Below are positions 1 to 64,000 of a DNA stretch of 64,000 nucleotides, one piece after another. Location: NCBI GenBank assembly GCA_905221615.1, contig CAJNDT010000986.1:1-64000 (forward strand), written 5' to 3'. The position numbers were made by a program, and so were the translations under genes. The stretch is from Symbiodinium sp. CCMP2592. Taxonomy: Eukaryota > Sar > Dinophyceae > Suessiales > Symbiodiniaceae. How positions within the stretch are numbered: the first letter of the stretch is position 1; the number at the start of each line of letters is the position of its first letter. The notes below the pieces were generated by a model. That model did no database searches. It had not been told where the DNA came from and was given only the letters and a program-made list of their open reading frames with translations.

Positions 1-1762
1 ACAGGCTCGGCAAGGACGTGGTCACATGGGTCGTGTTGCAGAAAATGTCGACATCTGCCTTCCTCCAAGAGGTCCGGAGCTGCAAAGCACAGGCTTGTCT
101 CTATCAGCAACACCTCTTGGCCACGCGTCGGGTGGAGGCTCTACAGTGTTGTCAGATCAGCATGAACTCATTGTCTACGATGCAGGAAGGCGAAGCCTCC
201 AGCATGAATGCTAGATTCCTGCTGGACTTGCGCGTTGGCAGCGTGCCGCCTAATTCTGCCTGAGCCAAGGCTTTCGCTTGTGAGATAAGCTGAAGCAACG
301 TGGGCAGTGGAGCTCAATGACGGCTGGCAAGCGCTCTCAAGCTTGAAATTTTGAACTCTGCTCGCCAATCACTCTGCTTTCTTCGCCTGCGAGGATCTCA
401 CTTTTTGCAAGCGGACTTCACACAGCAATCCAAGCCAAATCGCAGCTCCCCACGGCTACGCAAATGTGCGTCCACCTTGCTTTTTCGAGCTTTGCCTTGC
501 GTCTCCTTGGAGTCCTCAACTGTCGTCATCAACCCCAGAAGGGCAGAGGGGGGGGCTGAATAAAAAGGTTGTCCTGCTTCAGAGCTTCCTCTGAAAGCTT
601 CTGCGCCTGATCCAACAGGGGATTTTATTTAGTCAAAGAAGCACTCTTCATGCAAGTCTCCCCACGTGTGCTGAGGTCGAAGCATCAATCGGAAAGATGA
701 CTTCCCTGAAGTTGCCGAGGCAGCCCTGCTCGCAGCGGGGTCATCACATGGCTGCACGATGTGGCTCGACTTACGAGTACCACAAGAAGACGCCTCTTCC
801 GTGACTAGGACTGGGATTTAAACCCATCTGGAGGGGTCGCAGGAGAGAAACATGGGGACTTCCCACTTTTCCTGCATCTCACATCCGACATCTCCTGCGT
901 TTTGCAGGAGGGCCCTCAAAGCCGCAGAGATGAGCAGAGACGGGCCCTCTTGTGGTTCCCATCCGTCGCGGCCGATCGAACTTTGCAACGGCACAACATG
1001 GCTGTGACCACCATGTCTGTCTACGCAAGAGAGCACGCAAGTCTAAGCGTGCATCCCCGACCGTAGCTTTGGTCTTTGTGAGACTTCACTGCCCTCCGAA
1101 AACCGATCCATGAGATGACTGACTGTGACTGGATGTGACTCAAATTACTCGGACACGGGCACTGGGTGATCCGCTGGGGCTGCACAACACCTAGACTGCA
1201 ACAGGCCTGTACAAAATTGCTTGTGCTGAAGCTGCAAAGGTACTCGAGCCCACATTCTCCAATACTTTCGGGAGAAGGGCATGTTAAAACAGTCGTCAGC
1301 TGCATCGCCGAACAGAGGCAGCATTGACATGGACCGACCCTTGCTTCTACTACGTTGTCTGTGCCAGTGCACAACTCGACCGACTGGATCTCCTTTCCGA
1401 GCGTTCCGGGCTGGACGGAAAAATCCTGGCTCCTTGCTGCAAACAGGTGCTTGGGATATCCTGTCGCACAGGAAAACCACTCAACATTGCTTGCCTCGTC
1501 GCTGCTCGCTGAAGAATCTCTCTTGGTCCAGCTGAAATTCTTCTTCTTGTCGTCGCAGACTGGACAGCACATCACAAGTACTGAACCAAGACAAATGCAG
1601 TTTAAAGCATGAGCCAGAAGAAACGGAAAGAGCGACGGGAACACGACTAAGATCCACGCAAGTCTTCGATGTTTGTTTCTCCCAGGTCTGATTGGTTTAG
1701 CTCGTCCCGAGTGCTGTACTCCAGGAGCAGACCTGCAGGCCCGGTCTGAATCGAAAAGCTCT
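1..1762. other. No recognisable gene
   Basis: I see no motif, repeat or RNA gene here that I can name. A minus-strand open stretch (1021..1812) is Cys-rich and long, but it opens with a TTG in a different frame from the EF-hand exon it overlaps, so it is most simply read as non-coding or intronic. Exons of the neighbouring EF-hand gene may continue into this stretch. Confidence 0.4.
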
Positions 1763-2607
1763 TCACCCTCCGCTTTTGCGATCAAAAGCACCTGTCTGGC
1801 GGAAGAAGTCAACGAACTCCGGCCATGTCATCGAAGCACCACCCCCTGCCCCCAGCTCCTCCAGCATTGCCTCAACACAAACTGCGTGAGTTCTGCTGAC
1901 CGCCAAGGACACCCACCAAACAAAAATCCCACAGCTCCGGCGACACTTGGGCGTCCAAGGTGCCCTCACCCACTGCATGTCGTCCTGGTGACTCGCAGGA
2001 CTGTATGGCTATGTGGGGCTGGGTCCCTAGGTACTTTGAGTTGCTTTTGGCTTTCAGTCCCGGGTGAGCTTGCCAGCCGTCGGCCTGCTCTCGGGCTTCA
2101 GCTGCCATGATCGGCCTTCGGACTTCTCTCTCAGCAGGAATACGAGGTCCATGATCTCCTGAAACACTTCGGTGCTAGAGTTTGCGGTGCAAGGTTTCCA
2201 GGTGTGTCAGGTGGGGGCTCTGGTTCTTTTCCACATCGGTCCTGGTGCTTCATCATCCCCAGGATCAACTTGCGCACAGTGACCTCGCCCGAGCGGCTCG
2301 TGTCCAGCAGCAGGAACCATTCCTCTAGCCGCGAGACGCTGTACGCGACACCCGGGCGAAGACGTGCCATGCCCTCCTGCACTGGCTGTCGGAGTTTCGT
2401 CAGAAGTGGTGTTTGCCTCTCAGGGCTCTTCGACAACGTAGAAGTAGGATCCTTCTTGTCCTTCGGTGGCTCCAGGGATGGAACTCCCTCGGGCGGATGC
2501 TTATGTCGCACATTGCTGTACCGCCTGTTTTGTTCGGAAGTCGGCAATGGGAAGTGATAGTGCGCCGTCTTTGCGACCAAGGGCTGGAATCGGGAACTGA
2601 TTCTCAT
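1763..2607 (-). CDS. EF-hand protein, at least two exons
   Basis: Two minus-strand open segments look like exons of one calcium-binding protein. The first (2131..2607) ends in a helix-loop-helix in which the 12-residue loop DTSRSGEVTVRK follows the helix LEEWFLLL and precedes LILGMM. Loop positions 1, 3, 5 and 6 (D, S, S, G) fit an EF-hand, but position 12 is Lys instead of Glu/Asp, so calcium binding may be weak. The second (1763..1978) carries MTWPEFVDFFRQ, the exit helix of a second EF-hand with a degenerate Gly-rich loop. A basic, Pro-rich linker precedes the first hand. Similar EF-hand pairs occur in dinoflagellate kinases and in the tails of their cation channels; nothing here decides between them. 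Exon borders are not resolved. Confidence 0.5.
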
Positions 2608-3140
2608 GTTGTACTTCTCGCCAAGCTCGACCTTGTCATTTTGGAGCAGAATCTCTGCCAGCGGTGCCTGCCCGGAAATGAAAAGCCAACAGAAACAGGC
2701 CCAGGTCTAGGTTTCGGACGAGCATAGGGCATAGGCTGAAGAAGCTGCCTCCGACGTGGGCAGCTGCCACTCGGTGAGGCCACTGAGCAAAGCCGTTTCA
2801 CACGGAGATGCCGATGCTGGCTTGCAAGGGCCAAACCCTTTCCCATAGCCGTGGCCGGCCTCCAGACCCCCGAAATTTGAATTCCATGCCCACGTGATTC
2901 TACAGGGGCAAAGGAAGCTGAGCACGGCACACGGTAGGCTTCTGCCTCCTTCAGTCCTTGTTGTTCACCTGAGTTGTCATGTAGGATTGTTTGGCATTGT
3001 CTGGCTTGTTCCTACGGTCCTTCCTGTACTTAGAACATAGACAGGAAATTCTTGGGGTAGCAGTCCGCACAAACTACTTGCACCTTCGCCTGCAGTCTTG
3101 AAAACTATCTCCTGTTGCATTGACTTGCGAGAATAAAGCG

Positions 3141-3554
3141 CTAGGGGGTCCAGTCTCTAATCGAGCACCTGTGCAGGGGCGCCTCCCGGATATTCGTGAA
3201 TGCGCGTGGGAAAACGGTCTTATGCTCTTCGTATAGGTCATTATAGCTCCGTTCTGGAGACCGCGCATCTGAAGGATCACAGGAAATCAGTGAGACAGTA
3301 ATGCGGTCTACGCGAGCTACACAGCTGCGCGCGATGTTTACGTCGATTTTCTGGGGCCTGAGTGATTGGTTCAAGACGGTCTCCCCTGTGTTGGCCCGAG
3401 CGTGAAGATGCACTGTACAAGGCTTCAAAACCGCAGGCTGTTTCTCTCGTTTGCATCCGAAGGTATGCAGAATCTGCCCATGCTGGGCATCCTCTCCTTT
3501 ACCCATCTCGGCACTAGCAGTAGCATCGTCAAAAGCAAAAGCCGGAGTCTGCAT
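3141..3554 (-). CDS. Possible small hypothetical protein or exon
   Basis: An uninterrupted minus-strand frame of 137 codons begins with a real ATG and ends with a stop. The predicted product is mixed polar and basic with five Cys, no signal peptide, no membrane segment and no motif I recognise. It lies on the coding strand of the region between two better-supported genes, so it could be an exon of either or a chance open frame. I do not assign a function. Confidence 0.25.
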   Translation of the reverse strand: MQTPAFAFDDATASAEMGKGEDAQHGQILHTFGCKREKQPAVLKPCTVHLHARANTGETVLNQSLRPQKIDVNIARSCVARVDRITVSLISCDPSDARSPERSYNDLYEEHKTVFPRAFTNIREAPLHRCSIRDWTP

Positions 3555-4769
3555 TGGTACTACACATGATATTTCGCTGTTCAGAAACTGGTTGCCCTTC
3601 GAAAGATCAGCTGTTGAAGAATTTTAGGCGAGACTCAACAAGTATCAGTAAGTGGTCAAATATTCTCTCGAGCCTAAATAAGATATCGCCATGACTTTCC
3701 TGTGTGGATCCGAGACGCTCGTAAGACCACCCCTGAGTCCACAATGCGCACCGCACTATGGCAGGTGCGCACTCCCACCAGAAAATGAGGTTTAGGGGAC
3801 TGTGGTGCGCCGTGCTGGAGACCAGAACGCATGGTTTAACGTGGCAACACACGGACAAAGCAAACACTGCTCAATGAAACATGCTAGAGAGCTGTGTGCC
3901 AACACCGGAGTGACTGGAAGACTTGTGATATGCACCTGCCAAGTCGCGACGACTATTCCCGCGGGCTGCGAGGCGCGCGAGCATTGAACGAGGCTTTGCC
4001 ATCGTCTTTGCTCGAGCTCCGCTTCGCCTTAAGCCCCAAAGGCAGGCTCGATTGGAAGCCCGAAAGAAGTCTGTGTCTGATATTCCCTGAGACCTGGGAA
4101 GCCAGCGGTGAGACCTGCGGCTCGGTGGTGTTTGGCCGCGATGGCAGCGATGGAGTGGAGGGCGACATGGCTCTGCCTGCGCAGGGCTGAGTCTCACAGC
4201 CCGCCGCCCGCCCTTTCTGGGGCCGCGGCCTGTCGTGGCGGAGGCGGTCGAGTCGGGTCGCTCCATCTTCGCAGCCATGACGCTGCCCACGCATACACAC
4301 GACACTCGTGCTGCCGGAAGAAAGCGTAGAGAGGCTCCGTTCTACGTTTACATGCGAAAGCTTTTGCTGCTGTGCTTTTGCGTTCCTTCATGAGCATCTC
4401 TCTGCTGAATTCTGGAATTGACTGGCAAGAGAGGAAGCAGCAGCAACTCCCACGAAACATATGTGCACAATGTGGCCATGGGGCGGTCTTGAGCCGTTGG
4501 GAGCTTAGCAAGGCTTCTCAAAGATACATCGGATGACACCTCTTGAAAATCAGTCTGCAATGGACGACAAGATGTGTCAAGTGCACTAAGACCTGGTCAT
4601 ACTCATTCACGAGGAGCTTCAACTTCTCCTTTCCCTCCGGACCTTCCTCGTGAACCAGACACGCGCAGAGTCTGTCGAAGACAGCTGCCAGGTGCTAATC
4701 GGGTCTCGGGCGTGTTTCAAGCACATCCTGACGTAGCTCCACTTGCTCAGCTCGTTCGTTGTGGTCCCT

Positions 4770-6575
4770 GGCCGAGCGATTCAAAACACGAAAAGAACTC
4801 CACCGACAGTTGCAGCCGAGGTGGCTGGACCTGCTTTCACTAAGTACAGGTGCCAGCCGAAGAAGCCGAAGAGCACGACTCCCATAATGCAACAGAGGGC
4901 GCAAATGAACACCACCATGCCCTGGGCTGCAAAATGCAACAAAACGGCTGGAAGACGGGAGCCAGGCCTCCGTGGCAAGCAAGTACTGCATCACCATGAG
5001 CTTCGTCGCTTGAAACCGTTCCTGCGTTGCAACGCAGGAAGGCATAGAGAGAGACAGAGCCGAGCATAGCGGAGCCGAGGCCGGCGCGCGAGTGTCCGGA
5101 CGAACGAAGACGGCGCTCAGGAGCTCCTTCTGCACCTGCCACGCTCTGCCATGCTCAGAGCTCCACATAGCTCCGCGCTCTCTGCCCGAGGGATCTCTTT
5201 GAGCCGGCTTACGATCAGGTTGTACAGGATTGTCGCCGTGAGCCCTTGGCTGCAGAAGGTGTGAAGGTTGGGATGTCTCGCGGTCTGATCGAGCAACAGC
5301 CAGGGCCGAAGCCGAAGCCGTAAAAGCAGATCACGAGGTGTGCACCCAGAAACCTTGGGCAGAATCTGAGCCTTAAGAGAGGCGTGACTGCACCATCAAC
5401 TGAGGCGAGTGCGCTAGGAAGTACTTGTGGTTTCCAACACCCACGCAGTTGTTGATCCAAATGCAATGGTGGTCGAACCTGCGACGCGGTTTCGAACAAG
5501 CAGCCTGCCATGCGAGATGGCGCTGGCCCGAACCTTGCCACGCAGTGGTTGCACAGGGAGCAGTGCTTGGAGCGTGCCGGTTTCGCAAGCTCGCAAGATC
5601 TGCAGACGGCCATGTGAAAGATCTGCTCGTCCCACTGCAAGGCACAGGGCGATTCTCGAGCTTAGATGAGCAGTGAGCAGATGAAGATCAGTCAATCAGG
5701 CTGCTTGTCAAAAATCCATGACTTCAGCACTGTGAAGCTGTCAACAAGTTGCCATCGCCTTCCAAATCTCGCAAATCTTGTCCAGATTCTGAGGAGTCAC
5801 AATCCCCGGATCGGCCTTGTTCAAGACTCCACGACACGTTTAGCAACACGATCCGTCACGTGAGACACGAGCTGTGCAGGCTCTCCACCAGATTGCCAGG
5901 CAAGTAGAGAAGATACCAAAACCGATGTACTTGTGGACATTGCTAAGCAGCCTCAGTGAGAAAACGCGGCCATGTTCTTGGTGGACTGATTCCAGACGCA
6001 TGCCATCAGAATCATACGAGCTTCCAGCTTGTTCGGAATGTGAGGGTGGCTGTATGCCACAAAGGTGGCGTAGCCACCCACCACGACGAGCAACTGAGCA
6101 AGCGGTAAACAAGCGGCAGAGATCCGTGGGACAAATTTTGTCATGCTGAGATCCCCGCATAAAATATCTGCACCAACGGATTGCTTGTGTAGCAAACGTA
6201 CACCCAAGCAGCGTCCAACACGGCAGGAGCTCTCTTGCCGAAAACCTTCTCTAAAGCCTCAGGGCTCGAGATGGCACCGCATTGCTCTAAGAACCCACAT
6301 AATAAGAGGTGCGCGGCGCCTTCTTGAGCAGTCTCGGAAAATGCATGCAGAAGAGGCGGTAGAGCTTGTCGAAGAAGGAGTTTCCATGCTCTTTGCCCCA
6401 TAGGAAAATACCTCCAACAATCTCTGCTGGACACAGCAACATGAAACCGAACAAAAGCCGCCACAAGCAGGGCACCAACTCCGACACCGCCGATCAAGAT
6501 GTATGCAGCGATGGTTACGTAAAAGATGCTCATCAGCGGCAAGGTTCCGAATTCACTTTGTCTAAGTTGAAGCAA
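4770..6575 (-). CDS. DHHC-type protein S-acyltransferase, multi-exon
   Basis: This gene encodes an integral membrane palmitoyltransferase that transfers acyl groups to protein cysteines. The Cys-rich domain is complete once a 55-nt intron (5479..5533) is removed: CRSCELAKPARSKHCSLCNHCVARF joins DHHCIWINNCVGVGNHKYFL, giving the zinc-ligand pattern and the catalytic Asp-His-His-Cys. Upstream exons (6141..6575, about 5950..6200) hold hydrophobic segments including NPLVQIFYAG and LAQLLVVVGGYATFV, followed by HPHIPN, an N-terminal layout like that of ZDHHC4-type enzymes. Downstream (about 5300..5380 and 4780..4980) are two more membrane segments, the last ending in GWHLYLVKAGPAT, which matches the conserved post-DHHC motif where TTxE is usual; here the second Thr is replaced. 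Four membrane segments are expected. Exon limits other than the central intron are approximate. Confidence 0.85.
5479..5533 (-). other. Short GT-AG intron in the DHHC gene
   Basis: This 55-nt intron interrupts the zinc-finger core. The donor is GCAAG/GTTCGG and the acceptor GTCGCAG/GTTCGACC, so AGGTTCG occurs at both junctions as a direct repeat. Removing it restores the invariant CVARFDHHC motif in phase 2, which makes the placement secure to within the repeat. Confidence 0.85.
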
Positions 6576-7509
6576 AACATTGGGGTACCTAACCCAATCC
6601 AGCTTCTCGCTCTAAGGCTCCAAAGGTGTTTTCTGGTCCTATCCACATGCCACTGAATGCCTGTTTCACTGCGTGCTACATGCTGCTACATGCTCAACTG
6701 GTTTGGCGTTTCTGCTAGAGTCATGTCAGCTGCAGAGGCAGGAAGCGACTTTCAATGCTCCATGCGTAGTGGCGTAGTGGTGTCGTTCAGGCGATCAGCT
6801 GCTGGAAAGCACAGCATTTTCCGGCCTCCGTGACCGTGATCACTGTAGCCGAGGTGAGACCGCGTGAGACAAGGGTGAGACATGGTAGAATGCTGAGCTA
6901 TCTCGCAACAGTCATGGTTCCCATGCTGGTGCTCCTGGTGTCCATGCCCACCTGAATTGGCGACAACATGCCGTGACGAACGATTACAGTGGCTGTTTGC
7001 TGATATTTGCAGATCTCCAGCCTTCAAGACGATTCGCCCTGTGGCTTCATCTATTTGGCGTTTGGCTCGAATGAAGGTCCTGGGAAGGCATGTCAGGATT
7101 GTGAGATGAACTTGAAACCGGCTCTGAAGCTCCGCAGCGAAGAGCTTCCTACGCTTGGCCGCAGGACGCCGCAGGGGAATTTACGCCGAGGCACTGTGGA
7201 AAGACGTCAGCACGAGTTTTTGGAGCTGCTTGGACAGTTTCCTCACAGAAGCCAAGCAATCGTCATCGCAGAAAATCGCAGCGCCCTGGGGCCTTGCCTT
7301 GCGGTTCAGCTCCACATGATCTTTCAGCGTCTTCGTGCCTCGAAGCAGCTGCAGTCGGTCGTGCTGGGGAGATCCGCTAGGGTCCCGCACCCTCCAGCCG
7401 CGATGCATGCGTTCGCAGCTTGCCCTGTCATGGAGACGCACATCTTTGCATGCATTAAAGCCGTAGCAGAGAGACAGGGCGAAGAAGAGCTTTCGAAAGA
7501 CTTACAATC

Positions 7510-8900
7510 ACTTCCCAGGTCGGGGTCACCACAGTCTCTGTGTCACCAGCGAATTCAGCACGTCGCATGTCTTCGAAGAGCTTGTCGATGCGCCTGGTCC
7601 ACTCCATTTTTGCTAGCTGCTAGCTGTTCGCCCACCGGCAATGCCGTGTCATGCGCTGTCGCGAGCAGTCCTGTCAAGTAGCTCGTCGTCAAAGCGAGGC
7701 CAATCTAGTTTCCTGCAGCGTGAGTCCACTTGCATCAGAGAGGATCAGGACTCTGTACAAAACGCGCCGAGCTCGCAAAAGCCAAGTAATCACTTCTGCC
7801 GGGGGCATGGTCGCCTGACGACACAGGATGCTTCTGCTTCCGCACACACAAAGGCTTGGCCCACCGATGCGTCTTGCATCAGCTTGTCCAGAGGATGAGG
7901 CGTTGGCTTCACCTGCAGCCCAGGCAGCTCAGAGTCCCGCAGGCTCCCGCAGGACCCCTTTCGCAGCCGTGCCTTGCCCTTGGACTCGGTATGAAACTTC
8001 AGGCTGCGCGCCAGGGCTGTCATACCGGCCTCCACAGCATCCTCCACGAGTCAGAGTCTAAGTTGGCAGTTTTCTCAGCTCCCAATCCGCAAATTCGTGC
8101 GCCCCCCCCCCCCACCCGCTGTCCTGCTCCACGAGATCCTCGAAGACCGCTTCTGGGCTCTTCAGAAAGCGGCCAACTTCTTCGATGCCGGTCTCCGCGA
8201 GTTCCTTGGCCAAAGCCTCGACGTCTGCCCTCGTGAGCTCCTTCTTGGCCCGAGCCGCGATGAAGCCCCGCATCTCGTGGCACTCCCAGGGCGTCGGCCT
8301 CTCGCAGCTGCACCCAATGTGCAGTTACAGTCTACAGCGACAGTGTTGATTCCTTCCTGTCTCCATGCAGGGCATCTCGCACTATCCCACAAAGCCTCAA
8401 GGTCTCGTGAAGCACTTTTTTCCTGCGAACCCCGCATTCAGGGACATGTTGCAAAACGTCTGCCGTCGACAATACTTCCTGCTGCGCGAAACTGCAGAAG
8501 AACTGCTGGCTCCTTGGGTCCATCCATCGGTCCCGATTGGCTTTGAAAACTTTGCAGTCCGGCGGTGCGCCCTGGTCATACTGCCCAACCAAAACCCGCG
8601 ACTTTCACCGCCTTTGCAAAGAGCATTTTGGCGCCTTGTCGACTGCGACGTGGAAGGACTTGCTCATGGAGAGCTCTTCTTCGAGCCTCGCACGCACGGT
8701 ACAGCCCGGGCCCCTCGGGACTTTGGCTTTGGCATTGAGCTGTGCCTCCGTCTTTCCTGGATGCTGCGAGCTTCGTGGATACACTGCCTGGCAAGAGTGC
8801 AAGGGCCACTCCCTCCCGCGGCGATTGCCACGACAAGATGATACAAAATCAAACTCCAGCTTCGACACTCTTGCGCAGTGCATCCAGAACATCCAACTAT
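7510..8900 (-). CDS. Unrecognised multi-exon gene
   Basis: Several minus-strand segments have exon-like protein composition but no family I recognise. Candidates in transcription order are 8605..8760 (EEELSMSKSFHVAVDKAP), 8340..8592 (QYDQGAPPDCKVFKANRDRW), 8090..8273 (a charged helical stretch, ELTRADVEALAKELAETG), 7960..8047 (EDAVEAGMTALARSLKFHTE), 7820..7920 (VKPTPHPLDKLMQDASVG), 7670..7710 (LDWPRFDDELLDRTARDS) and 7520..7610 (MEWTRRIDKLFEDMRRAEF). They lie in different frames, as expected for short introns. The product appears soluble and largely helical. The retrotransposon is inserted just upstream of this gene. A long plus-strand open frame over 7007..7681 is treated as a shadow. Confidence 0.4.
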
Positions 8901-9020
8901 TGGAATCTGTCTGTCTGATACCACGAGCTCATGTGCTGGACACTTGACTTTCCAAACTCGCCAAGACCATAATCCGCCGAGGCCAGAGGCCCAGGCGTCT
9001 TGGGTCTTACCTCAGGTACC

Positions 9021-9021
<1 letters not shown>

Positions 9022-9079
<58 letters not shown>

Positions 9080-9110
9080 CCCCCCCCAAACCCCCCCAAA
9101 CCCCCCCCCC
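9022..9110. repeat. Poly-C tract with interspersed A runs at the element border
   Basis: A run of 56 uninterrupted C (9022..9077) is followed by blocks of 7-10 C separated by AA or AAA. It abuts the 3' LTR exactly at 9110. A second C-rich stretch follows the 5' LTR at 25024 (nine C, then CT-rich). The element therefore inserted into a pre-existing homopolymer-rich tract. Long homopolymers are error-prone, so the exact length should not be trusted. Confidence 0.9.
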
Positions 9111-9358
9111 TGTGCCGATACACCCCCAAGGGATACTCCTTGTAAGGAGGTGTATGACCAGTTATTCCCTAAGGATCAAAGGGCAGCGCCCTGCACACGG
9201 ACAGTAGTTGTTTTGTCTTGCTACGCAAGGAGAGCTTGTCTTGTCTCAATATGGTAAAACCACTGTGAGCCAATGGGCAGCGGAATGTATATGTATGAGC
9301 ATGCAGCCATTGCTGTAGGTACCTGTTAGAGCTACCCCTTTAGAGTTTTATGGTTTCA
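9111..9358 (-). repeat. 3' LTR of the retrotransposon
   Basis: The 248-bp copy is downstream in element orientation and 99.2% identical to the 5' LTR. The hairpin at 9136..9149 has TGTA where the 5' LTR has TGTG, so one of the two LTR differences falls in the loop. The outer end touches the poly-C tract. It should supply the poly(A) site. Confidence 0.95.
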
Positions 9359-9370
9359 AACAGACACTAA

Positions 9371-9380
9371 TTTTCTTTTA
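9371..9380 (-). promoter_or_regulatory. Candidate polypurine tract
   Basis: The sense strand reads TAAAAGAAAA 12 nt before the 3' LTR. It is the only purine-rich stretch near the LTR, but it does not abut it as a plus-strand primer normally does, so the assignment is weak. Confidence 0.3.
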
Positions 9381-9658
9381 CCGGAAGCATGGCCGCACAT
9401 TCACACATATACTGTTATGCCCACTGTCACAGTTGCGGAGTTTGGACTCATTATAAAAACAGCATATTGTTTATGCTAGGTATAGCACTGAAGTACACTG
9501 TTGAGGTCACTCCTTTTGCACACACTCATGCATATTGGTCAGAGAGATCATCTGTACAAGATCAGGTCTGGTAATGTTCTACTACCGAATTATGCAGCCC
9601 TTCATTGTGCTCTTGTCAGAGCCTTGCGATTCACTGTTGTGAAACTCTGAGAATTTTC

Positions 9659-12600
9659 TTATCTCAGATTCGGATCCAGGGTTGGATCATAGGCTCGAGC
9701 ATAGACGTTCGGATGTGGCTCATCCGGGTCTGAGTGATCTTCTTCGGAACTTGAAAAGATTCCGAGTAATCTGTTCTCATCCCTGGTGAAGGCGGCGTCT
9801 GCAGTATCATATCCATGGTTGGATGTTGTCGCCTTTGGCTCGGCCTTTGGAGCAGCTTGTGAGCTGACTGGGGTTGCCTTGGCTTTAGCCGGTTGTGGCT
9901 GCTTAGCCTTTGCCCGTTCAGCCCTTCTTCTTTCAAGCTGTCCGTCTGAGGACGCCCATGATCTTTCACTTTCATCTCCTGAAGGAGATAAGGCGTGGGC
10001 ATAAAGGCTATTCCAGTACTGTTCTGCAGAAGGAGTTAGGACTTCTTCATTGTCAGATTCTGACTGGTCTTCCTCAGAGCTTTGGTCGTCAAAGAGTGTC
10101 TCGAGGACATTTTTGAGATTGTTATTTCTTCGCTCTATCTCTAGTGAGGAATGGACCAATTGGTTAAAGACTGTCCTTGAGTCCTTCAGTGCTGTTAGAA
10201 GTATTTCCACTCTGGATAGAGTATCTTGGATGGTGTCAAGATGTTCCTTCCTTTCCTCCTTGTCTCTCTGGATAGAGCTTCGCAATGATTGTGCGATTCT
10301 GAGGAGGTCTGTGTATTTCGCAAGAGGCATAGTTACCGTTTGATTGTCATGTATGACAGTTGTTTCGTCGCTGCTTAAGTTCCTGAATAGGACTTCCACG
10401 ACTGGTAGGAACTCCGTGCTCCACGGTTCCTCTTCATCATATGTTTCTACGTGCTGTAGAACGCGTTGTGTAAACTGGCCGGCTGCTTCTACCGTTGCAT
10501 CGATAGAGCTGACGTGTCTTGCTACTATGTTTCGGCACGTAACGTTAATTGCCTGGCCTTGATTGGCTTCGTCAAGTGCAGCGTCTGCATAGGTGCAGAG
10601 TCCACTGTTGTGGGCTTCTCTAGCTACCTTTCGTTGAATGCGCCGATTTTGACCTCCTCTTCTGGTAGGACCTTTTGGTCTTGGAGGATCAGAAGGTACT
10701 GTTCCTTTCGCCTTTGGCGGAGGACTCTTAGGTGGAGGTGATATGTTTGCCTTGTTAGGCCCTGGTGGCATTGCCTTGGGCGCTGATGACGATGCGGCAC
10801 TTGAGAGTGCAGATGTACCTCTGGCCTTTGCCGAGGATCCCTTGGGGATCGATGTATAGGTAATCTGCATGGCTTCTTCGGCCATTTGTGCATGCAAGGC
10901 ATCTTTGAATAATTGTGTCATATGAGGAGTGTTACTTGCATCATCGTAGGTCTGGAAGCGCTCAATGTCTCTTTCGGTGCCACGTGGTCGTGTATCACCT
11001 CTTTGGAAAGGATCGTTTCTGCGAATCTCCGCAACTTGTACTGCATGGAGGCAGTTTTTGCACAGCACCTTCTTGCAAACATCTCTTGCTTGCTTGAGCT
11101 GGTAACAGCTGTCTGAGAGATGGTAGACTTCGCTTCGGGAAGTATGCCAGATAGGTCGCAGATCAGTTGTTTCTCCGGAATTGACCCTGTTGGGTCCTAA
11201 AGGTTCACGCGTCTGCGGTTCATCCTCGGGTTCGAGGAATGGAACTCTTTGGTTCGCTGCTGCTTTTGATTTTGGTTGTTGGCGCTCCATACATCTGATA
11301 GGAGGCCTGGTAATCTGCTTCCACATCCAGTGTAAGCCCATTAGCAGCAAGAACACATTCCACGCGATGCTGAAGACGGAGAAGTCCTGCTCACTGGTTA
11401 GTGAGTTTGGAAGTGAAGTTTCATCAGTCTTGATAGACTCTGCGTTTGCTCCACCTCGGTTGCGGTGTCCGAACCAGCCCGACAATCCCGCTGCTGTAGC
11501 AGCTGTTCTGAGTGCCTTGCCGCTCGGAGCAGACGGTGGACGCGATGCCTTCCTTCTTCTTCTCCGGCTGGAGGATTCGTCCTCTTGTTCCTCTTCATCT
11601 CTCTGAGCAGACATCAAGTTTGATGTTTCTCTTTCGTGTTCTTCGATGTCACTTTTTGTTGGTGACGGTTCTTCTTCTAGTCCATCCAGCTCTTCCAAAG
11701 ACATGTTGAGCTTGTCAACAATATTGGTTCTTTGAGGCCTGGACCTTGATCTTGGTAGATCTTGTTGTGAAGAGGACGATGATTCCTGGTTCCTTCTTGG
11801 AGGAGGACCTTCAGGCTCGCTGGGACGTTCAGGCTGTGGCCACTCCCAGAATCTTCCATATCTGTGATGGCTACCTGATGGTTGCGATTTGTCGTACCAG
11901 CTGTTGCCGGATGAGTAAACGAATGAATCGTTGTAACCCCAGTATTCAGCATTACGCTGCTTGTAAGCCTTTCGCTTGTCAGCGATCTTTTGGACCTGGG
12001 CATCTGACCGGTTGTGTTTCCCTTTTGTAAGGATTGGTTGTATCGTGAAGCCCAAAGGGCTGTGCCAATCTTTGTCAGTGGGACTCAACCATAGGTCAAG
12101 GTTAGAAAAAGTTGAATAGTACTGCTTGACTGAGACAAACAGACGGATATCAATATCCCTGTTGTTGTTCGTGTCCTGCCACATATCTGAGATTCGCTCC
12201 CAGTATGTTCTTTCGCCGGCAGGTGTGACCTCTCTTGGACTAGGTGACGCCGTGTGCGGCGTTTTACTCCAGTCAAGGATATAACTGTTGATACAGTCAA
12301 GGTCAGCAACTTTCTTCGCCGGGTCCGCCGGTAGACGATCTGCACGTGCCAGTCTGTGCTGGTCGGAGTTGTTCAAGCAAAGATGTCGCACTTGTGAGTT
12401 CCTTCCTGCTATTTTGTTGAATGCTGCAAGTTTCTTCTCCAGGTATAGAGAAAACAAACTGTTTCGCGGGTGAACGTCTCCACCTTTTAAGGTGAGCCTC
12501 GACGCAATATTATTGAGATCTCCCGCTATTACATCCGGTTTAAAAGGGAGAATCTCGTTGAGGAACGCGTTCACCAGTTCGCGTCTCTGTTCTTCCTTAT

Positions 12601-15600
12601 GAGTCATGAATGAGTTGAAATGGACGATCGCGATGGTGATGACCTTGTAAGGCCCTTTTGTACACCACATCTCGTCAAGATCGTTCGATGCTTCTTGTGA
12701 GAAGATCTCTGCGTATGACTCAAAGTCTTTTTCTGGTGGCTCATCACCCTCGACATGGCCGTTCCATTCACAGAGAATCGGCGAGGGGTCGAGGTTCGAC
12801 AGTGTCAGGCACGCCTCTGGTGAGAGGTAAGAGCCATCAGTGGGTCCATCCTTGTCAGGATTTTTGCCCTTGAGTGGGTCATATCCGATAATCTGCATGA
12901 ACTCGTCTCTCGTCATCCTTTGGCCAGAATATGGGTGGACCCATTCTTTTGCCTCCGGGATGGTACTGTGGTACCCAAAGGTGAGGCGGCATACCGCACC
13001 GTGGCATGCCCACAGTCGCTTCTTGGGACCACCATTCTTAGGTTTCATTGTTCGATGACGATAAAAGTGGTGGACGAGAGCGATGTCTGTTGTTGGGTCA
13101 CCCTTGACTCCAATATACATCGAGGGTGCCTCAGGCTCCTTGGGAGGAGAGTGGATTAGCATCCCCCTGTATTCATGTTGTCGCATGGTTGCGATCGAAT
13201 ACTCTGACGCAAGTGCTCCTGCCTCGAGTACGAGGGTAATATGAGCTGAATTGTTGAAGCACATGTCAATAAGAGGGTGATAATCGAATCCCTTCTCAGG
13301 TTTGAGCTTCTTTTTGGGATTCCCTGCGGGCACCGGCGCTCGATCCATATTTCCCCAGTTGAATACCACTAGGTTTAGCGATACGCTGTCTGGGTTTGAG
13401 CCTTCAATGTATTCTCTCTTCTCGTTAACACCGGCCATCCTATTGCGAACTATCTCGTAATGTGCGTCGAGCACCAGTTTGTCTTCGTAGCCAGTAAGAG
13501 AGAGAAAAGAAGCCGGGTGGCTTGTTCTAGAGTCCTTGATATTGATGTGACTCTTGTTAATGCTCTTATATTCCTCCAGGGTTGGAGCCTCTGTGGAGCT
13601 GTCATACGTATTCGGAGGATTGTTCCTAATATCATCAAGGCTGCATGGATCAACGCCTGGATGGTCCTTTTCGAACAGACTTCTTGCGTGGTCGCAATAC
13701 ATGTTGATTTTCTGGACTGCCAAATCTACGTCCTCATGTGTGAGGATGGCCTCGTATAAAAACTGACGCTCTTCTGAGGTCATTCCTGCTCTCACTTTGG
13801 AGGTCTCAAGGCAATCGATTGGCAAGACGCACTCGCACATCCGTTGTTTACCCTGTGGGGTAAGTCGACAGTCTGCACATACAATCGTTCCACAGGAATA
13901 GCAAAAATAGCCTGTAGGCTGTTTGCAGAGATCGCAGAGAGGATTGTCTGGTCGAGGCAACATTCGTATCCTTTGGTTAAGGCTCATGGCTGTCCTGCGT
14001 ACTCCTACAAATCTCTCCTTGTTAGGAGGTGCAGAGGAGGAAGATGCCGACTCTCTGGGTCTGTCCCACTCCTCTTCGTCAGGAGCCTCAGAATCTTTGA
14101 TCATGAGTGGACTTCGGATTTTTCGATTCCATCGACTAACCCAGATTCTCTCTTGCATTTCCTGTTGCATAGCCGGGTTAGACGGTGACTTCGAGATTCG
14201 GTGCTTGGTATTTTCTCGAATTCGAGCGCTGATGCGCTCATGTTCTCTTACGAGGTCTTCCTCATCAGCAGGCTCCTCGTATTCGAGGTTGAGCTTGCTT
14301 CTGTTGACTCGATAATAGGTTTCTGTTTCAGGATCGAAGAGAACTAGGAATTTTTCCTTCTCCTTTTTAGGAGATTTTGGTTTTCTTGGCTCTTCGTCTG
14401 AGCTCTGAACATATTCTGTTTCAGGCCTTGGTTGGTCAAGTTTGACCTTCTCAAGTTTCTCTGTGATCTCTTCCGTGGGAGATTCTTTCTTCTCCTCTGA
14501 CGCTGCAGGTGCTGAGTTCGTCTTGTGAGACGGATTAACATCAACTCGGAGTTCTGAGGATGACGAAGATTTTGAACTCTTTTCGCTCTTCTCGCTCTTT
14601 TCGCTTGATGCAGACTCAACGTCTGATTCTTCGTCACAATCCTGGTTAGGATCTGGTTCCTCAGGTTCCGTCTCTGTTCCAGAAGATTCTTCCTTGGGAG
14701 GAACTACATTGGCAGAAGTATCCTGAACAGGTTCTGGAGGTTTGTGACCTGTCGTTATCTTAAGAACTTCAGTGGCGCTTCTGGTGCCGTCGGAGTTCCA
14801 GAGCTGTCCCATAAGACTGTCCGGATCCTTGTCGGCCTCGGCCTGCCGGGCGAGCTTGGATCTCGGATGGATCTCCTTTGCAGTAGTCTCCGTTTTCGGA
14901 GGTACTTCACCTGCAGAAGCGGTTTGCTCCAGGTTTGGAGCTGTGTCAGCCTCTGTATTTGGCAGAGAGAAAGACTTCTTGTGAGAAGATCTAGCCTTGG
15001 GAGGCTCTGGAGGCAGATTTCGCCTTGACATCTTGCGAAGTGTCGATTCGATCTCTTGGCCGTAATTTGAGCACCATTTCTTCGACTCGTAAGTCGCTGA
15101 CGGCATCTGTTCGGAGCAGTGGTCTGCCCACCATGGTCCGATGCTCTTGAGCTCATCGTATTGCGATGATACCCAGAGTGTTTCAGAGGGTGCAAATACG
15201 GCGCTAAGAGTACGGGCATGCACTACCTCTGGTGTAGCAAACATCCCTGCTTGCGACTGCCACATGTTTGTGACTTCGTTCACTACGTTATTTGCGTCGA
15301 ATACTAGAAGCAGTGCCTTGTTGGCACGCAGCAAAGTCGGATTAGGATTCGCCAGGTTTAGCGTTGAAAACTGAACAGTGTCCCTGTTGGAACGACTGTT
15401 TTCATTCACGAGAGCTTGAAGACCTGGTGAGGTAACCACCTGCGATAGGAGGTTTGATGGTACCAGACCATGCCTCAGGATTGAGGATAATGCCTGTAAG
15501 TCCGTGGCATGCATGATGTAACAAGGGTTGTTCTGTCGAACAAAATCTTCCATGCCTACGGGCCTTGGCGCGTTAGTGGAGAGACGCTGTGCATGGGACT

Positions 15601-16582
15601 GCACAGGATTGCTCCCCGTTGCCATGAAGTCTGAGATGGTCATGTGTGACCTTGGCCTCTCTTCTTCAGGATCTGGTTCTTCAGCTCTTGGTAGAGTTCG
15701 TCGTGAACCGTGTCCTCCCACTGCCGAGAGGAAAAGTTTGGTCATGGTCAGCACATTTGCATCCGGTGGGATGGTAACGGCGGCATCTGTTGTTTCGGCC
15801 TTGCCATCTTGGTTATAAACCATAGTGACCACGAACCTGGACTTAGTGTTAAGGAGGACACCAAGCGCGATCTCTTGTGGTGTATACTGTGCGAGCTCTG
15901 CATCGGCCAACTTGGACATGTCCAGAAGATAATTGTGTTGGCCAGCAAAGAGATCTTGGCGCTGGTTCTGAAGGTGTCTTGTTGAGTGTGCCAACCACCT
16001 TCCGACTCTGTTGGTCTTGGAAAGAATGTGGAAGCACATCTCTGGTGAGAGACCTGTTACCTCTACCAGTCTTGGCACTGAGGAGGAATAGTCATATTCT
16101 CCAGATGCATCAAGACTCACACATTGTTTTACCTCCTGTGGGAGGCCAGTCTGAAGGTGATGTGCAAGCATCGTACAAAACTGGCGTGGATCACGAGCGT
16201 GATTACCCACGTTGTTATCCCAGTATAAAAGGGGACTGTTGTCCCATGGTCCTTGAAGGACTCCTTCGTAGAGCCTGACTCCATGTCTGGAGATTGGAGT
16301 GAGCCTTGCTCGACTCGCATGGCCACATCGTAAGATCAGGTCAGCAAGATCTCTTGGACGCGGATTGAACACCTGTTGGTGACCCATGTAAATGTATGGA
16401 GGCTCGTTATTTTTCTCACGTTTGTGAAATCGATGTCCACCGTGTTCGGTGTGTCGACGTGATGCTTCCCGACGAGACTCGGGGTAAGAGCTATCCATGT
16501 GTGGATGTCGCTCATGGTACGCCTGTACTGCCCTGGGTAGGGCGTGTCCATCACGGCTACGGAAGTTTGATCGTGTGCTCAT
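9659..16582 (-). CDS. Retrotransposon ORF3: 2307-aa multidomain protein with KptA/ART-like and EEP nuclease-like domains
   Basis: This uninterrupted reading frame starts at an ATG after the Pol ORF and ends with TAA. Visible modules: residues 60-270, an unrecognised globular region; 340-480, a KptA/ADP-ribosyltransferase-like domain (YIMHATDLQALSSILRHGL, then VQFSTLN, LLLVFDANNV and GMFATPEVVHARTLSAVF); 500-860, a disordered Ser/Glu/Lys region; 883-918, a Cys-rich zinc finger (CDLC, CYSC, CADC, CEC); 1067-1515, an endonuclease/exonuclease/phosphatase fold with Glu1120, His1321 (VHFNS), GDLN at 1354-1357 and DWHSPL at 1505-1510; about 1735-1755, a hydrophobic membrane segment (FSIAWNVFLLLMGLHWMW); 1812-1845, a Cys/His cluster (YHLSDSC, then CKKVLCKNC); then a basic/acidic coiled tail. 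No retroviral Gag, Pol or envelope family matches. The frame has stayed open over 6.9 kb, so it is presumably under selection. Its function is unknown to me. Confidence 0.85.
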   Translation of the reverse strand: MSTRSNFRSRDGHALPRAVQAYHERHPHMDSSYPESRREASRRHTEHGGHRFHKREKNNEPPYIYMGHQQVFNPRPRDLADLILRCGHASRARLTPISRHGVRLYEGVLQGPWDNSPLLYWDNNVGNHARDPRQFCTMLAHHLQTGLPQEVKQCVSLDASGEYDYSSSVPRLVEVTGLSPEMCFHILSKTNRVGRWLAHSTRHLQNQRQDLFAGQHNYLLDMSKLADAELAQYTPQEIALGVLLNTKSRFVVTMVYNQDGKAETTDAAVTIPPDANVLTMTKLFLSAVGGHGSRRTLPRAEEPDPEEERPRSHMTISDFMATGSNPVQSHAQRLSTNAPRPVGMEDFVRQNNPCYIMHATDLQALSSILRHGLVPSNLLSQVVTSPGLQALVNENSRSNRDTVQFSTLNLANPNPTLLRANKALLLVFDANNVVNEVTNMWQSQAGMFATPEVVHARTLSAVFAPSETLWVSSQYDELKSIGPWWADHCSEQMPSATYESKKWCSNYGQEIESTLRKMSRRNLPPEPPKARSSHKKSFSLPNTEADTAPNLEQTASAGEVPPKTETTAKEIHPRSKLARQAEADKDPDSLMGQLWNSDGTRSATEVLKITTGHKPPEPVQDTSANVVPPKEESSGTETEPEEPDPNQDCDEESDVESASSEKSEKSEKSSKSSSSSELRVDVNPSHKTNSAPAASEEKKESPTEEITEKLEKVKLDQPRPETEYVQSSDEEPRKPKSPKKEKEKFLVLFDPETETYYRVNRSKLNLEYEEPADEEDLVREHERISARIRENTKHRISKSPSNPAMQQEMQERIWVSRWNRKIRSPLMIKDSEAPDEEEWDRPRESASSSSAPPNKERFVGVRRTAMSLNQRIRMLPRPDNPLCDLCKQPTGYFCYSCGTIVCADCRLTPQGKQRMCECVLPIDCLETSKVRAGMTSEERQFLYEAILTHEDVDLAVQKINMYCDHARSLFEKDHPGVDPCSLDDIRNNPPNTYDSSTEAPTLEEYKSINKSHINIKDSRTSHPASFLSLTGYEDKLVLDAHYEIVRNRMAGVNEKREYIEGSNPDSVSLNLVVFNWGNMDRAPVPAGNPKKKLKPEKGFDYHPLIDMCFNNSAHITLVLEAGALASEYSIATMRQHEYRGMLIHSPPKEPEAPSMYIGVKGDPTTDIALVHHFYRHRTMKPKNGGPKKRLWACHGAVCRLTFGYHSTIPEAKEWVHPYSGQRMTRDEFMQIIGYDPLKGKNPDKDGPTDGSYLSPEACLTLSNLDPSPILCEWNGHVEGDEPPEKDFESYAEIFSQEASNDLDEMWCTKGPYKVITIAIVHFNSFMTHKEEQRRELVNAFLNEILPFKPDVIAGDLNNIASRLTLKGGDVHPRNSLFSLYLEKKLAAFNKIAGRNSQVRHLCLNNSDQHRLARADRLPADPAKKVADLDCINSYILDWSKTPHTASPSPREVTPAGERTYWERISDMWQDTNNNRDIDIRLFVSVKQYYSTFSNLDLWLSPTDKDWHSPLGFTIQPILTKGKHNRSDAQVQKIADKRKAYKQRNAEYWGYNDSFVYSSGNSWYDKSQPSGSHHRYGRFWEWPQPERPSEPEGPPPRRNQESSSSSQQDLPRSRSRPQRTNIVDKLNMSLEELDGLEEEPSPTKSDIEEHERETSNLMSAQRDEEEQEDESSSRRRRRKASRPPSAPSGKALRTAATAAGLSGWFGHRNRGGANAESIKTDETSLPNSLTSEQDFSVFSIAWNVFLLLMGLHWMWKQITRPPIRCMERQQPKSKAAANQRVPFLEPEDEPQTREPLGPNRVNSGETTDLRPIWHTSRSEVYHLSDSCYQLKQARDVCKKVLCKNCLHAVQVAEIRRNDPFQRGDTRPRGTERDIERFQTYDDASNTPHMTQLFKDALHAQMAEEAMQITYTSIPKGSSAKARGTSALSSAASSSAPKAMPPGPNKANISPPPKSPPPKAKGTVPSDPPRPKGPTRRGGQNRRIQRKVAREAHNSGLCTYADAALDEANQGQAINVTCRNIVARHVSSIDATVEAAGQFTQRVLQHVETYDEEEPWSTEFLPVVEVLFRNLSSDETTVIHDNQTVTMPLAKYTDLLRIAQSLRSSIQRDKEERKEHLDTIQDTLSRVEILLTALKDSRTVFNQLVHSSLEIERRNNNLKNVLETLFDDQSSEEDQSESDNEEVLTPSAEQYWNSLYAHALSPSGDESERSWASSDGQLERRRAERAKAKQPQPAKAKATPVSSQAAPKAEPKATTSNHGYDTADAAFTRDENRLLGIFSSSEEDHSDPDEPHPNVYARAYDPTLDPNLR

Positions 16583-16805
16583 TACGGCACGATGACCAAA
16601 CAGGATCAGGAATGCTTGTTTAGCTCAAAGGCTGGTTGCTGTGAGGCTCGAGGCTGAAAGCGGCTGCGGATGATACAGAACATATAGTTCTCATGAACAT
16701 GTCCGATCTTGATGAAAACGCAGCTTGCAGACACAAATTTTCTTTTAGACGAAAAACAGTCTAAATAGAAAATCCAGCACATGGTTGTGCTACCAGCAAA
16801 CAAGA
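16583..16805 (-). other. Gap between ORF2 and ORF3
   Basis: These 223 nt separate the RNase H stop from the ATG of ORF3 at 16582. No frame is open across them. ORF3 must therefore be expressed from a spliced or subgenomic RNA, by reinitiation or by internal entry. Candidate acceptors (TTTCAG, CTCACAG in sense, around 16630..16660) exist, but nothing decides. Confidence 0.5.
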
Positions 16806-19800
16806 CTACCACCATGTTCCTTGGCAGTAAAATAATCGGTAAATCTCTGTTGAGACATCAATTCCAAGGAAGGCTACCGCTGTAGCGGCATTCTTAAGGT
16901 TGTCTATGATCCACCGAACAGTGAAAGCTTTATGTTGAAGAAGTTCACGGAAGGGTGGATGAATGTCTGTTTCTGGTAAATTTCCTGTTTCCAGAGCCTT
17001 GATAAGCTCATCAGGTTGCGCCGAATGCTTTGTTAATGCATCAGCTAGGCAGTACTTCGAGCTTACATGAGCTAGGTCATCTAAAGATCCAGAGTTGGAT
17101 TCCTTACGAAGCATCTGTATAAGATGGTGAGTTTCCTTCTGCTCTGGAAGGTGTGTCGTGCCTGCTGTTGTCACAAGATTGTTCGCATCTGTTCTGATAT
17201 GTATGGGTACGGTCTCTGATGAGAGATCTGCCCAAAGTCCCTTGAGGAACAGGCAAGTACCAAAGCAACGCATCAGTGCGTTAAGCTCTGCCACTGTTGT
17301 GGACATTGTGGTTGTCGTAATCTTGTGAGACTCGTAATCCACCAGGCTACCTCTCGAGGATGTTTCCTTAATAGAGGATTCAGAGAAATCGTTCTTCTTG
17401 GAAGAAGCAGCTGCTGCTGATTGTTTCATTCCCTTTAGCTTTGGATTTCGATCTTCAGCAAGGAAAATAACATGTGCTCTCTGAGATGATTTGTCATCAT
17501 TGTTCCTGTAGGAAGCATCAGGGTAACCGAGGATTCTGAGATTTCCTTTCAGCGGCCAAAAACGCAATTCTACTTCGGTAGACTTCAAAATCCTAACAAG
17601 CTTGTTCAATTCTCGAATATCACCGATAGTAGGCTTGGCAGCCTTGCTCGCACACCGACTGAAGCGATAACAGATGTGAGCTTGAGTCCGGCTTTGTAGC
17701 CAGTTGATCTGTCCTAAAACACTTCTATAAGCAGTGTGCTGCTGTGGTGTGCATTGTTGCTCATTGTTGAGCTTCTTGTCAAAAACAATTTCTTCTAGAG
17801 CTTCAACAGCTAGGTTCTGATTTACTGAGATATGTGCTGGCACTGATGCTGTAGCATCCTTCCAGACTAATCTCTGTCCTACAAACATGATATCATTCGT
17901 GTCTTCAGAACCTACTGCAAATTCCTTTTTGATCGATTCAATCACGGCCTTACGAAAGGTGTCATCACCGGCCATGCACAGGTCATCTACATGCAAACAG
18001 ACTACTCCATGTACCTGTCTACCCTTGGCATTGTTGCCTGCTATGGGATCTAGGAGATAGTCAATCGCTGATTCCATGGTCTTTGGCTGAGACTTCTTGA
18101 GCTCAGCATCTGCTGTTGCAGACTTCTTACCATACAGAACATATGTACAGCGATCCGCACGGGTTGGCACCAGGCCATAAGACAGGAGTGCCTTATCAAC
18201 GATGTTCCACCATCTTCGAGGTGCATCGTTAAGTCCATAAGCGGGTTTCTTCATCCTCGCTGCAATGTAGGAAGGATAACCTGCTTCAGGAGGAATCTGA
18301 CAAATTATGTCTCTCGACTCATCATAGGCTTCACCCTGCAGGAAAGCAGTCTTTAGGTCGATGTGTGTCAGATTCCACAGCTTGTTAGCTGCTAGTTGAA
18401 TCGCTAAGCGGAAACCTGGGCGACTCGCAGCAGGACTATCAGTTTGCTGAATGTCCTTCTGTCGATCCTGGAAACCTCTCAGGACCCATCGGGCCTTGCA
18501 CTTAAGGAAGTTTCCGTCCTTGTCTCTTTTTAGAGTCAGGACCCATCGACCAGTGACATAATTTCGGATGTTTCCGAGTTTCCGTGTATCGACGAGCTCA
18601 AAGACATCATTGTCTAGCCAGCTCTGATATTCTGCTGCTTTCGCTTCATCAAACTGTTTCTTCATCTCACGCTTTTCCTTGGCGGTTGCCTCCTTCCGCT
18701 GTGCCTTCTGGGTTAAATTCGCTGAGTTCCTGGGGGAACTTAGAGATAAGGCCTTGTCCTCTTCCGTGATAAGATCGTACTCTTCACGAATGTCAGATCG
18801 GAACCTTTTAGTGGGTTTATACCGTGTTCGGTCTGACCTCACTCTTGATGTTACCTCTCTAATGTCTACGGGTCCGCCATGCATGTACCGAGGCATGGAG
18901 AAGGAACCTGTGTTACTGCACAGTTTCTGTTCTTCTGTGAGAAGGACCCAGTCCTTCTCATCTACGACCAAGTCACCTTCCTCATCAGAGTAATACCTTG
19001 TGTTTTCTGACTCGGCATCGCTCTCCGGTTCTGGTGAACCAGAAGTGTGAGGAGGAGCGGACGGTTGTCCGGGGTCGTCTGGGACCAGTTCTTCTTCAGT
19101 GTCTTCTTCATCTTGTTGTAACGGAAGAATGGGTCCCTGTGGATGTGCCTTCGGTTTAGGTTTTGGTGTTGGCACCTGTGAAGGTGATTTCTGTTTGTGT
19201 GGCGAAACTTTCCTTTCCGATGAAGACCTTGGCGACACATCACCCCCCAGACGCCGAGGAGACGGAACGCGAGGAGGCGGATGCACGCGAGGCTTAGCCC
19301 GAGCAGGAGCCACGGGCTCATCGGAGGAAACGGCCGGTAGTCGCGGTGGAGGTATGGGAGGAGGAGGACGCGACGGCGGCGTGCCGGGAGGCATCGGCTG
19401 ATCTGGTTCCGGCATAGAAACATCGTCAGATGTGATCCGTGAGCGATTAGTGCTCATTGGTTCCGACGGGTCTGACGGCGAAACCTCTTCGTCCGACATG
19501 ATTACATCCGGCGGTGTTCGCACGGACGGTGAAGTCTTGCCGCCTGTCATCTGGAATAGCACCCCCGAGAAGGTTGATGGGTGTACTTTGTTCCAGGAAA
19601 CCTGGTGCGGCAAGCAACACGTCATAGTCGAATTGGGCTTCTTCTTGTTCCAGAAGACAAGAACGCCATCAGTTACACTGGTGAGTGCTTTAACTGTTCC
19701 AAATGTACCTCTGTATAGAGTACACTGTTCGAAACCAGACCCTGGTAAGAGTCTTGATCTAAGGCGAGTAATGTCTGACACCAAGGCATCAAGGGACGGT

Positions 19801-20945
19801 GATGGTTTGGAATGATGCAATGGTAATTCAGTTTTACTCGATAAAGAATTTACTCTAGCAACAAGTGATCTGATTTTCGGATCTTGCAGGAGTTTTGAAT
19901 CCTTGAGAGGATTTGTTGTCAAAAGAGAATACTCCTGATCAAGAAGTTCCGAAAGTCCCTGGAGGCATTCATCTCCAGAGTATTCTAGTATGTCTGTGAC
20001 TAAAGACAGATGAGATGCATACGCATCTCGTTTCAGGAATCTTGCCAAACACGAGGCAAAGGTCTCACAGAATTCATAAGGATACACTTGTGCGAGTTTC
20101 GTTTTAAGACCGTAGCCTTGAATACCCTTTTCGTCTCCTGGTGGAGATGTTGGAGATTTCGTTTTGGCAGAATGCCTCTGGAGAGGAATTAAAACTTGCG
20201 GTGGCAAGTTGTGCATAAAAATCGAGGATTTCGATTCATAGTATCCTTTTGGATCTTTCATGCCATAGGCCTGTAGGTTACAGACCTCATAGCTGATCTT
20301 ATGATTAGAAAACAGGCGTTTTGCCTCTGGTGAAGACCAGAGCCTGCTGTAGTATGGGTTCTCAAGAACAAAGTAACGTCCGAGCTTCATTTGGTGGTCT
20401 GCGACCGATTCACAGAATTTTAAAACAGAAAGTCTCTTGGCAGAGCCTTTCTTCCACTGTGAGTACCAGCTAGACCACTGAGAATGGTCCGGTGACATAA
20501 CAATAATAGTAGGTTCTTGTTCCTTGATGATCCTAAGAAGATTGGAGCGACCTTGCGGTTGCTCAAGATCTAGACCGCTACGCAAATCGACTGGCTGACC
20601 TACTCGAAGACCTGACAGGGCAGCTTTGTGACTCATGCGGGGAGATCCGCCGTAGAGTTCTAGGAAGTCAATCTTCCCAGTGCTGGTGACCTGCCAGTGA
20701 CACTCTTGATGTGGAATCGTTAGGTCTGTCGACTGTAGGGAGGCATCGAAGGTGACCATGCAACTTGCGTGGTCAGAACCTTCTGACGTCAGAGTTTCCT
20801 CATCAGGCGCGAGAGGAATCTCCACATCAGATGTTATGTCATAATTTTTCCTCAGTTTTGAGATATTAACGCGGACGATGCGTGTTCCAAGATCCACACC
20901 TACCATGGATCCTCCGAGTTCGGAGATCACCTTCCTTTTAGCCAA
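16806..20945 (-). CDS. Retrotransposon ORF2: integrase tail, methyltransferase-like domain, reverse transcriptase, RNase H
   Basis: About 1379 codons in the -1 frame relative to ORF1. There is no ATG at the beginning (the first in-frame start-like codon is TTG; the first Met is residue 14), so translation probably continues from ORF1. Residues 5-35 complete the integrase C-terminal domain. Residues 91-300 resemble a C5 cytosine methyltransferase: FLELYGGSPRMSHKAALSG fits the SAM-binding motif I and FVLENP fits the ENV motif, but the catalytic PC is absent (SPDHSQWSSW). A Pro/Ser-rich linker (470-650) follows. Reverse transcriptase spans about 770-1040, with Asp863 (DLKTAFLQG), GLNDAPRRWW at 904-913 and HVDD at 985-988. 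RNase H follows, with Asp1143, Glu1220, Asp1253 and Asp1302 (ADALTK). All RT and RNase H catalytic residues are present. Confidence 0.93.
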   Translation of the reverse strand: MAKRKVISELGGSMVGVDLGTRIVRVNISKLRKNYDITSDVEIPLAPDEETLTSEGSDHASCMVTFDASLQSTDLTIPHQECHWQVTSTGKIDFLELYGGSPRMSHKAALSGLRVGQPVDLRSGLDLEQPQGRSNLLRIIKEQEPTIIVMSPDHSQWSSWYSQWKKGSAKRLSVLKFCESVADHQMKLGRYFVLENPYYSRLWSSPEAKRLFSNHKISYEVCNLQAYGMKDPKGYYESKSSIFMHNLPPQVLIPLQRHSAKTKSPTSPPGDEKGIQGYGLKTKLAQVYPYEFCETFASCLARFLKRDAYASHLSLVTDILEYSGDECLQGLSELLDQEYSLLTTNPLKDSKLLQDPKIRSLVARVNSLSSKTELPLHHSKPSPSLDALVSDITRLRSRLLPGSGFEQCTLYRGTFGTVKALTSVTDGVLVFWNKKKPNSTMTCCLPHQVSWNKVHPSTFSGVLFQMTGGKTSPSVRTPPDVIMSDEEVSPSDPSEPMSTNRSRITSDDVSMPEPDQPMPPGTPPSRPPPPIPPPRLPAVSSDEPVAPARAKPRVHPPPRVPSPRRLGGDVSPRSSSERKVSPHKQKSPSQVPTPKPKPKAHPQGPILPLQQDEEDTEEELVPDDPGQPSAPPHTSGSPEPESDAESENTRYYSDEEGDLVVDEKDWVLLTEEQKLCSNTGSFSMPRYMHGGPVDIREVTSRVRSDRTRYKPTKRFRSDIREEYDLITEEDKALSLSSPRNSANLTQKAQRKEATAKEKREMKKQFDEAKAAEYQSWLDNDVFELVDTRKLGNIRNYVTGRWVLTLKRDKDGNFLKCKARWVLRGFQDRQKDIQQTDSPAASRPGFRLAIQLAANKLWNLTHIDLKTAFLQGEAYDESRDIICQIPPEAGYPSYIAARMKKPAYGLNDAPRRWWNIVDKALLSYGLVPTRADRCTYVLYGKKSATADAELKKSQPKTMESAIDYLLDPIAGNNAKGRQVHGVVCLHVDDLCMAGDDTFRKAVIESIKKEFAVGSEDTNDIMFVGQRLVWKDATASVPAHISVNQNLAVEALEEIVFDKKLNNEQQCTPQQHTAYRSVLGQINWLQSRTQAHICYRFSRCASKAAKPTIGDIRELNKLVRILKSTEVELRFWPLKGNLRILGYPDASYRNNDDKSSQRAHVIFLAEDRNPKLKGMKQSAAAASSKKNDFSESSIKETSSRGSLVDYESHKITTTTMSTTVAELNALMRCFGTCLFLKGLWADLSSETVPIHIRTDANNLVTTAGTTHLPEQKETHHLIQMLRKESNSGSLDDLAHVSSKYCLADALTKHSAQPDELIKALETGNLPETDIHPPFRELLQHKAFTVRWIIDNLKNAATAVAFLGIDVSTEIYRLFYCQGTWW

Positions 20946-20975
20946 GATCCATGTTTGGACCCAGTGGATCCAATC
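20927..20975 (-). other. -1 frame-change window between ORF1 and ORF2
   Basis: ORF1 ends with TGA at 20927..20929. The ORF2 frame is open only after a TAA at 20976..20978, so any -1 shift must occur in these 49 nt. The window holds CTAAAAGG in sense (A run at 20936..20939); reading CTA-AAA, a tRNA-Lys could slip back one base and re-pair with AAA. It is not a standard XXXYYYZ heptamer. The alternative is a one-base contraction of an A5 run, by mutation or sequencing error, because the integrase domain reads through smoothly if one A is added. Confidence 0.6.
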
Positions 20976-23900
20976 TTAGACTTATCTTCTGACCAGTAGA
21001 AAACCTTATCTCCCAAAGAGAAAGGTCCTTGGGTCATTGACAGTCTGGCTGCAAGATCTCTACGCAGATCATCAGATTGGCGTGCCTCTTGGTAAGCCCT
21101 GTTGGCAAGCTCCTTAATGGCTCTCGCAGTGACTTCCGTATCAGTTGGATTACCTGTCAACTGATTGGGATCAGCGTTCTCTGGTGTTATAACATCTCGA
21201 GGACGCCTTCCAAAGGCCATTTCTAAAGGAGTAACTCCTCCGTAGGTAATCGAAGAGTTTCTTGCCAAACATGCTTGGCGAACGAGGTTGCCATACTTCA
21301 TGGTGATTCCGTTATACTGCGGGTCACCATCCTTCAGGATCTGAAGTATGAGCTTAATCTGATGCTTCAGCAATCTTACAGCAGCTTCGGCCCTGTTGGG
21401 CCATGGTGTTCCAGGTCCTGTTGCCACAGGCTTGATATTCTGCCGATTGTAATAAGCCTCCATTTTTGGAGTCATGAATGCTTGATCTCCAACTACAACC
21501 TTTGGGTTGATCTGAAATTTCTCAAAGTAGTCATTCATAATCGACATTGTAGTATGTTCTTCTTTATCCTGGACTACTTCGGCAGTCAACAAGTTTGTTG
21601 CTCCATCATAGAGAATAAGAAATACTAAGCGACTATCCTTGCCGGGAATTGGAAGCTCACCGTGATCTACGAAGGTGAGATCACCGAAAGTCTCTGATCT
21701 TAAACCAGAAATCTTCGCTCTCGAAGGAGCTCTCACATGTTCCTGGCAGGCTGAACACTTTTTGACCAGTTGGTCATATAGCTCGTAGATCTCCTTTGGG
21801 ATCTGTAAGGCTTTTGTGCGTCGCTTGAACTGATCCGTACTCATATGACGGTGCTTAAGGTGAAGCTTATAGAGTTCTACAGGGTCCTTAAGCTTCTCAT
21901 GAATCCTGCGAAGAGCAATGGGAAGAGATGGCGAAGGTTCTGCGACAATCTCTTCACCTGTAGGTGAGTCTGTACCAGGAGCCGGGTATTCTCTTGACTC
22001 AAGTGGTCTTACCTCCGTCCCGTCATCAGCTCCTGGGACCTTAGACTTCTCTTCAACAGGAGGTTTAACCGCATATTTGCGGGATTTCTTCAGAAGGTTT
22101 TTAAGACCCTTTGGAGTCTTTATCTTCGCAGGTGGGACCTCAAGTCTTTCTTCTTCTGGAGGTTCATGTGGTGCAGAGGATTCTGCAGGTTTGTCCCTAG
22201 AGCCTGATGATGGTTCCGATGGTCCAGAAGGCTCAGGAACATCACCAGATGATTCTGGTGGATCAAGTTTCTTGGCAGATGATTCTGCCGGATCATATGG
22301 AAGAGGCTTCTTTTTACCTGAAATCCTCTTCGGTGGTGGATCAGCTGCTCCCTCAGGTGCTTTGTCACAACCCTTAAGGTACGTGTGAGCCCTTTTCTGT
22401 CCGGCACAGGCTGGACAGCGACCTTCCGGTATCCTAGTATAAGGCTTATTGGCTCCTAGAGCAGTCTCCGTCGCACTGAACGACGTACCTGACTTAGGGA
22501 GATACTTCCTGGTGGAAGTAAAGCCTAGAAGGTCCAATACCAAATGGTTATTGGTACTAATCGGAAGAGGGGTTTTATACAAACCGAAAGCTTCACACGT
22601 TGCTAGGTCAGCTGTGGGACTACACTCGAGGGTCATTCTTAGATTTCTCATCTGTTCAATGGAGAACAAAATGGGAACTCTCCCCTGATCCAGAACTTCT
22701 ATGGTTGTATCTCTTCTTGGAGTTGTGTTGAACCATAGAGTTACACGCTCCTTGATAAGAGCTGTTTCACTATCTGCGAAAGAGAACTTCGTGTTCGAAG
22801 GTGAAAAGGTGAAATCAATCATGCCTGGGGCATGTTGCTTCACGGCCTTGATAAGCCTGTTCACCGCATAGCGGGAACCCATAGCCCTAGTACAACCAGA
22901 GTCAAGTATGACAAAGGTAGGGCTCTTATCAAGATTGATCCGCTCTGTGAGAGCAGATAGGACGGTGTGCTGCAACGGAAACACTGCTGTTGCAGTCTCC
23001 ACACCTTGCCCCTCGGATGGTTCAGAGACCTGGGGCACGTAACTCACTGATGAGTTGTACACGGGTTCTTGGTGCGCGCTCGGATCTGTGCCTCTACCTG
23101 ATGATCCTGCTTGATTTCTTCTCTTCTTTCTCCGTGTCTTTCTTCGTGAGGCTTGTGATGCATAGTATGTATAAGACGTTTGATCGTCATAAGCGGCATA
23201 ATTCCAACTGGAGTCAGTATAATAACTGTCCTCATACCATGAATCCCAGCTCGGTGCGGTGGAACTTTCATAGGCCTGTGGAGATCCAGTTTGGTCTCCT
23301 TGTAAGGAGGCAGACTTAGCTGTATCCTTACCTTTGCCTTTTGATTTTGTACCCTTGAAGGAGCTTCCTTTATCTCCTTTGTCCTTTCCTTTTCCTTTGC
23401 CTTTTCCACCTTTTCCTTTTTCTTTTCCTTTACCTTTACCGAAATAGCTGGAATCAGTTGGATCATGTTCTGCCTGGTTGGCTCTCCCTTTTCCGCGGTA
23501 TGACCTAAAACGGCCACGTCCTTTTCGCTTGCCACCCTTTGCTCTTCCCGGTGATCCGGGACGCATTCTTGGTCTTCTTCCCTTTTTGAATCTCCTTGCA
23601 ACGAAGGCTTCATGGTCGTCAACTGTCCAGAAGACAGCTTCTTCATCCTCGGCGGCAAGAAAGCCTTCCTCAAGGGTGTCTTCGTCTTGGAGCCAGAATC
23701 CATCGACTCCGTCGTATTCACCCTGATCGAGGATGAGGAAGTTTCGACCTCCGCGTTTGCGGCGTTGGTCTCTCCTTCCATGGCGGTCCTTCTTGTGAGA
23801 AGAGTGCCGAATGTTGGGATCCTGCAGACCAGTTCTGGTCGTTGAAAACTGATCGAACATGGTCTGCCGTACCACAGGGTACGTATAGGTCTCAATTCGG

Positions 23901-24673
23901 TGACCTTGGTTGGTCAATGCTGTTACCAACCTCTCACGTTGCATCTCATTTAGGTCGGACTGCACTAGGAAGAGAAGAGCTAGGAGATTATCATTTAGAG
24001 GAAACGCTCTTCGATGATTATCAAGGCGTTCCTTGTTCCATGTTTCGAAGAAACGTGCGGCGTATGTGTCTCTCTCGGTTGCATCCTGTAGGCGCAAGAA
24101 GGTTTGATCTGCCTGCACAGCCTGCATGAAATCTGGATGGGCATCTTCCAGAGCTATCTCTGGTAAGAGATCCATCCATGAGTTTTTCACGCGCTGTAGC
24201 ACGATCTCAAACTTAGCAATCCAAGTCACAAAGTCTTGGTTGCCCTTCCATGCCTTGAATAGGCCGAGGAAACGCCACAGGAAAACATACTGTTCTCCTT
24301 TCACGAAAAATGGACGCATCTTCTTCTTGAAGTAATCTACTCCATCTGGGGCTGCAAGCCTTTCTCGGTTAAGTGATTCTTTTTGTACTGCGGCCAATCC
24401 GGAGAGCCTCGTCTTGAGAGACGGACCTCTTTTGGTGTCATCCAGCGTTGTTATGTCGCACCAGTCGTCAATCAACTGTTCATACTCAAACCACGAGGTG
24501 GTGCCATCATAGGCAGGCGCGATCTTGGGCGTTATGCCTAATGATGCAAGCATGCGGTCAGATGTTGCATATGACTGTGCGACATAAGTAGCTGGACCTT
24601 GGGAGGTCTCTTCGTTCTCATATCCCCCGGAGGATTGGGAACTGCCGTCGGCTTCGCTATGCGAGCTCGACAT
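20927..24673 (-). CDS. Retrotransposon ORF1: Gag, protease, most of integrase
   Basis: The 1248-aa polyprotein starts at an ATG about 100 nt after the 5' LTR. Residues 1-300 form a helical Gag-like region. Residues 360-450 are very basic and Gly/Lys-rich (repeated GKGKGK), apparently replacing the CCHC zinc knuckle of usual nucleocapsids. A Tyr/Ser-rich segment follows. The aspartic protease motif ILDSGCTRAMG has its Asp at 591. A Pro/Glu-rich linker (770-920) leads to the integrase, with an HHCC-type zinc module (H938/H941 region, C973, C976) and catalytic Asp1003, Asp1063 and Glu1096; 32 residues lie between the last two, slightly fewer than the usual 35. The ORF stops within the integrase C-terminal domain (GDKVFYWSED), which continues in the -1 frame as ORF2. 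No internal stops occur, so the protein is probably functional. Confidence 0.93.
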   Translation of the reverse strand: MSSSHSEADGSSQSSGGYENEETSQGPATYVAQSYATSDRMLASLGITPKIAPAYDGTTSWFEYEQLIDDWCDITTLDDTKRGPSLKTRLSGLAAVQKESLNRERLAAPDGVDYFKKKMRPFFVKGEQYVFLWRFLGLFKAWKGNQDFVTWIAKFEIVLQRVKNSWMDLLPEIALEDAHPDFMQAVQADQTFLRLQDATERDTYAARFFETWNKERLDNHRRAFPLNDNLLALLFLVQSDLNEMQRERLVTALTNQGHRIETYTYPVVRQTMFDQFSTTRTGLQDPNIRHSSHKKDRHGRRDQRRKRGGRNFLILDQGEYDGVDGFWLQDEDTLEEGFLAAEDEEAVFWTVDDHEAFVARRFKKGRRPRMRPGSPGRAKGGKRKGRGRFRSYRGKGRANQAEHDPTDSSYFGKGKGKEKGKGGKGKGKGKDKGDKGSSFKGTKSKGKGKDTAKSASLQGDQTGSPQAYESSTAPSWDSWYEDSYYTDSSWNYAAYDDQTSYTYYASQASRRKTRRKKRRNQAGSSGRGTDPSAHQEPVYNSSVSYVPQVSEPSEGQGVETATAVFPLQHTVLSALTERINLDKSPTFVILDSGCTRAMGSRYAVNRLIKAVKQHAPGMIDFTFSPSNTKFSFADSETALIKERVTLWFNTTPRRDTTIEVLDQGRVPILFSIEQMRNLRMTLECSPTADLATCEAFGLYKTPLPISTNNHLVLDLLGFTSTRKYLPKSGTSFSATETALGANKPYTRIPEGRCPACAGQKRAHTYLKGCDKAPEGAADPPPKRISGKKKPLPYDPAESSAKKLDPPESSGDVPEPSGPSEPSSGSRDKPAESSAPHEPPEEERLEVPPAKIKTPKGLKNLLKKSRKYAVKPPVEEKSKVPGADDGTEVRPLESREYPAPGTDSPTGEEIVAEPSPSLPIALRRIHEKLKDPVELYKLHLKHRHMSTDQFKRRTKALQIPKEIYELYDQLVKKCSACQEHVRAPSRAKISGLRSETFGDLTFVDHGELPIPGKDSRLVFLILYDGATNLLTAEVVQDKEEHTTMSIMNDYFEKFQINPKVVVGDQAFMTPKMEAYYNRQNIKPVATGPGTPWPNRAEAAVRLLKHQIKLILQILKDGDPQYNGITMKYGNLVRQACLARNSSITYGGVTPLEMAFGRRPRDVITPENADPNQLTGNPTDTEVTARAIKELANRAYQEARQSDDLRRDLAARLSMTQGPFSLGDKVFYWSEDKSKIGSTGSKHGSWLKGR

Positions 24674-24753
24674 TGTGCTGCCTCTTATCCGCTTGGTTAA
24701 GCGTTCGGCGAGGCCGACCGCTGTAGCGGACTTTGTGAGGCGGGCGGCCCTTT

Positions 24754-24769
24754 CCGGGCTCCGCTACCA
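24754..24769 (-). promoter_or_regulatory. Probable primer-binding site for a tRNA
   Basis: Six bases inside the 5' LTR the sense strand reads TGGTAGCGGAGCCCGG, complementary to a tRNA 3' end finishing in CTCCGCTACCA. The pattern resembles initiator-tRNA primer sites of copia elements (TGG followed by an AGC-rich stretch), but the tRNA cannot be identified without the host tRNA set. A 6-nt gap to the LTR is somewhat wider than usual. Confidence 0.7.
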
Positions 24770-24775
24770 GAAAAC

Positions 24776-25023
24776 TGTGCCGATACACCCCCAAGGGATA
24801 CTCCTTGTGAGGAGGTGTATGACCAGTTATTCCCTAAGGATCAAAGGGCAGCGCCCTGCACACGGACAGTAGTTGTTTTGTCTTGCTACGCAAGGAGAGC
24901 TTGTCTTGTCTCAATATGGTAAAACCACTGTGAGCCAATGGGCAGCGGAATGTATATGTATGAGCATGCAGCCATTGCTGTAGGTACCTGTTAGAGCTAC
25001 CCCTTTAGAGGTTTATGGTTTCA
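24776..25023 (-). repeat. 5' LTR of the retrotransposon
   Basis: The 248-bp terminal repeat is upstream in element orientation. In sense it begins TGAAACC and ends GGCACA. It differs from the other LTR at 24809 and 25011 only. It contains a hairpin (24801..24814, stem CTCCT/AGGAG around TGTG on the plus strand) close to its inner end. It should carry the promoter and transcription start, but I see no clear TATA box. Confidence 0.95.
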
Positions 25024-25299
25024 CCCCCCCCCTCCACCCCCCTTACCCATTCTCCTCGCACTTCGTATCAACAACCGTGTAAAGGTTGGGATCGACTGCC
25101 TGCCGCTACACAGCCGAGGCGGGCGGCGTAGCGTTAAAATTAGTCGAAACTCTTGCAGATGCTCTCTTGAGAATTCTTTTTTTGGGTCTGCGCCCGATCC
25201 TGAGGAAGGACAGGGAAGGGGGGGTGGGGGCAGGGGCACGGGAGCTGGCTGCGGGAGGCCAATTTGCTGGGTTGCCGTCGCGCTTCCTGTTGCCAGGTG

Positions 25300-26450
25300 A
25301 TCTCCCATGATGCTGTTTGGTGAACGATCATGCCGCAGCACCTATGTCGTTTTGTCCAGCCCAAGCCGATGGGGGGATGCAGCACAAAAAGCGAGTATCG
25401 AGCATACACCCAAAGCCCAATCCTCTCCAGCACGGAGAACTGGTGGCCCTTTGGTCGAGGCTTCTCCACCTTTGCTGCGGAGACCTTCCGCACACAACGG
25501 CTGAGTTCAGACAGAGCTCGCTGTCCGACGTGACTGGCCTTATCCAAGTTGGGCACCACCTCGTCCGCACGAAGTCTCTCCGGCAGCTTCACCGTGTGCT
25601 GGTCCAAAAGCTCCACCTGACGACAATAAGCCGCAGCAATGACCTCCTCACTGCCAGAAACACCTGAGGCACGTGGTAGATCAGGCGCAGCCTGTAGTCC
25701 GGCTCCTCCGCCACCTGCTGAGATTCTCCAGTTGTGGGGCTTCTGCCACTTCTTCACTGTTGAGCAGATCGTTCGAGACGGCGCACGGGATTGTCGAAGA
25801 GCTCTAGCTTCTTGAGGAATGGAAATCTGCGCAGGTAATGTGCATCACATGAATTGAAGTAGAAGATGTGGTCTTAACCCCACGCCTCGACAGCAGCGCT
25901 AGCTGCTTATCTAGATTTCGAAGCTGATTTCCACTGGCCAGCAACACCTGCCCCAAAACATCGTCGACATGGTCCTACATGAGTTAAGTCTACCAGCTCA
26001 CCCTTAAGAACTTGAAGGTTTTGAGGCCAGCCAAGGACACCAGTCGGTTGTTCTGAATGTAAACCTGCATGCGAAGTCGCGTGCACTACACGCGCCGGGA
26101 CAAGTTTGGCAAATCGCTGCACAAGACCCGACTCTCGCCTCCCGAATGCGGAAGTTCGTCTCGAGGTTTTCCACACGGGACAGCCGATTTCCCTGAAACC
26201 TCCGTTCAGACGCAGAGGCAAGCGACCCAATCCATCGGCCACTTCCACGCAGCGCTAAGCTTTCCACCAAACGACTTCCAGCGAACCTGACAAGTGAGGA
26301 TTCGTGCGGGGAAGGGACATATCGTACCCGTGCAGCTTCCAAGCTGACTGTCTGGGATGCGCACTGAAATGTTCGAACTTCTTCGAGATGGACTCTGCCC
26401 CTTTGTTGGCCAGGTGAACCTGCTGAGGAAGCGTCTGGTCCAACCTTTCA
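25300..26450 (-). CDS. SDS22-like leucine-rich repeat protein, multi-exon
   Basis: Exons on the minus strand give a run of SDS22-type leucine-rich repeats: VHLANKGAESISK near 26400, GNRLSRVENLETN near 26190, a repeat with QNNRLVSLAGLKTFK near 26020..26070, VLLASGNQLRNLDKQLALL near 25900..25950, and the terminal repeat YLRRFPFLKKLELFDNPV near 25780..25840. An LRR C-terminal cap follows, EPDYRLRLIYHVPQ joined to VELLDQHTVKLPERLRADEV across a 47-nt intron. This architecture is typical of small cytosolic or axonemal LRR proteins that bind phosphatases or dynein arms, but the partner cannot be told. The gene lies just beyond the 5' LTR in the same orientation, and the element has not visibly interrupted its coding part. 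Confidence 0.75.
25617..25663 (-). other. 47-nt GT-AG intron in the LRR gene
   Basis: The donor is GCCTCAG/GTGTTTC and the acceptor CGTCAG/GTGGAGC, with CAGGTG repeated at both junctions. Removal in phase 0 rebuilds the conserved LRR cap (YHVPQ followed by VELLDQH). At 47 nt it is close to the lower limit for spliceosomal introns. Confidence 0.8.
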
Positions 26451-26584
26451 ACACTGGGTGGCTAGGCGAGTGAGCACAGCGCCTCAGTGCATTCGGAAGC
26501 ATACTTGCGATTCACTTTCGCCTCGAGGCCACAGGAAGAAAAGAAGTGTCAGGATGTGGGCACGGCATGCAGGTCAGGAACCGT

Positions 26585-26824
26585 TCAGCGAAGCTGGCAA
26601 TCGAAATTAAGCCGAGATGCAATGCATTGGTAGGGATCCAACTCCATCCACTCCTGGGCGTTGCAGTCTGAATCGACCCTTTCCTTGTACGAGCCCTTTC
26701 CCGCATTCGACGAGTCTGAGCCGATGTCCAAAGCTTCCGAAGCGGAGATGCCACTCACGCTGCAAGATGGCACCGCACAGCCATGAAACGCAAGGCGTGC
26801 AGCTCTGCAAATTGATGACCACAC
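26585..26824 (-). CDS. Possible exon upstream of the LRR gene
   Basis: A minus-strand open segment has protein-like composition (GSYKERVDSDCNAQEWMELDPYQCIASRLNFD) and lies just upstream of the LRR exons. It may be an N-terminal exon of that gene or belong to a separate one. No motif is recognised, and splice borders are not determined. Confidence 0.25.
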   Translation of the reverse strand: MWSSICRAARLAFHGCAVPSCSVSGISASEALDIGSDSSNAGKGSYKERVDSDCNAQEWMELDPYQCIASRLNFDCQLR

Positions 26825-27119
26825 TGCTGGTACTGGGGCGCGTTAGCTTTGGTTGCAGCATTCCTCCTGCATAGATCTGAACGTGAGAGCCACGGTTGAG
26901 AAGGAGGCATGGGCCACGGCGAAGAGGCGGCATCTGAAACGTCAGAGAACGAGGCAGGGCACGCACCAGGTGACCCATGTCGACGACCCCCAAGTAAAGC
27001 AAACTGATGCCTACAGTCCCCTTCCATGGTAAGTATGATGGCTTTTCTTTTCGCGAGATCCCAAGCTGCTGAGGGCCGTTGACTCCAACGGTCGCTTTTT
27101 GGTCGTCCTGCTTCGCCAC

Positions 27120-28939
27120 GAGATCATAAGAAGTGCTCGAATGCTGTTGCCGTCAAACTCCGTTCATTCTGCAAGCCCACAAGACCCAGGGGCGCACCTT
27201 TTCGACATGTCGTTACCGGCGACCTGTCGGCAACTGACTCGGGAGCCTAAAGCCCCGGAACCGGCAACTTGGCGCCCTGAAATTCAATCACCTGAACACT
27301 CTGCATCCTAGTGCACCCTGTTCTGCCGGCCCTCATAACCAGAAGCCCGCAGATGTTGAGATCCGGAACGATGGGGGTCACTGGCGGTTCTAATTTTCCA
27401 CTCCTCGCGCGCTTTTCAGATGGTCGGAAGCCAAGCTGTGGGTTGGCACGATCGATACCCCCCGAAAACAGACCGGGCTTGGTCCTTACAGATCGGCACA
27501 TGAGACGAATTGATTATCAGCCATCAGCTTGCAAACCCTTCTTGTGCACTTAATCCCCCGCATCGCTTCTGTTCAGCCGTCACTACTAGTCACGACTCGT
27601 TCCAGCACGCTCAACATGTCCTCGTGTTAGTTGCACCTGTCACGAGAACCTGCAGGGAAGCGACGGACAGTTTTCTCTCTGAGATTTTTGTTGCACGGAT
27701 GTGCTGGCTACAGCGACACGTACCAGCAAACTCAACACTTCGTCACTCAATGGTCATTTGCACTTGTTGAACCTCGCACCATCGCGGTCCTGACTGATTG
27801 TCTGGCCTAGATCTCTGTTAGGATGTTGCAGGGCGAGAAGTTTCGATTCATTTGGAGTGTATACAGCTTTGGAGTGAAGGTTTACAATCACTTCTCAACC
27901 CAGCCCTGTCCAGGAGCCACCATAGCACAACCAACGACGCACGTGCAGATCGAACGCACAGAGGCGCCGATGTTCCCATGACTCTACAACGCCAACAGCT
28001 CCTGCTCCTTGCTCTAGCCGCGGCAAACCACCAGCTTGGTCCGGTCGTCGCGCTGCCCTTTGCATCCCCTCTCGGGCATCGCAGACCCGCTACAACACGG
28101 CTCGCGTGGACCCTGTGGCATTCCGGCCAAGACGCGCTACGACGCGTTCTTTGTCAACTGTGGGATCGTCCTTTACCTTGCCGCCACCCGGACCTGCAGC
28201 GACGTGCCTCTTCTGCGAAATGACGGCAGCAGAAATCAGCAATAAGAAGTTCTCGAGGGACGTTTTGAAAAGCAGGAATGTGCATGAACTGCATGCCATC
28301 GCGGGGAGAAGCCGATAGCTGCAAGAACGGAGCATTTCCTGCTGTCTCCCACAAATCGTCTTGCCGAACGCTTGCGAATGCTTAACGCACGCTGCGCGAG
28401 TCATTCGGTGGGCAACCTGAGCCCCAGACCTTCAAGCGAGAACCCTGCCTTCGCTGCGAATTCGGAAGAAAACTCATTTAGACTCCCAAGTCCCAGCTCA
28501 GTGCCTTCTCTCAGCCTTTCGTTGAGGACGCAACTCTACGAATGTCTTCTTACTATAACTTCAACATTCTCCCTTCTCCGTCACTGCCAAGAGACCCTTC
28601 AGTTGTTCTAGTGAACTCTAAACCTTCGGACCCTCGATCTCAAGCTTGACTTTTTGGCACTCGGGAGGACCCCGGGCCGGGGCCGGGCCTGGCCCTCGGC
28701 TTCAGACGGCCTCGCACTGGCGGCTAAGGAGGGAGAGACGGCGTCGCCGTGTCGCCGCGTGGCGCTGGGAGGACTGAGAGACTGAGCTTCCTGCCGCGAA
28801 AGGCTGTTCAAGGACGCCAGGCCCCAACCTCCACCACAGTACTGGTACGTGTGCTCTCTGCTGCTTCGTCACTTCGCGAGTTGCCTTGTGCTCGCAGGTG
28901 CCTCCGTGCAAAACCGCTGCAGATGAAGGAAAGAAGGAA
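27120..28939. other. No recognisable gene
   Basis: I find no domain, RNA gene or clear repeat in this stretch. Short open frames occur on both strands without protein-like composition. It may be intergenic or intronic. Confidence 0.35.
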
Positions 28940-29838
28940 GGGAGTTGGAAGGAACAGCGACAGGAGTGCCTGCTCAAGGACGCCACGGGTGCCTTTCGCT
29001 GCTTGAAGCCCTGAGCAGCGAGGAGCTGCGGCTGGGCAAAGCTGTACTCCCGAGCAGCCTCCATGCCGTTCTTCAAACGATCCAAGAGGCTCTGGCCTGT
29101 CTGCGCATCAGCATGTCTCAGCTGCAAGTAGCTGCTTGGCAGCTTGCAGTACCCCCCGGGCCCCCCAACACCAGACAGACGGAGAACCACCATCCTGTCC
29201 ATGGGGAAATCACGGTTCCCGCCCTGCTTCTGACTGGTGCGGTCCTGGTCCATATGCTGCAGCACGGCAACTGGCACCTCAAGCCTTAGCTGCTTTAGCA
29301 CCGCCTGCTGCGTGTCTTGGGGTATTCGGGTAGGCGACGGTGGCAACGAGGCTGCCCGCTGGTCGACCTCCTCGGAAAGAGAACAGAGCAAGAACGGATG
29401 CAATCCCACGGAAGGAAAGCTGCATCTGGAGAGCTGCCAACAGGGCGACGTACTTTGCAAGTTTCTGGCTGAGGGCCTCATGACACCAGGGATCACAGCA
29501 AGCTTATTTGCAGGGACGGTGCATGACGGTGCCTCATCTGCTTCACCTTGCTCAAGTGAGTCCAGAATGTCTGTGATCACTCTCAGGAGCCTCGTAGGCT
29601 TCGTCGCGAGCACAGCGACATCTCAAAGACAGCAACAGTTACTGGGCCTCGAGCTGCTGTAGCGACACCTGGGTTTCGCTGAAGCACATCTAAAGCACTT
29701 TGCACTTGCCATGAAACTGTTTGCAGATCTCCGTGATGCCTGCAGCTTGTCACATGGCTCCGCAGGGACTGCAGCGACCGCACTTGCTTCTGCGGCACGG
29801 GATGATTCCGACATTATCGACCACTCTCGACTAAACAC
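28940..29838 (-). CDS. Unrecognised multi-exon gene
   Basis: A minus-strand frame stays open for about 300 codons to 29613, but its first codon there is GTG, so the real start is in an upstream exon. One possible start is MSESSRAAEASAVAAVPAEP near 29815. Exon-like parts are LATKPTRLLRVITDILDSLEQGEADEAP (29540..29610) and a segment around 28990..29350 containing EEVDQRAASLPPSPTRIPQDTQQAVLKQLRLEVPVAVLQHMDQDR and LLDRLKNGMEAAREYSFAQPQLLAAQ. The latter is helical and charged, suggesting a soluble cytosolic protein. No family is recognised. Confidence 0.35.
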
Positions 29839-31099
29839 ACTTATACAGGCAGTTCCTGTACCATCTTATAATTCAATCTGACGCTCGTACTGCAATGGCA
29901 CACAACCCTTACTTCGAGCGGCGTATGACCATGTGCAACCGTGTGAATCAACTGAGTCTCCATGAAATTCCTGATTGAAGCCTGCATCGGCGACGAGTTC
30001 ACCCGCGACAGCAGGACATCTTGAAGAGCATGCGACGACGTCAGTATGGGTAACTTTGTCTCACGGCCGGTCGATAAAAGGATTCGTCGGTCGTTCTCCG
30101 TCGGCACTTGTGGCCGGAAGGAATGGATTTGTGGGAGGTTTCCGGGTCCTCCCAGTGCAGCATGTTGACGGGCTACTAGGGCACACTGCACTCGTCCATG
30201 CCTTTGCGCCGGAAGCGTCGCAAATGCGGCCGGCATGTTTGCCTGGAGATCGACAGAGCGGAACTGGATTCATACGCAGATTCAGCCGGGCGCCCCGCAG
30301 ATCGCAGTGCATGTGCGGCATGGGCTGACCATGGGCGACGCCGCTCGGGCTGCTCAACCGCATCCCGACCACCTGCAGATGTACAAGGCTGCAGGTGGGT
30401 TGGATTTTGAGTTGGCTTCAGTCGCCTTGGTCGCCGAAAACTGTCCATCCAGGGCGTGATGGACTTGGGCTCGACAGAACAGTCACAGGGCCTGGACAGA
30501 GCAAGAAAGTGCAAACACCTCCCTTCACCATCTCCCCGCTACAGCCACCCAATAGCCGCTACTCCAGCCTGCAGCGTTCGGCGATCCCGGCACAGAGTTT
30601 GCCTAAGCAGGCATTTGATCCATCCGTAGCTCTGGGTGAGAAATTTGCAGAAACTCTTGCGCTTCAAGGAGCCGCTTTGCAATCCGGCTGAGAGATCTGA
30701 TCTATGCGGACCTCAGGTGTCGAAATCCGAAGACGCCGTGCAAGAGGCCGTCACTACTTGCCCACAGAGACGCTGTCGGCTTTGGACAGTCCTTGCCGGC
30801 ATCCTGCAGTTTTACCTGCTGCATGCGGCATCACACGATCCTGCCTTCAATTTGCCAAGCTGAGCCCGAAGCTGCACAAGATGGCCCCTGCTGGAATGGA
30901 TTCGCCTGACGTGACAAAGCGAACAGCTGCCGCCACCAGTAGCATCCGAAACCCGAAAGCGGAGACGACGGCGGACCCTCTCCAAAGCCGCCCAGGCGAA
31001 GGGAGGAACCTCCACACCTGCGCGACGTGCAGCGTGTTGCGAAGTGACGCAGACGGGTTTCGAGTTCGTCTCCACCGGCAGAACGGCCTATGGAGAGGT

Positions 31100-32001
31100 C
31101 TTCCTTGTCGGCTCTGACCAGATCGAGGGTGCCGAAGCCGTGCGCCAGCCACAGCACGCCCTCTGCCTGCAGCCCGCAGCAGCCCGCAGCAGCCCGCCGC
31201 AGCCCGGAGACGCAAGTTTGCAGTCTGCGCCTCTGTCTGCGCCACGGCTCTCTTGCGAAGGTCTGCCACACCTCATGATCAAGATCCCATCGCGTCGCGG
31301 CAGAGAGGGCTACGAATCGGAAGTCTTGTAGCCAAGTATATGGCGAAGGTCCAAACGAAGCGGTAATGCCTCAATGTCACAGATGGGAAATATGTCCGGG
31401 CGAAGTTTGTGTCGACTGCCCTAAGTAAGACCCTTGCGGCAAGCTTGTCTTGGCGGGGTGCCTCTTCAGAAAGCGCTTCGAAGCTGGCAAAGGAGACGCT
31501 ACTTGGTAGCTGAGGGTCCAGCATACAGACCAACTGCGCAAAGACCACCACCGCCTGACACCTCGGCGCCAGCATGGCCAGCGACCGGCATCCTTTGAAG
31601 AGTCCGGTCCTGCGGCCTGCGGCTTCTGCCTTCTGTCAGACTCTGAGTCTCCGACTCCTTGCGGATAAAAGCGCAGGAAAAGTGGGCCTTGTCCTCCAAG
31701 CCTCTCAGGCTGTCTGTGAGCGCTGCTGCACTGGCAAGATGTCAAGGTCGGAACCGGAATTCTGGTGAATCCATCCAGATGCCCTTTGCATCGCTGGAAT
31801 TCATGGCCAAATACCTGAGACCAGGGCCAAAGCCAAAGCCAAGGGGAGCCGCCTTGCGCTTAGAGGAGCACTCGACGCGTTGATGTGCCCGTGGCACCAT
31901 CCACTCATGGCTGATGCCCTGACCTCGGCGCCAGCATCTACAAGCCGGAGGACTCCTTCAAGGAACAAGCCTCGCCGAGTCGCAACACACAACTGAGACA
32001 A
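31100..32001 (-). CDS. Unrecognised gene, several candidate exons
   Basis: Minus-strand segments with protein-like composition include 31801..32001 (MSQLCVATRRGLFLEGVLRLVDAGAEVRASAM), 31279..31575 (hydrophobic VVVFAQLVCMLDPQLP followed by a charged helix and RHYRFVWTFAIYLATRLP) and about 31100..31200 (GFGTLDLVRADKEDLSIGRSAGGDELETRL). The second may contain a membrane-associated helix. Frames differ, so introns separate them. I recognise no family; the grouping into one gene is a guess. Confidence 0.3.
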
Positions 32002-32648
32002 GCACGCTGAAGTTCGTGCAAAGCTTTGGTCAATCTCGCGCTCTCAGACTCCAGCCTCAGCAGGGCGAGACTAGCGAGACTACAAGCCGGTCAGCTTACG
32101 AAAAAGCCAAGGCTCCAGCGCCTGAACTGACTTGCGCTGAGAAGCCTGAGGGGCAGCGAATTGCAGCTTCGGCACAATCAAAAAGTCTCCTCAGCATTCC
32201 GGTGTCAATGTGGCCTGGATCTCGTGTCGAATCTCTTGGACCTGCAAGCAACTTGAGAGGGCACAGCTGCTGCATTGACCCTCACTCCGGTCCAACACTT
32301 TCAAGTGCTGACAGCGTGTGAAATAACCATCTGGGTCGCCTCTGGTCTCCAGGCTGCGTCCAGCGCCCCCGTTGCCTGGCACAAGCACCCTGCCATCTTC
32401 TCCTCTCTCTCTCGCCTCTATATCAGTCTCTCTGCATAAATTCGCTTTGCCTTCTTCGCTTCTTCGACCGCCTCCTGCACAGTGCAGCAGTGCAGCACAG
32501 TGACATCGTTGCAGTGCGCAGCTCGTCTCGCGCGCGATCTCAGCCGCGCTGCGCCTCCATGAGGCGCCGGGAAGTCTTCTCGAGCTCAGCCCTTTGGCTC
32601 CCGAGAAGATCCATACACTCCGAGTGGCCTCAACGCAGCGCACACCCG

Positions 32649-32694
32649 CAGCGCAGCGCAGCGCAGACGCAGCGCCGCAGCGCAGACGCAGTCT
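32649..32694. repeat. GCAGC-type short tandem repeat
   Basis: Imperfect tandem copies of GCGCAGC/GCAGAC units. It lies at the beginning of a minus-strand frame (32191..32730) that starts with a real ATG and an Arg/Leu-rich hydrophobic N-terminus, so that frame's composition is partly produced by the repeat. Confidence 0.7.
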
Positions 32695-32726
32695 TAAGCA
32701 CAGCCATCCAAGCGCCGAGCGCAGCT

Positions 32727-33212
32727 TCATGGCGCTGCCGAAGTCCGTGCGCAGCTCGCCGATGGACGTCTCGGCGGCCTTACGAAACTAAAAAACGCAT
32801 CCGCCGGTTCCCCGGCGCCCTTCGCCAGCGAGGAGGCCTCCACTCGGCCGTTCAGGACCTCAGCCTGGGGCGTAGAAAGGAAGACAAGCCGTGGCGCACA
32901 GGGCCAAAAGCAATGTAGGTCTTGCAGTCTTGCACATGCACAGTTGGTACTCTGGAGTGTTGGTGAGCTTCTCGGCTTCACGCAGCAAGGACGACGAGAG
33001 GTCAAGAGCTTCCAATACGAGATGAGGCCGATATCTTCGGAGAAGACAATGGCATGCATGCTTGATCCCTGGGGCATGCCGTTGTGTCTGGAAGAGAATA
33101 CAAAATTCAGGTCCGACAGTGCTGAGGTCAATGGCTTTAGAGGCTTTGGCGTATTCTGAGAGCCTTCCGCGGCATTCGTACTAAAACCGCTGGCTGCGTC
33201 TTTGTGCAGCAA
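32727..33212 (-). CDS. Possible exon of an unknown gene
   Basis: A 161-codon open minus-strand segment contains a plausible globular stretch (ALSDLNFVFSSRHNGMPQGSSMHAIVFSEDIGLISYW) followed by less convincing sequence. There is no recognised motif. It may belong with the coiled-coil gene upstream. Confidence 0.3.
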   Translation of the reverse strand: MLHKDAASGFSTNAAEGSQNTPKPLKPLTSALSDLNFVFSSRHNGMPQGSSMHAIVFSEDIGLISYWKLLTSRRPCCVKPRSSPTLQSTNCACARLQDLHCFWPCAPRLVFLSTPQAEVLNGRVEASSLAKGAGEPADAFFSFVRPPRRPSASCARTSAAP

Positions 33213-33316
33213 GTCTTGCAGCCCTTCTTAGACTTTCCAGATGTCTGGAAAGTAGAAAGAGACCTGGAAGCAAGACTCTCGCGCAAAGACATGCCTAAGC
33301 CGAAACACTGCGATTG

Positions 33317-33396
33317 CTCTCCCTCTCTCTCTCTCTCTCTCTCTTTGCTTTGCTTGGGGTGTAGGACGTGTCTCTCTCTCTCTCTCTCTCTCTCTC
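33317..33396. repeat. TC/CT microsatellite, two blocks
   Basis: Two CT-dinucleotide runs (33317..33344 and 33370..33396) are separated by a short unique spacer that is also pyrimidine-rich. Open frames over it encode only Arg-Glu or Leu-Ser repeats and are not considered genes. Confidence 0.95.
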
Positions 33397-33657
33397 AAGT
33401 GTTGCAGCACTTTCGCAGTGCGAGGCGTGAGGCGTGAGCCACGGCGGACAGTTCGGAGGATGTCTTGTCGTATCTGGAGAGACCTGGGCAGCAACGACGC
33501 ATGGACGCACATCCAGCAGGTCTGCCTTTTTTCTGAGAGCGGCTGTCAGCGAACTTCTCGGCGAAGAGTTCTTGCAGAATCTCGCGGCCACGAGCTCCCG
33601 GCATGTCAAAGTACTGGCTCAGTCCGGGCCTGTCTCTGCTGAGCGCATTCCGCCCGA

Positions 33658-35371
33658 TCAGTCCAGGAGGCCTCCCAGGTCAGTATCGTCTTGGCCGCTC
33701 AGCTGCGCTCCGCACTGTGCCTCGGAGAGCTCAGACAGGGCCTCCGAATTCCGCCGGAAGGCCTCCTGTGTGGCCTCGGCTTGGCCTGCCCAAGGGTTTT
33801 TAAAGCATCGGGCGCTCTGACTTCTGGTTTGCAGAGGGCCTGCGACGGCCTTCAGCCGCTGGCTCTCTGCCTGGAGCTGCTCCTGGCACTGCTCGGAGCT
33901 GCGAGCAAGGCGAAGGCGCCGCCTCCCCGACCTCCAGGTTTTCGATCTTTGGGCCAAGAGCATCAGCGACCTCGAGGCGACGGCCAAAGACGTGAAACAT
34001 GGCTATGTCGGCCATAGGCTTAGGTTCGCTCTTCCAGCTTCAAAGAAGCCAGACGCTGATGCAAGGCAGCATGATATTCGGCGCCTGTCTCCTTCACCTC
34101 GGCACTTCAAAAGCGACACGAAATCGTTGTTGGGATCTGTTGGCTGGGTGCCTCCAGAATCTCGCTTTCGGAAGCTTCCAGGCGCAGTGAGAAAGTTTCC
34201 GCCACGGCCGCAGCATCCTCCCGGCCACGGTTCTGTAGATTCTGAAGTCCATGCAGGCCCATCTTCTCTGCTACGCCTCGGCACCTTTGACCATAGCCAC
34301 TGCGGCTTCCGCCTGGTGAGCAGAAGGGTCTGGGAAAGCTGGACAGAAGCAGAAGCCAATGGCTGCTCCACACAGCTCTCATCTCCGCATCCGCCTGCGA
34401 GCCCATCTCGGCGGCTGCTGCTTCCAGTGACGAGCGTTGGCGCTCCGCCTGGCAGCCGGTCACGACGATTCGCGACGTCGGGTTGGGCTTGGGTTTACAG
34501 CTTCGGGTCTAGGCTTGACAGGTTTTGCTTGGGGGCCCTGATCCTCAAAAAGACCTGGGCTTAGGCTTCTTGAGGGCTCACTTTAAGCACAGGGCGAAGG
34601 CTCAGGGTTTAGGTCCGCCTCCTTCAGCAGTTGGCGCCTCAGCTCTGCCAGCTTCGAAGCCGCGGCATCGGCCACCTGCAAGAAGATACGCACCGTACAC
34701 ACGCGCGGGGGAAGGTGAGCCTGGCCGGCTGGCCTCTCTTGCCACTTCCGCTGCGGCATTTCGTGCTGCGGCTTCCGCGGCGACGACGAGACGGAGTCCC
34801 AGCTTCTCCAACCTGAGAGCACAGGCCGGTGCGTTGTTGGCTTCCCATGGGCCCTTGGACGCTGGCTTCGAGGAACTCGCGTCCTCACGCTCTTCCTCCC
34901 GCAGCTCAAGCTCGGCTCCGAAACTCTACCCAGGTTCCCTTTTTGGAACATCTCCGAGCCTTGCCAGAGGCCGTGGAAGCCGAGGAGCTCCCGCGAAGCG
35001 AGAAGCGCTGGCCGCCAGGGCCGCCGGGGCCTGCAGCCTGAGCGGAGAGATGCGGAGACCGCGAGTCCTCTGCTTTTCTCCGGTGCCTCCGGGAGATCCT
35101 CGTCCGACACTTCCTTCCAGAACCCAGACTCTCGCAACGTGTGCGTGTGTGCATGCGCGTGTGGCTCTGGCTGTGCCTCGGCGAAGTCTCGCAACTCGCC
35201 ATCCAGCTCCGGCCCGTCAAGCTGCTCATCACCTGCGTCAATCCGCTCCACGTTGACATGAGCATTCACTTGACCCAGCTTCAAAGGCCTTCTCGGCTGC
35301 GAAAACGGCATGCCCTCAGCAACCGGCGTTGAAAATGGAGGATTGCTGTCAAGGTGCGGAGCAGATAACAA
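33658..35371 (-). CDS. Coiled-coil, Ala/Glu-rich protein, multi-exon
   Basis: A set of minus-strand segments encodes heptad-like, Ala/Glu/Arg/Leu-rich helices: 35200..35330 (PLKLGQVNAHVNVERIDAGDEQLDGPELDGELRDFAEAQ), 34700..34811 (LEKLGLRLVVAAEAAARNAAAEVARE), about 34390..34440 (ERQRSSLEAAAAEMGSQADAEMR), 33870..33980 and 33660..33780 (AEATQEAFRRNSEALSELSEAQ). Frames change between segments, as expected for short introns. The product should be an elongated, largely helical protein, perhaps cytoskeletal. No family-specific motif is seen; exon order and limits are tentative. Confidence 0.4.
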
Positions 35372-36239
35372 ATCGATGAGCCGACGACCTTCGAGGTTGA
35401 GCCGCTAGCGCTGCAGCGGCTGCTGAGGCACTCCGCTCAACTCGGAGAAATGCCTCATTGCGCACACGTTGCACCTCTCTCAACCAGTCAAGCCTCTGAC
35501 AAGCCCGCCTCCGACATGGCCCTGTGAACCTGAGATCTGCAACTTCCACACGCGCTGTGTGAAAGCAGGAGGCATGCACCTCTTACCTGGCCTCGACAGA
35601 GAAGCCACCGTCCGCGAAGCGCATTCCCTGGCGGTACCCGCTTGGCCGACACAGGGAAACCACCGACGCCACAAGCTCTTTCGCTGAACACCATATTTTG
35701 TTGTCAGCCAGCAATGGCAACTCCCACACGCAAACTGACAGCCACCGGCAGTAGTGTTGCCTCTCGCAACGTTCCGGTGGCAAGATCTATGTACACCGTC
35801 GAACTACACTTGCAGAATGATGGGATGTGTTGGCACATCCTGCGCGGCCATCTTGCAGGCATCAGGTCGTGTGCCCTTGTATGCCTCGCAAACCTGGGGC
35901 GGAATCTTCAAGGAGGAGACAGTCTCTCACAAAGATTGTACAGCTCAGACAAGCTCATACAGCGACGACGCGCATGCGGCCGCGAATGCCAAGAGGCCGT
36001 CCGCAACAAATTGTCGGGCTGGTTGACAGGCTGTCCGTTCACCACAAGATAGGGCACGCCTAGTTGGCGGGCATTGCGGGCGAAAGGTTGTTCAGAGTTA
36101 GGATTGCCTTCGTCTCTTGCTGTCGTGGACCAGAGGAGTCTTGCAGTTTATGGCTTATGGATGTTGAAAGATTTGAAAGCCTCGCTTTGAGGTTGAGGCC
36201 TCTGCCAGCGAACAACCAATTTCCAGATGCAATAGATTT
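35372..36239. other. No recognisable gene
   Basis: Only short open frames without protein-like composition are seen between the coiled-coil gene and the thiol-reductase gene. Probably intergenic. Confidence 0.4.
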
Positions 36240-37508
36240 CTAATCAACCGGCACCCCATGCGCAAAAGCCGGCTTGCCTGGGTGCTCTGGCGTCGCTTTT
36301 GCCTGTGCGATGACGGCGGAATCACCCTCCGAGCCGGAAAAGCCTTGACATAATTGACAAATCAGAGGGTTCAACGCACATGCACAGCTCAAAGCGACTG
36401 CGTTGCAAAATGAGCAAGTCTTAAGACCGCTGCAATGGAAAACAGCGGCTTTGTCAATCTGGTTGGCATCTGCACAGGCTGAAACCGTCTCCTCCGCAAC
36501 TTCGGGACGCTTGACACTTACGGGCTCAGTGCTACCAGCCACACATGCTCGCAGGCAGCACTTTTGCAACAAATGCCTTGGAGAACGTGTCATACTTTGC
36601 CTCGACGCCTGAGGATCATCCCGTGCTTTCATAATGGATCGATGGTCGGCACGCACATGCGATCTTGCAAGACATTGCAAGACTTTTCCAAGGCATGGAC
36701 AGTGGGCGAAGGACATAAACTGCAGCACATGCTCGGCAGCGACTTGCTTCGCACAGGCCAGGTACCGGTTTGCATCACACTCTTGGCTGCCATGCTGGCA
36801 AACAAGTGCCCCGGTGAAGCAATCCTGCAGGCAAGTATGTGTTCCCGGCATCGTAAAGCACACCGATGCATAGAGGGGCATCCTTCGCAGGCTGGGACGC
36901 TCCAGCACCGCAGTTCTTGTTGAAGCACTTTCGCGCCGTCATGTCCTGGGCGTCCGCGACAGTGGTGACAGTCTTGGGATGTTGGTCGACTCAAAAAATA
37001 ACGGCAACAAGGCCGGCTGCGTAGGAGCCATCATAGTCGGAAGCCAAGTGTCATACTCGCCTGCTCCCTTGCATTCGCTTGTGACGAAATATGCATTACC
37101 GAAGGGATAGAACTCGAAGTCCTTGCGAACAACCCGTAACACACGCAAAGTACAGATATCCAACCAGCGGCCCTCGAGCCCTGAAGCTCAAAGTAAGTGG
37201 TGACTGTCCATGATGGCCGCTACACTCGGTGTCGACAAGGTCTTGTTGACCTAAGGATCATCAGAACGCATCCTTCTTTGAACAATCGTGTTCGCTTTTC
37301 CTGAGGCGGACACCGGTCCGGCAATGGCTTCTCGGCAAAATGGACAGCCAGCTTCCGCAAAGAACTCGACCTTCACCTCGTCCACGATTTCATGTCAAGA
37401 CCCCAAGAGGCGGGTAACGAGGTATCTGTCGGTCTGTTGCGCCTTGGGCGCATCTTCCGCACTGGCCGTGGCCGAGATGACAGCGAGGCACAGAAGCTTC
37501 AACGCCAT
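36240..37508 (-). CDS. GILT-like secreted or lysosomal thiol reductase
   Basis: The gene begins at ATG 37508 with a signal peptide (MALKLLCLAVISATASA) in exon 1 (37443..37508). A 66-nt intron follows, then exon 2 with VKVEFFAEAGCPFCREAIAGP, where CPFC is the thioredoxin-like active site. Later exons carry DFEFYPFGNAYF (about 37060..37120), matching the region before the signature, and CQHGSQECDANRYLAC (about 36780..36840), a perfect match to the GILT signature CQHGx2ECx2Nx4C. The last exon stops near 36240 after PAFAHGVPVD, resembling the VPW-ING end of the family. GILT enzymes reduce disulfides of proteins in acidic compartments. Several borders between exon 2 and the signature exon are unresolved, and the last open segment may include intron sequence. 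Confidence 0.85.
37377..37442 (-). other. 66-nt GC-AG intron in the GILT-like gene
   Basis: Exon 1 ends CCCAAG and the intron begins GCGCAAC; it ends GACGAG before GTGAAGGTC. AAGG and GAGG flank the two junctions. Phase 0 removal joins the signal peptide and EDAPK to VKVEFFAEAGCPFC. Without splicing an in-frame stop follows within 14 codons. GC donors are common in dinoflagellates. Confidence 0.75.
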
Positions 37509-39284
37509 GGCGAACTACGCAAGAAAGTCAGCGGGCGCAATGGACAATAGCAGCTGCGCAGAGCTGCGTCCTCGTGTCCTCGTGGAGCATTCGATGCAAG
37601 CGTGGGCTTTCGCAAAGCCGAACCTCCTCCACTCTAACCAGGCGGCTGTCCAGCCTTGCCGACACGGTCCGTGACTTTCTGCTTTGGAATGCTTTGTCAC
37701 GACATCCTCTTGGCCTCTTGGGCCTGGACATTTCCAGCCGCCGATTGGTTTCAGAATGCAGGCCTTCCAGCCTCACATCCTTGGCATTGCGATCCGTGGT
37801 GCGCTGCGTCCAACCCCTGATACAAGATACGGTTCATCTCATTGCTCCTGCCCTTGCATGACAGTAGAGCTTGGTGACAATCTGTCTGGCACAAACTTCA
37901 CTTTTGGCAGGTGCAGCCATGACGGCCCCATAGCACCACTTAACACGCAATTTCCCGTCTTGCGATCATAAGACCGTGTACATGTGTATGTATGTATGTA
38001 TGTATGCATGCATGTCTGTATGTATCATGTAGGTATAATGTATGTATTTCTTATTCATGCATGTATGCATGCTCTGGAGCCGTGGACCCACCTTGGAAAC
38101 GTAAAGCTCCCAACTTGGAACTTCAGACAAAGGCTTGTCCCGCCAGATTCCCACCCTGGCCGTCTTCAAGGCTCCAGAACTGCAAGTCGTTGGACCGGGG
38201 ATCCAGATGTTAAGGCTTCAAAGTTAGAGCTTCCGACGGTATGGCCAGACACGCCATGTGGTCTTGGGTGAGTGATTGCAAAAGCTTTTTCTTGAGGGCG
38301 ACAGCTTTTCAACCTGCAAATTTCTATCACTCCTTCATTCTACTCGGGCCACTCGGCCTTTATTGCTTGGAGAGCCAGACACAGCAGCCTTGTTGTTCTG
38401 CTTTCCGCAGCAATACAAGGTCTCAGATGGACACGTGACAGATCCTGGGATAGGGAAAGCCAATCGCGGACAATCAACAAAACACCTCCCAAGAGTTGTG
38501 CCGCACCCACGGTGAATAGCCGGGCTCGGCAAACGGTCGGGCAGCTAAACCTTGTTTCTCGAGCTCAAGGCACCTCGTCCGGAAGCTTCGTCTGAAGTGC
38601 TTTCGACAGCATGCTAACCCTGATGGAATGCACAACAACAGCAGATGACATGGCTTTGGGGCCACTGCTGTCTAGATTCACACGCGGCCTGACAGCAGAT
38701 GGTGTTGCCGGCGCCATTTTGCAAATTGTATGATTCTCCCCCACCGTTTTGCTAGAGCTCCTTCCTCTTAGATCCTGAATGGATGTATCGTCGCAATGGA
38801 CTTGGCATGCCTCCCGGCTGAATGTCGCATTCGTAGCACAAACATGGTACTAAACATGACTGGAGATACTTCCTTGCCGGATCCTAGCTGTAATCTGCGT
38901 CGTGGTAAGACAACTCCAGCAAGGAAAGGATTTGGACTTTGCTCATGATCATGTTCGGGATGGTACAGCTCTGTTGCTCCAAACACCTCCTTTGCAAACC
39001 CGTTTGTTTCTTGTTCTCACTGAGCCCGACGGGAGTTTGCCTCTTGGTAGTTCATCATCGGAAATGCATGCCTTCCGAAGCCTAGAAAACTTATACTCAC
39101 CAAAACCACTGGCCATTAACCTTATCCGATACATTCCCGGGTGCAGCTACTGGTGTCGCTGGGCGGGGCAACATCAGCCAAAGGCTATTGCAGGAAGCCA
39201 CGCCAGTCTCAGGATCGCACGATGCTGCTGTTGAAGTTGCCCAAGAAGTCCTCCCAGAACATGGTCCATCCTTCCTACCACTGC
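37509..39284. other. No recognisable gene; contains an ATGT-type repeat
   Basis: Apart from a tetranucleotide microsatellite near 37985..38070 I find no domain or RNA gene. A 72-codon minus-strand frame at 38768..38986 has no recognisable content. Confidence 0.35.
37985..38070. repeat. TATG/CATG microsatellite
   Basis: Degenerate tandem ATGT and ATGC units alternate over about 85 nt. Overlapping open frames consist of Tyr-Val-Cys-Met repeats and are not genes. Confidence 0.9.
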
Positions 39285-39399
39285 CTACAGTCGTCCGCAG
39301 CAACTGCAACCAGTACATGTCGCGGACATGGCACCACTGCGCTCCTGCCACGCTGCACTTTCATCTAGCTGTCTCCTCAACAGACTTCTCTCGACCTGA

Positions 39400-39921
39400 T
39401 CAAACGGATCGTTTTCGCCTTCTGATGATCCGCTCTCGGGCCTCTTCGTTGCTTCGGCGAAGAGCTTGCACTTCCTCACCCTTGAAACGTGCACAGGAGT
39501 CCCGCAGCGAGCGCCTTGGAAGAAAACAGCAGGAGACAAACGCAAATCGAGACGAGTGCTTCTGAATGCTTCTGAGGCCGCCGACAGCTCCCGGGCAAAG
39601 TCCCAGGTTCGGTCCTGAGCAAATCGCACTCGACAAGGGCATCCAGTTTTTTCAGACTTGGTTACGAGCTCGGGCCATGGAGCGCGAGCCATCAAGCTCC
39701 GGTGACCTGCTCGTGCAATCCCTCGCGCAGCGGGCGAAGTCCAAATCACATGAAGTTCTCCCAGACCCAAGGTCCTGGCTCCATCGCTCAGCCGAGGTGG
39801 AACATTTACGCCGTCTGGCTTTAGCTGTGTCAGTTGCCTGTTCAATCCTGTCCTGCTCACGGCGTGCTGTGCAGGGTCGGGGTCGGTCTAATGCGAATGC
39901 CCACAACAATGACTGATGCAC
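39400..39921 (-). CDS. Possible exons of a charged, helical protein
   Basis: Minus-strand segments RSLRDSCARFKGEEVQALRRSNEEARERIIRRRKR (39410..39520) and ELVTKSEKTGCPCRVRFAQDRTWDFARELSAASEAF (about 39560..39670) have exon-like composition. The first is a basic coiled-coil-like helix. They overlap in different frames, so at most part of each is coding. No family is recognised. Confidence 0.25.
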
Positions 39922-40284
39922 GGCAGTGCCACGTGCCTTCTACAGTATACAGACATCAGAACTTGTTCAAGCAGCTGCTGATTAGGTGGCAACAGCACAT
40001 ATGCTCACCGAATTTCTGCGAGTCTTCCACATGTGTGATGTCTCGGTTTTTGACTCGAGCACACAAGGCAGGCAAAGGTAAAGGCGTCGTCACACCAATT
40101 CCGGCCGCCAGAGTTAGGATAGGGATCCGGCTGTACAGCTCATTGTCCGAATTTGTCTTGCTTGAATTCTCAACAGACTCCAGGCGCATATGGCCCACAT
40201 AAGCCTCCCTCGGTAGTGATGATGTGACCTTCGTAGCAGCGGTGCCTCAATCCGAACAGCAATGCCACAAGCACAAACAGAACG

Positions 40285-40304
40285 ACGGACGGACGGACGG
40301 ACAG
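40285..40304. repeat. GACG microsatellite
   Basis: About five tandem GACG units, followed by a purine-rich GGGAGA stretch (40310..40336). Confidence 0.85.
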
Positions 40305-40757
40305 ATGAGGGAGGGAGAGATGGGGAGAGGGAGAGATGTCTGAGCAGCAAGCGCATTCGCCGCCATGTCGTTGGCGGCGCTCTGTGGTAACTCAGGCATA
40401 GCTGCGAAAGAACACTCCGTTCAGCCACACACTGCAAGCCAGAAAGAGCTTGCTTTGCAAGACGAGGCACACCCCAAACACCGCGCACAATGTGTCCGAA
40501 GTACTGGTCATCCTGAATCCTGCACAAGCTCCACTTTTGACACAAGGCCGATGCCTCACAGCTCCACTGATCTGTCTGAGGCGGTCCCGGCCGAGATGGT
40601 CTCGTAATGCCTGGCGAAGTCCCCAAGAGAGATCCTGCAAAGAAATGATAACGAATCTCAAAGGCAGTGGCATGTTGCCCCTTGGGCACCGGCCGTGGCC
40701 CGCCGTGGCCAAGTTCGGACATGAGCTCCATAGTCACCTCGGTAAAGCCACGGCACC

Positions 40758-41195
40758 TCATAAGTATAGGGAGCCTGTGAGCCTGTACTGTGAAGGCCTC
40801 CTTCTGGCTCCGGAGTCCTGCCTGCGCATCGTGATCACGTCACGCAGATAACATCCAGTCGCAAAGACTCCACTGTCACTGACTGTCACTGCAAATCTCC
40901 TGAACGTCCGGATGCTTTGAGGCATTGAAGCGAGCCTTCGTGCGCGTGAATTCCGCAGACCAGGCAATGACACCAGCATCCAGCACGCCAAGCCGGCCAA
41001 GGCGGCCAAGGCCAGGGCGCGGAGGGCGCGCAAATCCACCAAGCCCTCCCGGTCGCAGAGGCTGGCAAAAGCCTGAAAAAGGTCGGACAGGACGTCGCGT
41101 GACAAGGAACGCAGGCAAGAAGCTGTGTGAGAGGCCTTTATTGCGTACTCCCGAACAGAATGAGCGAGTCTGAACGTGGGTGAAACCTTTGCCAC
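40758..41195 (-). CDS. Possible hypothetical protein or exon
   Basis: A 145-codon minus-strand frame contains a helical stretch, SLSRDVLSDLFQAFASLCDREGLVDLRALRALALAALAGLACWML, possibly amphipathic or membrane-associated, then a basic tail. Its position upstream of no clear partner and the low-complexity Leu/Ala content leave it uncertain. Confidence 0.25.
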   Translation of the reverse strand: MAKVSPTFRLAHSVREYAIKASHTASCLRSLSRDVLSDLFQAFASLCDREGLVDLRALRALALAALAGLACWMLVSLPGLRNSRARRLASMPQSIRTFRRFAVTVSDSGVFATGCYLRDVITMRRQDSGARRRPSQYRLTGSLYL

Positions 41196-41599
41196 TTGGC
41201 CACTGAGATGCGAGCCTGGCTGGAAATCTCAGTTTTCTTTACTTAGGCTGTTCAAAACTGTCTGGAGTGCAGTGTCAGCCAATTTTCGCTGGAAGTTATC
41301 CTTCTGCACGATCGCCGACAGGTCCACATTGGAGTGCCGTGCACGGCAGAGGATCAAACTTCTTTCGGAGAAATTTCCAGCAGGAAGCATCAAAGCACCT
41401 CTCCTTCAAAGCGCATCGCTGCATCGCTAGTCACTGCGAGCTCAGTCTGAGCGGCTGGGCTGGCCGACCTGTGGAAAACATCAGAGCCGGGTGGGCCCCG
41501 GCCCGAGATGCGCACGGGTTGCAGCGCAGCAGCGCAGCTTAGTCCAACATGCCTAGAGCATCGAGAGTTCTGATGGAGCTGGGCACACAAGTCGCGCAA

Positions 41600-41690
41600 A
41601 ATACATACAGTACATACATACTTACGCACTTACATACATCACAAATACGTACGTACGTACGAGCATACATGACAACACACATATACACAC
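41600..41690. repeat. ACATA/ACGT-type microsatellite
   Basis: Degenerate tandem tetranucleotides (ACAT, TACG) over roughly 90 nt, just beyond the 3' side of the kinase gene. Confidence 0.85.
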
Positions 41691-41840
41691 ATGAACACTG
41701 ACAAAGACAAGGGTGCCAGCATCCATCCTTGCAAGAGTAGTAGCTGAGTAGTACGTTTCGGAGCCAGTGCCACTGGCAGGCACTGAATTTGCTGCGAGGA
41801 AAAAGCAAGACTGCTCCCATTCGGGACAAAGGCAAGCTGT

Positions 41841-43555
41841 TCACAGCGAAATCTTTTTTGTTGTGATTTCAAGCCACTCAGACTCCTTGGGCATCCTGTA
41901 CACAACCTCAGAAGCTGCGAGTCTTCGACTGTGATCTGTTTCGAGCAAAACGAGCAGGAACTCCTTCAATGTGGGCGTCATGTCGGTATCCTTCCGTCCA
42001 GATGGTGGCAGACGAAGCTTGCGAGCTGATTCTTCTGACGGAGATCCGGTCGGAACTACCTGAGACCACAACCACAACCACACAGAAACGGAAGATAGCA
42101 AAGTTCCTTTGGACACCTATCTGGCAATATGCTTACCTAGCTTACCGGTAGGATTCAAGCGGCCGTCCAGCTTGACACTTCCTTGCCAGCAACCAGAGAT
42201 GCACCGAGGAGGCCCAAAGCGAAGATGTCGCAAGGCCGCGTCGCTCCGACGGGAAGGATGTTGACATTGATGTCAGCCTTAGTTCTCTGTGATGACATAC
42301 CTTCCTTGTGAGGTGCAGTGCAGCTACTCATGGTTTCCTTTGTTCTGTAACCGGAAAGCATATGGAGCGCCTGCTCAGTTGGTTAAGCCGTTTATACCTT
42401 GCTCCTCTCTCTGAGCCTTACCAAAAGCAGTGGTCTCAGCATTGCAATCGAGTGGCTTCCATTGCCTCTTCGCTATCAATTGCTCGGGCACAGCCTAAGT
42501 CGATGACCTTCACTTGCACTGACTCGCTTTCGTATCTACCGTTGATCTGACTGACGTGCATGACCACATTCTTCGAATGGAGGTCACGGTGGGCGATCCC
42601 AACTGAATGCAGGTAAGCAATTGCAGAGGCTATCTGTGTCAAACACTGCCGTCGGCAGGCCACGTCCAGAGCTGTGGTACTCTTGTCGTGCCAGGGCAGC
42701 CACCGATTCAGCGTGCTACCGTGACATAGCTCCAAGATCATGGCAACTCCCTTGACACCTTCGTCGAGTTCATCTTCGAGAGCGTATGCCTTGACAATTC
42801 TCTCGTGCTGAAGTCCCTTCAAAAATTGGAATTCCTTGCGGATAGCATCTCCATTCGTGCCTTCCTCACGGGACAGGGATGATAGAGACAAGGCCAATCA
42901 TTCGTAGCAAAGGCTCTTATCAAACGTATGCTACTTATGTATGCTTGTGGACGCTTACGGTACTGCAGGCGGCTAGCAGGCAGCACTAGCACGGGAAGAA
43001 AGCTCAACGCATCAACCCGAAGAGTCCCAATCGCCTGGCCCGTCTCAATGGAAACCTTCACTGCATATTCCTGGTCTTCCCGAATGGCGGAATGAACCAA
43101 AAAGCCGCTGTTCTGGCCGCGACCGATGACGCCTGGGGCTTGCAAAACACGTGCTCCCAAAACTTCCCAAGATGCGGCGTTAAGTTGGTTTCAGAGTTTA
43201 CCCGGCCTCTGATCTTGTAACCCTTGCTTTCCAGCAACTCACGATAGCTGCGAGTATCTCCCACTTTGTCTTTCGCGGAGATGCTGAGCCCGGACTTATA
43301 CATGCTGGACTGGGATCTCCTTGATAACAAGCTACTGCCGGATTTAGCACTGGCTCCACTGCTACTTTCAGAATCTGAACCAGAGCCATCATCGAACTTC
43401 TTCGCTTCGACAACGAGCTTGAAGCCCTTGGTGGTTCCCTCTTTGCCTTCGCTTGACGTCATCGCAAAGGCTGTTGGCAGAGAGTGAGAGAGGGCATCCT
43501 CATGACCCGTCATAAGCGAACTAGTTTGCTTTGAGCCAAACTGTCTGAAGATCAA
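41841..43555 (-). CDS. Protein kinase, multi-exon
   Basis: Exons on the minus strand cover all kinase subdomains. The N-terminal exon (43150..43555) is Ser-rich and regulatory in look. A glycine loop follows (GVIGRGQNSGFLVH) with EYAVKVS carrying the VAIK lysine (43010..43140). The main exon (42440..42870) has the alpha-C helix (IRKEFQFLKGL), a hinge region (MILELCHG), the catalytic loop HRDLHSKN, and DLG in place of DFG (VIDLGCARA). The next (42155..42330) has LPVGATRPCDIFALGLL, where the APE triplet is replaced but the subdomain IX Asp is kept. The last (41845..42060) has LKEFLLVLLETDHSRRLAASEVV, subdomain XI. All catalytic residues (Lys, Glu, HRD Asp, Asn, DLG Asp) are present, so it should be active. 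Ser/Thr specificity is likely, but the substrate is unknown. Confidence 0.85.
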
Positions 43556-43739
43556 ATCGTGGCTCCACTTCGTCAGCCGGCTTCATACGGCAAGTTGGCT
43601 TAGCCTACAATAGAGTCAATAGAGACTAGTCTTCAACCAACGCCTCACGCACCACACCAGCGCGAGCTGGGCTGAGTGGTCCCCGAAGAACACGCCTGCG
43701 GCTGCTTCAAGAAAACTGTACAGTTTGGGATTCACAGGG

Positions 43740-44370
43740 GTGTTTCGCCAAGCATGGCACTTACAAGACCTTCTGAAAAAGAGGCCCCTGCAGCCAGTCA
43801 TCCAGGTCAACCGTACCGTGCCCATCGACGTCCATGCCTGCTAGAGGCCCACGGTGCAGAGTGCTGGCCCATGACCCGGAGCTCCAACTTGGATCGCGGC
43901 TGCGGAGCAGCTCGACAACGTCTTCTTCGCTTGCCCCGACCCCGACCTGCAAAGCGAAAGCGGTTGGGACACGTGTCGCACTCGATGCCAAGAGCGCCAA
44001 TACCCTTGAGCCTTGACAGTAAAGTTCGCCCATTAACAACTGGAAAGTGTTTCAGATGCTTGCATGGACAGTACAAGCGCGGCCTGGCTGAGTCCTTGTC
44101 GCAGCTCCTTCGGCCAGGAGACCCGCTGCTGCTACGACCCCGACTCCTCTTGTGCTCCTTGGCTCGGATGGCACGCTGCCCTTGCTCCGCCACTTGGAAC
44201 CTGCAAGAGGCTTCGTGGGCCGCCACAGGAACGAGTCTTGACGTTTTGTGTTGCAGTGTTGCTGCGCGCCTCTGGCAGAGCAGCTGCACGGCTCCGGGTC
44301 CTCGGGACCGCAGTGCGCCACGAATCCGGTCCAGCAAGGCACTGGCACCTACCGCAGGGCGACATCAACT
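43740..44370 (-). CDS. Calmodulin-like EF-hand protein, multi-exon
   Basis: The upstream segment (44250..44350) reads LLDRIRGALRSRGPGAVQLLCQR, like the N-terminal helix of calcyphosine-type EF-hand proteins. The downstream segment (43761..43990) reads ALQVGVGASEEDVVELL and then MDVDGHGTVDLDDWLQG, a good EF-hand loop with Asp at 1, 3 and 12 and Gly at 6. A middle portion with the first hand of the pair is not clearly seen and may be in an unresolved exon. The protein should bind calcium. It lies between the kinase and the ABC transporter on the same strand. Confidence 0.6.
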
Positions 44371-44539
44371 CCCTTCCTCTAGCTGCTCTAGGCTCTAGCT
44401 ACTCACGCTTGGCCGCCTTGGCCTTGAACACGACCGCAAACCGGCCAACTGCGGTGCTTTTTTGGTGGTATTGCCACTGCTTGAAGGGTGAAACAGGAAT
44501 CCACAGTCTGCTCTAAAGACTTCGAGCCAGCTCCGGCTC

Positions 44540-47500
44540 TTATTCCAGCTGCCAGCTGGCAGACTCGGTGTCGTAGGTGTAGTGCGCATCGTGAATGGGC
44601 TTCAACAGCTCGACATCATGGCCTGAGCTGCCCCCAATTCCATCCAAAGCCAAAAGATCGACGCGCCGCTATTCTGCCAAGCTCTCGACTCACCGTCACC
44701 ACGACTGCGCCTGCGGGAAGGCTCTTCGGCCTCGTCTGCGAGTGGCCAAGACACTCTCTCGGAAACTGTGCAGCTTCAGATAGGCGACTGCCGAAGCAGC
44801 TGGAAGACCTCCAGAGCGCCCTCAGCCCCCAAGGCCTTGGATGAAACTCTGGCCGCGGTATGCGGTTGTTTCACGTTTAAGCTGCGCCTGACAATCGTAT
44901 GGTGCCCTATGGTCCCCGCACTCGTCGCCTCATCTAGGAACAGGGCCTCCGGCTTGCCTGGATGTGGACGAAGGGGTTGGCTGTTTATGTTCAGGTCATT
45001 TTTCCTTTGCATGAGCGTTTCCACGAACTTCATCACGAACGGATAGACCAACGGTGCAACCGTGGCGGCAGCACGTAGCAAGACGCGAGCAATGGCCAAT
45101 CGCTGCTGCTCACCGCCCGAGAGCAGCATTGCCTAATGCAGCTACAAGTTTCGTCTCCAATGCTACGGCACTATTCGACTTTTGGCACTCGAATCCGAGA
45201 TGCCCAGTTGGCTTCGTCATGGAGCTGACGACCTGCAAGCCGAGCCGAACAATTCGAGCCTCAGATGAGTCTTTTCCGAGGGGCCTTCCAAGGTTGTGAG
45301 CCGCACGGCCTGCTGGCAAATGCAGACCAAAGCCCAAAAAAGAAACGAGGCTGTGGAAGATCTCTGCAAGCTCAGCCTCCAGGACGGCCTGCACCTCTGC
45401 ATCGGTGAACTCGGTGGAACCTCTCCGGCGCTTGGAAAAGAATCTCTGGGACGTGAACGAACGTTGGGCCTTGGGCCGTAGGATCCGAGCAAGAGGGGTA
45501 GGCTACAGCCTGCTTCAGCGTGCCCTGTGGAATGTAGGACCTCAGCACGCGCATTTCTACGAAGGGCACCAAAGAAAGCCCTCGGCCATGCCAAATCATT
45601 TCGGCTGCGGGCTTCTGTGGCAGGAAGAGGGTCTTCGCCGGGAGATACACCTCCCCGCTTGCATGAGGCCTTGGCCGTGAATCCGTGACTCCCTTGCTCC
45701 CAAGCTGAAACAGAGTCAGGCCAAGTAGCCAAATTCCTGCCATCGCGCGGAAGAAGCAGCTCTTGCCAGTTCCCTCTGGTGCCGACAGCAGCACGAACCT
45801 CGCAGCTCGACAAGCCATCTGTGACGAGAGCCGACGCGAAGCAGAGGACTGAGGCCCAAACTGGCCTGGCTTGACTTCCAGATTGGCATCTTTCCACAAT
45901 TGGCGCCTGGGCAGCCGAGAGACAGCCGAGGGCAGCCGTTGAAGAAGCACAGTCTGCTGGTCTGCTCGCTATGGAGTGCACTGATCGACTTTGGCCGGAA
46001 GCTGGACGTTCAGGCCGCTTACAACAGCAGCGTCGTTGTCTCCAGCCTCGGCACAGGCCGACAGGTTAATCGGCCCGAGGTGTGCTTCCACTGGGAGAGC
46101 TGCCAGCAGCCGCTTGACTTTGCACTTGGCATTACCTCTTTTTTCCATAGCCTTCAAGAAATACATGGCCGGCTCGTGGATACGTCAGAATATGTCAGAA
46201 TGCAGCAGCCGTGACACCTGGGTGAAGTTCGACAGCCGATCCACGGTCGCTCGATAGCCTCGGCCACAGCGAGGCAGGGCAGGATTGTGCGGGGGACGGC
46301 TGGGCCCACCCTTGCCTCGCCTGTCAGCTCGGAGTAACTCCCCAGGAACCAATCAAAGCCGGCCTTCACAGCCCACAGCCTCCAACGGCCGGTGAGCGCG
46401 TTGGTTGCGTTGCGTGATGTTGCGTGCTTGTGTCGGGTGCCCTTTTGGGGGCCGGGCACGTCGAAGAGCATGAACATGGTTCCCAGCGTGATTTGACCCC
46501 GAAAATAGTTCGGAGCCAGAACCAGGTAGGGAAAGATGCTGGAGGTTTGGTAGTAAAACGACCTGAGAATCTTAGCAGTTATTGGAGAGACACACCAGCA
46601 ACGAAAAGGTCGAGTGCCCCACACAAAGAAGCCCAGGCGCTTCGTGTAGCACATCATCATCCACCACCTTGCTTCTTGCAACATTCATACCATCCTCGGA
46701 CCTCACGCATCGGCGAAGCTTAGTGCCGGGCACTCGTTCGATCCACGCGAACTTTGCTTGTAGTCGATCCTCCTCGCACGGTTCCGAACCGTAGAGAGCA
46801 ATGCTCTCAGCGTTATCGCCTTGGCCGTTTCGCTTCTTTTGCGCGCACACACACACAGCCTGTACCAGAGCCGAGGCGAGGGACGGATCTGCACGATGTC
46901 GTATCGAAAGCCGGCCTCCAACGTTCTTCAACTCAAAACGAAAACAACAGCGGCCCCTGGCGGCCCCTGATGGCCCTGGCCACAGGCCGTGGCGGCCTCG
47001 TACTTCTGCAGGCCGAAGTTGATCATGATGAGCTTTTGCCCCACCTCTCAGCTGCCGAAACACCGGGCCCCCGGGCTGCCTCCTTAGGCCCTGGCAAAGT
47101 GGGCCACGACTGCTCCCACTCCAGAATAGAGAAGTGTTACGTAAAGCAGCCAGCCGGGGCAGTAGAACCTCGCTCCAAGAGCATGGCTCCAAGCAGGCAT
47201 CAGCCATCAACAGCAAGCTGACGTGCGGACCATCCGAATGCATAGCTTGGCGAAAGCAAAAGAAGCATGGGCCTCAATTATGATCATCAGGAAGTTGGAC
47301 AATCAAACGGAGGGGCCAGTAACATTGGGTGGCCCGCAACCTAGACAAGAGATGCGTGGCGGCGGTAACGAAGCCTGCAACACTGAGCTCGTGAATGAGT
47401 GGAACGACATAGAAGGTGCAGTCGAGATGGGCGAGCGCTGTGACCGAGAATGTGGGTAGCATATGGCAGCATTACTAGCTCCACTTCCACACCGTTTTGG

Positions 47501-48330
47501 CCACGAACCCGAATTACGACCAGATGACCGGAGCCCAAAAACATTGTCCCAGCACTCTCCAATGCTCAGACCGTGAAGAACGCGGCAGGGCGGCAGACGA
47601 CATGCCCACGAGAATCCCACCAGATTCCCTTGCAACTTACAAGACTGGCTGCCGCACAGAGCCTGTGCCCAGCGACATCGTCTGCCTCAACGGAAGCACA
47701 TGAAGCTCGACCCGGAGCCCGAGCCTGAGCAAACCGAGAAGCGGGCTCCACAAAGAGCCGCACGTCCTCCTGGATTCGCTGATCCGGGTTGTCTGGAACC
47801 TCAAAGCTCAAAGATCTTCATGGGTTCGGGGGGTTCTTCTCATGTACCACACAACAGTAAGCTCCCGGCGTCACCTTTGCCATCCAGCTGCATCGCGTAA
47901 AAGCACTTATCCTGCACGATTGGCTGACACCATGGACTGCTTGGACGAACCATCCAACCACCTTCAACCACTGCGTCAGCAACCATTGCGTCATGGAGCG
48001 TCGCCAGCGAATGGAAAGCATCAAGCCTTTCATGATCTTTCAGTCCGGGTTGGACCAGATCAGAATTCATTAAGCTGGGCTCTCGGCCGATGTACTGGCC
48101 GTAGGTGGAAAGAATAATTTTGGAGAAAGCCAAGAGGCAGAGATCCAGAATCAGCCTAGTCAGCTTCAATCGTCGCACTGCGTGTGTGAATGTACAGATC
48201 TCAAGGCCCTTAGAGTCCAGCGGGAAGAAGCGCGAGATGTTCTTCTTTTCAATGGTGTCCCAGAATTCTTTGGACCAAACCATAATGACGAGTCCTTTAC
48301 ACATCGCAAAACATGAGAGGAAGATACCTT
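44540..48330 (-). CDS. ABC transporter, ABCD/SbmA-like half transporter, multi-exon
   Basis: The membrane domain is recognisable upstream: RLKLTRLILDLCLLAFSKI (about 48100..48170), NPDQRIQEDVRLFVE (about 47720..47790), a strong ABCD/YddA motif, and SFYYQTSSIFPYLVLAPNYFRGQITLGTMF (about 46480..46570). The nucleotide-binding domain follows: Walker A in VLLSAPEGTGKSCFFRAMAGIW (about 45750..45810), FLPQKP and QGTLKQAVAYP (45510..45640), the signature LSGGEQQRLAIARVLLR (about 45075..45125) and Walker B KPEALFLDEATS after a 117-nt intron. The last exon ends HDVELLKPIHDAHY...WQLE with stop at 44540..44542. The family moves fatty acyl-CoA, cobalamin or peptides across peroxisomal, lysosomal or bacterial-type membranes; the substrate here is not decided. 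At least ten exons are implied, and the 5' end is uncertain. Confidence 0.85.
44836..44919 (-). other. 84-nt GC-AG intron in the ABC transporter gene
   Basis: The donor is ACGAGT/GCGGGG and the acceptor ATCCAAG/GCCTTG. Phase 0 removal joins LDEATS to ALGAEGALEVFQLL, restoring the usual DEATSAL after Walker B. This is the second GC donor found in the window. Confidence 0.7.
44958..45074 (-). other. 117-nt GT-AG intron between ABC signature and Walker B
   Basis: The donor is TTGCTAC/GTGCTGC and the acceptor CATCCAG/GCAAGCC. Phase 1 removal gives RVLLRKPEALFLDEATS, the canonical spacing between LSGGEQQR and Walker B. Confidence 0.8.
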
Positions 48331-49783
48331 CCCAAATCGGAATCTGAGGAGTGGGCCCAGTATCAGGTCAATCACACCCAACCTGTTTACTCTTGCGACT
48401 GCGGTCCCGCATACTTGGCAGCACTTGTCAGCCGAGGGGCACGGAGATAGCTGCCAAGTAGGTCCAGGCTGTCCGCCGTTCGTGGCCGAAGTAGAATGGC
48501 CTGAGGCAAGGTTACAAGGAAATTGCATAAGCCATGCCAGGCCACCAGGACACGGCGGCGCCTTACAAGAGGCAAAATCCCGTTGAACAAGTGCAGCATC
48601 TGGTGCTCGTGATGCTCGGCTCCGCAATCGGGCCTTGCATGGCCCCAGGTGTGATCTGTTCTCTCACAAATGCGGACTGGGAACGGAACGTTGCGGTCAG
48701 GTCCACATCCGCCTCGGCGATAAAGCATCGACGGAAGTTAGGCTGCAAAACCACATGCGACATGCTGCGACATCTGCAATTAGCGGCATGCATGTTGGGA
48801 AGGCCTACACGGCTGAGCAAGGTCTGCTACGGCATGGTTGGATGCAGAAAGATACTACATGCACGAGGCTGAAATAATCTGCGATCATGACTTCGCAGAC
48901 GCACTGCGGGGTGCGGGGAGTAACGGGAACCATAATGGAAAACAGTCCCGGAGATAGTAACGGAAACCGACCCGCGTAGAAACAGGAACTGCAACACGAG
49001 CATAACAGAAACTACGGCCGGAAAGCAAGGAACCGAAACCACATTGCAGGTCCTGTCTGGGGACGTATTTTCGGTCCGCTAGTTTATAAGGCCATGGAAG
49101 CCTTCTGCTCACGCATGTTTATTCAGGGCATCTAGAGTTTAGGGTTGAATAACATCCAGGCTTTGGGATATAGCACGGAAATAGCGCAATAGAAGCCCAC
49201 CATGTAACCGCGCCGTGTCTGAAACTTGGCATTTCCAGTACTGAAGCTGTACCATAACCAAGCACAACCCAGCCAGGACCCTAGGTCTAAAGTCCTGTGA
49301 GTGGGGGAACCGGAAAACGGTCCCGAGTTTGGACGACAAAACGACATTCGGGGCAAGTCCCGCTGCCTGACCCCTGGTGCCTGTTACGAGGCCTGTTCCC
49401 GAGGCTGTTACGGCAACCGGGGGTTTCTGCTACGGAGTGGGACTTCGTTCTTGTTGAAGGTTCCTGTTACGGACAGCCTGCTTCCGTTGCGGCAATTACT
49501 CACACACTGTCAGGCATTTGCACCACAAGTTCTGACCCCGTTTACCTCCCTCAGTTTGTCCGCGGGCCGCTCCCCCTTCCTGTAGAGTAGACTGGGCGTG
49601 GTGCGGTTGTATTGAAGATGTGTAACGGTGCAGAACTCATGATGGCACAGACGCTCTGCAAACCGAGACGCGATCTTGCTGCCATGTTCGTTGATGTTCG
49701 TTGTCTCTCCACCCTTGTCTACCTGCAGTCGGTCTGCCTGCACACATTTATGTGTGGGTGCACGTTGCCGGCACGTGCACGTG
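48331..49783. other. No clear gene; cluster of GTTAC-type motifs
   Basis: No domain is recognised here. Between about 48915 and 49500 the motif GTAACGG or its complement recurs. It reads GTAACG in the left part (48915..48965) and GTTACG in the right part (49380..49470), giving a loose inverted layout. Confidence 0.4.
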
Positions 49784-49831
49784 TCAATTTACTTGCGTTC
49801 GATAAGCTGGAGCGCACACACAGACACACAC

Positions 49832-49864
<33 letters not shown>

Positions 49865-50125
49865 TCGTTTGATGTTGAAGACATAGCATAGCCCGTACAA
49901 TGTGGAACAACAGCATCCAACTCGGTAGTCTGCCAGCCGGCGATGGCACAGCTCAAAGCTCACCGCGAAGACGGCGACAATGGCTGCCACAACCCACATG
50001 TACGGCTCCCAGAACTCGGACACTGACCTTCCAGGCTTCAACGCTCGGCAACCGGAGCGCGAGACGCGAGAGTAAGGACGAGGCATCTTGGAGACATCGA
50101 AGCCGAAGCTTCCTCCTTCCGACAT
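49784..50125 (-). CDS. Small single-span membrane protein or exon
   Basis: From a real ATG at 50125 the frame encodes MSEGGSFGFDVSK, then a basic stretch, SVSEFWEPYMWVVAAIVAVFAVSFEL (a convincing membrane helix), and a Cys-containing tail. It then runs into the CA microsatellite, which adds an artificial Cys-Val repeat. Real coding sequence probably ends or splices before 49880. No family is recognised. The short N-terminus before a single helix suggests a tail-anchored or small membrane protein. Confidence 0.4.
49816..49863. repeat. CA microsatellite
   Basis: Mostly perfect CA repeat with one CG interruption, at the 3' side of a membrane-protein exon. Confidence 0.95.
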
Positions 50126-50683
50126 CCGCGCGTCGCCAGAAGCTTTCGGATGCTACGGAGGCCTTCCCGGCTTGCGGCGTTCTGCGTTCCGTTTGTGGGG
50201 TGTTGGCCCTTCTTCCCGGGCTCGGCCCGCTCGGGCCGGCCCTCACCGGCAACTTGGAGGCGCTTCGCCTCGCACAGGCCGGGAGTGCATCTGAGTGCCA
50301 CGGAGAAACCATTCCGCTGCCTCACCCCCACTGGAGATGCTGGCCTCTGACTCTGACTTTCGTCTAAAACTCACACTCGGCATGACAGATAAGGCTGCTG
50401 CGTTTGCTGGCGACTTGGTTCTGTTTGACTGCGGCTGAGACAGCAAGGAGATGGTCGCTCCCTGTGATCTGAAATTTGCACAAGTTGATACAACCAACTG
50501 GTGCTGCACACCCCTGCCTTGCCAGCAGAGCTGGCGCCTGCAAATCTCAATCTCAGTCTGCATTCCAAGGTAACAACTCGCTTTTTTTGGTCATGACGAT
50601 CTGTCCTGGACTTCCGTGTGCTTGCAGCTTCAATGCATTGGCTCCGACGACCAGAACGAAGCCAAACAGGATGTTTCGGCCTC

Positions 50684-51007
50684 TCACAGCCAACCTACGA
50701 AGCCATCATTGCCGTGTGGACATGAGACTGAGCCCGCGGGGCGACCTCTGACAGCCACCATCCCGGAGTTCCCTATCGGGTCTGCATTGTCGACGGATGC
50801 CTTTGCTCTCCGCAAAGGGCTTGAGCCAGGCAGCGGCACACAGCGACGCGGATAGCGAAGTGATGCGAGGCGGATGCACTCTTGAAGATTTGATACTAGG
50901 ACGGAACTCTCACTGTAAAGCCGCCGGGCCCGAGCACCTTCTGAGCAGCGGATGGACTCCGTGATGGCTGCCATGCGGTCGGGCACGCCTGGAGCATAGA
51001 GAGTCAA
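50684..51007 (-). CDS. Possible hypothetical exon
   Basis: The minus-strand segment begins MTLYAPGVPDRMAAITESIRCSEGARARRLYSESS, with helical, protein-like composition in the first half only. There is no recognised family; the downstream half is likely intronic. Confidence 0.25.
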   Translation of the reverse strand: MTLYAPGVPDRMAAITESIRCSEGARARRLYSESSVLVSNLQECIRLASLRYPRRCVPLPGSSPLRRAKASVDNADPIGNSGMVAVRGRPAGSVSCPHGNDGFVGWL

Positions 51008-51413
51008 TCTTTGCAGCCAACCCTCTTGCCGACGGCGGGTTCACAGACCTGAGGCATCCACGTCTTCGTGATGATGGCTGGTATTTTGGCAAGGGGTCCT
51101 GAACCAAGACAGCAACGCAGACCGCATGTTAACGGCAACACTGCACGGCTCCTCCGGCACCTGCAGTTGCCTGGTGGGCTGGGACCTTGCTTCACCACAA
51201 GTGCTTCCGGTGTTTCCTGTGTCACTGCACGCCTGGGCGGCTTTGCCGGCTCCACCTCCTGCTCCGGTGCCTTAAGAGCTCACGTGGATGGAGGCTCTGT
51301 GTGATTTATTTGTGCAGCATCGGTCGAAGGGAAACCCTCTGCCCTCTGCTGAGCACCTCGCCTGAGGGAGGCGCCAGATCCTCCTCAGCAGTCGCCCAAA
51401 ACCGGCTTCGTCC

Positions 51414-51668
51414 TCAGCGCGCAGTCACGTCACATCTCCCGCCGCGAGTCGCTGAAAGCTCCCGGCTCCACGATAGAGGGCCGAAAGCACCACGTGAGCA
51501 GACGAGAAGCTCTCTTGATCCACATCCTGGCACAACAGGAAAAAATTGCTGACGGGCCCCGGGAGAAGGAAAACGATTGTCCTTCTTGGAGCCCCAGCGC
51601 CGCAGGAATTCGCGAAATGCCTTCTTCAAGAACGTCTGGAGCAGAGGCATGGCATGCAGCTTTGACAA
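51414..51668 (-). CDS. Possible downstream exon of the SAM-like protein gene
   Basis: The segment MSKLHAMPLLQTFLKKAFREFLRRWGSKKDNRF is a strongly amphipathic basic helix. A competing frame over the same bases reads MRLVKAACHASAPDVLEEGISRIPAALGL. One of the two may be a later exon of the gene starting at 52984. Confidence 0.25.
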   Translation of the reverse strand: MSKLHAMPLLQTFLKKAFREFLRRWGSKKDNRFPSPGARQQFFPVVPGCGSRELLVCSRGAFGPLSWSRELSATRGGRCDVTAR

Positions 51669-52195
51669 GCCTCATCGGCGGAGACATGTCCAGCCTTGCA
51701 CGGCGACAACAGATTGTCTAAGGCCTTTCTGCAGTCGCCGGCCGCCTTGACAGCGGGCAGCTCACGCGCAGCAAGGCGCCTTCGGGACCCCACGAGGCCC
51801 GTTTTAACACTCAAACTCACACACGGCGACGATGCATCGCTTCGGCGAGTACCAGTACTTGCCTGCGCAGCGCCTGGACCGCGAGGGTTCCACGGATGTC
51901 TCCTGCGGTGATCGCTTCTCATGGGTCTCTGTTGCCTTCGCACTGCAGATTTCACACCATCAAATAAATCATCATCGCAAACCTCCGAGGTCGAAGAAGA
52001 TGTTTGAGACCTCCTGCGCCCGCGGCCCCCGCAACGGCCCATGGATTGCAGCGACCACGGCGTCTGCTGAAGGAGGTCCACGGGCTTCTGCCCCTTTGGC
52101 AGCCCTTCGAACGGCCGAGGCAACCTCTTTCAAGCATGCTCGGCTCAACGTTCAACGACACACGCAGCTAAGGCAGAAGACTGGCAGACGTCTGC

Positions 52196-52984
52196 TCAGC
52201 GCTCGACCTGCGCAGTGCTGAAGCTCGGCACGCCGAGCACTCGCAGTGCCGATTGGAGGCAGTTGGCATCCACCGTCTCCCGGTGCTGGAGGCCCAAGGC
52301 GGAAAGCAAGTGCGAGGCCCAAGCATCGCCGCAATGGCGACGCAGAGCGAGTAGCAGATCTGAGCCCGGGCGTTCCTTTATGGCCGTGGGTGTTTGCTTC
52401 GCGGACTTCGGGGCATCTTTGTCCCCAGGGGCCAAACGCTCCCGGCTTAGGCCAAGGCGCCTCTGCAGCTCGGACTCCAAGCCGACGGGCAGGGCCAAGC
52501 GCGCCCAGCCCTCCGAGCCCAGGGTAAGGAGCTGCTTGGGGGTCTCTAACCATTCTCGATGCAAGCGTGCCACGAGCTTGTCTGCCTCACTCACCGGTCG
52601 CCGCAAGGACACGCAAGCTTCCCGGACCAAGCTTCGAAGCGTCCGATCCGCGGGAGCTGGCCCATGTGGCCCGCCGGCGGGCACCTCTTGTACGGCCCCG
52701 GCCCGGCCCGCTGGGCCCGTGCCCGGGCGTGGGCCTTTCTTGTGTCGAAGATCCAGCTCGTCCACAGCAAGGGGCAGAGGCGTCGCGACGGATGAGTCCT
52801 CCGATGGCTCCCTTGCTTTGGCCTTGAGCCTGTCCCATGGTTTGAAGCGGTCCAAGCCGATGGCATCCTCGTGCAAGTCCCAGTCCATGGCTGGGTAGCT
52901 CGGCCGGGACACTGAACGATAGACAACACGTTGTCGATATTGAAATATTATTCGAGCTTGCTCGGCTTGCGTGATGGCACCCAT
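52196..52984 (-). CDS. SAM-like helical protein (N-terminal exon)
   Basis: The frame begins at a real ATG and stays open for 262 codons. An acidic, proline-containing N-terminus is followed by LVREACVSLRRPVSEADKLVARLHREWLETPKQLLTLGSEGWARLALPVGLESELQRRLGL, which has the five-helix pattern and the W-L-LPVGL-EL-RL signature of SAM-like domains common in dinoflagellate proteins. A second helical unit, DLLLALRRHCGDAWASHLLSALGLQHRETVDANCLQSALRVLGV, resembles an EF-hand-related helix pair without a calcium loop. It is probably a cytosolic protein-interaction module. The stop at 52196 may lie in an intron, because the helical unit seems to continue. Confidence 0.55.
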   Translation of the reverse strand: MGAITQAEQARIIFQYRQRVVYRSVSRPSYPAMDWDLHEDAIGLDRFKPWDRLKAKAREPSEDSSVATPLPLAVDELDLRHKKGPRPGTGPAGRAGAVQEVPAGGPHGPAPADRTLRSLVREACVSLRRPVSEADKLVARLHREWLETPKQLLTLGSEGWARLALPVGLESELQRRLGLSRERLAPGDKDAPKSAKQTPTAIKERPGSDLLLALRRHCGDAWASHLLSALGLQHRETVDANCLQSALRVLGVPSFSTAQVER

Positions 52985-53608
52985 CCTCCGTGCTTGTGAC
53001 CCATCTTCGAGTCTTATGCCCTACAGCTTCTATCTATGCTGCCTGGAACCAGTCTTGAAGCCGAAATTACATATCTCGGAAATGCTCCGGCCGCCGGCAT
53101 ACTACGCTCGCGAAGAATATCAACTCCGTGGAGGAGCAAGGTGTTGGCAAAGTTTCCGTGGGCGAGTCTTGACTCAAAAAGCCTCCTCTTTGAGGCAGCG
53201 ATTTGCCGTCAAGGAAAATCGCTTGGATTCGTAGGCTTCTGCCCCGAAGATGCATGAACGAGGTGACACGTAGTAAGTGCTACAAGCACATGGCCAGAAC
53301 ACCAACTCTGCTAACTGTGCGCAACCTTACAGACCTTGCGGCTGTGGCACAGCACAACCTTTCGGTGTGCAGTGGTGCCCCCTTAGTGCCATCTGACAGG
53401 CTGCGGGAGAAAGCGCTGAATTGGACCCGACGGCTCTCAGAGGTGTTCGGATACAGGTGAGACAGGCAGCGCTGCCAAAAACTATCCACTGCGTACAGTG
53501 CACAAAGAAGACAAGGTCACAAACAGCTCCTCCGACCTTCATGGTGTTCATCCTTGCACCTGCAGGCACAAGCAACATCAGAGGTTGCCACCCAATGAAT
53601 CGCCGATT

Positions 53609-54040
53609 CTATGAATCCCCCGCCTCGGCGACGCCCTTGGCCTCGGCGCCCTCCTTCGCTTCCTCCGGCCGTGCTTCTGCGTCTCTGGCGGAATCCCGGG
53701 AGCTCTTTGAATTCTTGGAGTGCTTGGAGCCCTGCAGACGCACCTCCGCCGGGGGCACGACGGGGAGTGCCGGGGCCGGGGCCGGGGCGGTGGAAGAGGA
53801 GGCAAAGCTCTTCGCATGGGCGTCCAAAGCCTGGGCTGCCCTCGCATCGGGTAAGAAATCCTGCGCGTGGGCTCGCAGCGCCCCTGCTGTCAAGGCATCA
53901 GGTGAAAAGTTCTGCGCGTGCGCTCCGAGTGCCTTCGCTGCGAGTGCGGTGCGGGGGCTAACTGATCGACTCCTACCTGACGAGGAGTCTCCGGAACTGG
54001 AAGACGGCGAATGCAGACTGCTGTGGCTGCTGGAGCCGCC
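53609..54040 (-). CDS. Ser-rich protein with AHA-x-x-F tandem repeats
   Basis: The open frame is preceded by a good acceptor (TTGCAG) rather than an ATG, so this is an internal or last exon. A Ser-rich start leads to three 17-18 residue repeats: ALGAHAQNFSPDALTAG, ALRAHAQDFLPDARAAQ and ALDAHAKSFASS. A Pro/Ala stretch and a charged Lys/Ser tail (SKHSKNSKSSRDSARDAEAR) follow, ending in a stop. The gene lies just downstream of the 976-aa membrane protein on the same strand, and its function is unknown. Confidence 0.5.
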   Translation of the reverse strand, partial: GGSSSHSSLHSPSSSSGDSSSGRSRSVSPRTALAAKALGAHAQNFSPDALTAGALRAHAQDFLPDARAAQALDAHAKSFASSSTAPAPAPALPVVPPAEVRLQGSKHSKNSKSSRDSARDAEARPEEAKEGAEAKGVAEAGDS

Positions 54041-54331
54041 CTCCTGCAAGAAGCTCTGCTATGCGAAGAGACACGTTTTATTCCTAGCGGCCTAGCGGCT
54101 GCCATGCTAGAACCTTGACAGCTCAAGAATGGCAGACCGCACAAGTATGGCAGGCTTTGGGCTAGGTCAATGACGCAAGATGGCAAAGCGGCAAGACAAA
54201 GGATTCTGGCCGCTAGCCGGTCGAGTGCATCCCGAATGGCCGGCGGCAAGCAAGACAAGACGAACAGGTGCGCTCAGTGAACAGATTGCTCTCGCGTGAC
54301 TCTTGCTCCCATAACCAATTTCACGACAGCA

Positions 54332-57262
54332 TTACACAGATTGACATGCCCCGCTGTCCTCCGCATCTGAGCCCTCCGGGGTGGATGCTTCAGACCAGGA
54401 CTTGTTGTCCTCATCCTCGTTCTTGGGATCATCCTCTCGTGGTGTGTCTGATATCTCCCACGAGCCGCTCTTCCGGGATGCCATCTTTTTCGGCGACTTT
54501 TTGGCCATGGCCAGGTAAGGGTTCTCTGAGGCCTTGACGGCCGCCACCTCGCGCAACGCACTACCATCCTTTGTCAAGATGGTGGGCGCCGCCTCCTGTG
54601 TTGCCGAGGTGCCCTCTTCAACCGGCACCTTCCCCTCCTCCTGCAGGGCCTCGGGTACAACCTTCCCTGCGTTCTGGATACGCCGGCGCTGGTACTTGAA
54701 AGTGAAGCGAACGGCCAAGACCATGGCAGCGAGCAGCAGTAGGAAGAGAACGGCATAGAACCAAATCGGAGGAGTCCAAGGCTCGGCTCCCGCCGCTCCC
54801 GCTGCGAAGGAAGTGGAGCGCTTTGGCGCCAGGACGAGATCCTCCTCCTCTTCGACAATTATGACGCCCTGGCGGCTGGTGGTTGGTATCAGGGGGATGG
54901 TGGTGGCAGTCTGTGTGTGAAGGGTGGTGCGAGTGGTTGGAGGGAAAGTTGATGTTTCGGGTGCTGAGCCGAAGATGGGTCGCAGACCGCTGCAGAGCCC
55001 ATCTTCCGGCAGTTTGTACAAGACGTCCCGTGTGTCCGACAACAGCGGCCAGGGCGGTGTGCCGTCGGGAACATCAATCTCCAACAAGAGGCGAAGCACC
55101 GTACCCTCATCGATCTGAAGCAATCTTGCTGTCGTCCCATCTCGGGCAGTGAGAACCCAAAAGCCGTCCAACGGCAGCAAAGCAGCCGGAACTATCTCGG
55201 GTGCTTTCTCAGCTTGAATTTGGGCCAACGGCATGCAAGTGCCACGCTCGTGCCGCGTCACGAAAGGAAGGGTTCCTTCCTGGGGAGGCTCCACAGACGT
55301 GTCCGCTGCGTCGAAGGCACCTGACAACCTCTTCAAGCGGAGCTCCACGTGGGGCTGCGGAAAAGCTCCAGAAGGAGCTTCCCCGGTTTCTGCGCCAGCT
55401 TGCAAGGGATCCGGAAGCTGGGATGCTGGCAGTGAAATCAAGAAGGCCTTGGCGTCCGCATGCATCATCCAGTGATCCCGCAATGCCGGCGCCATAAGTC
55501 GTAGCATCGCACTGCCTGTCTGAACCAACCCAGCATAAGCGACCGGATGCAGATCGGAGCTGATGTCAATTCTGAGGTATGCCTGTGAACGCGTGGCAGC
55601 ATGCAATTCCTGGTCACCGATGGCAGCCTCAAGCTTTGCGGCGGCTGCAGCCGAGGCTTCGAAAAGAGCCATGGCCGGACTACCCGCGGAATGCAAGCTC
55701 CAAGGGGACCAAGGCCGGCGCCAACTCCACGTCGCTGGGCCGGCACTGTAGCCGTCGTCACGCTGTCCCGAAACCCAAGCGGTTAAAAGCTCCAGGCGGC
55801 TCAGGCGACGCCGTGCCAACAAGGCTGCGGAGCGACGGCTCAGGTCGAGTGCTGAGCGCAGTTTGCGGAGCTCGTGCCAGTGCCAGGCTGCCTCGGGTCG
55901 GTCGCTACCCGCCGAACTACTCATGTTGGACCACTTGGACCACTGCAAGATCACTTCGATGTGCGATGCAATGTGTGTTGCCTGGGCAGATGCCGCTGCA
56001 GAAATGCTTGGCTCCTTCTGAATGTCCCGCACATCTATCACTTGCAGCAGCAGCTCCTCGAAAATCCGTATTCTGCCCCAGGCCATCTGCAGGATCTCAG
56101 TTGAGGCTCTCTTCAGCCGCAAGTCTTCGACGCGAGGATCGATCCACGGGCGCACTGCCTGCGGACCAAAACCGTCCCAAGCATCCTCCAGCGCCAACTC
56201 TTCCGAGACCTGTCGTGCCACAAAGGACAGGCACCAACCACGGTTGCCACAGCTTGCCGGCTGAGATATATTTGGCAAAGGCCCCGCAAAGAGCATGGAA
56301 CCCTCTCGGGCATAGGGTTCCAACACCTCCTCCGTGAAGGCTGCGACTTGGTCAACAGCTCCATGCATGATCGGCAAGAGGCGACTCAGCGCTGAGGTTC
56401 CGAAGTCTGTTTGGTTCTCCAGCTCCAGTCGAAGCTCCTCTGCGAAGGAGAACCAGCTCTCGGCCACCTCCACGAAGGGCTCCCAGACTCGCTTGCGTGT
56501 GTCGGCGATCGGCACGGCCCCTGGCATTGACAGGCCGCCTCCCAGAGGGGGCATCATGTTAGGCGGCCAGGCTGCCGAATCCACTTGCACAAGCAAGCGC
56601 CACTCCAGGCCATGATACCAGGACTGGCCCCATGTCCCCAACATCATCAAGGCCATTGAGCCGATCCTCTGTAACACATCGATGCTCTTCTGCTCCTTCT
56701 CCACGAGGTCTGTAGCATTCACCAAGTCTTGGAGTTCTCTTCGGAGCTTCCAAGTTGCTGCCTGTGCCATCCGCACGACGCTAAAGCCGGCAGCCTCGGC
56801 ACTTTCACCCAGGAGCTTGTCGATCTCCTGCAACTCCCGCAACTTGGGAGCCAAGAGCTGCACAGAGCTCGACACCTCGGACTGCCACTGAGCCCTCAAA
56901 GCCTCCGCCCCCGCTGCTGCCTGAAGGGCTTCACGCTTCAGCTCTTCCAGCAAAGCCTCGGCACTCTCCTCCGTGAAGTCCAGCAAGACCGGGCCAGTTG
57001 TCGTCGTGCTCGTGTCCGCTGTCGCATTGCTGCTACTGCTGCTGCTCGCATTGCTTCCGCTTGCATTGCTGCTTGCATTGCCCTGGCTTTCGTTCGCCTC
57101 ATCCGAGGGCTCTTCGGTGGTATTCGGGGAACTGGGCCCAGTACCGTTGGAAGTGCTGTTCGAGAGCAGCCGCTCTGGTGCAGCAAACAAGGGCTGAACA
57201 AGGGACCGCCACACTGTCAGATTGGGAGGAATCAGCTGCACCATCACCTGATGTGCCAACAT
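54332..57262 (-). CDS. Large single-pass (type I) membrane protein, 976 aa in one exon
   Basis: An uninterrupted 2.9-kb frame with strongly protein-like composition. The N-terminal part holds an Asn/Ser/Thr-rich stretch (residues about 30-90) with many N-glycosylation sequons. A long helical ectodomain with conserved-looking Trp and Leu follows, with few Cys (for example CGNRGWC). A Thr/Pro stalk comes next, then one membrane helix WFYAVLFLLLLAAMVLAVRF near residue 815, followed by basic KYQRRR (stop-transfer) and an acidic/Ser-rich cytoplasmic tail ending EDSGACQSV. The ATG lies in ATGTTGGCACATCAG just before a CAG/GTG that looks like an acceptor, and no signal peptide is visible, so upstream exons probably supply it. 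No family is recognised. The lack of introns contrasts with its neighbours. Confidence 0.85.
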   Translation of the reverse strand: MLAHQVMVQLIPPNLTVWRSLVQPLFAAPERLLSNSTSNGTGPSSPNTTEEPSDEANESQGNASSNASGSNASSSSSSNATADTSTTTTGPVLLDFTEESAEALLEELKREALQAAAGAEALRAQWQSEVSSSVQLLAPKLRELQEIDKLLGESAEAAGFSVVRMAQAATWKLRRELQDLVNATDLVEKEQKSIDVLQRIGSMALMMLGTWGQSWYHGLEWRLLVQVDSAAWPPNMMPPLGGGLSMPGAVPIADTRKRVWEPFVEVAESWFSFAEELRLELENQTDFGTSALSRLLPIMHGAVDQVAAFTEEVLEPYAREGSMLFAGPLPNISQPASCGNRGWCLSFVARQVSEELALEDAWDGFGPQAVRPWIDPRVEDLRLKRASTEILQMAWGRIRIFEELLLQVIDVRDIQKEPSISAAASAQATHIASHIEVILQWSKWSNMSSSAGSDRPEAAWHWHELRKLRSALDLSRRSAALLARRRLSRLELLTAWVSGQRDDGYSAGPATWSWRRPWSPWSLHSAGSPAMALFEASAAAAAKLEAAIGDQELHAATRSQAYLRIDISSDLHPVAYAGLVQTGSAMLRLMAPALRDHWMMHADAKAFLISLPASQLPDPLQAGAETGEAPSGAFPQPHVELRLKRLSGAFDAADTSVEPPQEGTLPFVTRHERGTCMPLAQIQAEKAPEIVPAALLPLDGFWVLTARDGTTARLLQIDEGTVLRLLLEIDVPDGTPPWPLLSDTRDVLYKLPEDGLCSGLRPIFGSAPETSTFPPTTRTTLHTQTATTIPLIPTTSRQGVIIVEEEEDLVLAPKRSTSFAAGAAGAEPWTPPIWFYAVLFLLLLAAMVLAVRFTFKYQRRRIQNAGKVVPEALQEEGKVPVEEGTSATQEAAPTILTKDGSALREVAAVKASENPYLAMAKKSPKKMASRKSGSWEISDTPREDDPKNEDEDNKSWSEASTPEGSDAEDSGACQSV

Positions 57263-57717
57263 ACATCAAACACTGCCGCCATCTCAGGCTAGTGCGAGGA
57301 TGCCCACTAGGAACAAAAAATCACGAGCCGGCGTCGCCTCGTGGATTTGCTCCATGTCGAGAAGCCGCTCACCAGCCTGGGAGAAAGCCAAGAAAGGGAA
57401 GAGCTTCACGCCGCGGCACTTCCCGCGACACGCCCCCGCCCGCCACTGCAGACACACTCTCTTCAGCCAACCCTTTTTTCCTCTCTCTTCCTGCTTTGCC
57501 CTACTGTACCATTTTGTCGGGTGTGCGAATCATCTTGGAAATGCTCCCTCAACATCAAAAGAGTCGAAGAGCCTCGTGCAGTAGAATAGAAATACAAGCG
57601 ACCGGCATGAGGGAACCCTCGTGAAATCATAAAGTCCGCCGGCCCACCAAAAGTGATGACCGACCGGTTCACTCGTCTCGTCTGGAAGGCTCGGCAGAAA
57701 TGGGTCCCTGGCTTCCT

Positions 57718-59974
57718 TCACGGGGAAGGCGGCTCCCAGTGCGGCGATGTCGGCACTGCCGGAGGAGTGCAGCAACGCAAACGGCCTGAGTCGGAGAGGC
57801 GGTCTCGGATCCCAAAGAAACTTCCGAGTCTCCGCGCGATTGGTGCCCTGTATACAGCTTTAGCTCCACGCAACAAGCTGCGCTGACCAGCAGGCAAGCC
57901 CAATTGCAGCGCCTGGCACTCCGGAGATCTACGGCTCCACAACGGATCCCGACTCTTCGTCCCCGGCCTTGCTCCGTTCGCATGCTTCCCAGGTCCCTGA
58001 GAGACGGACTCACGGCCAGGCGCAGGCGGCCAGTAACATGTTGTGGCTGCGGCGTGGCTGTGGCGTCTGAGAGCCCAGCCCTCGATGTCACCACTGTGCG
58101 ACGCACAGGTGTCGCTCAGCAAGGTATGGGCAGCCTGCAGGTGGAGCAGGGCACCGAGGGCACCAATACCCTGCAAGAGGCCCATGACAACTATGACAAC
58201 CCTCATGCCGCATGCCTGCCAGCTGCCGGAGGAGATGTCGTCTGCAGCCACATCCACCGCAGCCTCGCATGCCAAGAGGGCTGCACTCTGGAGAGAAGGG
58301 CCCTCATGGCTCTCTGTTGGCATGGCTCTCTTCGTCTCCTGCAAGTCCAGGAGGTGGCCGGCCAAGCTGAGATCCTCGGAGTCGGCAAAAAGCGGAGCCA
58401 CGGACGTGGCCGCGCAGCAGCTCCTCCGGCCAGCACCAAACCGCTCTGCAGCACCACGTCCGTCCGTGCCAGGAAAGCGCGCGCGCTTGCGCGGTCAGTC
58501 CCGCCAGCATCGAAGAAGAAGACCCTCAGGAAGTAGCCGGAAGCCTGGCATCGAAAGGATGCTCAGGCGGTTCCTATAAAGCTTCGAAGCGGAGGCCTCG
58601 GGCAGGCCGCTAGGCAGCTGGAGCCCTCTCTTCGTCAGCACCGCGTTCGGAGCGTCCAGAGAAGACTCCTGCCTTGGGCATTGCGTGGGCTCTGCTGCTC
58701 TGCTGCTCTGCGAGCTCTGCGCGCTCCAAACGACGGTGTCTCTGAGGCTCCGGCTCCAGCTCTGCGGAGAACCAGTCCCCGAGCTGGGCCACCTGTAACA
58801 AGTCGAACAACGGATCCCAGCGGATCGCAGTGGTGTACCACTGAGAGTCGCCTCTGCACCGGCGAAGTTGTCGATCTCGCGTCGATACAGCGCCAGCCGC
58901 CAGAATCCGGAGAGACAGAGGCTCGCCTCGGCCTCGCTCCGAACCCTTGTAGGCTTTAGAAGTGTCTGAAGTGTTGGCTGAGGCCTGAGCAGTGCAATTT
59001 CCGTATTCTGCATCAAGCTGCCGCAGAGACAAGCCATGCATTGTCCACCGGGCAGAGACGGATGCACCCTCGCAGCTTCGCTCGTCGCAAGACGTCTTAG
59101 AACAGAACAGCGCTGAAAGATCAATGCCTCGCAGAGTGCATCGGGGTCGGCTGCCGTCGGACATCTGGCAGCGCCCTTCAGGTTGTGCTTAACTCGTGTG
59201 TATGGCAGCCTGAGGCCTCCTGAGGCCTCCTATACGCCTCTTGCACACTCAAGAGCACAGGAATGGCCTGCAAGTTCAGCTGGGCGGCCATGCGCACCTT
59301 AACAACAGGCCATCCTCCCTTGAACCCTCCTGTGTCTTCGAATTGGAGGTCTATAGACGAAGTTCAACGGCTCCGCAGCAGAGGCGACTCTTTGAGACGC
59401 GGACGCACCTGCCGGTGGCAGCAGCGCCGCAACCCACACGAACCTGCTGCGTGGCACTGAAACACTCCCGTTGCCTTGTCAACGGTTGGAGGGCTCAGGC
59501 GAAGACCCACGGACCGGACACTTGGAAGCCGTCCGCACTCATCTCTGTTTCATCTTCCGAGCACGTCTCGCAGTCCAAACATGCGCCCTCGGTATTGGCT
59601 ACCTGCACCAGGCACGCCGCGGGCACGCTGCCTGCTGCATACATGCTTGGAAACTGCCTCGTAGCGGCCCGTCCTGCAATCTGTGCACACCTTAGCCCGC
59701 CCAGCAGACACGAGCCGTCAGTGGAAGCAAGGGCTTGGGTGCGGGCACCAATCTGCTGTCCGCCACAGCCCCGGCGTTCGCCCTGAGCGGCCCACATCCA
59801 CACGTTCTGCGGCCTAGGCCTACACGTCCAAAGAAGAGTCTGCTTGCCCAACCTGGATACACGTGAAGCAGGTGCGGCAAAATGGTGCTGCAAAGAAGCT
59901 GCCTCGGGCTTCGAACTTGCAGTCGGTCTCACTGTTTTGAAACCACGGTGTCCGTTCCGGCTCACTGGCAGCAT
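57718..59974 (-). CDS. Cys-containing exons, possibly the 5' part of the 976-aa membrane protein
   Basis: Minus-strand segments look coding in changing frames: near 59495..59650 (LVQVANTEGACLDCETCSEDETEMSADGF), 58640..59160 (CTLRGIDLSALFCSKTSCDERSCEGASVSARWTMHGLSLRQL then WYTTAIRWDPLFDLLQVAQLGDWFSAEL) and 58100..58390 (DSEDLSLAGHLLDLQETKRAMPTESHEGP then MRVVIVVMGLLQGIGALGALLHLQAAHTLL). The Cys spacing suggests an extracellular, disulfide-bonded region. Together with the downstream type I membrane protein they could form one large surface protein whose 5' exons supply the signal peptide, but an independent gene is equally possible. Confidence 0.35.
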
Positions 59975-61194
59975 CGCAGCACGAGGGCGGCACCCCCTAC
60001 TATCTTCCTCACCCCCATTGCTCGGACTGGCATAGACTGAATGGACTGACGCTGCTCGACATTCATGACACAGAACCTGGTCACCTAAGCCACATGTCTG
60101 CTAAGGCTACCGAGCACCGCAGACACCACGAATAATAACAGCCAGTAGTCGAACGGAGCTTTGGGCCCTAGCCCTCACTCAGAAAAGCAAGAAGCCCAAG
60201 AAGCACACTGAAACAAGCTTGAGGTCCGGTTTACGTAAGCCACAGATCAGGAACATCCCACTCAAAACAGGTCGGACCAGGACTCGGAACCGCAAACGAC
60301 CAGCGCTACACACTCCACTGCACAATGCATGATGCTGCATGATGTCTGATGCTCCAACTTGCACCCAAACATATGCCAACTTGCTTAGACATCTGCCTGG
60401 CTGCGGGTTTTGTAACGTTTTGTAGCGTCTCTTTAGCATAACCGAACTGCGTGCTAACGCCAAAGCAACCAACCTTCCCTGCAGGAAAGCTGCCCCCGAC
60501 GCACGGTGAGCAATAACCCGGATCAGCCCCGCCTCGATTCACGATGGTTCAGAGGACACCAATGAGACTTGATGCAAACTTCTCATGCGCGCTCTTCAGG
60601 CCGACGCCACAGCCGACGCGCACATGCCCTCTCGGACAGCTCTCACATGCCTCCCATCAAATTTCGGGCCAAACATCGCAAAGAAAGGAAGCATAGCAAA
60701 CCATGCAGTTCACGGAAGGTCTCCACCTGGCAGGTGTCCGTCCAAGCACCTTCTAGCCTGACAGACAAACACGCAAAGTGCCGTGGCCACAATCATAAGC
60801 AGTGACTCTGTATAGGCGCACACCCCGCGTGTCAAGATTTCGGAATCCCTTGAACTAACACAAGAACACCGCCTTCAAGGCGAAGATCCCGTCAAAAACC
60901 GAAACTCTGTGCAAACAGTGGTACCAGTTCCGGTCCCGTCCAACGACGACAAATGTGCCGGAAAGACCCTATGGTCTTGAACTCGCTGCCAGCTTCACAT
61001 TCCACACACAGCCCGGCTGTTGCTGGACCACAGCCGCGGCGAATCCTGACGACTGCAGTGGTTGTTGCCCTGGCAGCACCGAGTCTCTTGGCGAGTTCCG
61101 GGCTTGCCAGCTTCGCAGGGCTGGCATTCCTCGCAACTGCTGCCAGGGCTTCCAGTCGGATTGAACCTCAAAAAGTCGCTTCAAGATGCAGACT
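59975..61194. other. No recognisable gene
   Basis: No domain or repeat is recognised. Two overlapping open frames on opposite strands at 60953..61274 are Cys/Ala-rich and contain a short inverted-repeat-like stretch; I could not choose between them. Confidence 0.35.
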
Positions 61195-62368
61195 TCATGC
61201 TGTGATGCTGTGCTGCCATGTGCTGCCGGGCCTGCCAGCTGCGCAGGTCTGGCAGACCCCAGCAAAGTAGGCATGACAGCCGACTATGACCTCCCAAGCA
61301 TTCGAGTAATCTGTCGCAAACACTCGTAGGACGCGTGCACCAGCCTCACCGGGATAGCACGTTGCACAGCAGGAAGCATAGAAGAGCTTGCCGTCGATGA
61401 TCCCATGAGTTGCCTTCCACAGAGGGCCCAGCATCTTCTTGACAGAAAACGCCTTTGCCCAGCTCTGCGCGCCTCGAAGCCTCGCAGGTATCCGTTGATG
61501 TTCCTTTGCTGGCGACAGCAGTGCAGCCTCAGAGGAACAGGGGGCCGTTCTTAGAGCCCTCTGCGAGCCGCAGATGACCCAGGCTCTCAGGTTCGCACTC
61601 GCGCCAGGCGGGGAAGACATCGTCGCTGTAGCAGGGGTTATTCCTTGATGGTGCAGGCTTGCAATTGCCGGGAATGGAGATGGCTCTGGGCTCCTGACTC
61701 CACAGCGTAATAGCCTGGATCACACTGTGCCTGGTACAGGCATTCGGTGGTGTAGCCTGGAAGCTTGAGATCACACATGAACAAGTGCCCACCTGTGCCC
61801 ACGAAAGTGCCCACTCTGAGTTTTGGACAGCTGTCGTCTGAGATTTGATCAATGTCATGCACTGTAAAATAAGCCGTCTCGCCTGGCGTGTGTGGAATAA
61901 GTCCATCTGTGAAGAGGTGAAAGAAGAAACACACGTCAACAGCACCAGTTGACAGCGCCATGGACCACAGGCCATAGGCATCCGTCGCCAGCTGACCGGA
62001 CAATTCTTGTGGTGGCGCATAGCCCGGGTGGCCGGCCACGCAGGCACCAATCCTAGGCAATCGGATCACTTCGCAGCAACCCATTTTTGATGTGAGGCAG
62101 CGGCCCCTCCAACCGCGGCTGCGTATACCTGGCTCAACGAGTGCCAGATTGAGAAGCTGTGCTCTAACCTGGGCTTCGCACCACATGCAATAGCCAGCAT
62201 CATTGCTTTCAGCAATGCAGCTGGTGCAAGACCTCTGCGCTCACAGTTGAACCAGATCAAGCCAGAACAGCAAACTGTGTAGGTGAATCAACGAGGTCGG
62301 CACACATGCTTGAAACATGCGCCGCTGGCTTGATGCAGCAGAGCAAGTGGCAAGAGATTGCGAAGCAT
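61195..62368 (-). CDS. Secreted Cys-rich protein, multi-exon
   Basis: An ATG at 62368 starts a signal-peptide-like sequence, MLRNLLPLALLHQASGACFKHVC. Later exons (61640..62150) encode a Cys-containing region, GCCEVIRLPRIGACVAGHPGYAPPQELSGQLATDAYGLWSMALSTGAVDVCFFF, then YFTVHDIDQISDDSCPKLRVGTFVGTGGHLFMCDLKLPGYTTECLYQAQCDPGYYAVESG. A further segment (61195..61480) reads GIIDGKLFYASCCATCYPGEAGARVLRVFATDYSNAWEVIVGCHAYFAGVCQTC. The many Cys and the signal peptide point to an extracellular or vesicle-lumen protein. Adhesion or lectin-like roles are possible, but no family motif is secure. Exon borders are unresolved. Confidence 0.55.
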
Positions 62369-63051
62369 GCCTCCAGAAAGTGAGCGCTTGCTGCTGAGCT
62401 GAACAATTGCGATCCGGACGGAGAGGAGCGAAAGAACGCTGCCTCTTCGAGCTACTCGGTGTGGCAACAAACGATCTACGAGCTTCACATTGGAAGCTGA
62501 CGGTCCTAACACCAGAAGGGGTTCATACTTGTCAAACAGCTGCATATGTACAGCGGACCAGTGGCATGGAATGTGCATGGATTCAGCATGGCTTGCTGTA
62601 ACATCGCACGCGGCATCCTTTTCTTTGAGATTAGCCTCTCTCACAAACAGGCTTTCGGCATTCGGCATTAGCATAATGAAGCCTTCTGGCTCTGCGGAGC
62701 TTGATTGACAAGCACAGCGTAACTTCCAACGCCTGTCTCCATCTTAGAAACAAGCAGATTCTTGGGATCTGAGCAAGTTTGTCTGCTCCATGAGTCACCG
62801 CCACTCGACAACTCGGTCCTCGGAGCAGGTCGCTGCAGGCAGCTCTGATGAGAACAAGCAAGAGAACAAGCAATCTGTCCTGCAGCTTCCGATCTTTGCA
62901 TCAATCCTGCCATGCCGACTCTTCACAATGCCTATATTGACACAAGCACACGCCCGCATACACTGGACCACGTCACAGAAGAAAACTGCAGCGGTCCCTT
63001 TCCGCAACCTGCATGAGCACACTGCGGACACACGCAGCTCGTTAACACCAG
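62369..63051. other. No recognisable gene
   Basis: Intergenic-looking stretch between the secreted-protein gene and the coiled-coil gene. I see no promoter motif or RNA gene. Confidence 0.35.
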
Positions 63052-64000
63052 CTACGGAGCTGGCTTGCAAGGTAGCATGGCCACGTGGAGAGAGGCCAGG
63101 CTAGCTTCGTCCATTAACACAGGGAGCGCGAAATTGGCCGCACTGGGGATTGAGACTATGCTTGCTGGGCCCTTTGCCGATGTCGCACGCAGGAAGCGTG
63201 TGAGGGCAACAGAGTCGTACACAGGCGAGGACTGCTTGGCACAGTCCGTGATCCGCTCGCGCAGAGCCTTCATCTCTTTCCCCAGATCCTGCAAGCGCGC
63301 CTTCTGCGATTCTGGTGCGGCTTCTGGCTCCGGCTCGTCCAGAGTTGCAATCTTGGGCCGAGAATGCTCCTGCAACAAGCCCTCTCTAAAGGTTTGTAAC
63401 TCCAGCCAGAGGTTGCCAACGTCTTCTTCCGAGTGTCCGGCAGCACCACCATTCTCCAGCAACCCGATGTCCCGCCACCGATGCTGCCTTGCTTGCAGCT
63501 CCCTGATCTCGGCAGATTGGCGAGCGACGGCTCGTCGCAATGCCAAGACATCCTCGGGCGAAACATCGTTGCAGTAGCGCCGCATGATCCGTCTTTCCAG
63601 CTCGTTCAGGCGATGATGAAGCTCTCGACATCTTGCTTTGGCCTCGGTCATGGTATCCTCCATCTGATTGCACTCTTCTGTTTGCCTGTGCAGTTCCTCC
63701 TCGAGGAGTTCGCAAGCCTGTGTTCCAGCCTTGGCTTGCTTTTGCATCTGTGCAACACTCGCGAGCATGAGAGCTCGCCTTTCAGATTGGATACGTGCTG
63801 CGCCAAACTGCTTCTCTGCTTGCTGCATTTCCTGTTTCGCTTTGGCCAAGCGGTCCCCGACCGTCTCAAGCGAAACCTGCACCTTCGAGAGGCCTTTCGT
63901 CGCCTGCTCGAGAGCAGGCTGTGCGGCCTCGCAGGTAGGCGAGTGCGCGACAAGCCCCTTCCCCGACGGATCTCTAAACATCCACAACTGATGGACATAC
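63052..64000 (-). CDS. Coiled-coil protein, 5' part beyond the window
   Basis: The frame is open from the window edge to a stop at 63052, at least 316 codons; the first Met inside (near 63982) is not necessarily the start. Residues roughly 20-250 are a long coiled coil: LEQATKGLSKVQVSLETVGDRLAKAKQEMQQAEKQFGAARIQSERR, LLEEELHRQTEECNQMEDTMTEAKARCRELHHRLNELERRIMRRY and ALRRAVARQSAEIRELQARQHRWRDIG. A less structured C-terminus follows (FLRATSAKGPASIVSIPSAANFALPVLMDEASL). It could be a kinesin, SMC-like or centrosomal protein; no head domain lies in the window. Heptads and the length of the open frame make it secure as a gene. Confidence 0.75.
   Translation of the reverse strand, partial: YVHQLWMFRDPSGKGLVAHSPTCEAAQPALEQATKGLSKVQVSLETVGDRLAKAKQEMQQAEKQFGAARIQSERRALMLASVAQMQKQAKAGTQACELLEEELHRQTEECNQMEDTMTEAKARCRELHHRLNELERRIMRRYCNDVSPEDVLALRRAVARQSAEIRELQARQHRWRDIGLLENGGAAGHSEEDVGNLWLELQTFREGLLQEHSRPKIATLDEPEPEAAPESQKARLQDLGKEMKALRERITDCAKQSSPVYDSVALTRFLRATSAKGPASIVSIPSAANFALPVLMDEASLASLHVAMLPCKPAP

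Follow-up and report, generated by a model that had tools for sequence, protein, structure and literature searches.

A Ty1/copia type LTR retrotransposon of Symbiodinium, classified from its sequence, carries along its RNA a field of small stem-loops which, as judged from alignments with related elements, are kept by selection as structures while most of the stem letters are free. The unit consists of five pairs and a loop near (A/C)ACA; counted from the loop, the second pair is mostly C-G, and an A often lies two bases upstream. We put the chance at about one half that these hairpins serve as a series of binding sites through which a protein of the element itself, most likely Gag, binds the genomic RNA and guides its selective packaging.

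The element

The retrotransposon occupies positions 9110-25023 (15,914 nt) of the window, i.e. the whole 64,000-nucleotide stretch of Symbiodinium sp. CCMP2592 DNA that was analysed, and its RNA corresponds to the minus strand. The sequence on either side, inspected for target-site duplication, consists of C runs on both flanks. The main features are given below.

24775..25023, minus strand, 5′ LTR (RNA sense), 249 bp; LTR pair 99% identical, 2 differences
9110..9358, minus strand, 3′ LTR, 249 bp; the other member of the same pair (99% identical, 2 differences)
20927..24673, minus strand, ORF A, 1248 aa; Gag including a Gly/Lys-rich stretch (identified by eye), followed by an integrase-like region
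16806..20945, minus strand, ORF B, 1379 aa; copia reverse transcriptase (RVT_2, E 1.5e-17)
9659..16582, minus strand, ORF C, 2307 aa; weak Tpt1/KptA-like region and weak B-box-like zinc site
9136..24814, minus strand, hairpin field; 94 perfect 5-bp/4-nt hairpins whose third loop base is C, or 126 when all loops are counted

Residues 1001-1090 of ORF A gave an rve match (E 0.014, below the Pfam cut-off) which in order lies upstream of the reverse transcriptase, and no Pfam match to a zinc knuckle was obtained in this ORF. The B-box match of ORF C is under the Pfam cut-off, and for the Tpt1/KptA-like region a PTS_2-RNA match of E 2e-4, below cut-off, was given by the relative L040. Relatives of ORF C are few (n=4; n=5 for the central region), with Symbiodinium among the sources, and no relative was found in the viral contigs searched with the reverse transcriptase ORF. 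Copia elements are reported as the most abundant retrotransposons in Symbiodinium (PMC5890265) and share superfamily and host group with the present element; the main text of that paper uses neither the word hairpin nor the word stem-loop.

Hairpin counts and controls

In total 126 perfect hairpins having a stem of at least 5 bp and a 4-nt loop were counted in the element, where base composition would give about 15 and the host rate 21, and 94 of the 126 have C at loop position 3. The excess is defined by loop size 4 alone together with five pairs. Codon-preserving shuffles (200 per ORF), which the preliminary description had named as its check, never reached the observed counts in any of the three ORFs: 28 hairpins in ORF A against a shuffle mean of 6.6 (maximum 14), 29 in ORF B against 6.6 (maximum 12) and 62 in ORF C against 9.1 (maximum 17). 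Chance or composition as the cause is ruled out by these shuffles along with the base-composition and dinucleotide controls, and pieces of the ORFs of three relatives likewise exceed their codon-preserving shuffles. ORF C has the greatest density of hairpins, 7 hairpins lie in the 1.1 kb of non-coding element sequence, spacing is near random with no regularity seen, and no excess comparable to that of the element was found in the 48 kb of host sequence in the window.

The preliminary description had dealt mainly with one loop, TGTG on the plus strand (CACA in the RNA), and had claimed 14 such hairpins. There are exactly 14 perfect stems of 5-6 bp closing TGTG on the plus strand between 9136 and 24814, and the loop is strand-specific as stated (14 vs 0), no stem closing CACA on the plus strand of the element; in the remainder of the window no perfect stem closes TGTG or CACA. 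They do extend from the 5′ LTR through all three ORFs, 11 of the 14 being in ORF C and one each in ORF A, ORF B and the 5′ LTR. The excess of this loop over shuffles stands for ORF C (11 vs 0.16, maximum 2) but not for ORFs A and B, with one each where shuffles reach 2. The class of related loops also exists, although its size had been put too low: 31 were counted (AACA 11, ACCA 8, ATCA 6, CACC 4, TACC 2) rather than about 20. CACA is the commonest single loop within a broader NNCA/NNC class, and the CACA-only definition was too narrow. The 14 CACA hairpins are as follows, with their state in the relatives L039, L040 and L042.

9853..9866, minus strand, CAGCT-CACA-AGCTG; paired in L039
12248..12261, minus strand, CGCCG-CACA-CGGCG; paired in L039, L040
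12691..12704, minus strand, CTTCT-CACA-AGAAG; paired in L039, L040
12962..12975, minus strand, GGTAC-CACA-GTACC; unpaired in both L039, L040
13732..13745, minus strand, CCTCA-CACA-TGAGG; paired in L039 (loop GTGA), L040
13849..13862, minus strand, TACCC-CACA-GGGTA; paired in L039, L040
14519..14532, minus strand, CGTCT-CACA-AGACG; unpaired in both L039, L040
14975..14988, minus strand, CTTCT-CACA-AGAAG; paired in L039, L040, L042
15638..15651, minus strand, GGTCA-CACA-TGACC; paired in L039, L040, L042
16132..16145, minus strand, CCTCC-CACA-GGAGG; paired in L039
16493..16506, minus strand, ATCCA-CACA-TGGAT; paired in L039, L040, L042
17730..17743, minus strand, AGCAG-CACA-CTGCT; unpaired in L042
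23789..23802, minus strand, CTTCT-CACA-AGAAG; beyond the stretch aligned with relatives
24801..24814, minus strand, CTCCT-CACA-AGGAG, in 5′ LTR; beyond the stretch aligned with relatives

Neither duplication nor a protein motif explains the field, as had been argued: the 94 hairpins comprise 73 distinct stems and 91 distinct 14-mers, and all three codon phases are used. A second class with hexaloops was rejected, because most of the loop-6 excess at 4-bp stems comes from the hairpins already described, their closing pair being taken into the loop; the remainder after removal of these re-counted tetraloop hairpins is estimated at 68 vs about 44. One-base-bulged six-pair stems gave no clear excess in three elements with the bulge base unsplit (14 of 4735 NNC(A/C) sites vs 37 of 14226 control sites), and no clear pairing signal for a lower helix was seen beneath the stems of 257 hairpins. 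Rfam returned one match, far below the gathering score (25.3 vs 100 bits), and the PDB search returned nothing useful.

Conservation in related elements

The unit also occurs, at similar or higher density, in three relatives from the same genome that have diverged to 67-78% identity. The loop, the second pair and the upstream A are common to the four elements, in which the full combination occurs 39, 29, 26 and 17 times; it occurs 0 times in 37 other copia loci (nine groups, same genome) and 0 times in a sister family. Pairing is kept at 38 of 64 aligned sites in L039, and at 30 of 57 and 27 of 44 in the other comparisons. The stems that changed and stayed paired number 8, 8 and 6 (in the last comparison, for pairing too, C-loops only are counted), and both-sided Watson-Crick changes number 11, 10 and 10 vs 0-3 in slid controls. 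Third-codon identity to L039 is 0.78 in the stems (190 sites), against 0.49 in stems whose loops have other sizes (175 sites) and 0.44 at the 2019 sites elsewhere. The kept pairing, the compensatory changes and the constrained third codon positions bear out the earlier statement that structure is preserved while sequence changes. Two examples of compensation are given here.

15083..15096, minus strand, CGACT-TACG-AGTCG here, TGACC-CACA-GGTCA in L039
15529..15542, minus strand, TGTTC-GACA-GAACA here, CGTCC-AACA-GGACG in L039

Full Watson-Crick pairing is absent in L039 at 26 of 64 hairpins, and single sites are therefore dispensable. Hairpins have been lost and gained mostly by substitution, with gaps at few hairpin sites (1 of 65 vs L039, 8 of 65 vs L040). 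Palindromic insertion elements lie in coding genes, e.g. in Rickettsia, and the present hairpins resemble them in standing inside open frames; those are inserted units, however, whereas the relatives here mostly align without gaps, and an origin by mobile palindromic insertion is not supported.

The sister family (L043) has a different dispersed stem-loop, GG-3x3 loop-6 bp-UCAN, of which 13 covarying copies were found, the motif having been picked out after the L043 hairpins were listed and paired examples seen. Three viral contigs matching it once each were taken as chance. The sister unit is mostly in one codon phase and may be nearer to mobile palindromic insertions. The family possesses a Tpt1-like domain but not the A-N-5 bp-(A/C)ACA motif, and so the Tpt1/KptA-like domain is not an obvious reader of the hairpins and was set aside in that role.

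RNA structure, readers and alternative explanations

A DNA-level cause, either cruciforms or copying errors of reverse transcription that perfect short palindromes, would suit the observation that at NNCA loops perfect Watson-Crick stems (65) far exceed one-off stems relative to chance. We regard it as very improbable, for the loop composition is strand-specific, the compensatory changes and third-codon constraint speak against it, and hairpins come and go mostly by substitution. G-U replacements are moreover tolerated in stems above A-C ones (29:13 vs 37:67 in control loops, Fisher p 4e-4), cases that are not independent because related elements were pooled; this agrees with the original preference for RNA over cruciforms. 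Among single pairs lost between relatives the evidence for more G-U than A-C is weak: 14:9 when both directions are taken together, 2:2 and 6:2 for L042, and 0:1 for the near copy L041. It is also improbable that the field reflects a general folding of the RNA on a genome scale, in which tetraloops would be favoured because they are stable and nothing specific would read them. The element is more stable than shuffles in 120-nt windows (z about -1.3), host DNA hardly so, and windows without C-loop hairpins (z -1.27, n=19) are close to those with them (-1.35, n=29). Scrambling of the hairpin arms left z at -1.00 vs -1.38 intact; the element therefore has structure beyond the units. Values in between were obtained for other copia loci (-0.81, -0.71, -0.40). 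Rules of stability nevertheless do not call for five pairs, a C as third loop base, C-G as the second pair or an A upstream, and none of the 126 loops is GNRA or UUCG. Excesses of single loop sizes over codon shuffles, checked in 12 other copia loci for 8 loop sizes, were largest for tetraloops in L059 (12 vs 4.3), L060 (11 vs 4.5) and L061 (10 vs 4.2), triloops in L056 (10 vs 3.9) and L058 (10 vs 4.3), heptaloops in L057 (10 vs 3.5), pentaloops in L037 (8 vs 2.6) and hexaloops in L009 (12 vs 2.8); none of these loci carries the full unit.

If a reader exists it could be a host RNA-binding factor, or the mRNA could be shaped for host purposes such as translation, stability or escape from silencing. 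The mRNA sense of all CACA-class loops (14 vs 0) and the stability of the element RNA compared with host DNA accord with this, yet we hold it to be unlikely, given the absence of any such surplus from the 48 kb of host DNA in the window, the 37 copia loci of the same genome and host without the full unit, and the different motif of the sister lineage. That the hairpins are read not by Gag but by the ORF C protein, which has a weak zinc site and a large conserved domain, and that they serve for example to export, protect or move the RNA, is rather unlikely. Hairpins are densest in ORF C, few relatives of ORF C were found, and the 9.9 kb taken from L043, an element without the motif, gave no match to it; but this correlation rests on two lineages, the L043 stretch ends within its downstream ORF, and the B-box match is below cut-off.

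That the unit is confined to one lineage, and that the sister lineage has another motif, fits an element-encoded reader. The role suggested earlier, binding of Gag, nucleocapsid or the ORF3 protein for packaging, may thus be worded as follows. The genomic RNA carries about 100 copies of one structural unit, of which one element-encoded protein, most likely Gag, would read the loop and the upstream A. Many such sites in a row could let this protein select the full-length RNA of the element itself, compact it and start a particle, a role like that of dispersed packaging signals in several small RNA viruses.

Comparison with known systems and significance

The case for dispersed packaging signals has been made in small RNA viruses, as a rule on the strength of a few dozen degenerate sites. 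Two of their features, many stem-loops with a common loop motif (here 94 C-loop hairpins) and conservation of the structures, were found in the element. In the account of MS2 in PMC6281560, the operator and packaging signals are short stem-loops with loop xxYA and a 5′ A in many degenerate copies, and are alike in these respects; the A of MS2 is a 5′ bulge, whereas in the present unit one base separates it from the foot of an uninterrupted 5-bp stem, and host, element and proteins are unrelated. The degenerate AXXA stem-loops described for satellite tobacco necrosis virus (STNV), about 30 per 1.2-kb genome, similarly place a loop motif on stems of free sequence, but with loops of 4-6 bases and a measured coat-protein preference, where the present loop is of 4 only and is known from sequence (PMC3593212). 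Ty1 and Ty3 packaging signals concern LTR retrotransposon genomic RNA bound by Gag, a binding that is putative here; the Ty1 Gag sites described in PMC4974528 and PMC8396678 (a 5′ pseudoknot, sites near primer and cyclization sequences, palindromes) do not amount to a hundred dispersed units. Among the matches listed from the open-licence literature, none reports hairpins of this sort.

Tentatively, and with less confidence than in the packaging role itself, we suggest that related copia lineages in one dinoflagellate genome may each label their genomic RNA along its full length with a structural code specific to the lineage (A-N-5 bp-(A/C)ACA here, GG-3x3 loop-6 bp-UCAN in the sister), that code and reader might co-evolve, and that each element could in this way package its own RNA although thousands of copies compete. 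Some 100 sharply defined, covarying sites are visible from sequence alone in a eukaryote retrotransposon, and the sister family amounts to a natural motif swap. Many-site RNA recognition would become testable with short oligonucleotides, and the system could tell how one element selects its own RNA among many relatives.

Hairpins in the retrotransposon

The RNA of the Ty1/copia element, read from the minus strand, carries a repeated unit composed of a 5-bp stem and a tetraloop near (A/C)ACA, often preceded by an A and one base, and the form with C at loop position 3 (C-loop hairpin) was found 94 times.

Features of the element in window coordinates (C-loop hairpins, each of 14 bases, are listed by start position)
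9110-25023, minus strand, LTR retrotransposon with an LTR pair of 249 bp each
9659-16582, minus strand, ORF C, 2307 aa
C-loop hairpin starts, minus strand:
9136, 9474, 9609, 9630, 9674, 9811, 9853, 9975, 10209, 10345, 10797, 11183
11224, 11391, 11426, 11490, 11612, 11748, 11972, 12248, 12284, 12691, 12814, 12848
12931, 12962, 13136, 13181, 13222, 13510, 13574, 13684, 13732, 13849, 14015, 14225
14434, 14519, 14639, 14690, 14927, 14975, 14993, 15083, 15473, 15529, 15638, 15760
16039, 16132, 16232, 16279, 16438, 16493, 16530, 16777, 16873, 17394, 17631, 17730
17845, 18109, 18378, 18564, 18726, 19027, 19030, 19058, 19899, 20134, 20195, 20309
20912, 21161, 21389, 21417, 21587, 21763, 21954, 22173, 22245, 22275, 22505, 22787
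22983, 23296, 23547, 23789, 24022, 24157, 24410, 24595, 24690, 24801

Read in the RNA sense, the element contains 126 tetraloop hairpins whose stems of 5 bp or more are perfect; its composition would give 15, and the rate of host DNA 21. Stems with loops of 3, 5 and 7-12 nt stay close to the host rate (maximum 35 against 28.5), and those of 2 nt (35 against 20.5) and 6 nt (44 against 20.2) are in about twofold excess, the latter being largely 4-nt-loop hairpins counted again. The preliminary description had claimed at least 14 strand-specific TGTG-loop stems, conserved as varied stems rather than by duplication; exactly 14 perfect ones were counted on the plus strand against 0 with CACA loops, and the 94 C-loop hairpins have 73 distinct stems. 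The codon-preserving shuffles that it had proposed (200 for each ORF) never matched the observed 28, 29 and 62 in ORF A, ORF B and ORF C, their maxima being 14, 12 and 17; dinucleotide and codon shuffles put the chance share of the 94 C-loop hairpins at about 4-9 across the three ORFs. Predicted local structures contain 182 tetraloop hairpins against 74 on average in five shuffles, and five-pair helices below tetraloops number 68 against an average of 11.

NNCA loops show an elevated pairing frequency over stem positions 1-5 and little further out, with a perfect 5-bp stem at 65 of 1355 NNCA sites. At the other loop positions of the 94 hairpins A is commonest (48%, 60% and 69% in order) followed by C, and G is scarce in the loops; 70% have C-G as their second stem pair, and 53% have an A two bases 5′ of the stem.

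Conservation in relatives

The unit is abundant in diverged relatives of the same genome, namely the ORF C lineages L039 and L040 (84 and 83 hairpins of this kind, each in 8 kb; 69% and 68% DNA identity), and L042 (74 in 8 kb; 77%), as well as in the near copy L041 (87 in 9.9 kb; 96-97%). The second pair is C-G in 81% of both L039 and L040 hairpins and the upstream A occurs in 58% and 63%; the loop, second-pair and upstream-A features are also present in L042. Alignment of the window element with L039 showed pairing kept at 38 of 64 hairpins (30 with identical and 8 with altered stems), against 5 of 74 overall for loops of 2, 3, 5 and 7-12 nt (0-33%, 3-13 cases each); the 8 of 15 kept with 6-nt loops are read as mostly tetraloop hairpins seen from outside. 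Pairing was kept at 30 of 57 in L040 and, for C-loops only, at 27 of 44 in L042. The aligned stretches cover 82 C-loop hairpins out of 94; for 51 of those 82, one or more relatives have a paired stem at the corresponding position.

The hairpins are under selection. Compensatory changes, suggested earlier as a check, were present: starting from the window hairpins, Watson-Crick changes on both sides numbered 11 in L039, 10 in L040 and 10 in L042 against 0-3 in controls with the 3′ arm slid by 1-3 bases, 13, 10 and 10 from the relatives' hairpins against 0-4, and 3 between L039 and L040 against 0-1. Third-codon identity to L039 is 78% in stems (190 sites) against 44% elsewhere (2019 sites; p 1e-19), and to L040 it is 75% (173 sites) against 45% (1909 sites). 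Losses are mainly substitutions; of 65 sites, 1 is gapped against L039 and 8 against L040.

Where one pair in five is not Watson-Crick, G-U is tolerated by RNA and A-C is not. At (A/C)(A/C/T)CA loops the G-U:A-C ratio is 29:13 against 37:67 at control loops (p 4e-4, pooled over four elements whose relatedness makes the cases non-independent). When relatives are compared directly with one another, the trend is weak and mostly points the same way (14:9, with 460:565 as background; 2:2 and 6:2 for L042, 0:1 for the near copy L041).

Distribution among copia elements

Hairpins that unite loop C, second-pair C and the upstream A number 39 in the window element, 29 in L039, 26 in L040 and 17 in L042; there are none in the sister family L043/L044 or in the 37 further copia loci scanned in this genome. 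These loci (L009-L038, with about 23-30% identical reverse transcriptase, and L056-L062; pieces of 3.6-5 kb, sorted into nine groups by megablast links that span 500 bases or more) were picked from the best 150 RVT_2 matches of 5766 candidates, and other lineages remain unseen. The lineage has 5.8-7.8 loop-C hairpins per kb, the 37 loci 0-1.1 per kb. The ORF of L009, from another copia family, has 12 stems with 6-nt loops where codon shuffles give 2.8, and these share no clear loop motif. No such hairpins were named for any retrotransposon in the titles and abstract openings of the open-licence papers among the matches listed.

The reverse transcriptase of L043 and L044, which are 99.6% alike across 6.4 kb, is about 47-49% identical. 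NNCA loops are absent among their 28 and 23 tetraloop hairpins respectively, and L043 has 13 copies of a different stem-loop in 9.9 kb (sites between 847 and 9553), which with some variation reads GG, three bases, C-NNNN-C, loop UCAN, G-N′N′N′N′-G, three bases, CC. When only the fixed positions were scanned (threshold at least 11/15), all four free pairs matched in 13 of 13 sense matches, a single pair in each of the two antisense matches, four in 8 of 9 L044 matches with one in the ninth, and 0-3 in matches elsewhere in the window. All 104 pair cells of the 13 copies hold standard pairs, and 25 changes affect both sides; covariation reaches 0.718, compared with 0.199 for shuffles and no more than 0.25 for slid controls, the structure having been derived from the same sequences and two copies lying within a tandem repeat. 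Sequence beyond the unit is unrelated (28% identity). Because 12 of the 13 copies share a single codon phase, in-frame insertion or peptide constraint may also contribute.

Coding regions and insertion sites

ORF A encodes Gag and an integrase-like region, and ORF B an RVT_2 reverse transcriptase (E 1.5e-17). The closest named proteins to ORF C are from Symbiodinium sp. CCMP2592 (96-97% identity over 22-28% of ORF C), which makes a Symbiodinium the most likely host. Its residues 870-1560 (window 11903-13975) are conserved, and GDLNN with its neighbours recalls, by eye, endonuclease/exonuclease/phosphatase enzymes, with no supporting match in Pfam or PDB. A Tpt1/KptA (RNA 2′-phosphotransferase)-like region was observed in downstream ORFs of both copia lineages; the match scores just above the cut-off in L043 7384-9900 (26.4 against 26), and those of ORF C and L040 fall short of it.

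The two LTRs differ at 2 sites, and a genome DNA search gave 40 scored places including the window's own, all 99-100% identical over about 2 kb, this being a scored subset of 766 candidates in the 1.1-Gb genome. C-rich tracts adjoin the element (9101-9109, 25024-25032) and the low-coordinate end of 7 of 7 other readable copies (L045-L048, L050-L052; a small deletion affects the LTR end of one, and an eighth stretch was masked), which suggests insertion into poly-C/poly-G runs.

Possible reader of the hairpins

Element RNA exceeds dinucleotide shuffles in stability, and does so in windows lacking C-loop hairpins as well (z about -1.27, compared with about -0.05 for the host). Further structure therefore exists beyond these units, and the RNA may have several structural layers. 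With its fixed loop letters, fixed second pair and upstream A, the unit looks like a protein footprint. Since it is spread from end to end of the RNA, in coding and non-coding parts alike, and among the lineages seen occurs in one only, the evidence points to an element-encoded reader. By analogy with two viruses, Gag would be the leading candidate: MS2 has an xxYA loop plus a 5′ A (PMC6281560), comparable to the (A/C)ACA-like loop and upstream A here, and STNV has about 30 copies of AXXA (PMC3593212). The ORF C protein would come second. Such a reader would meet the element RNA many times along its length, and we infer that the selected hairpins may serve in packaging this RNA.
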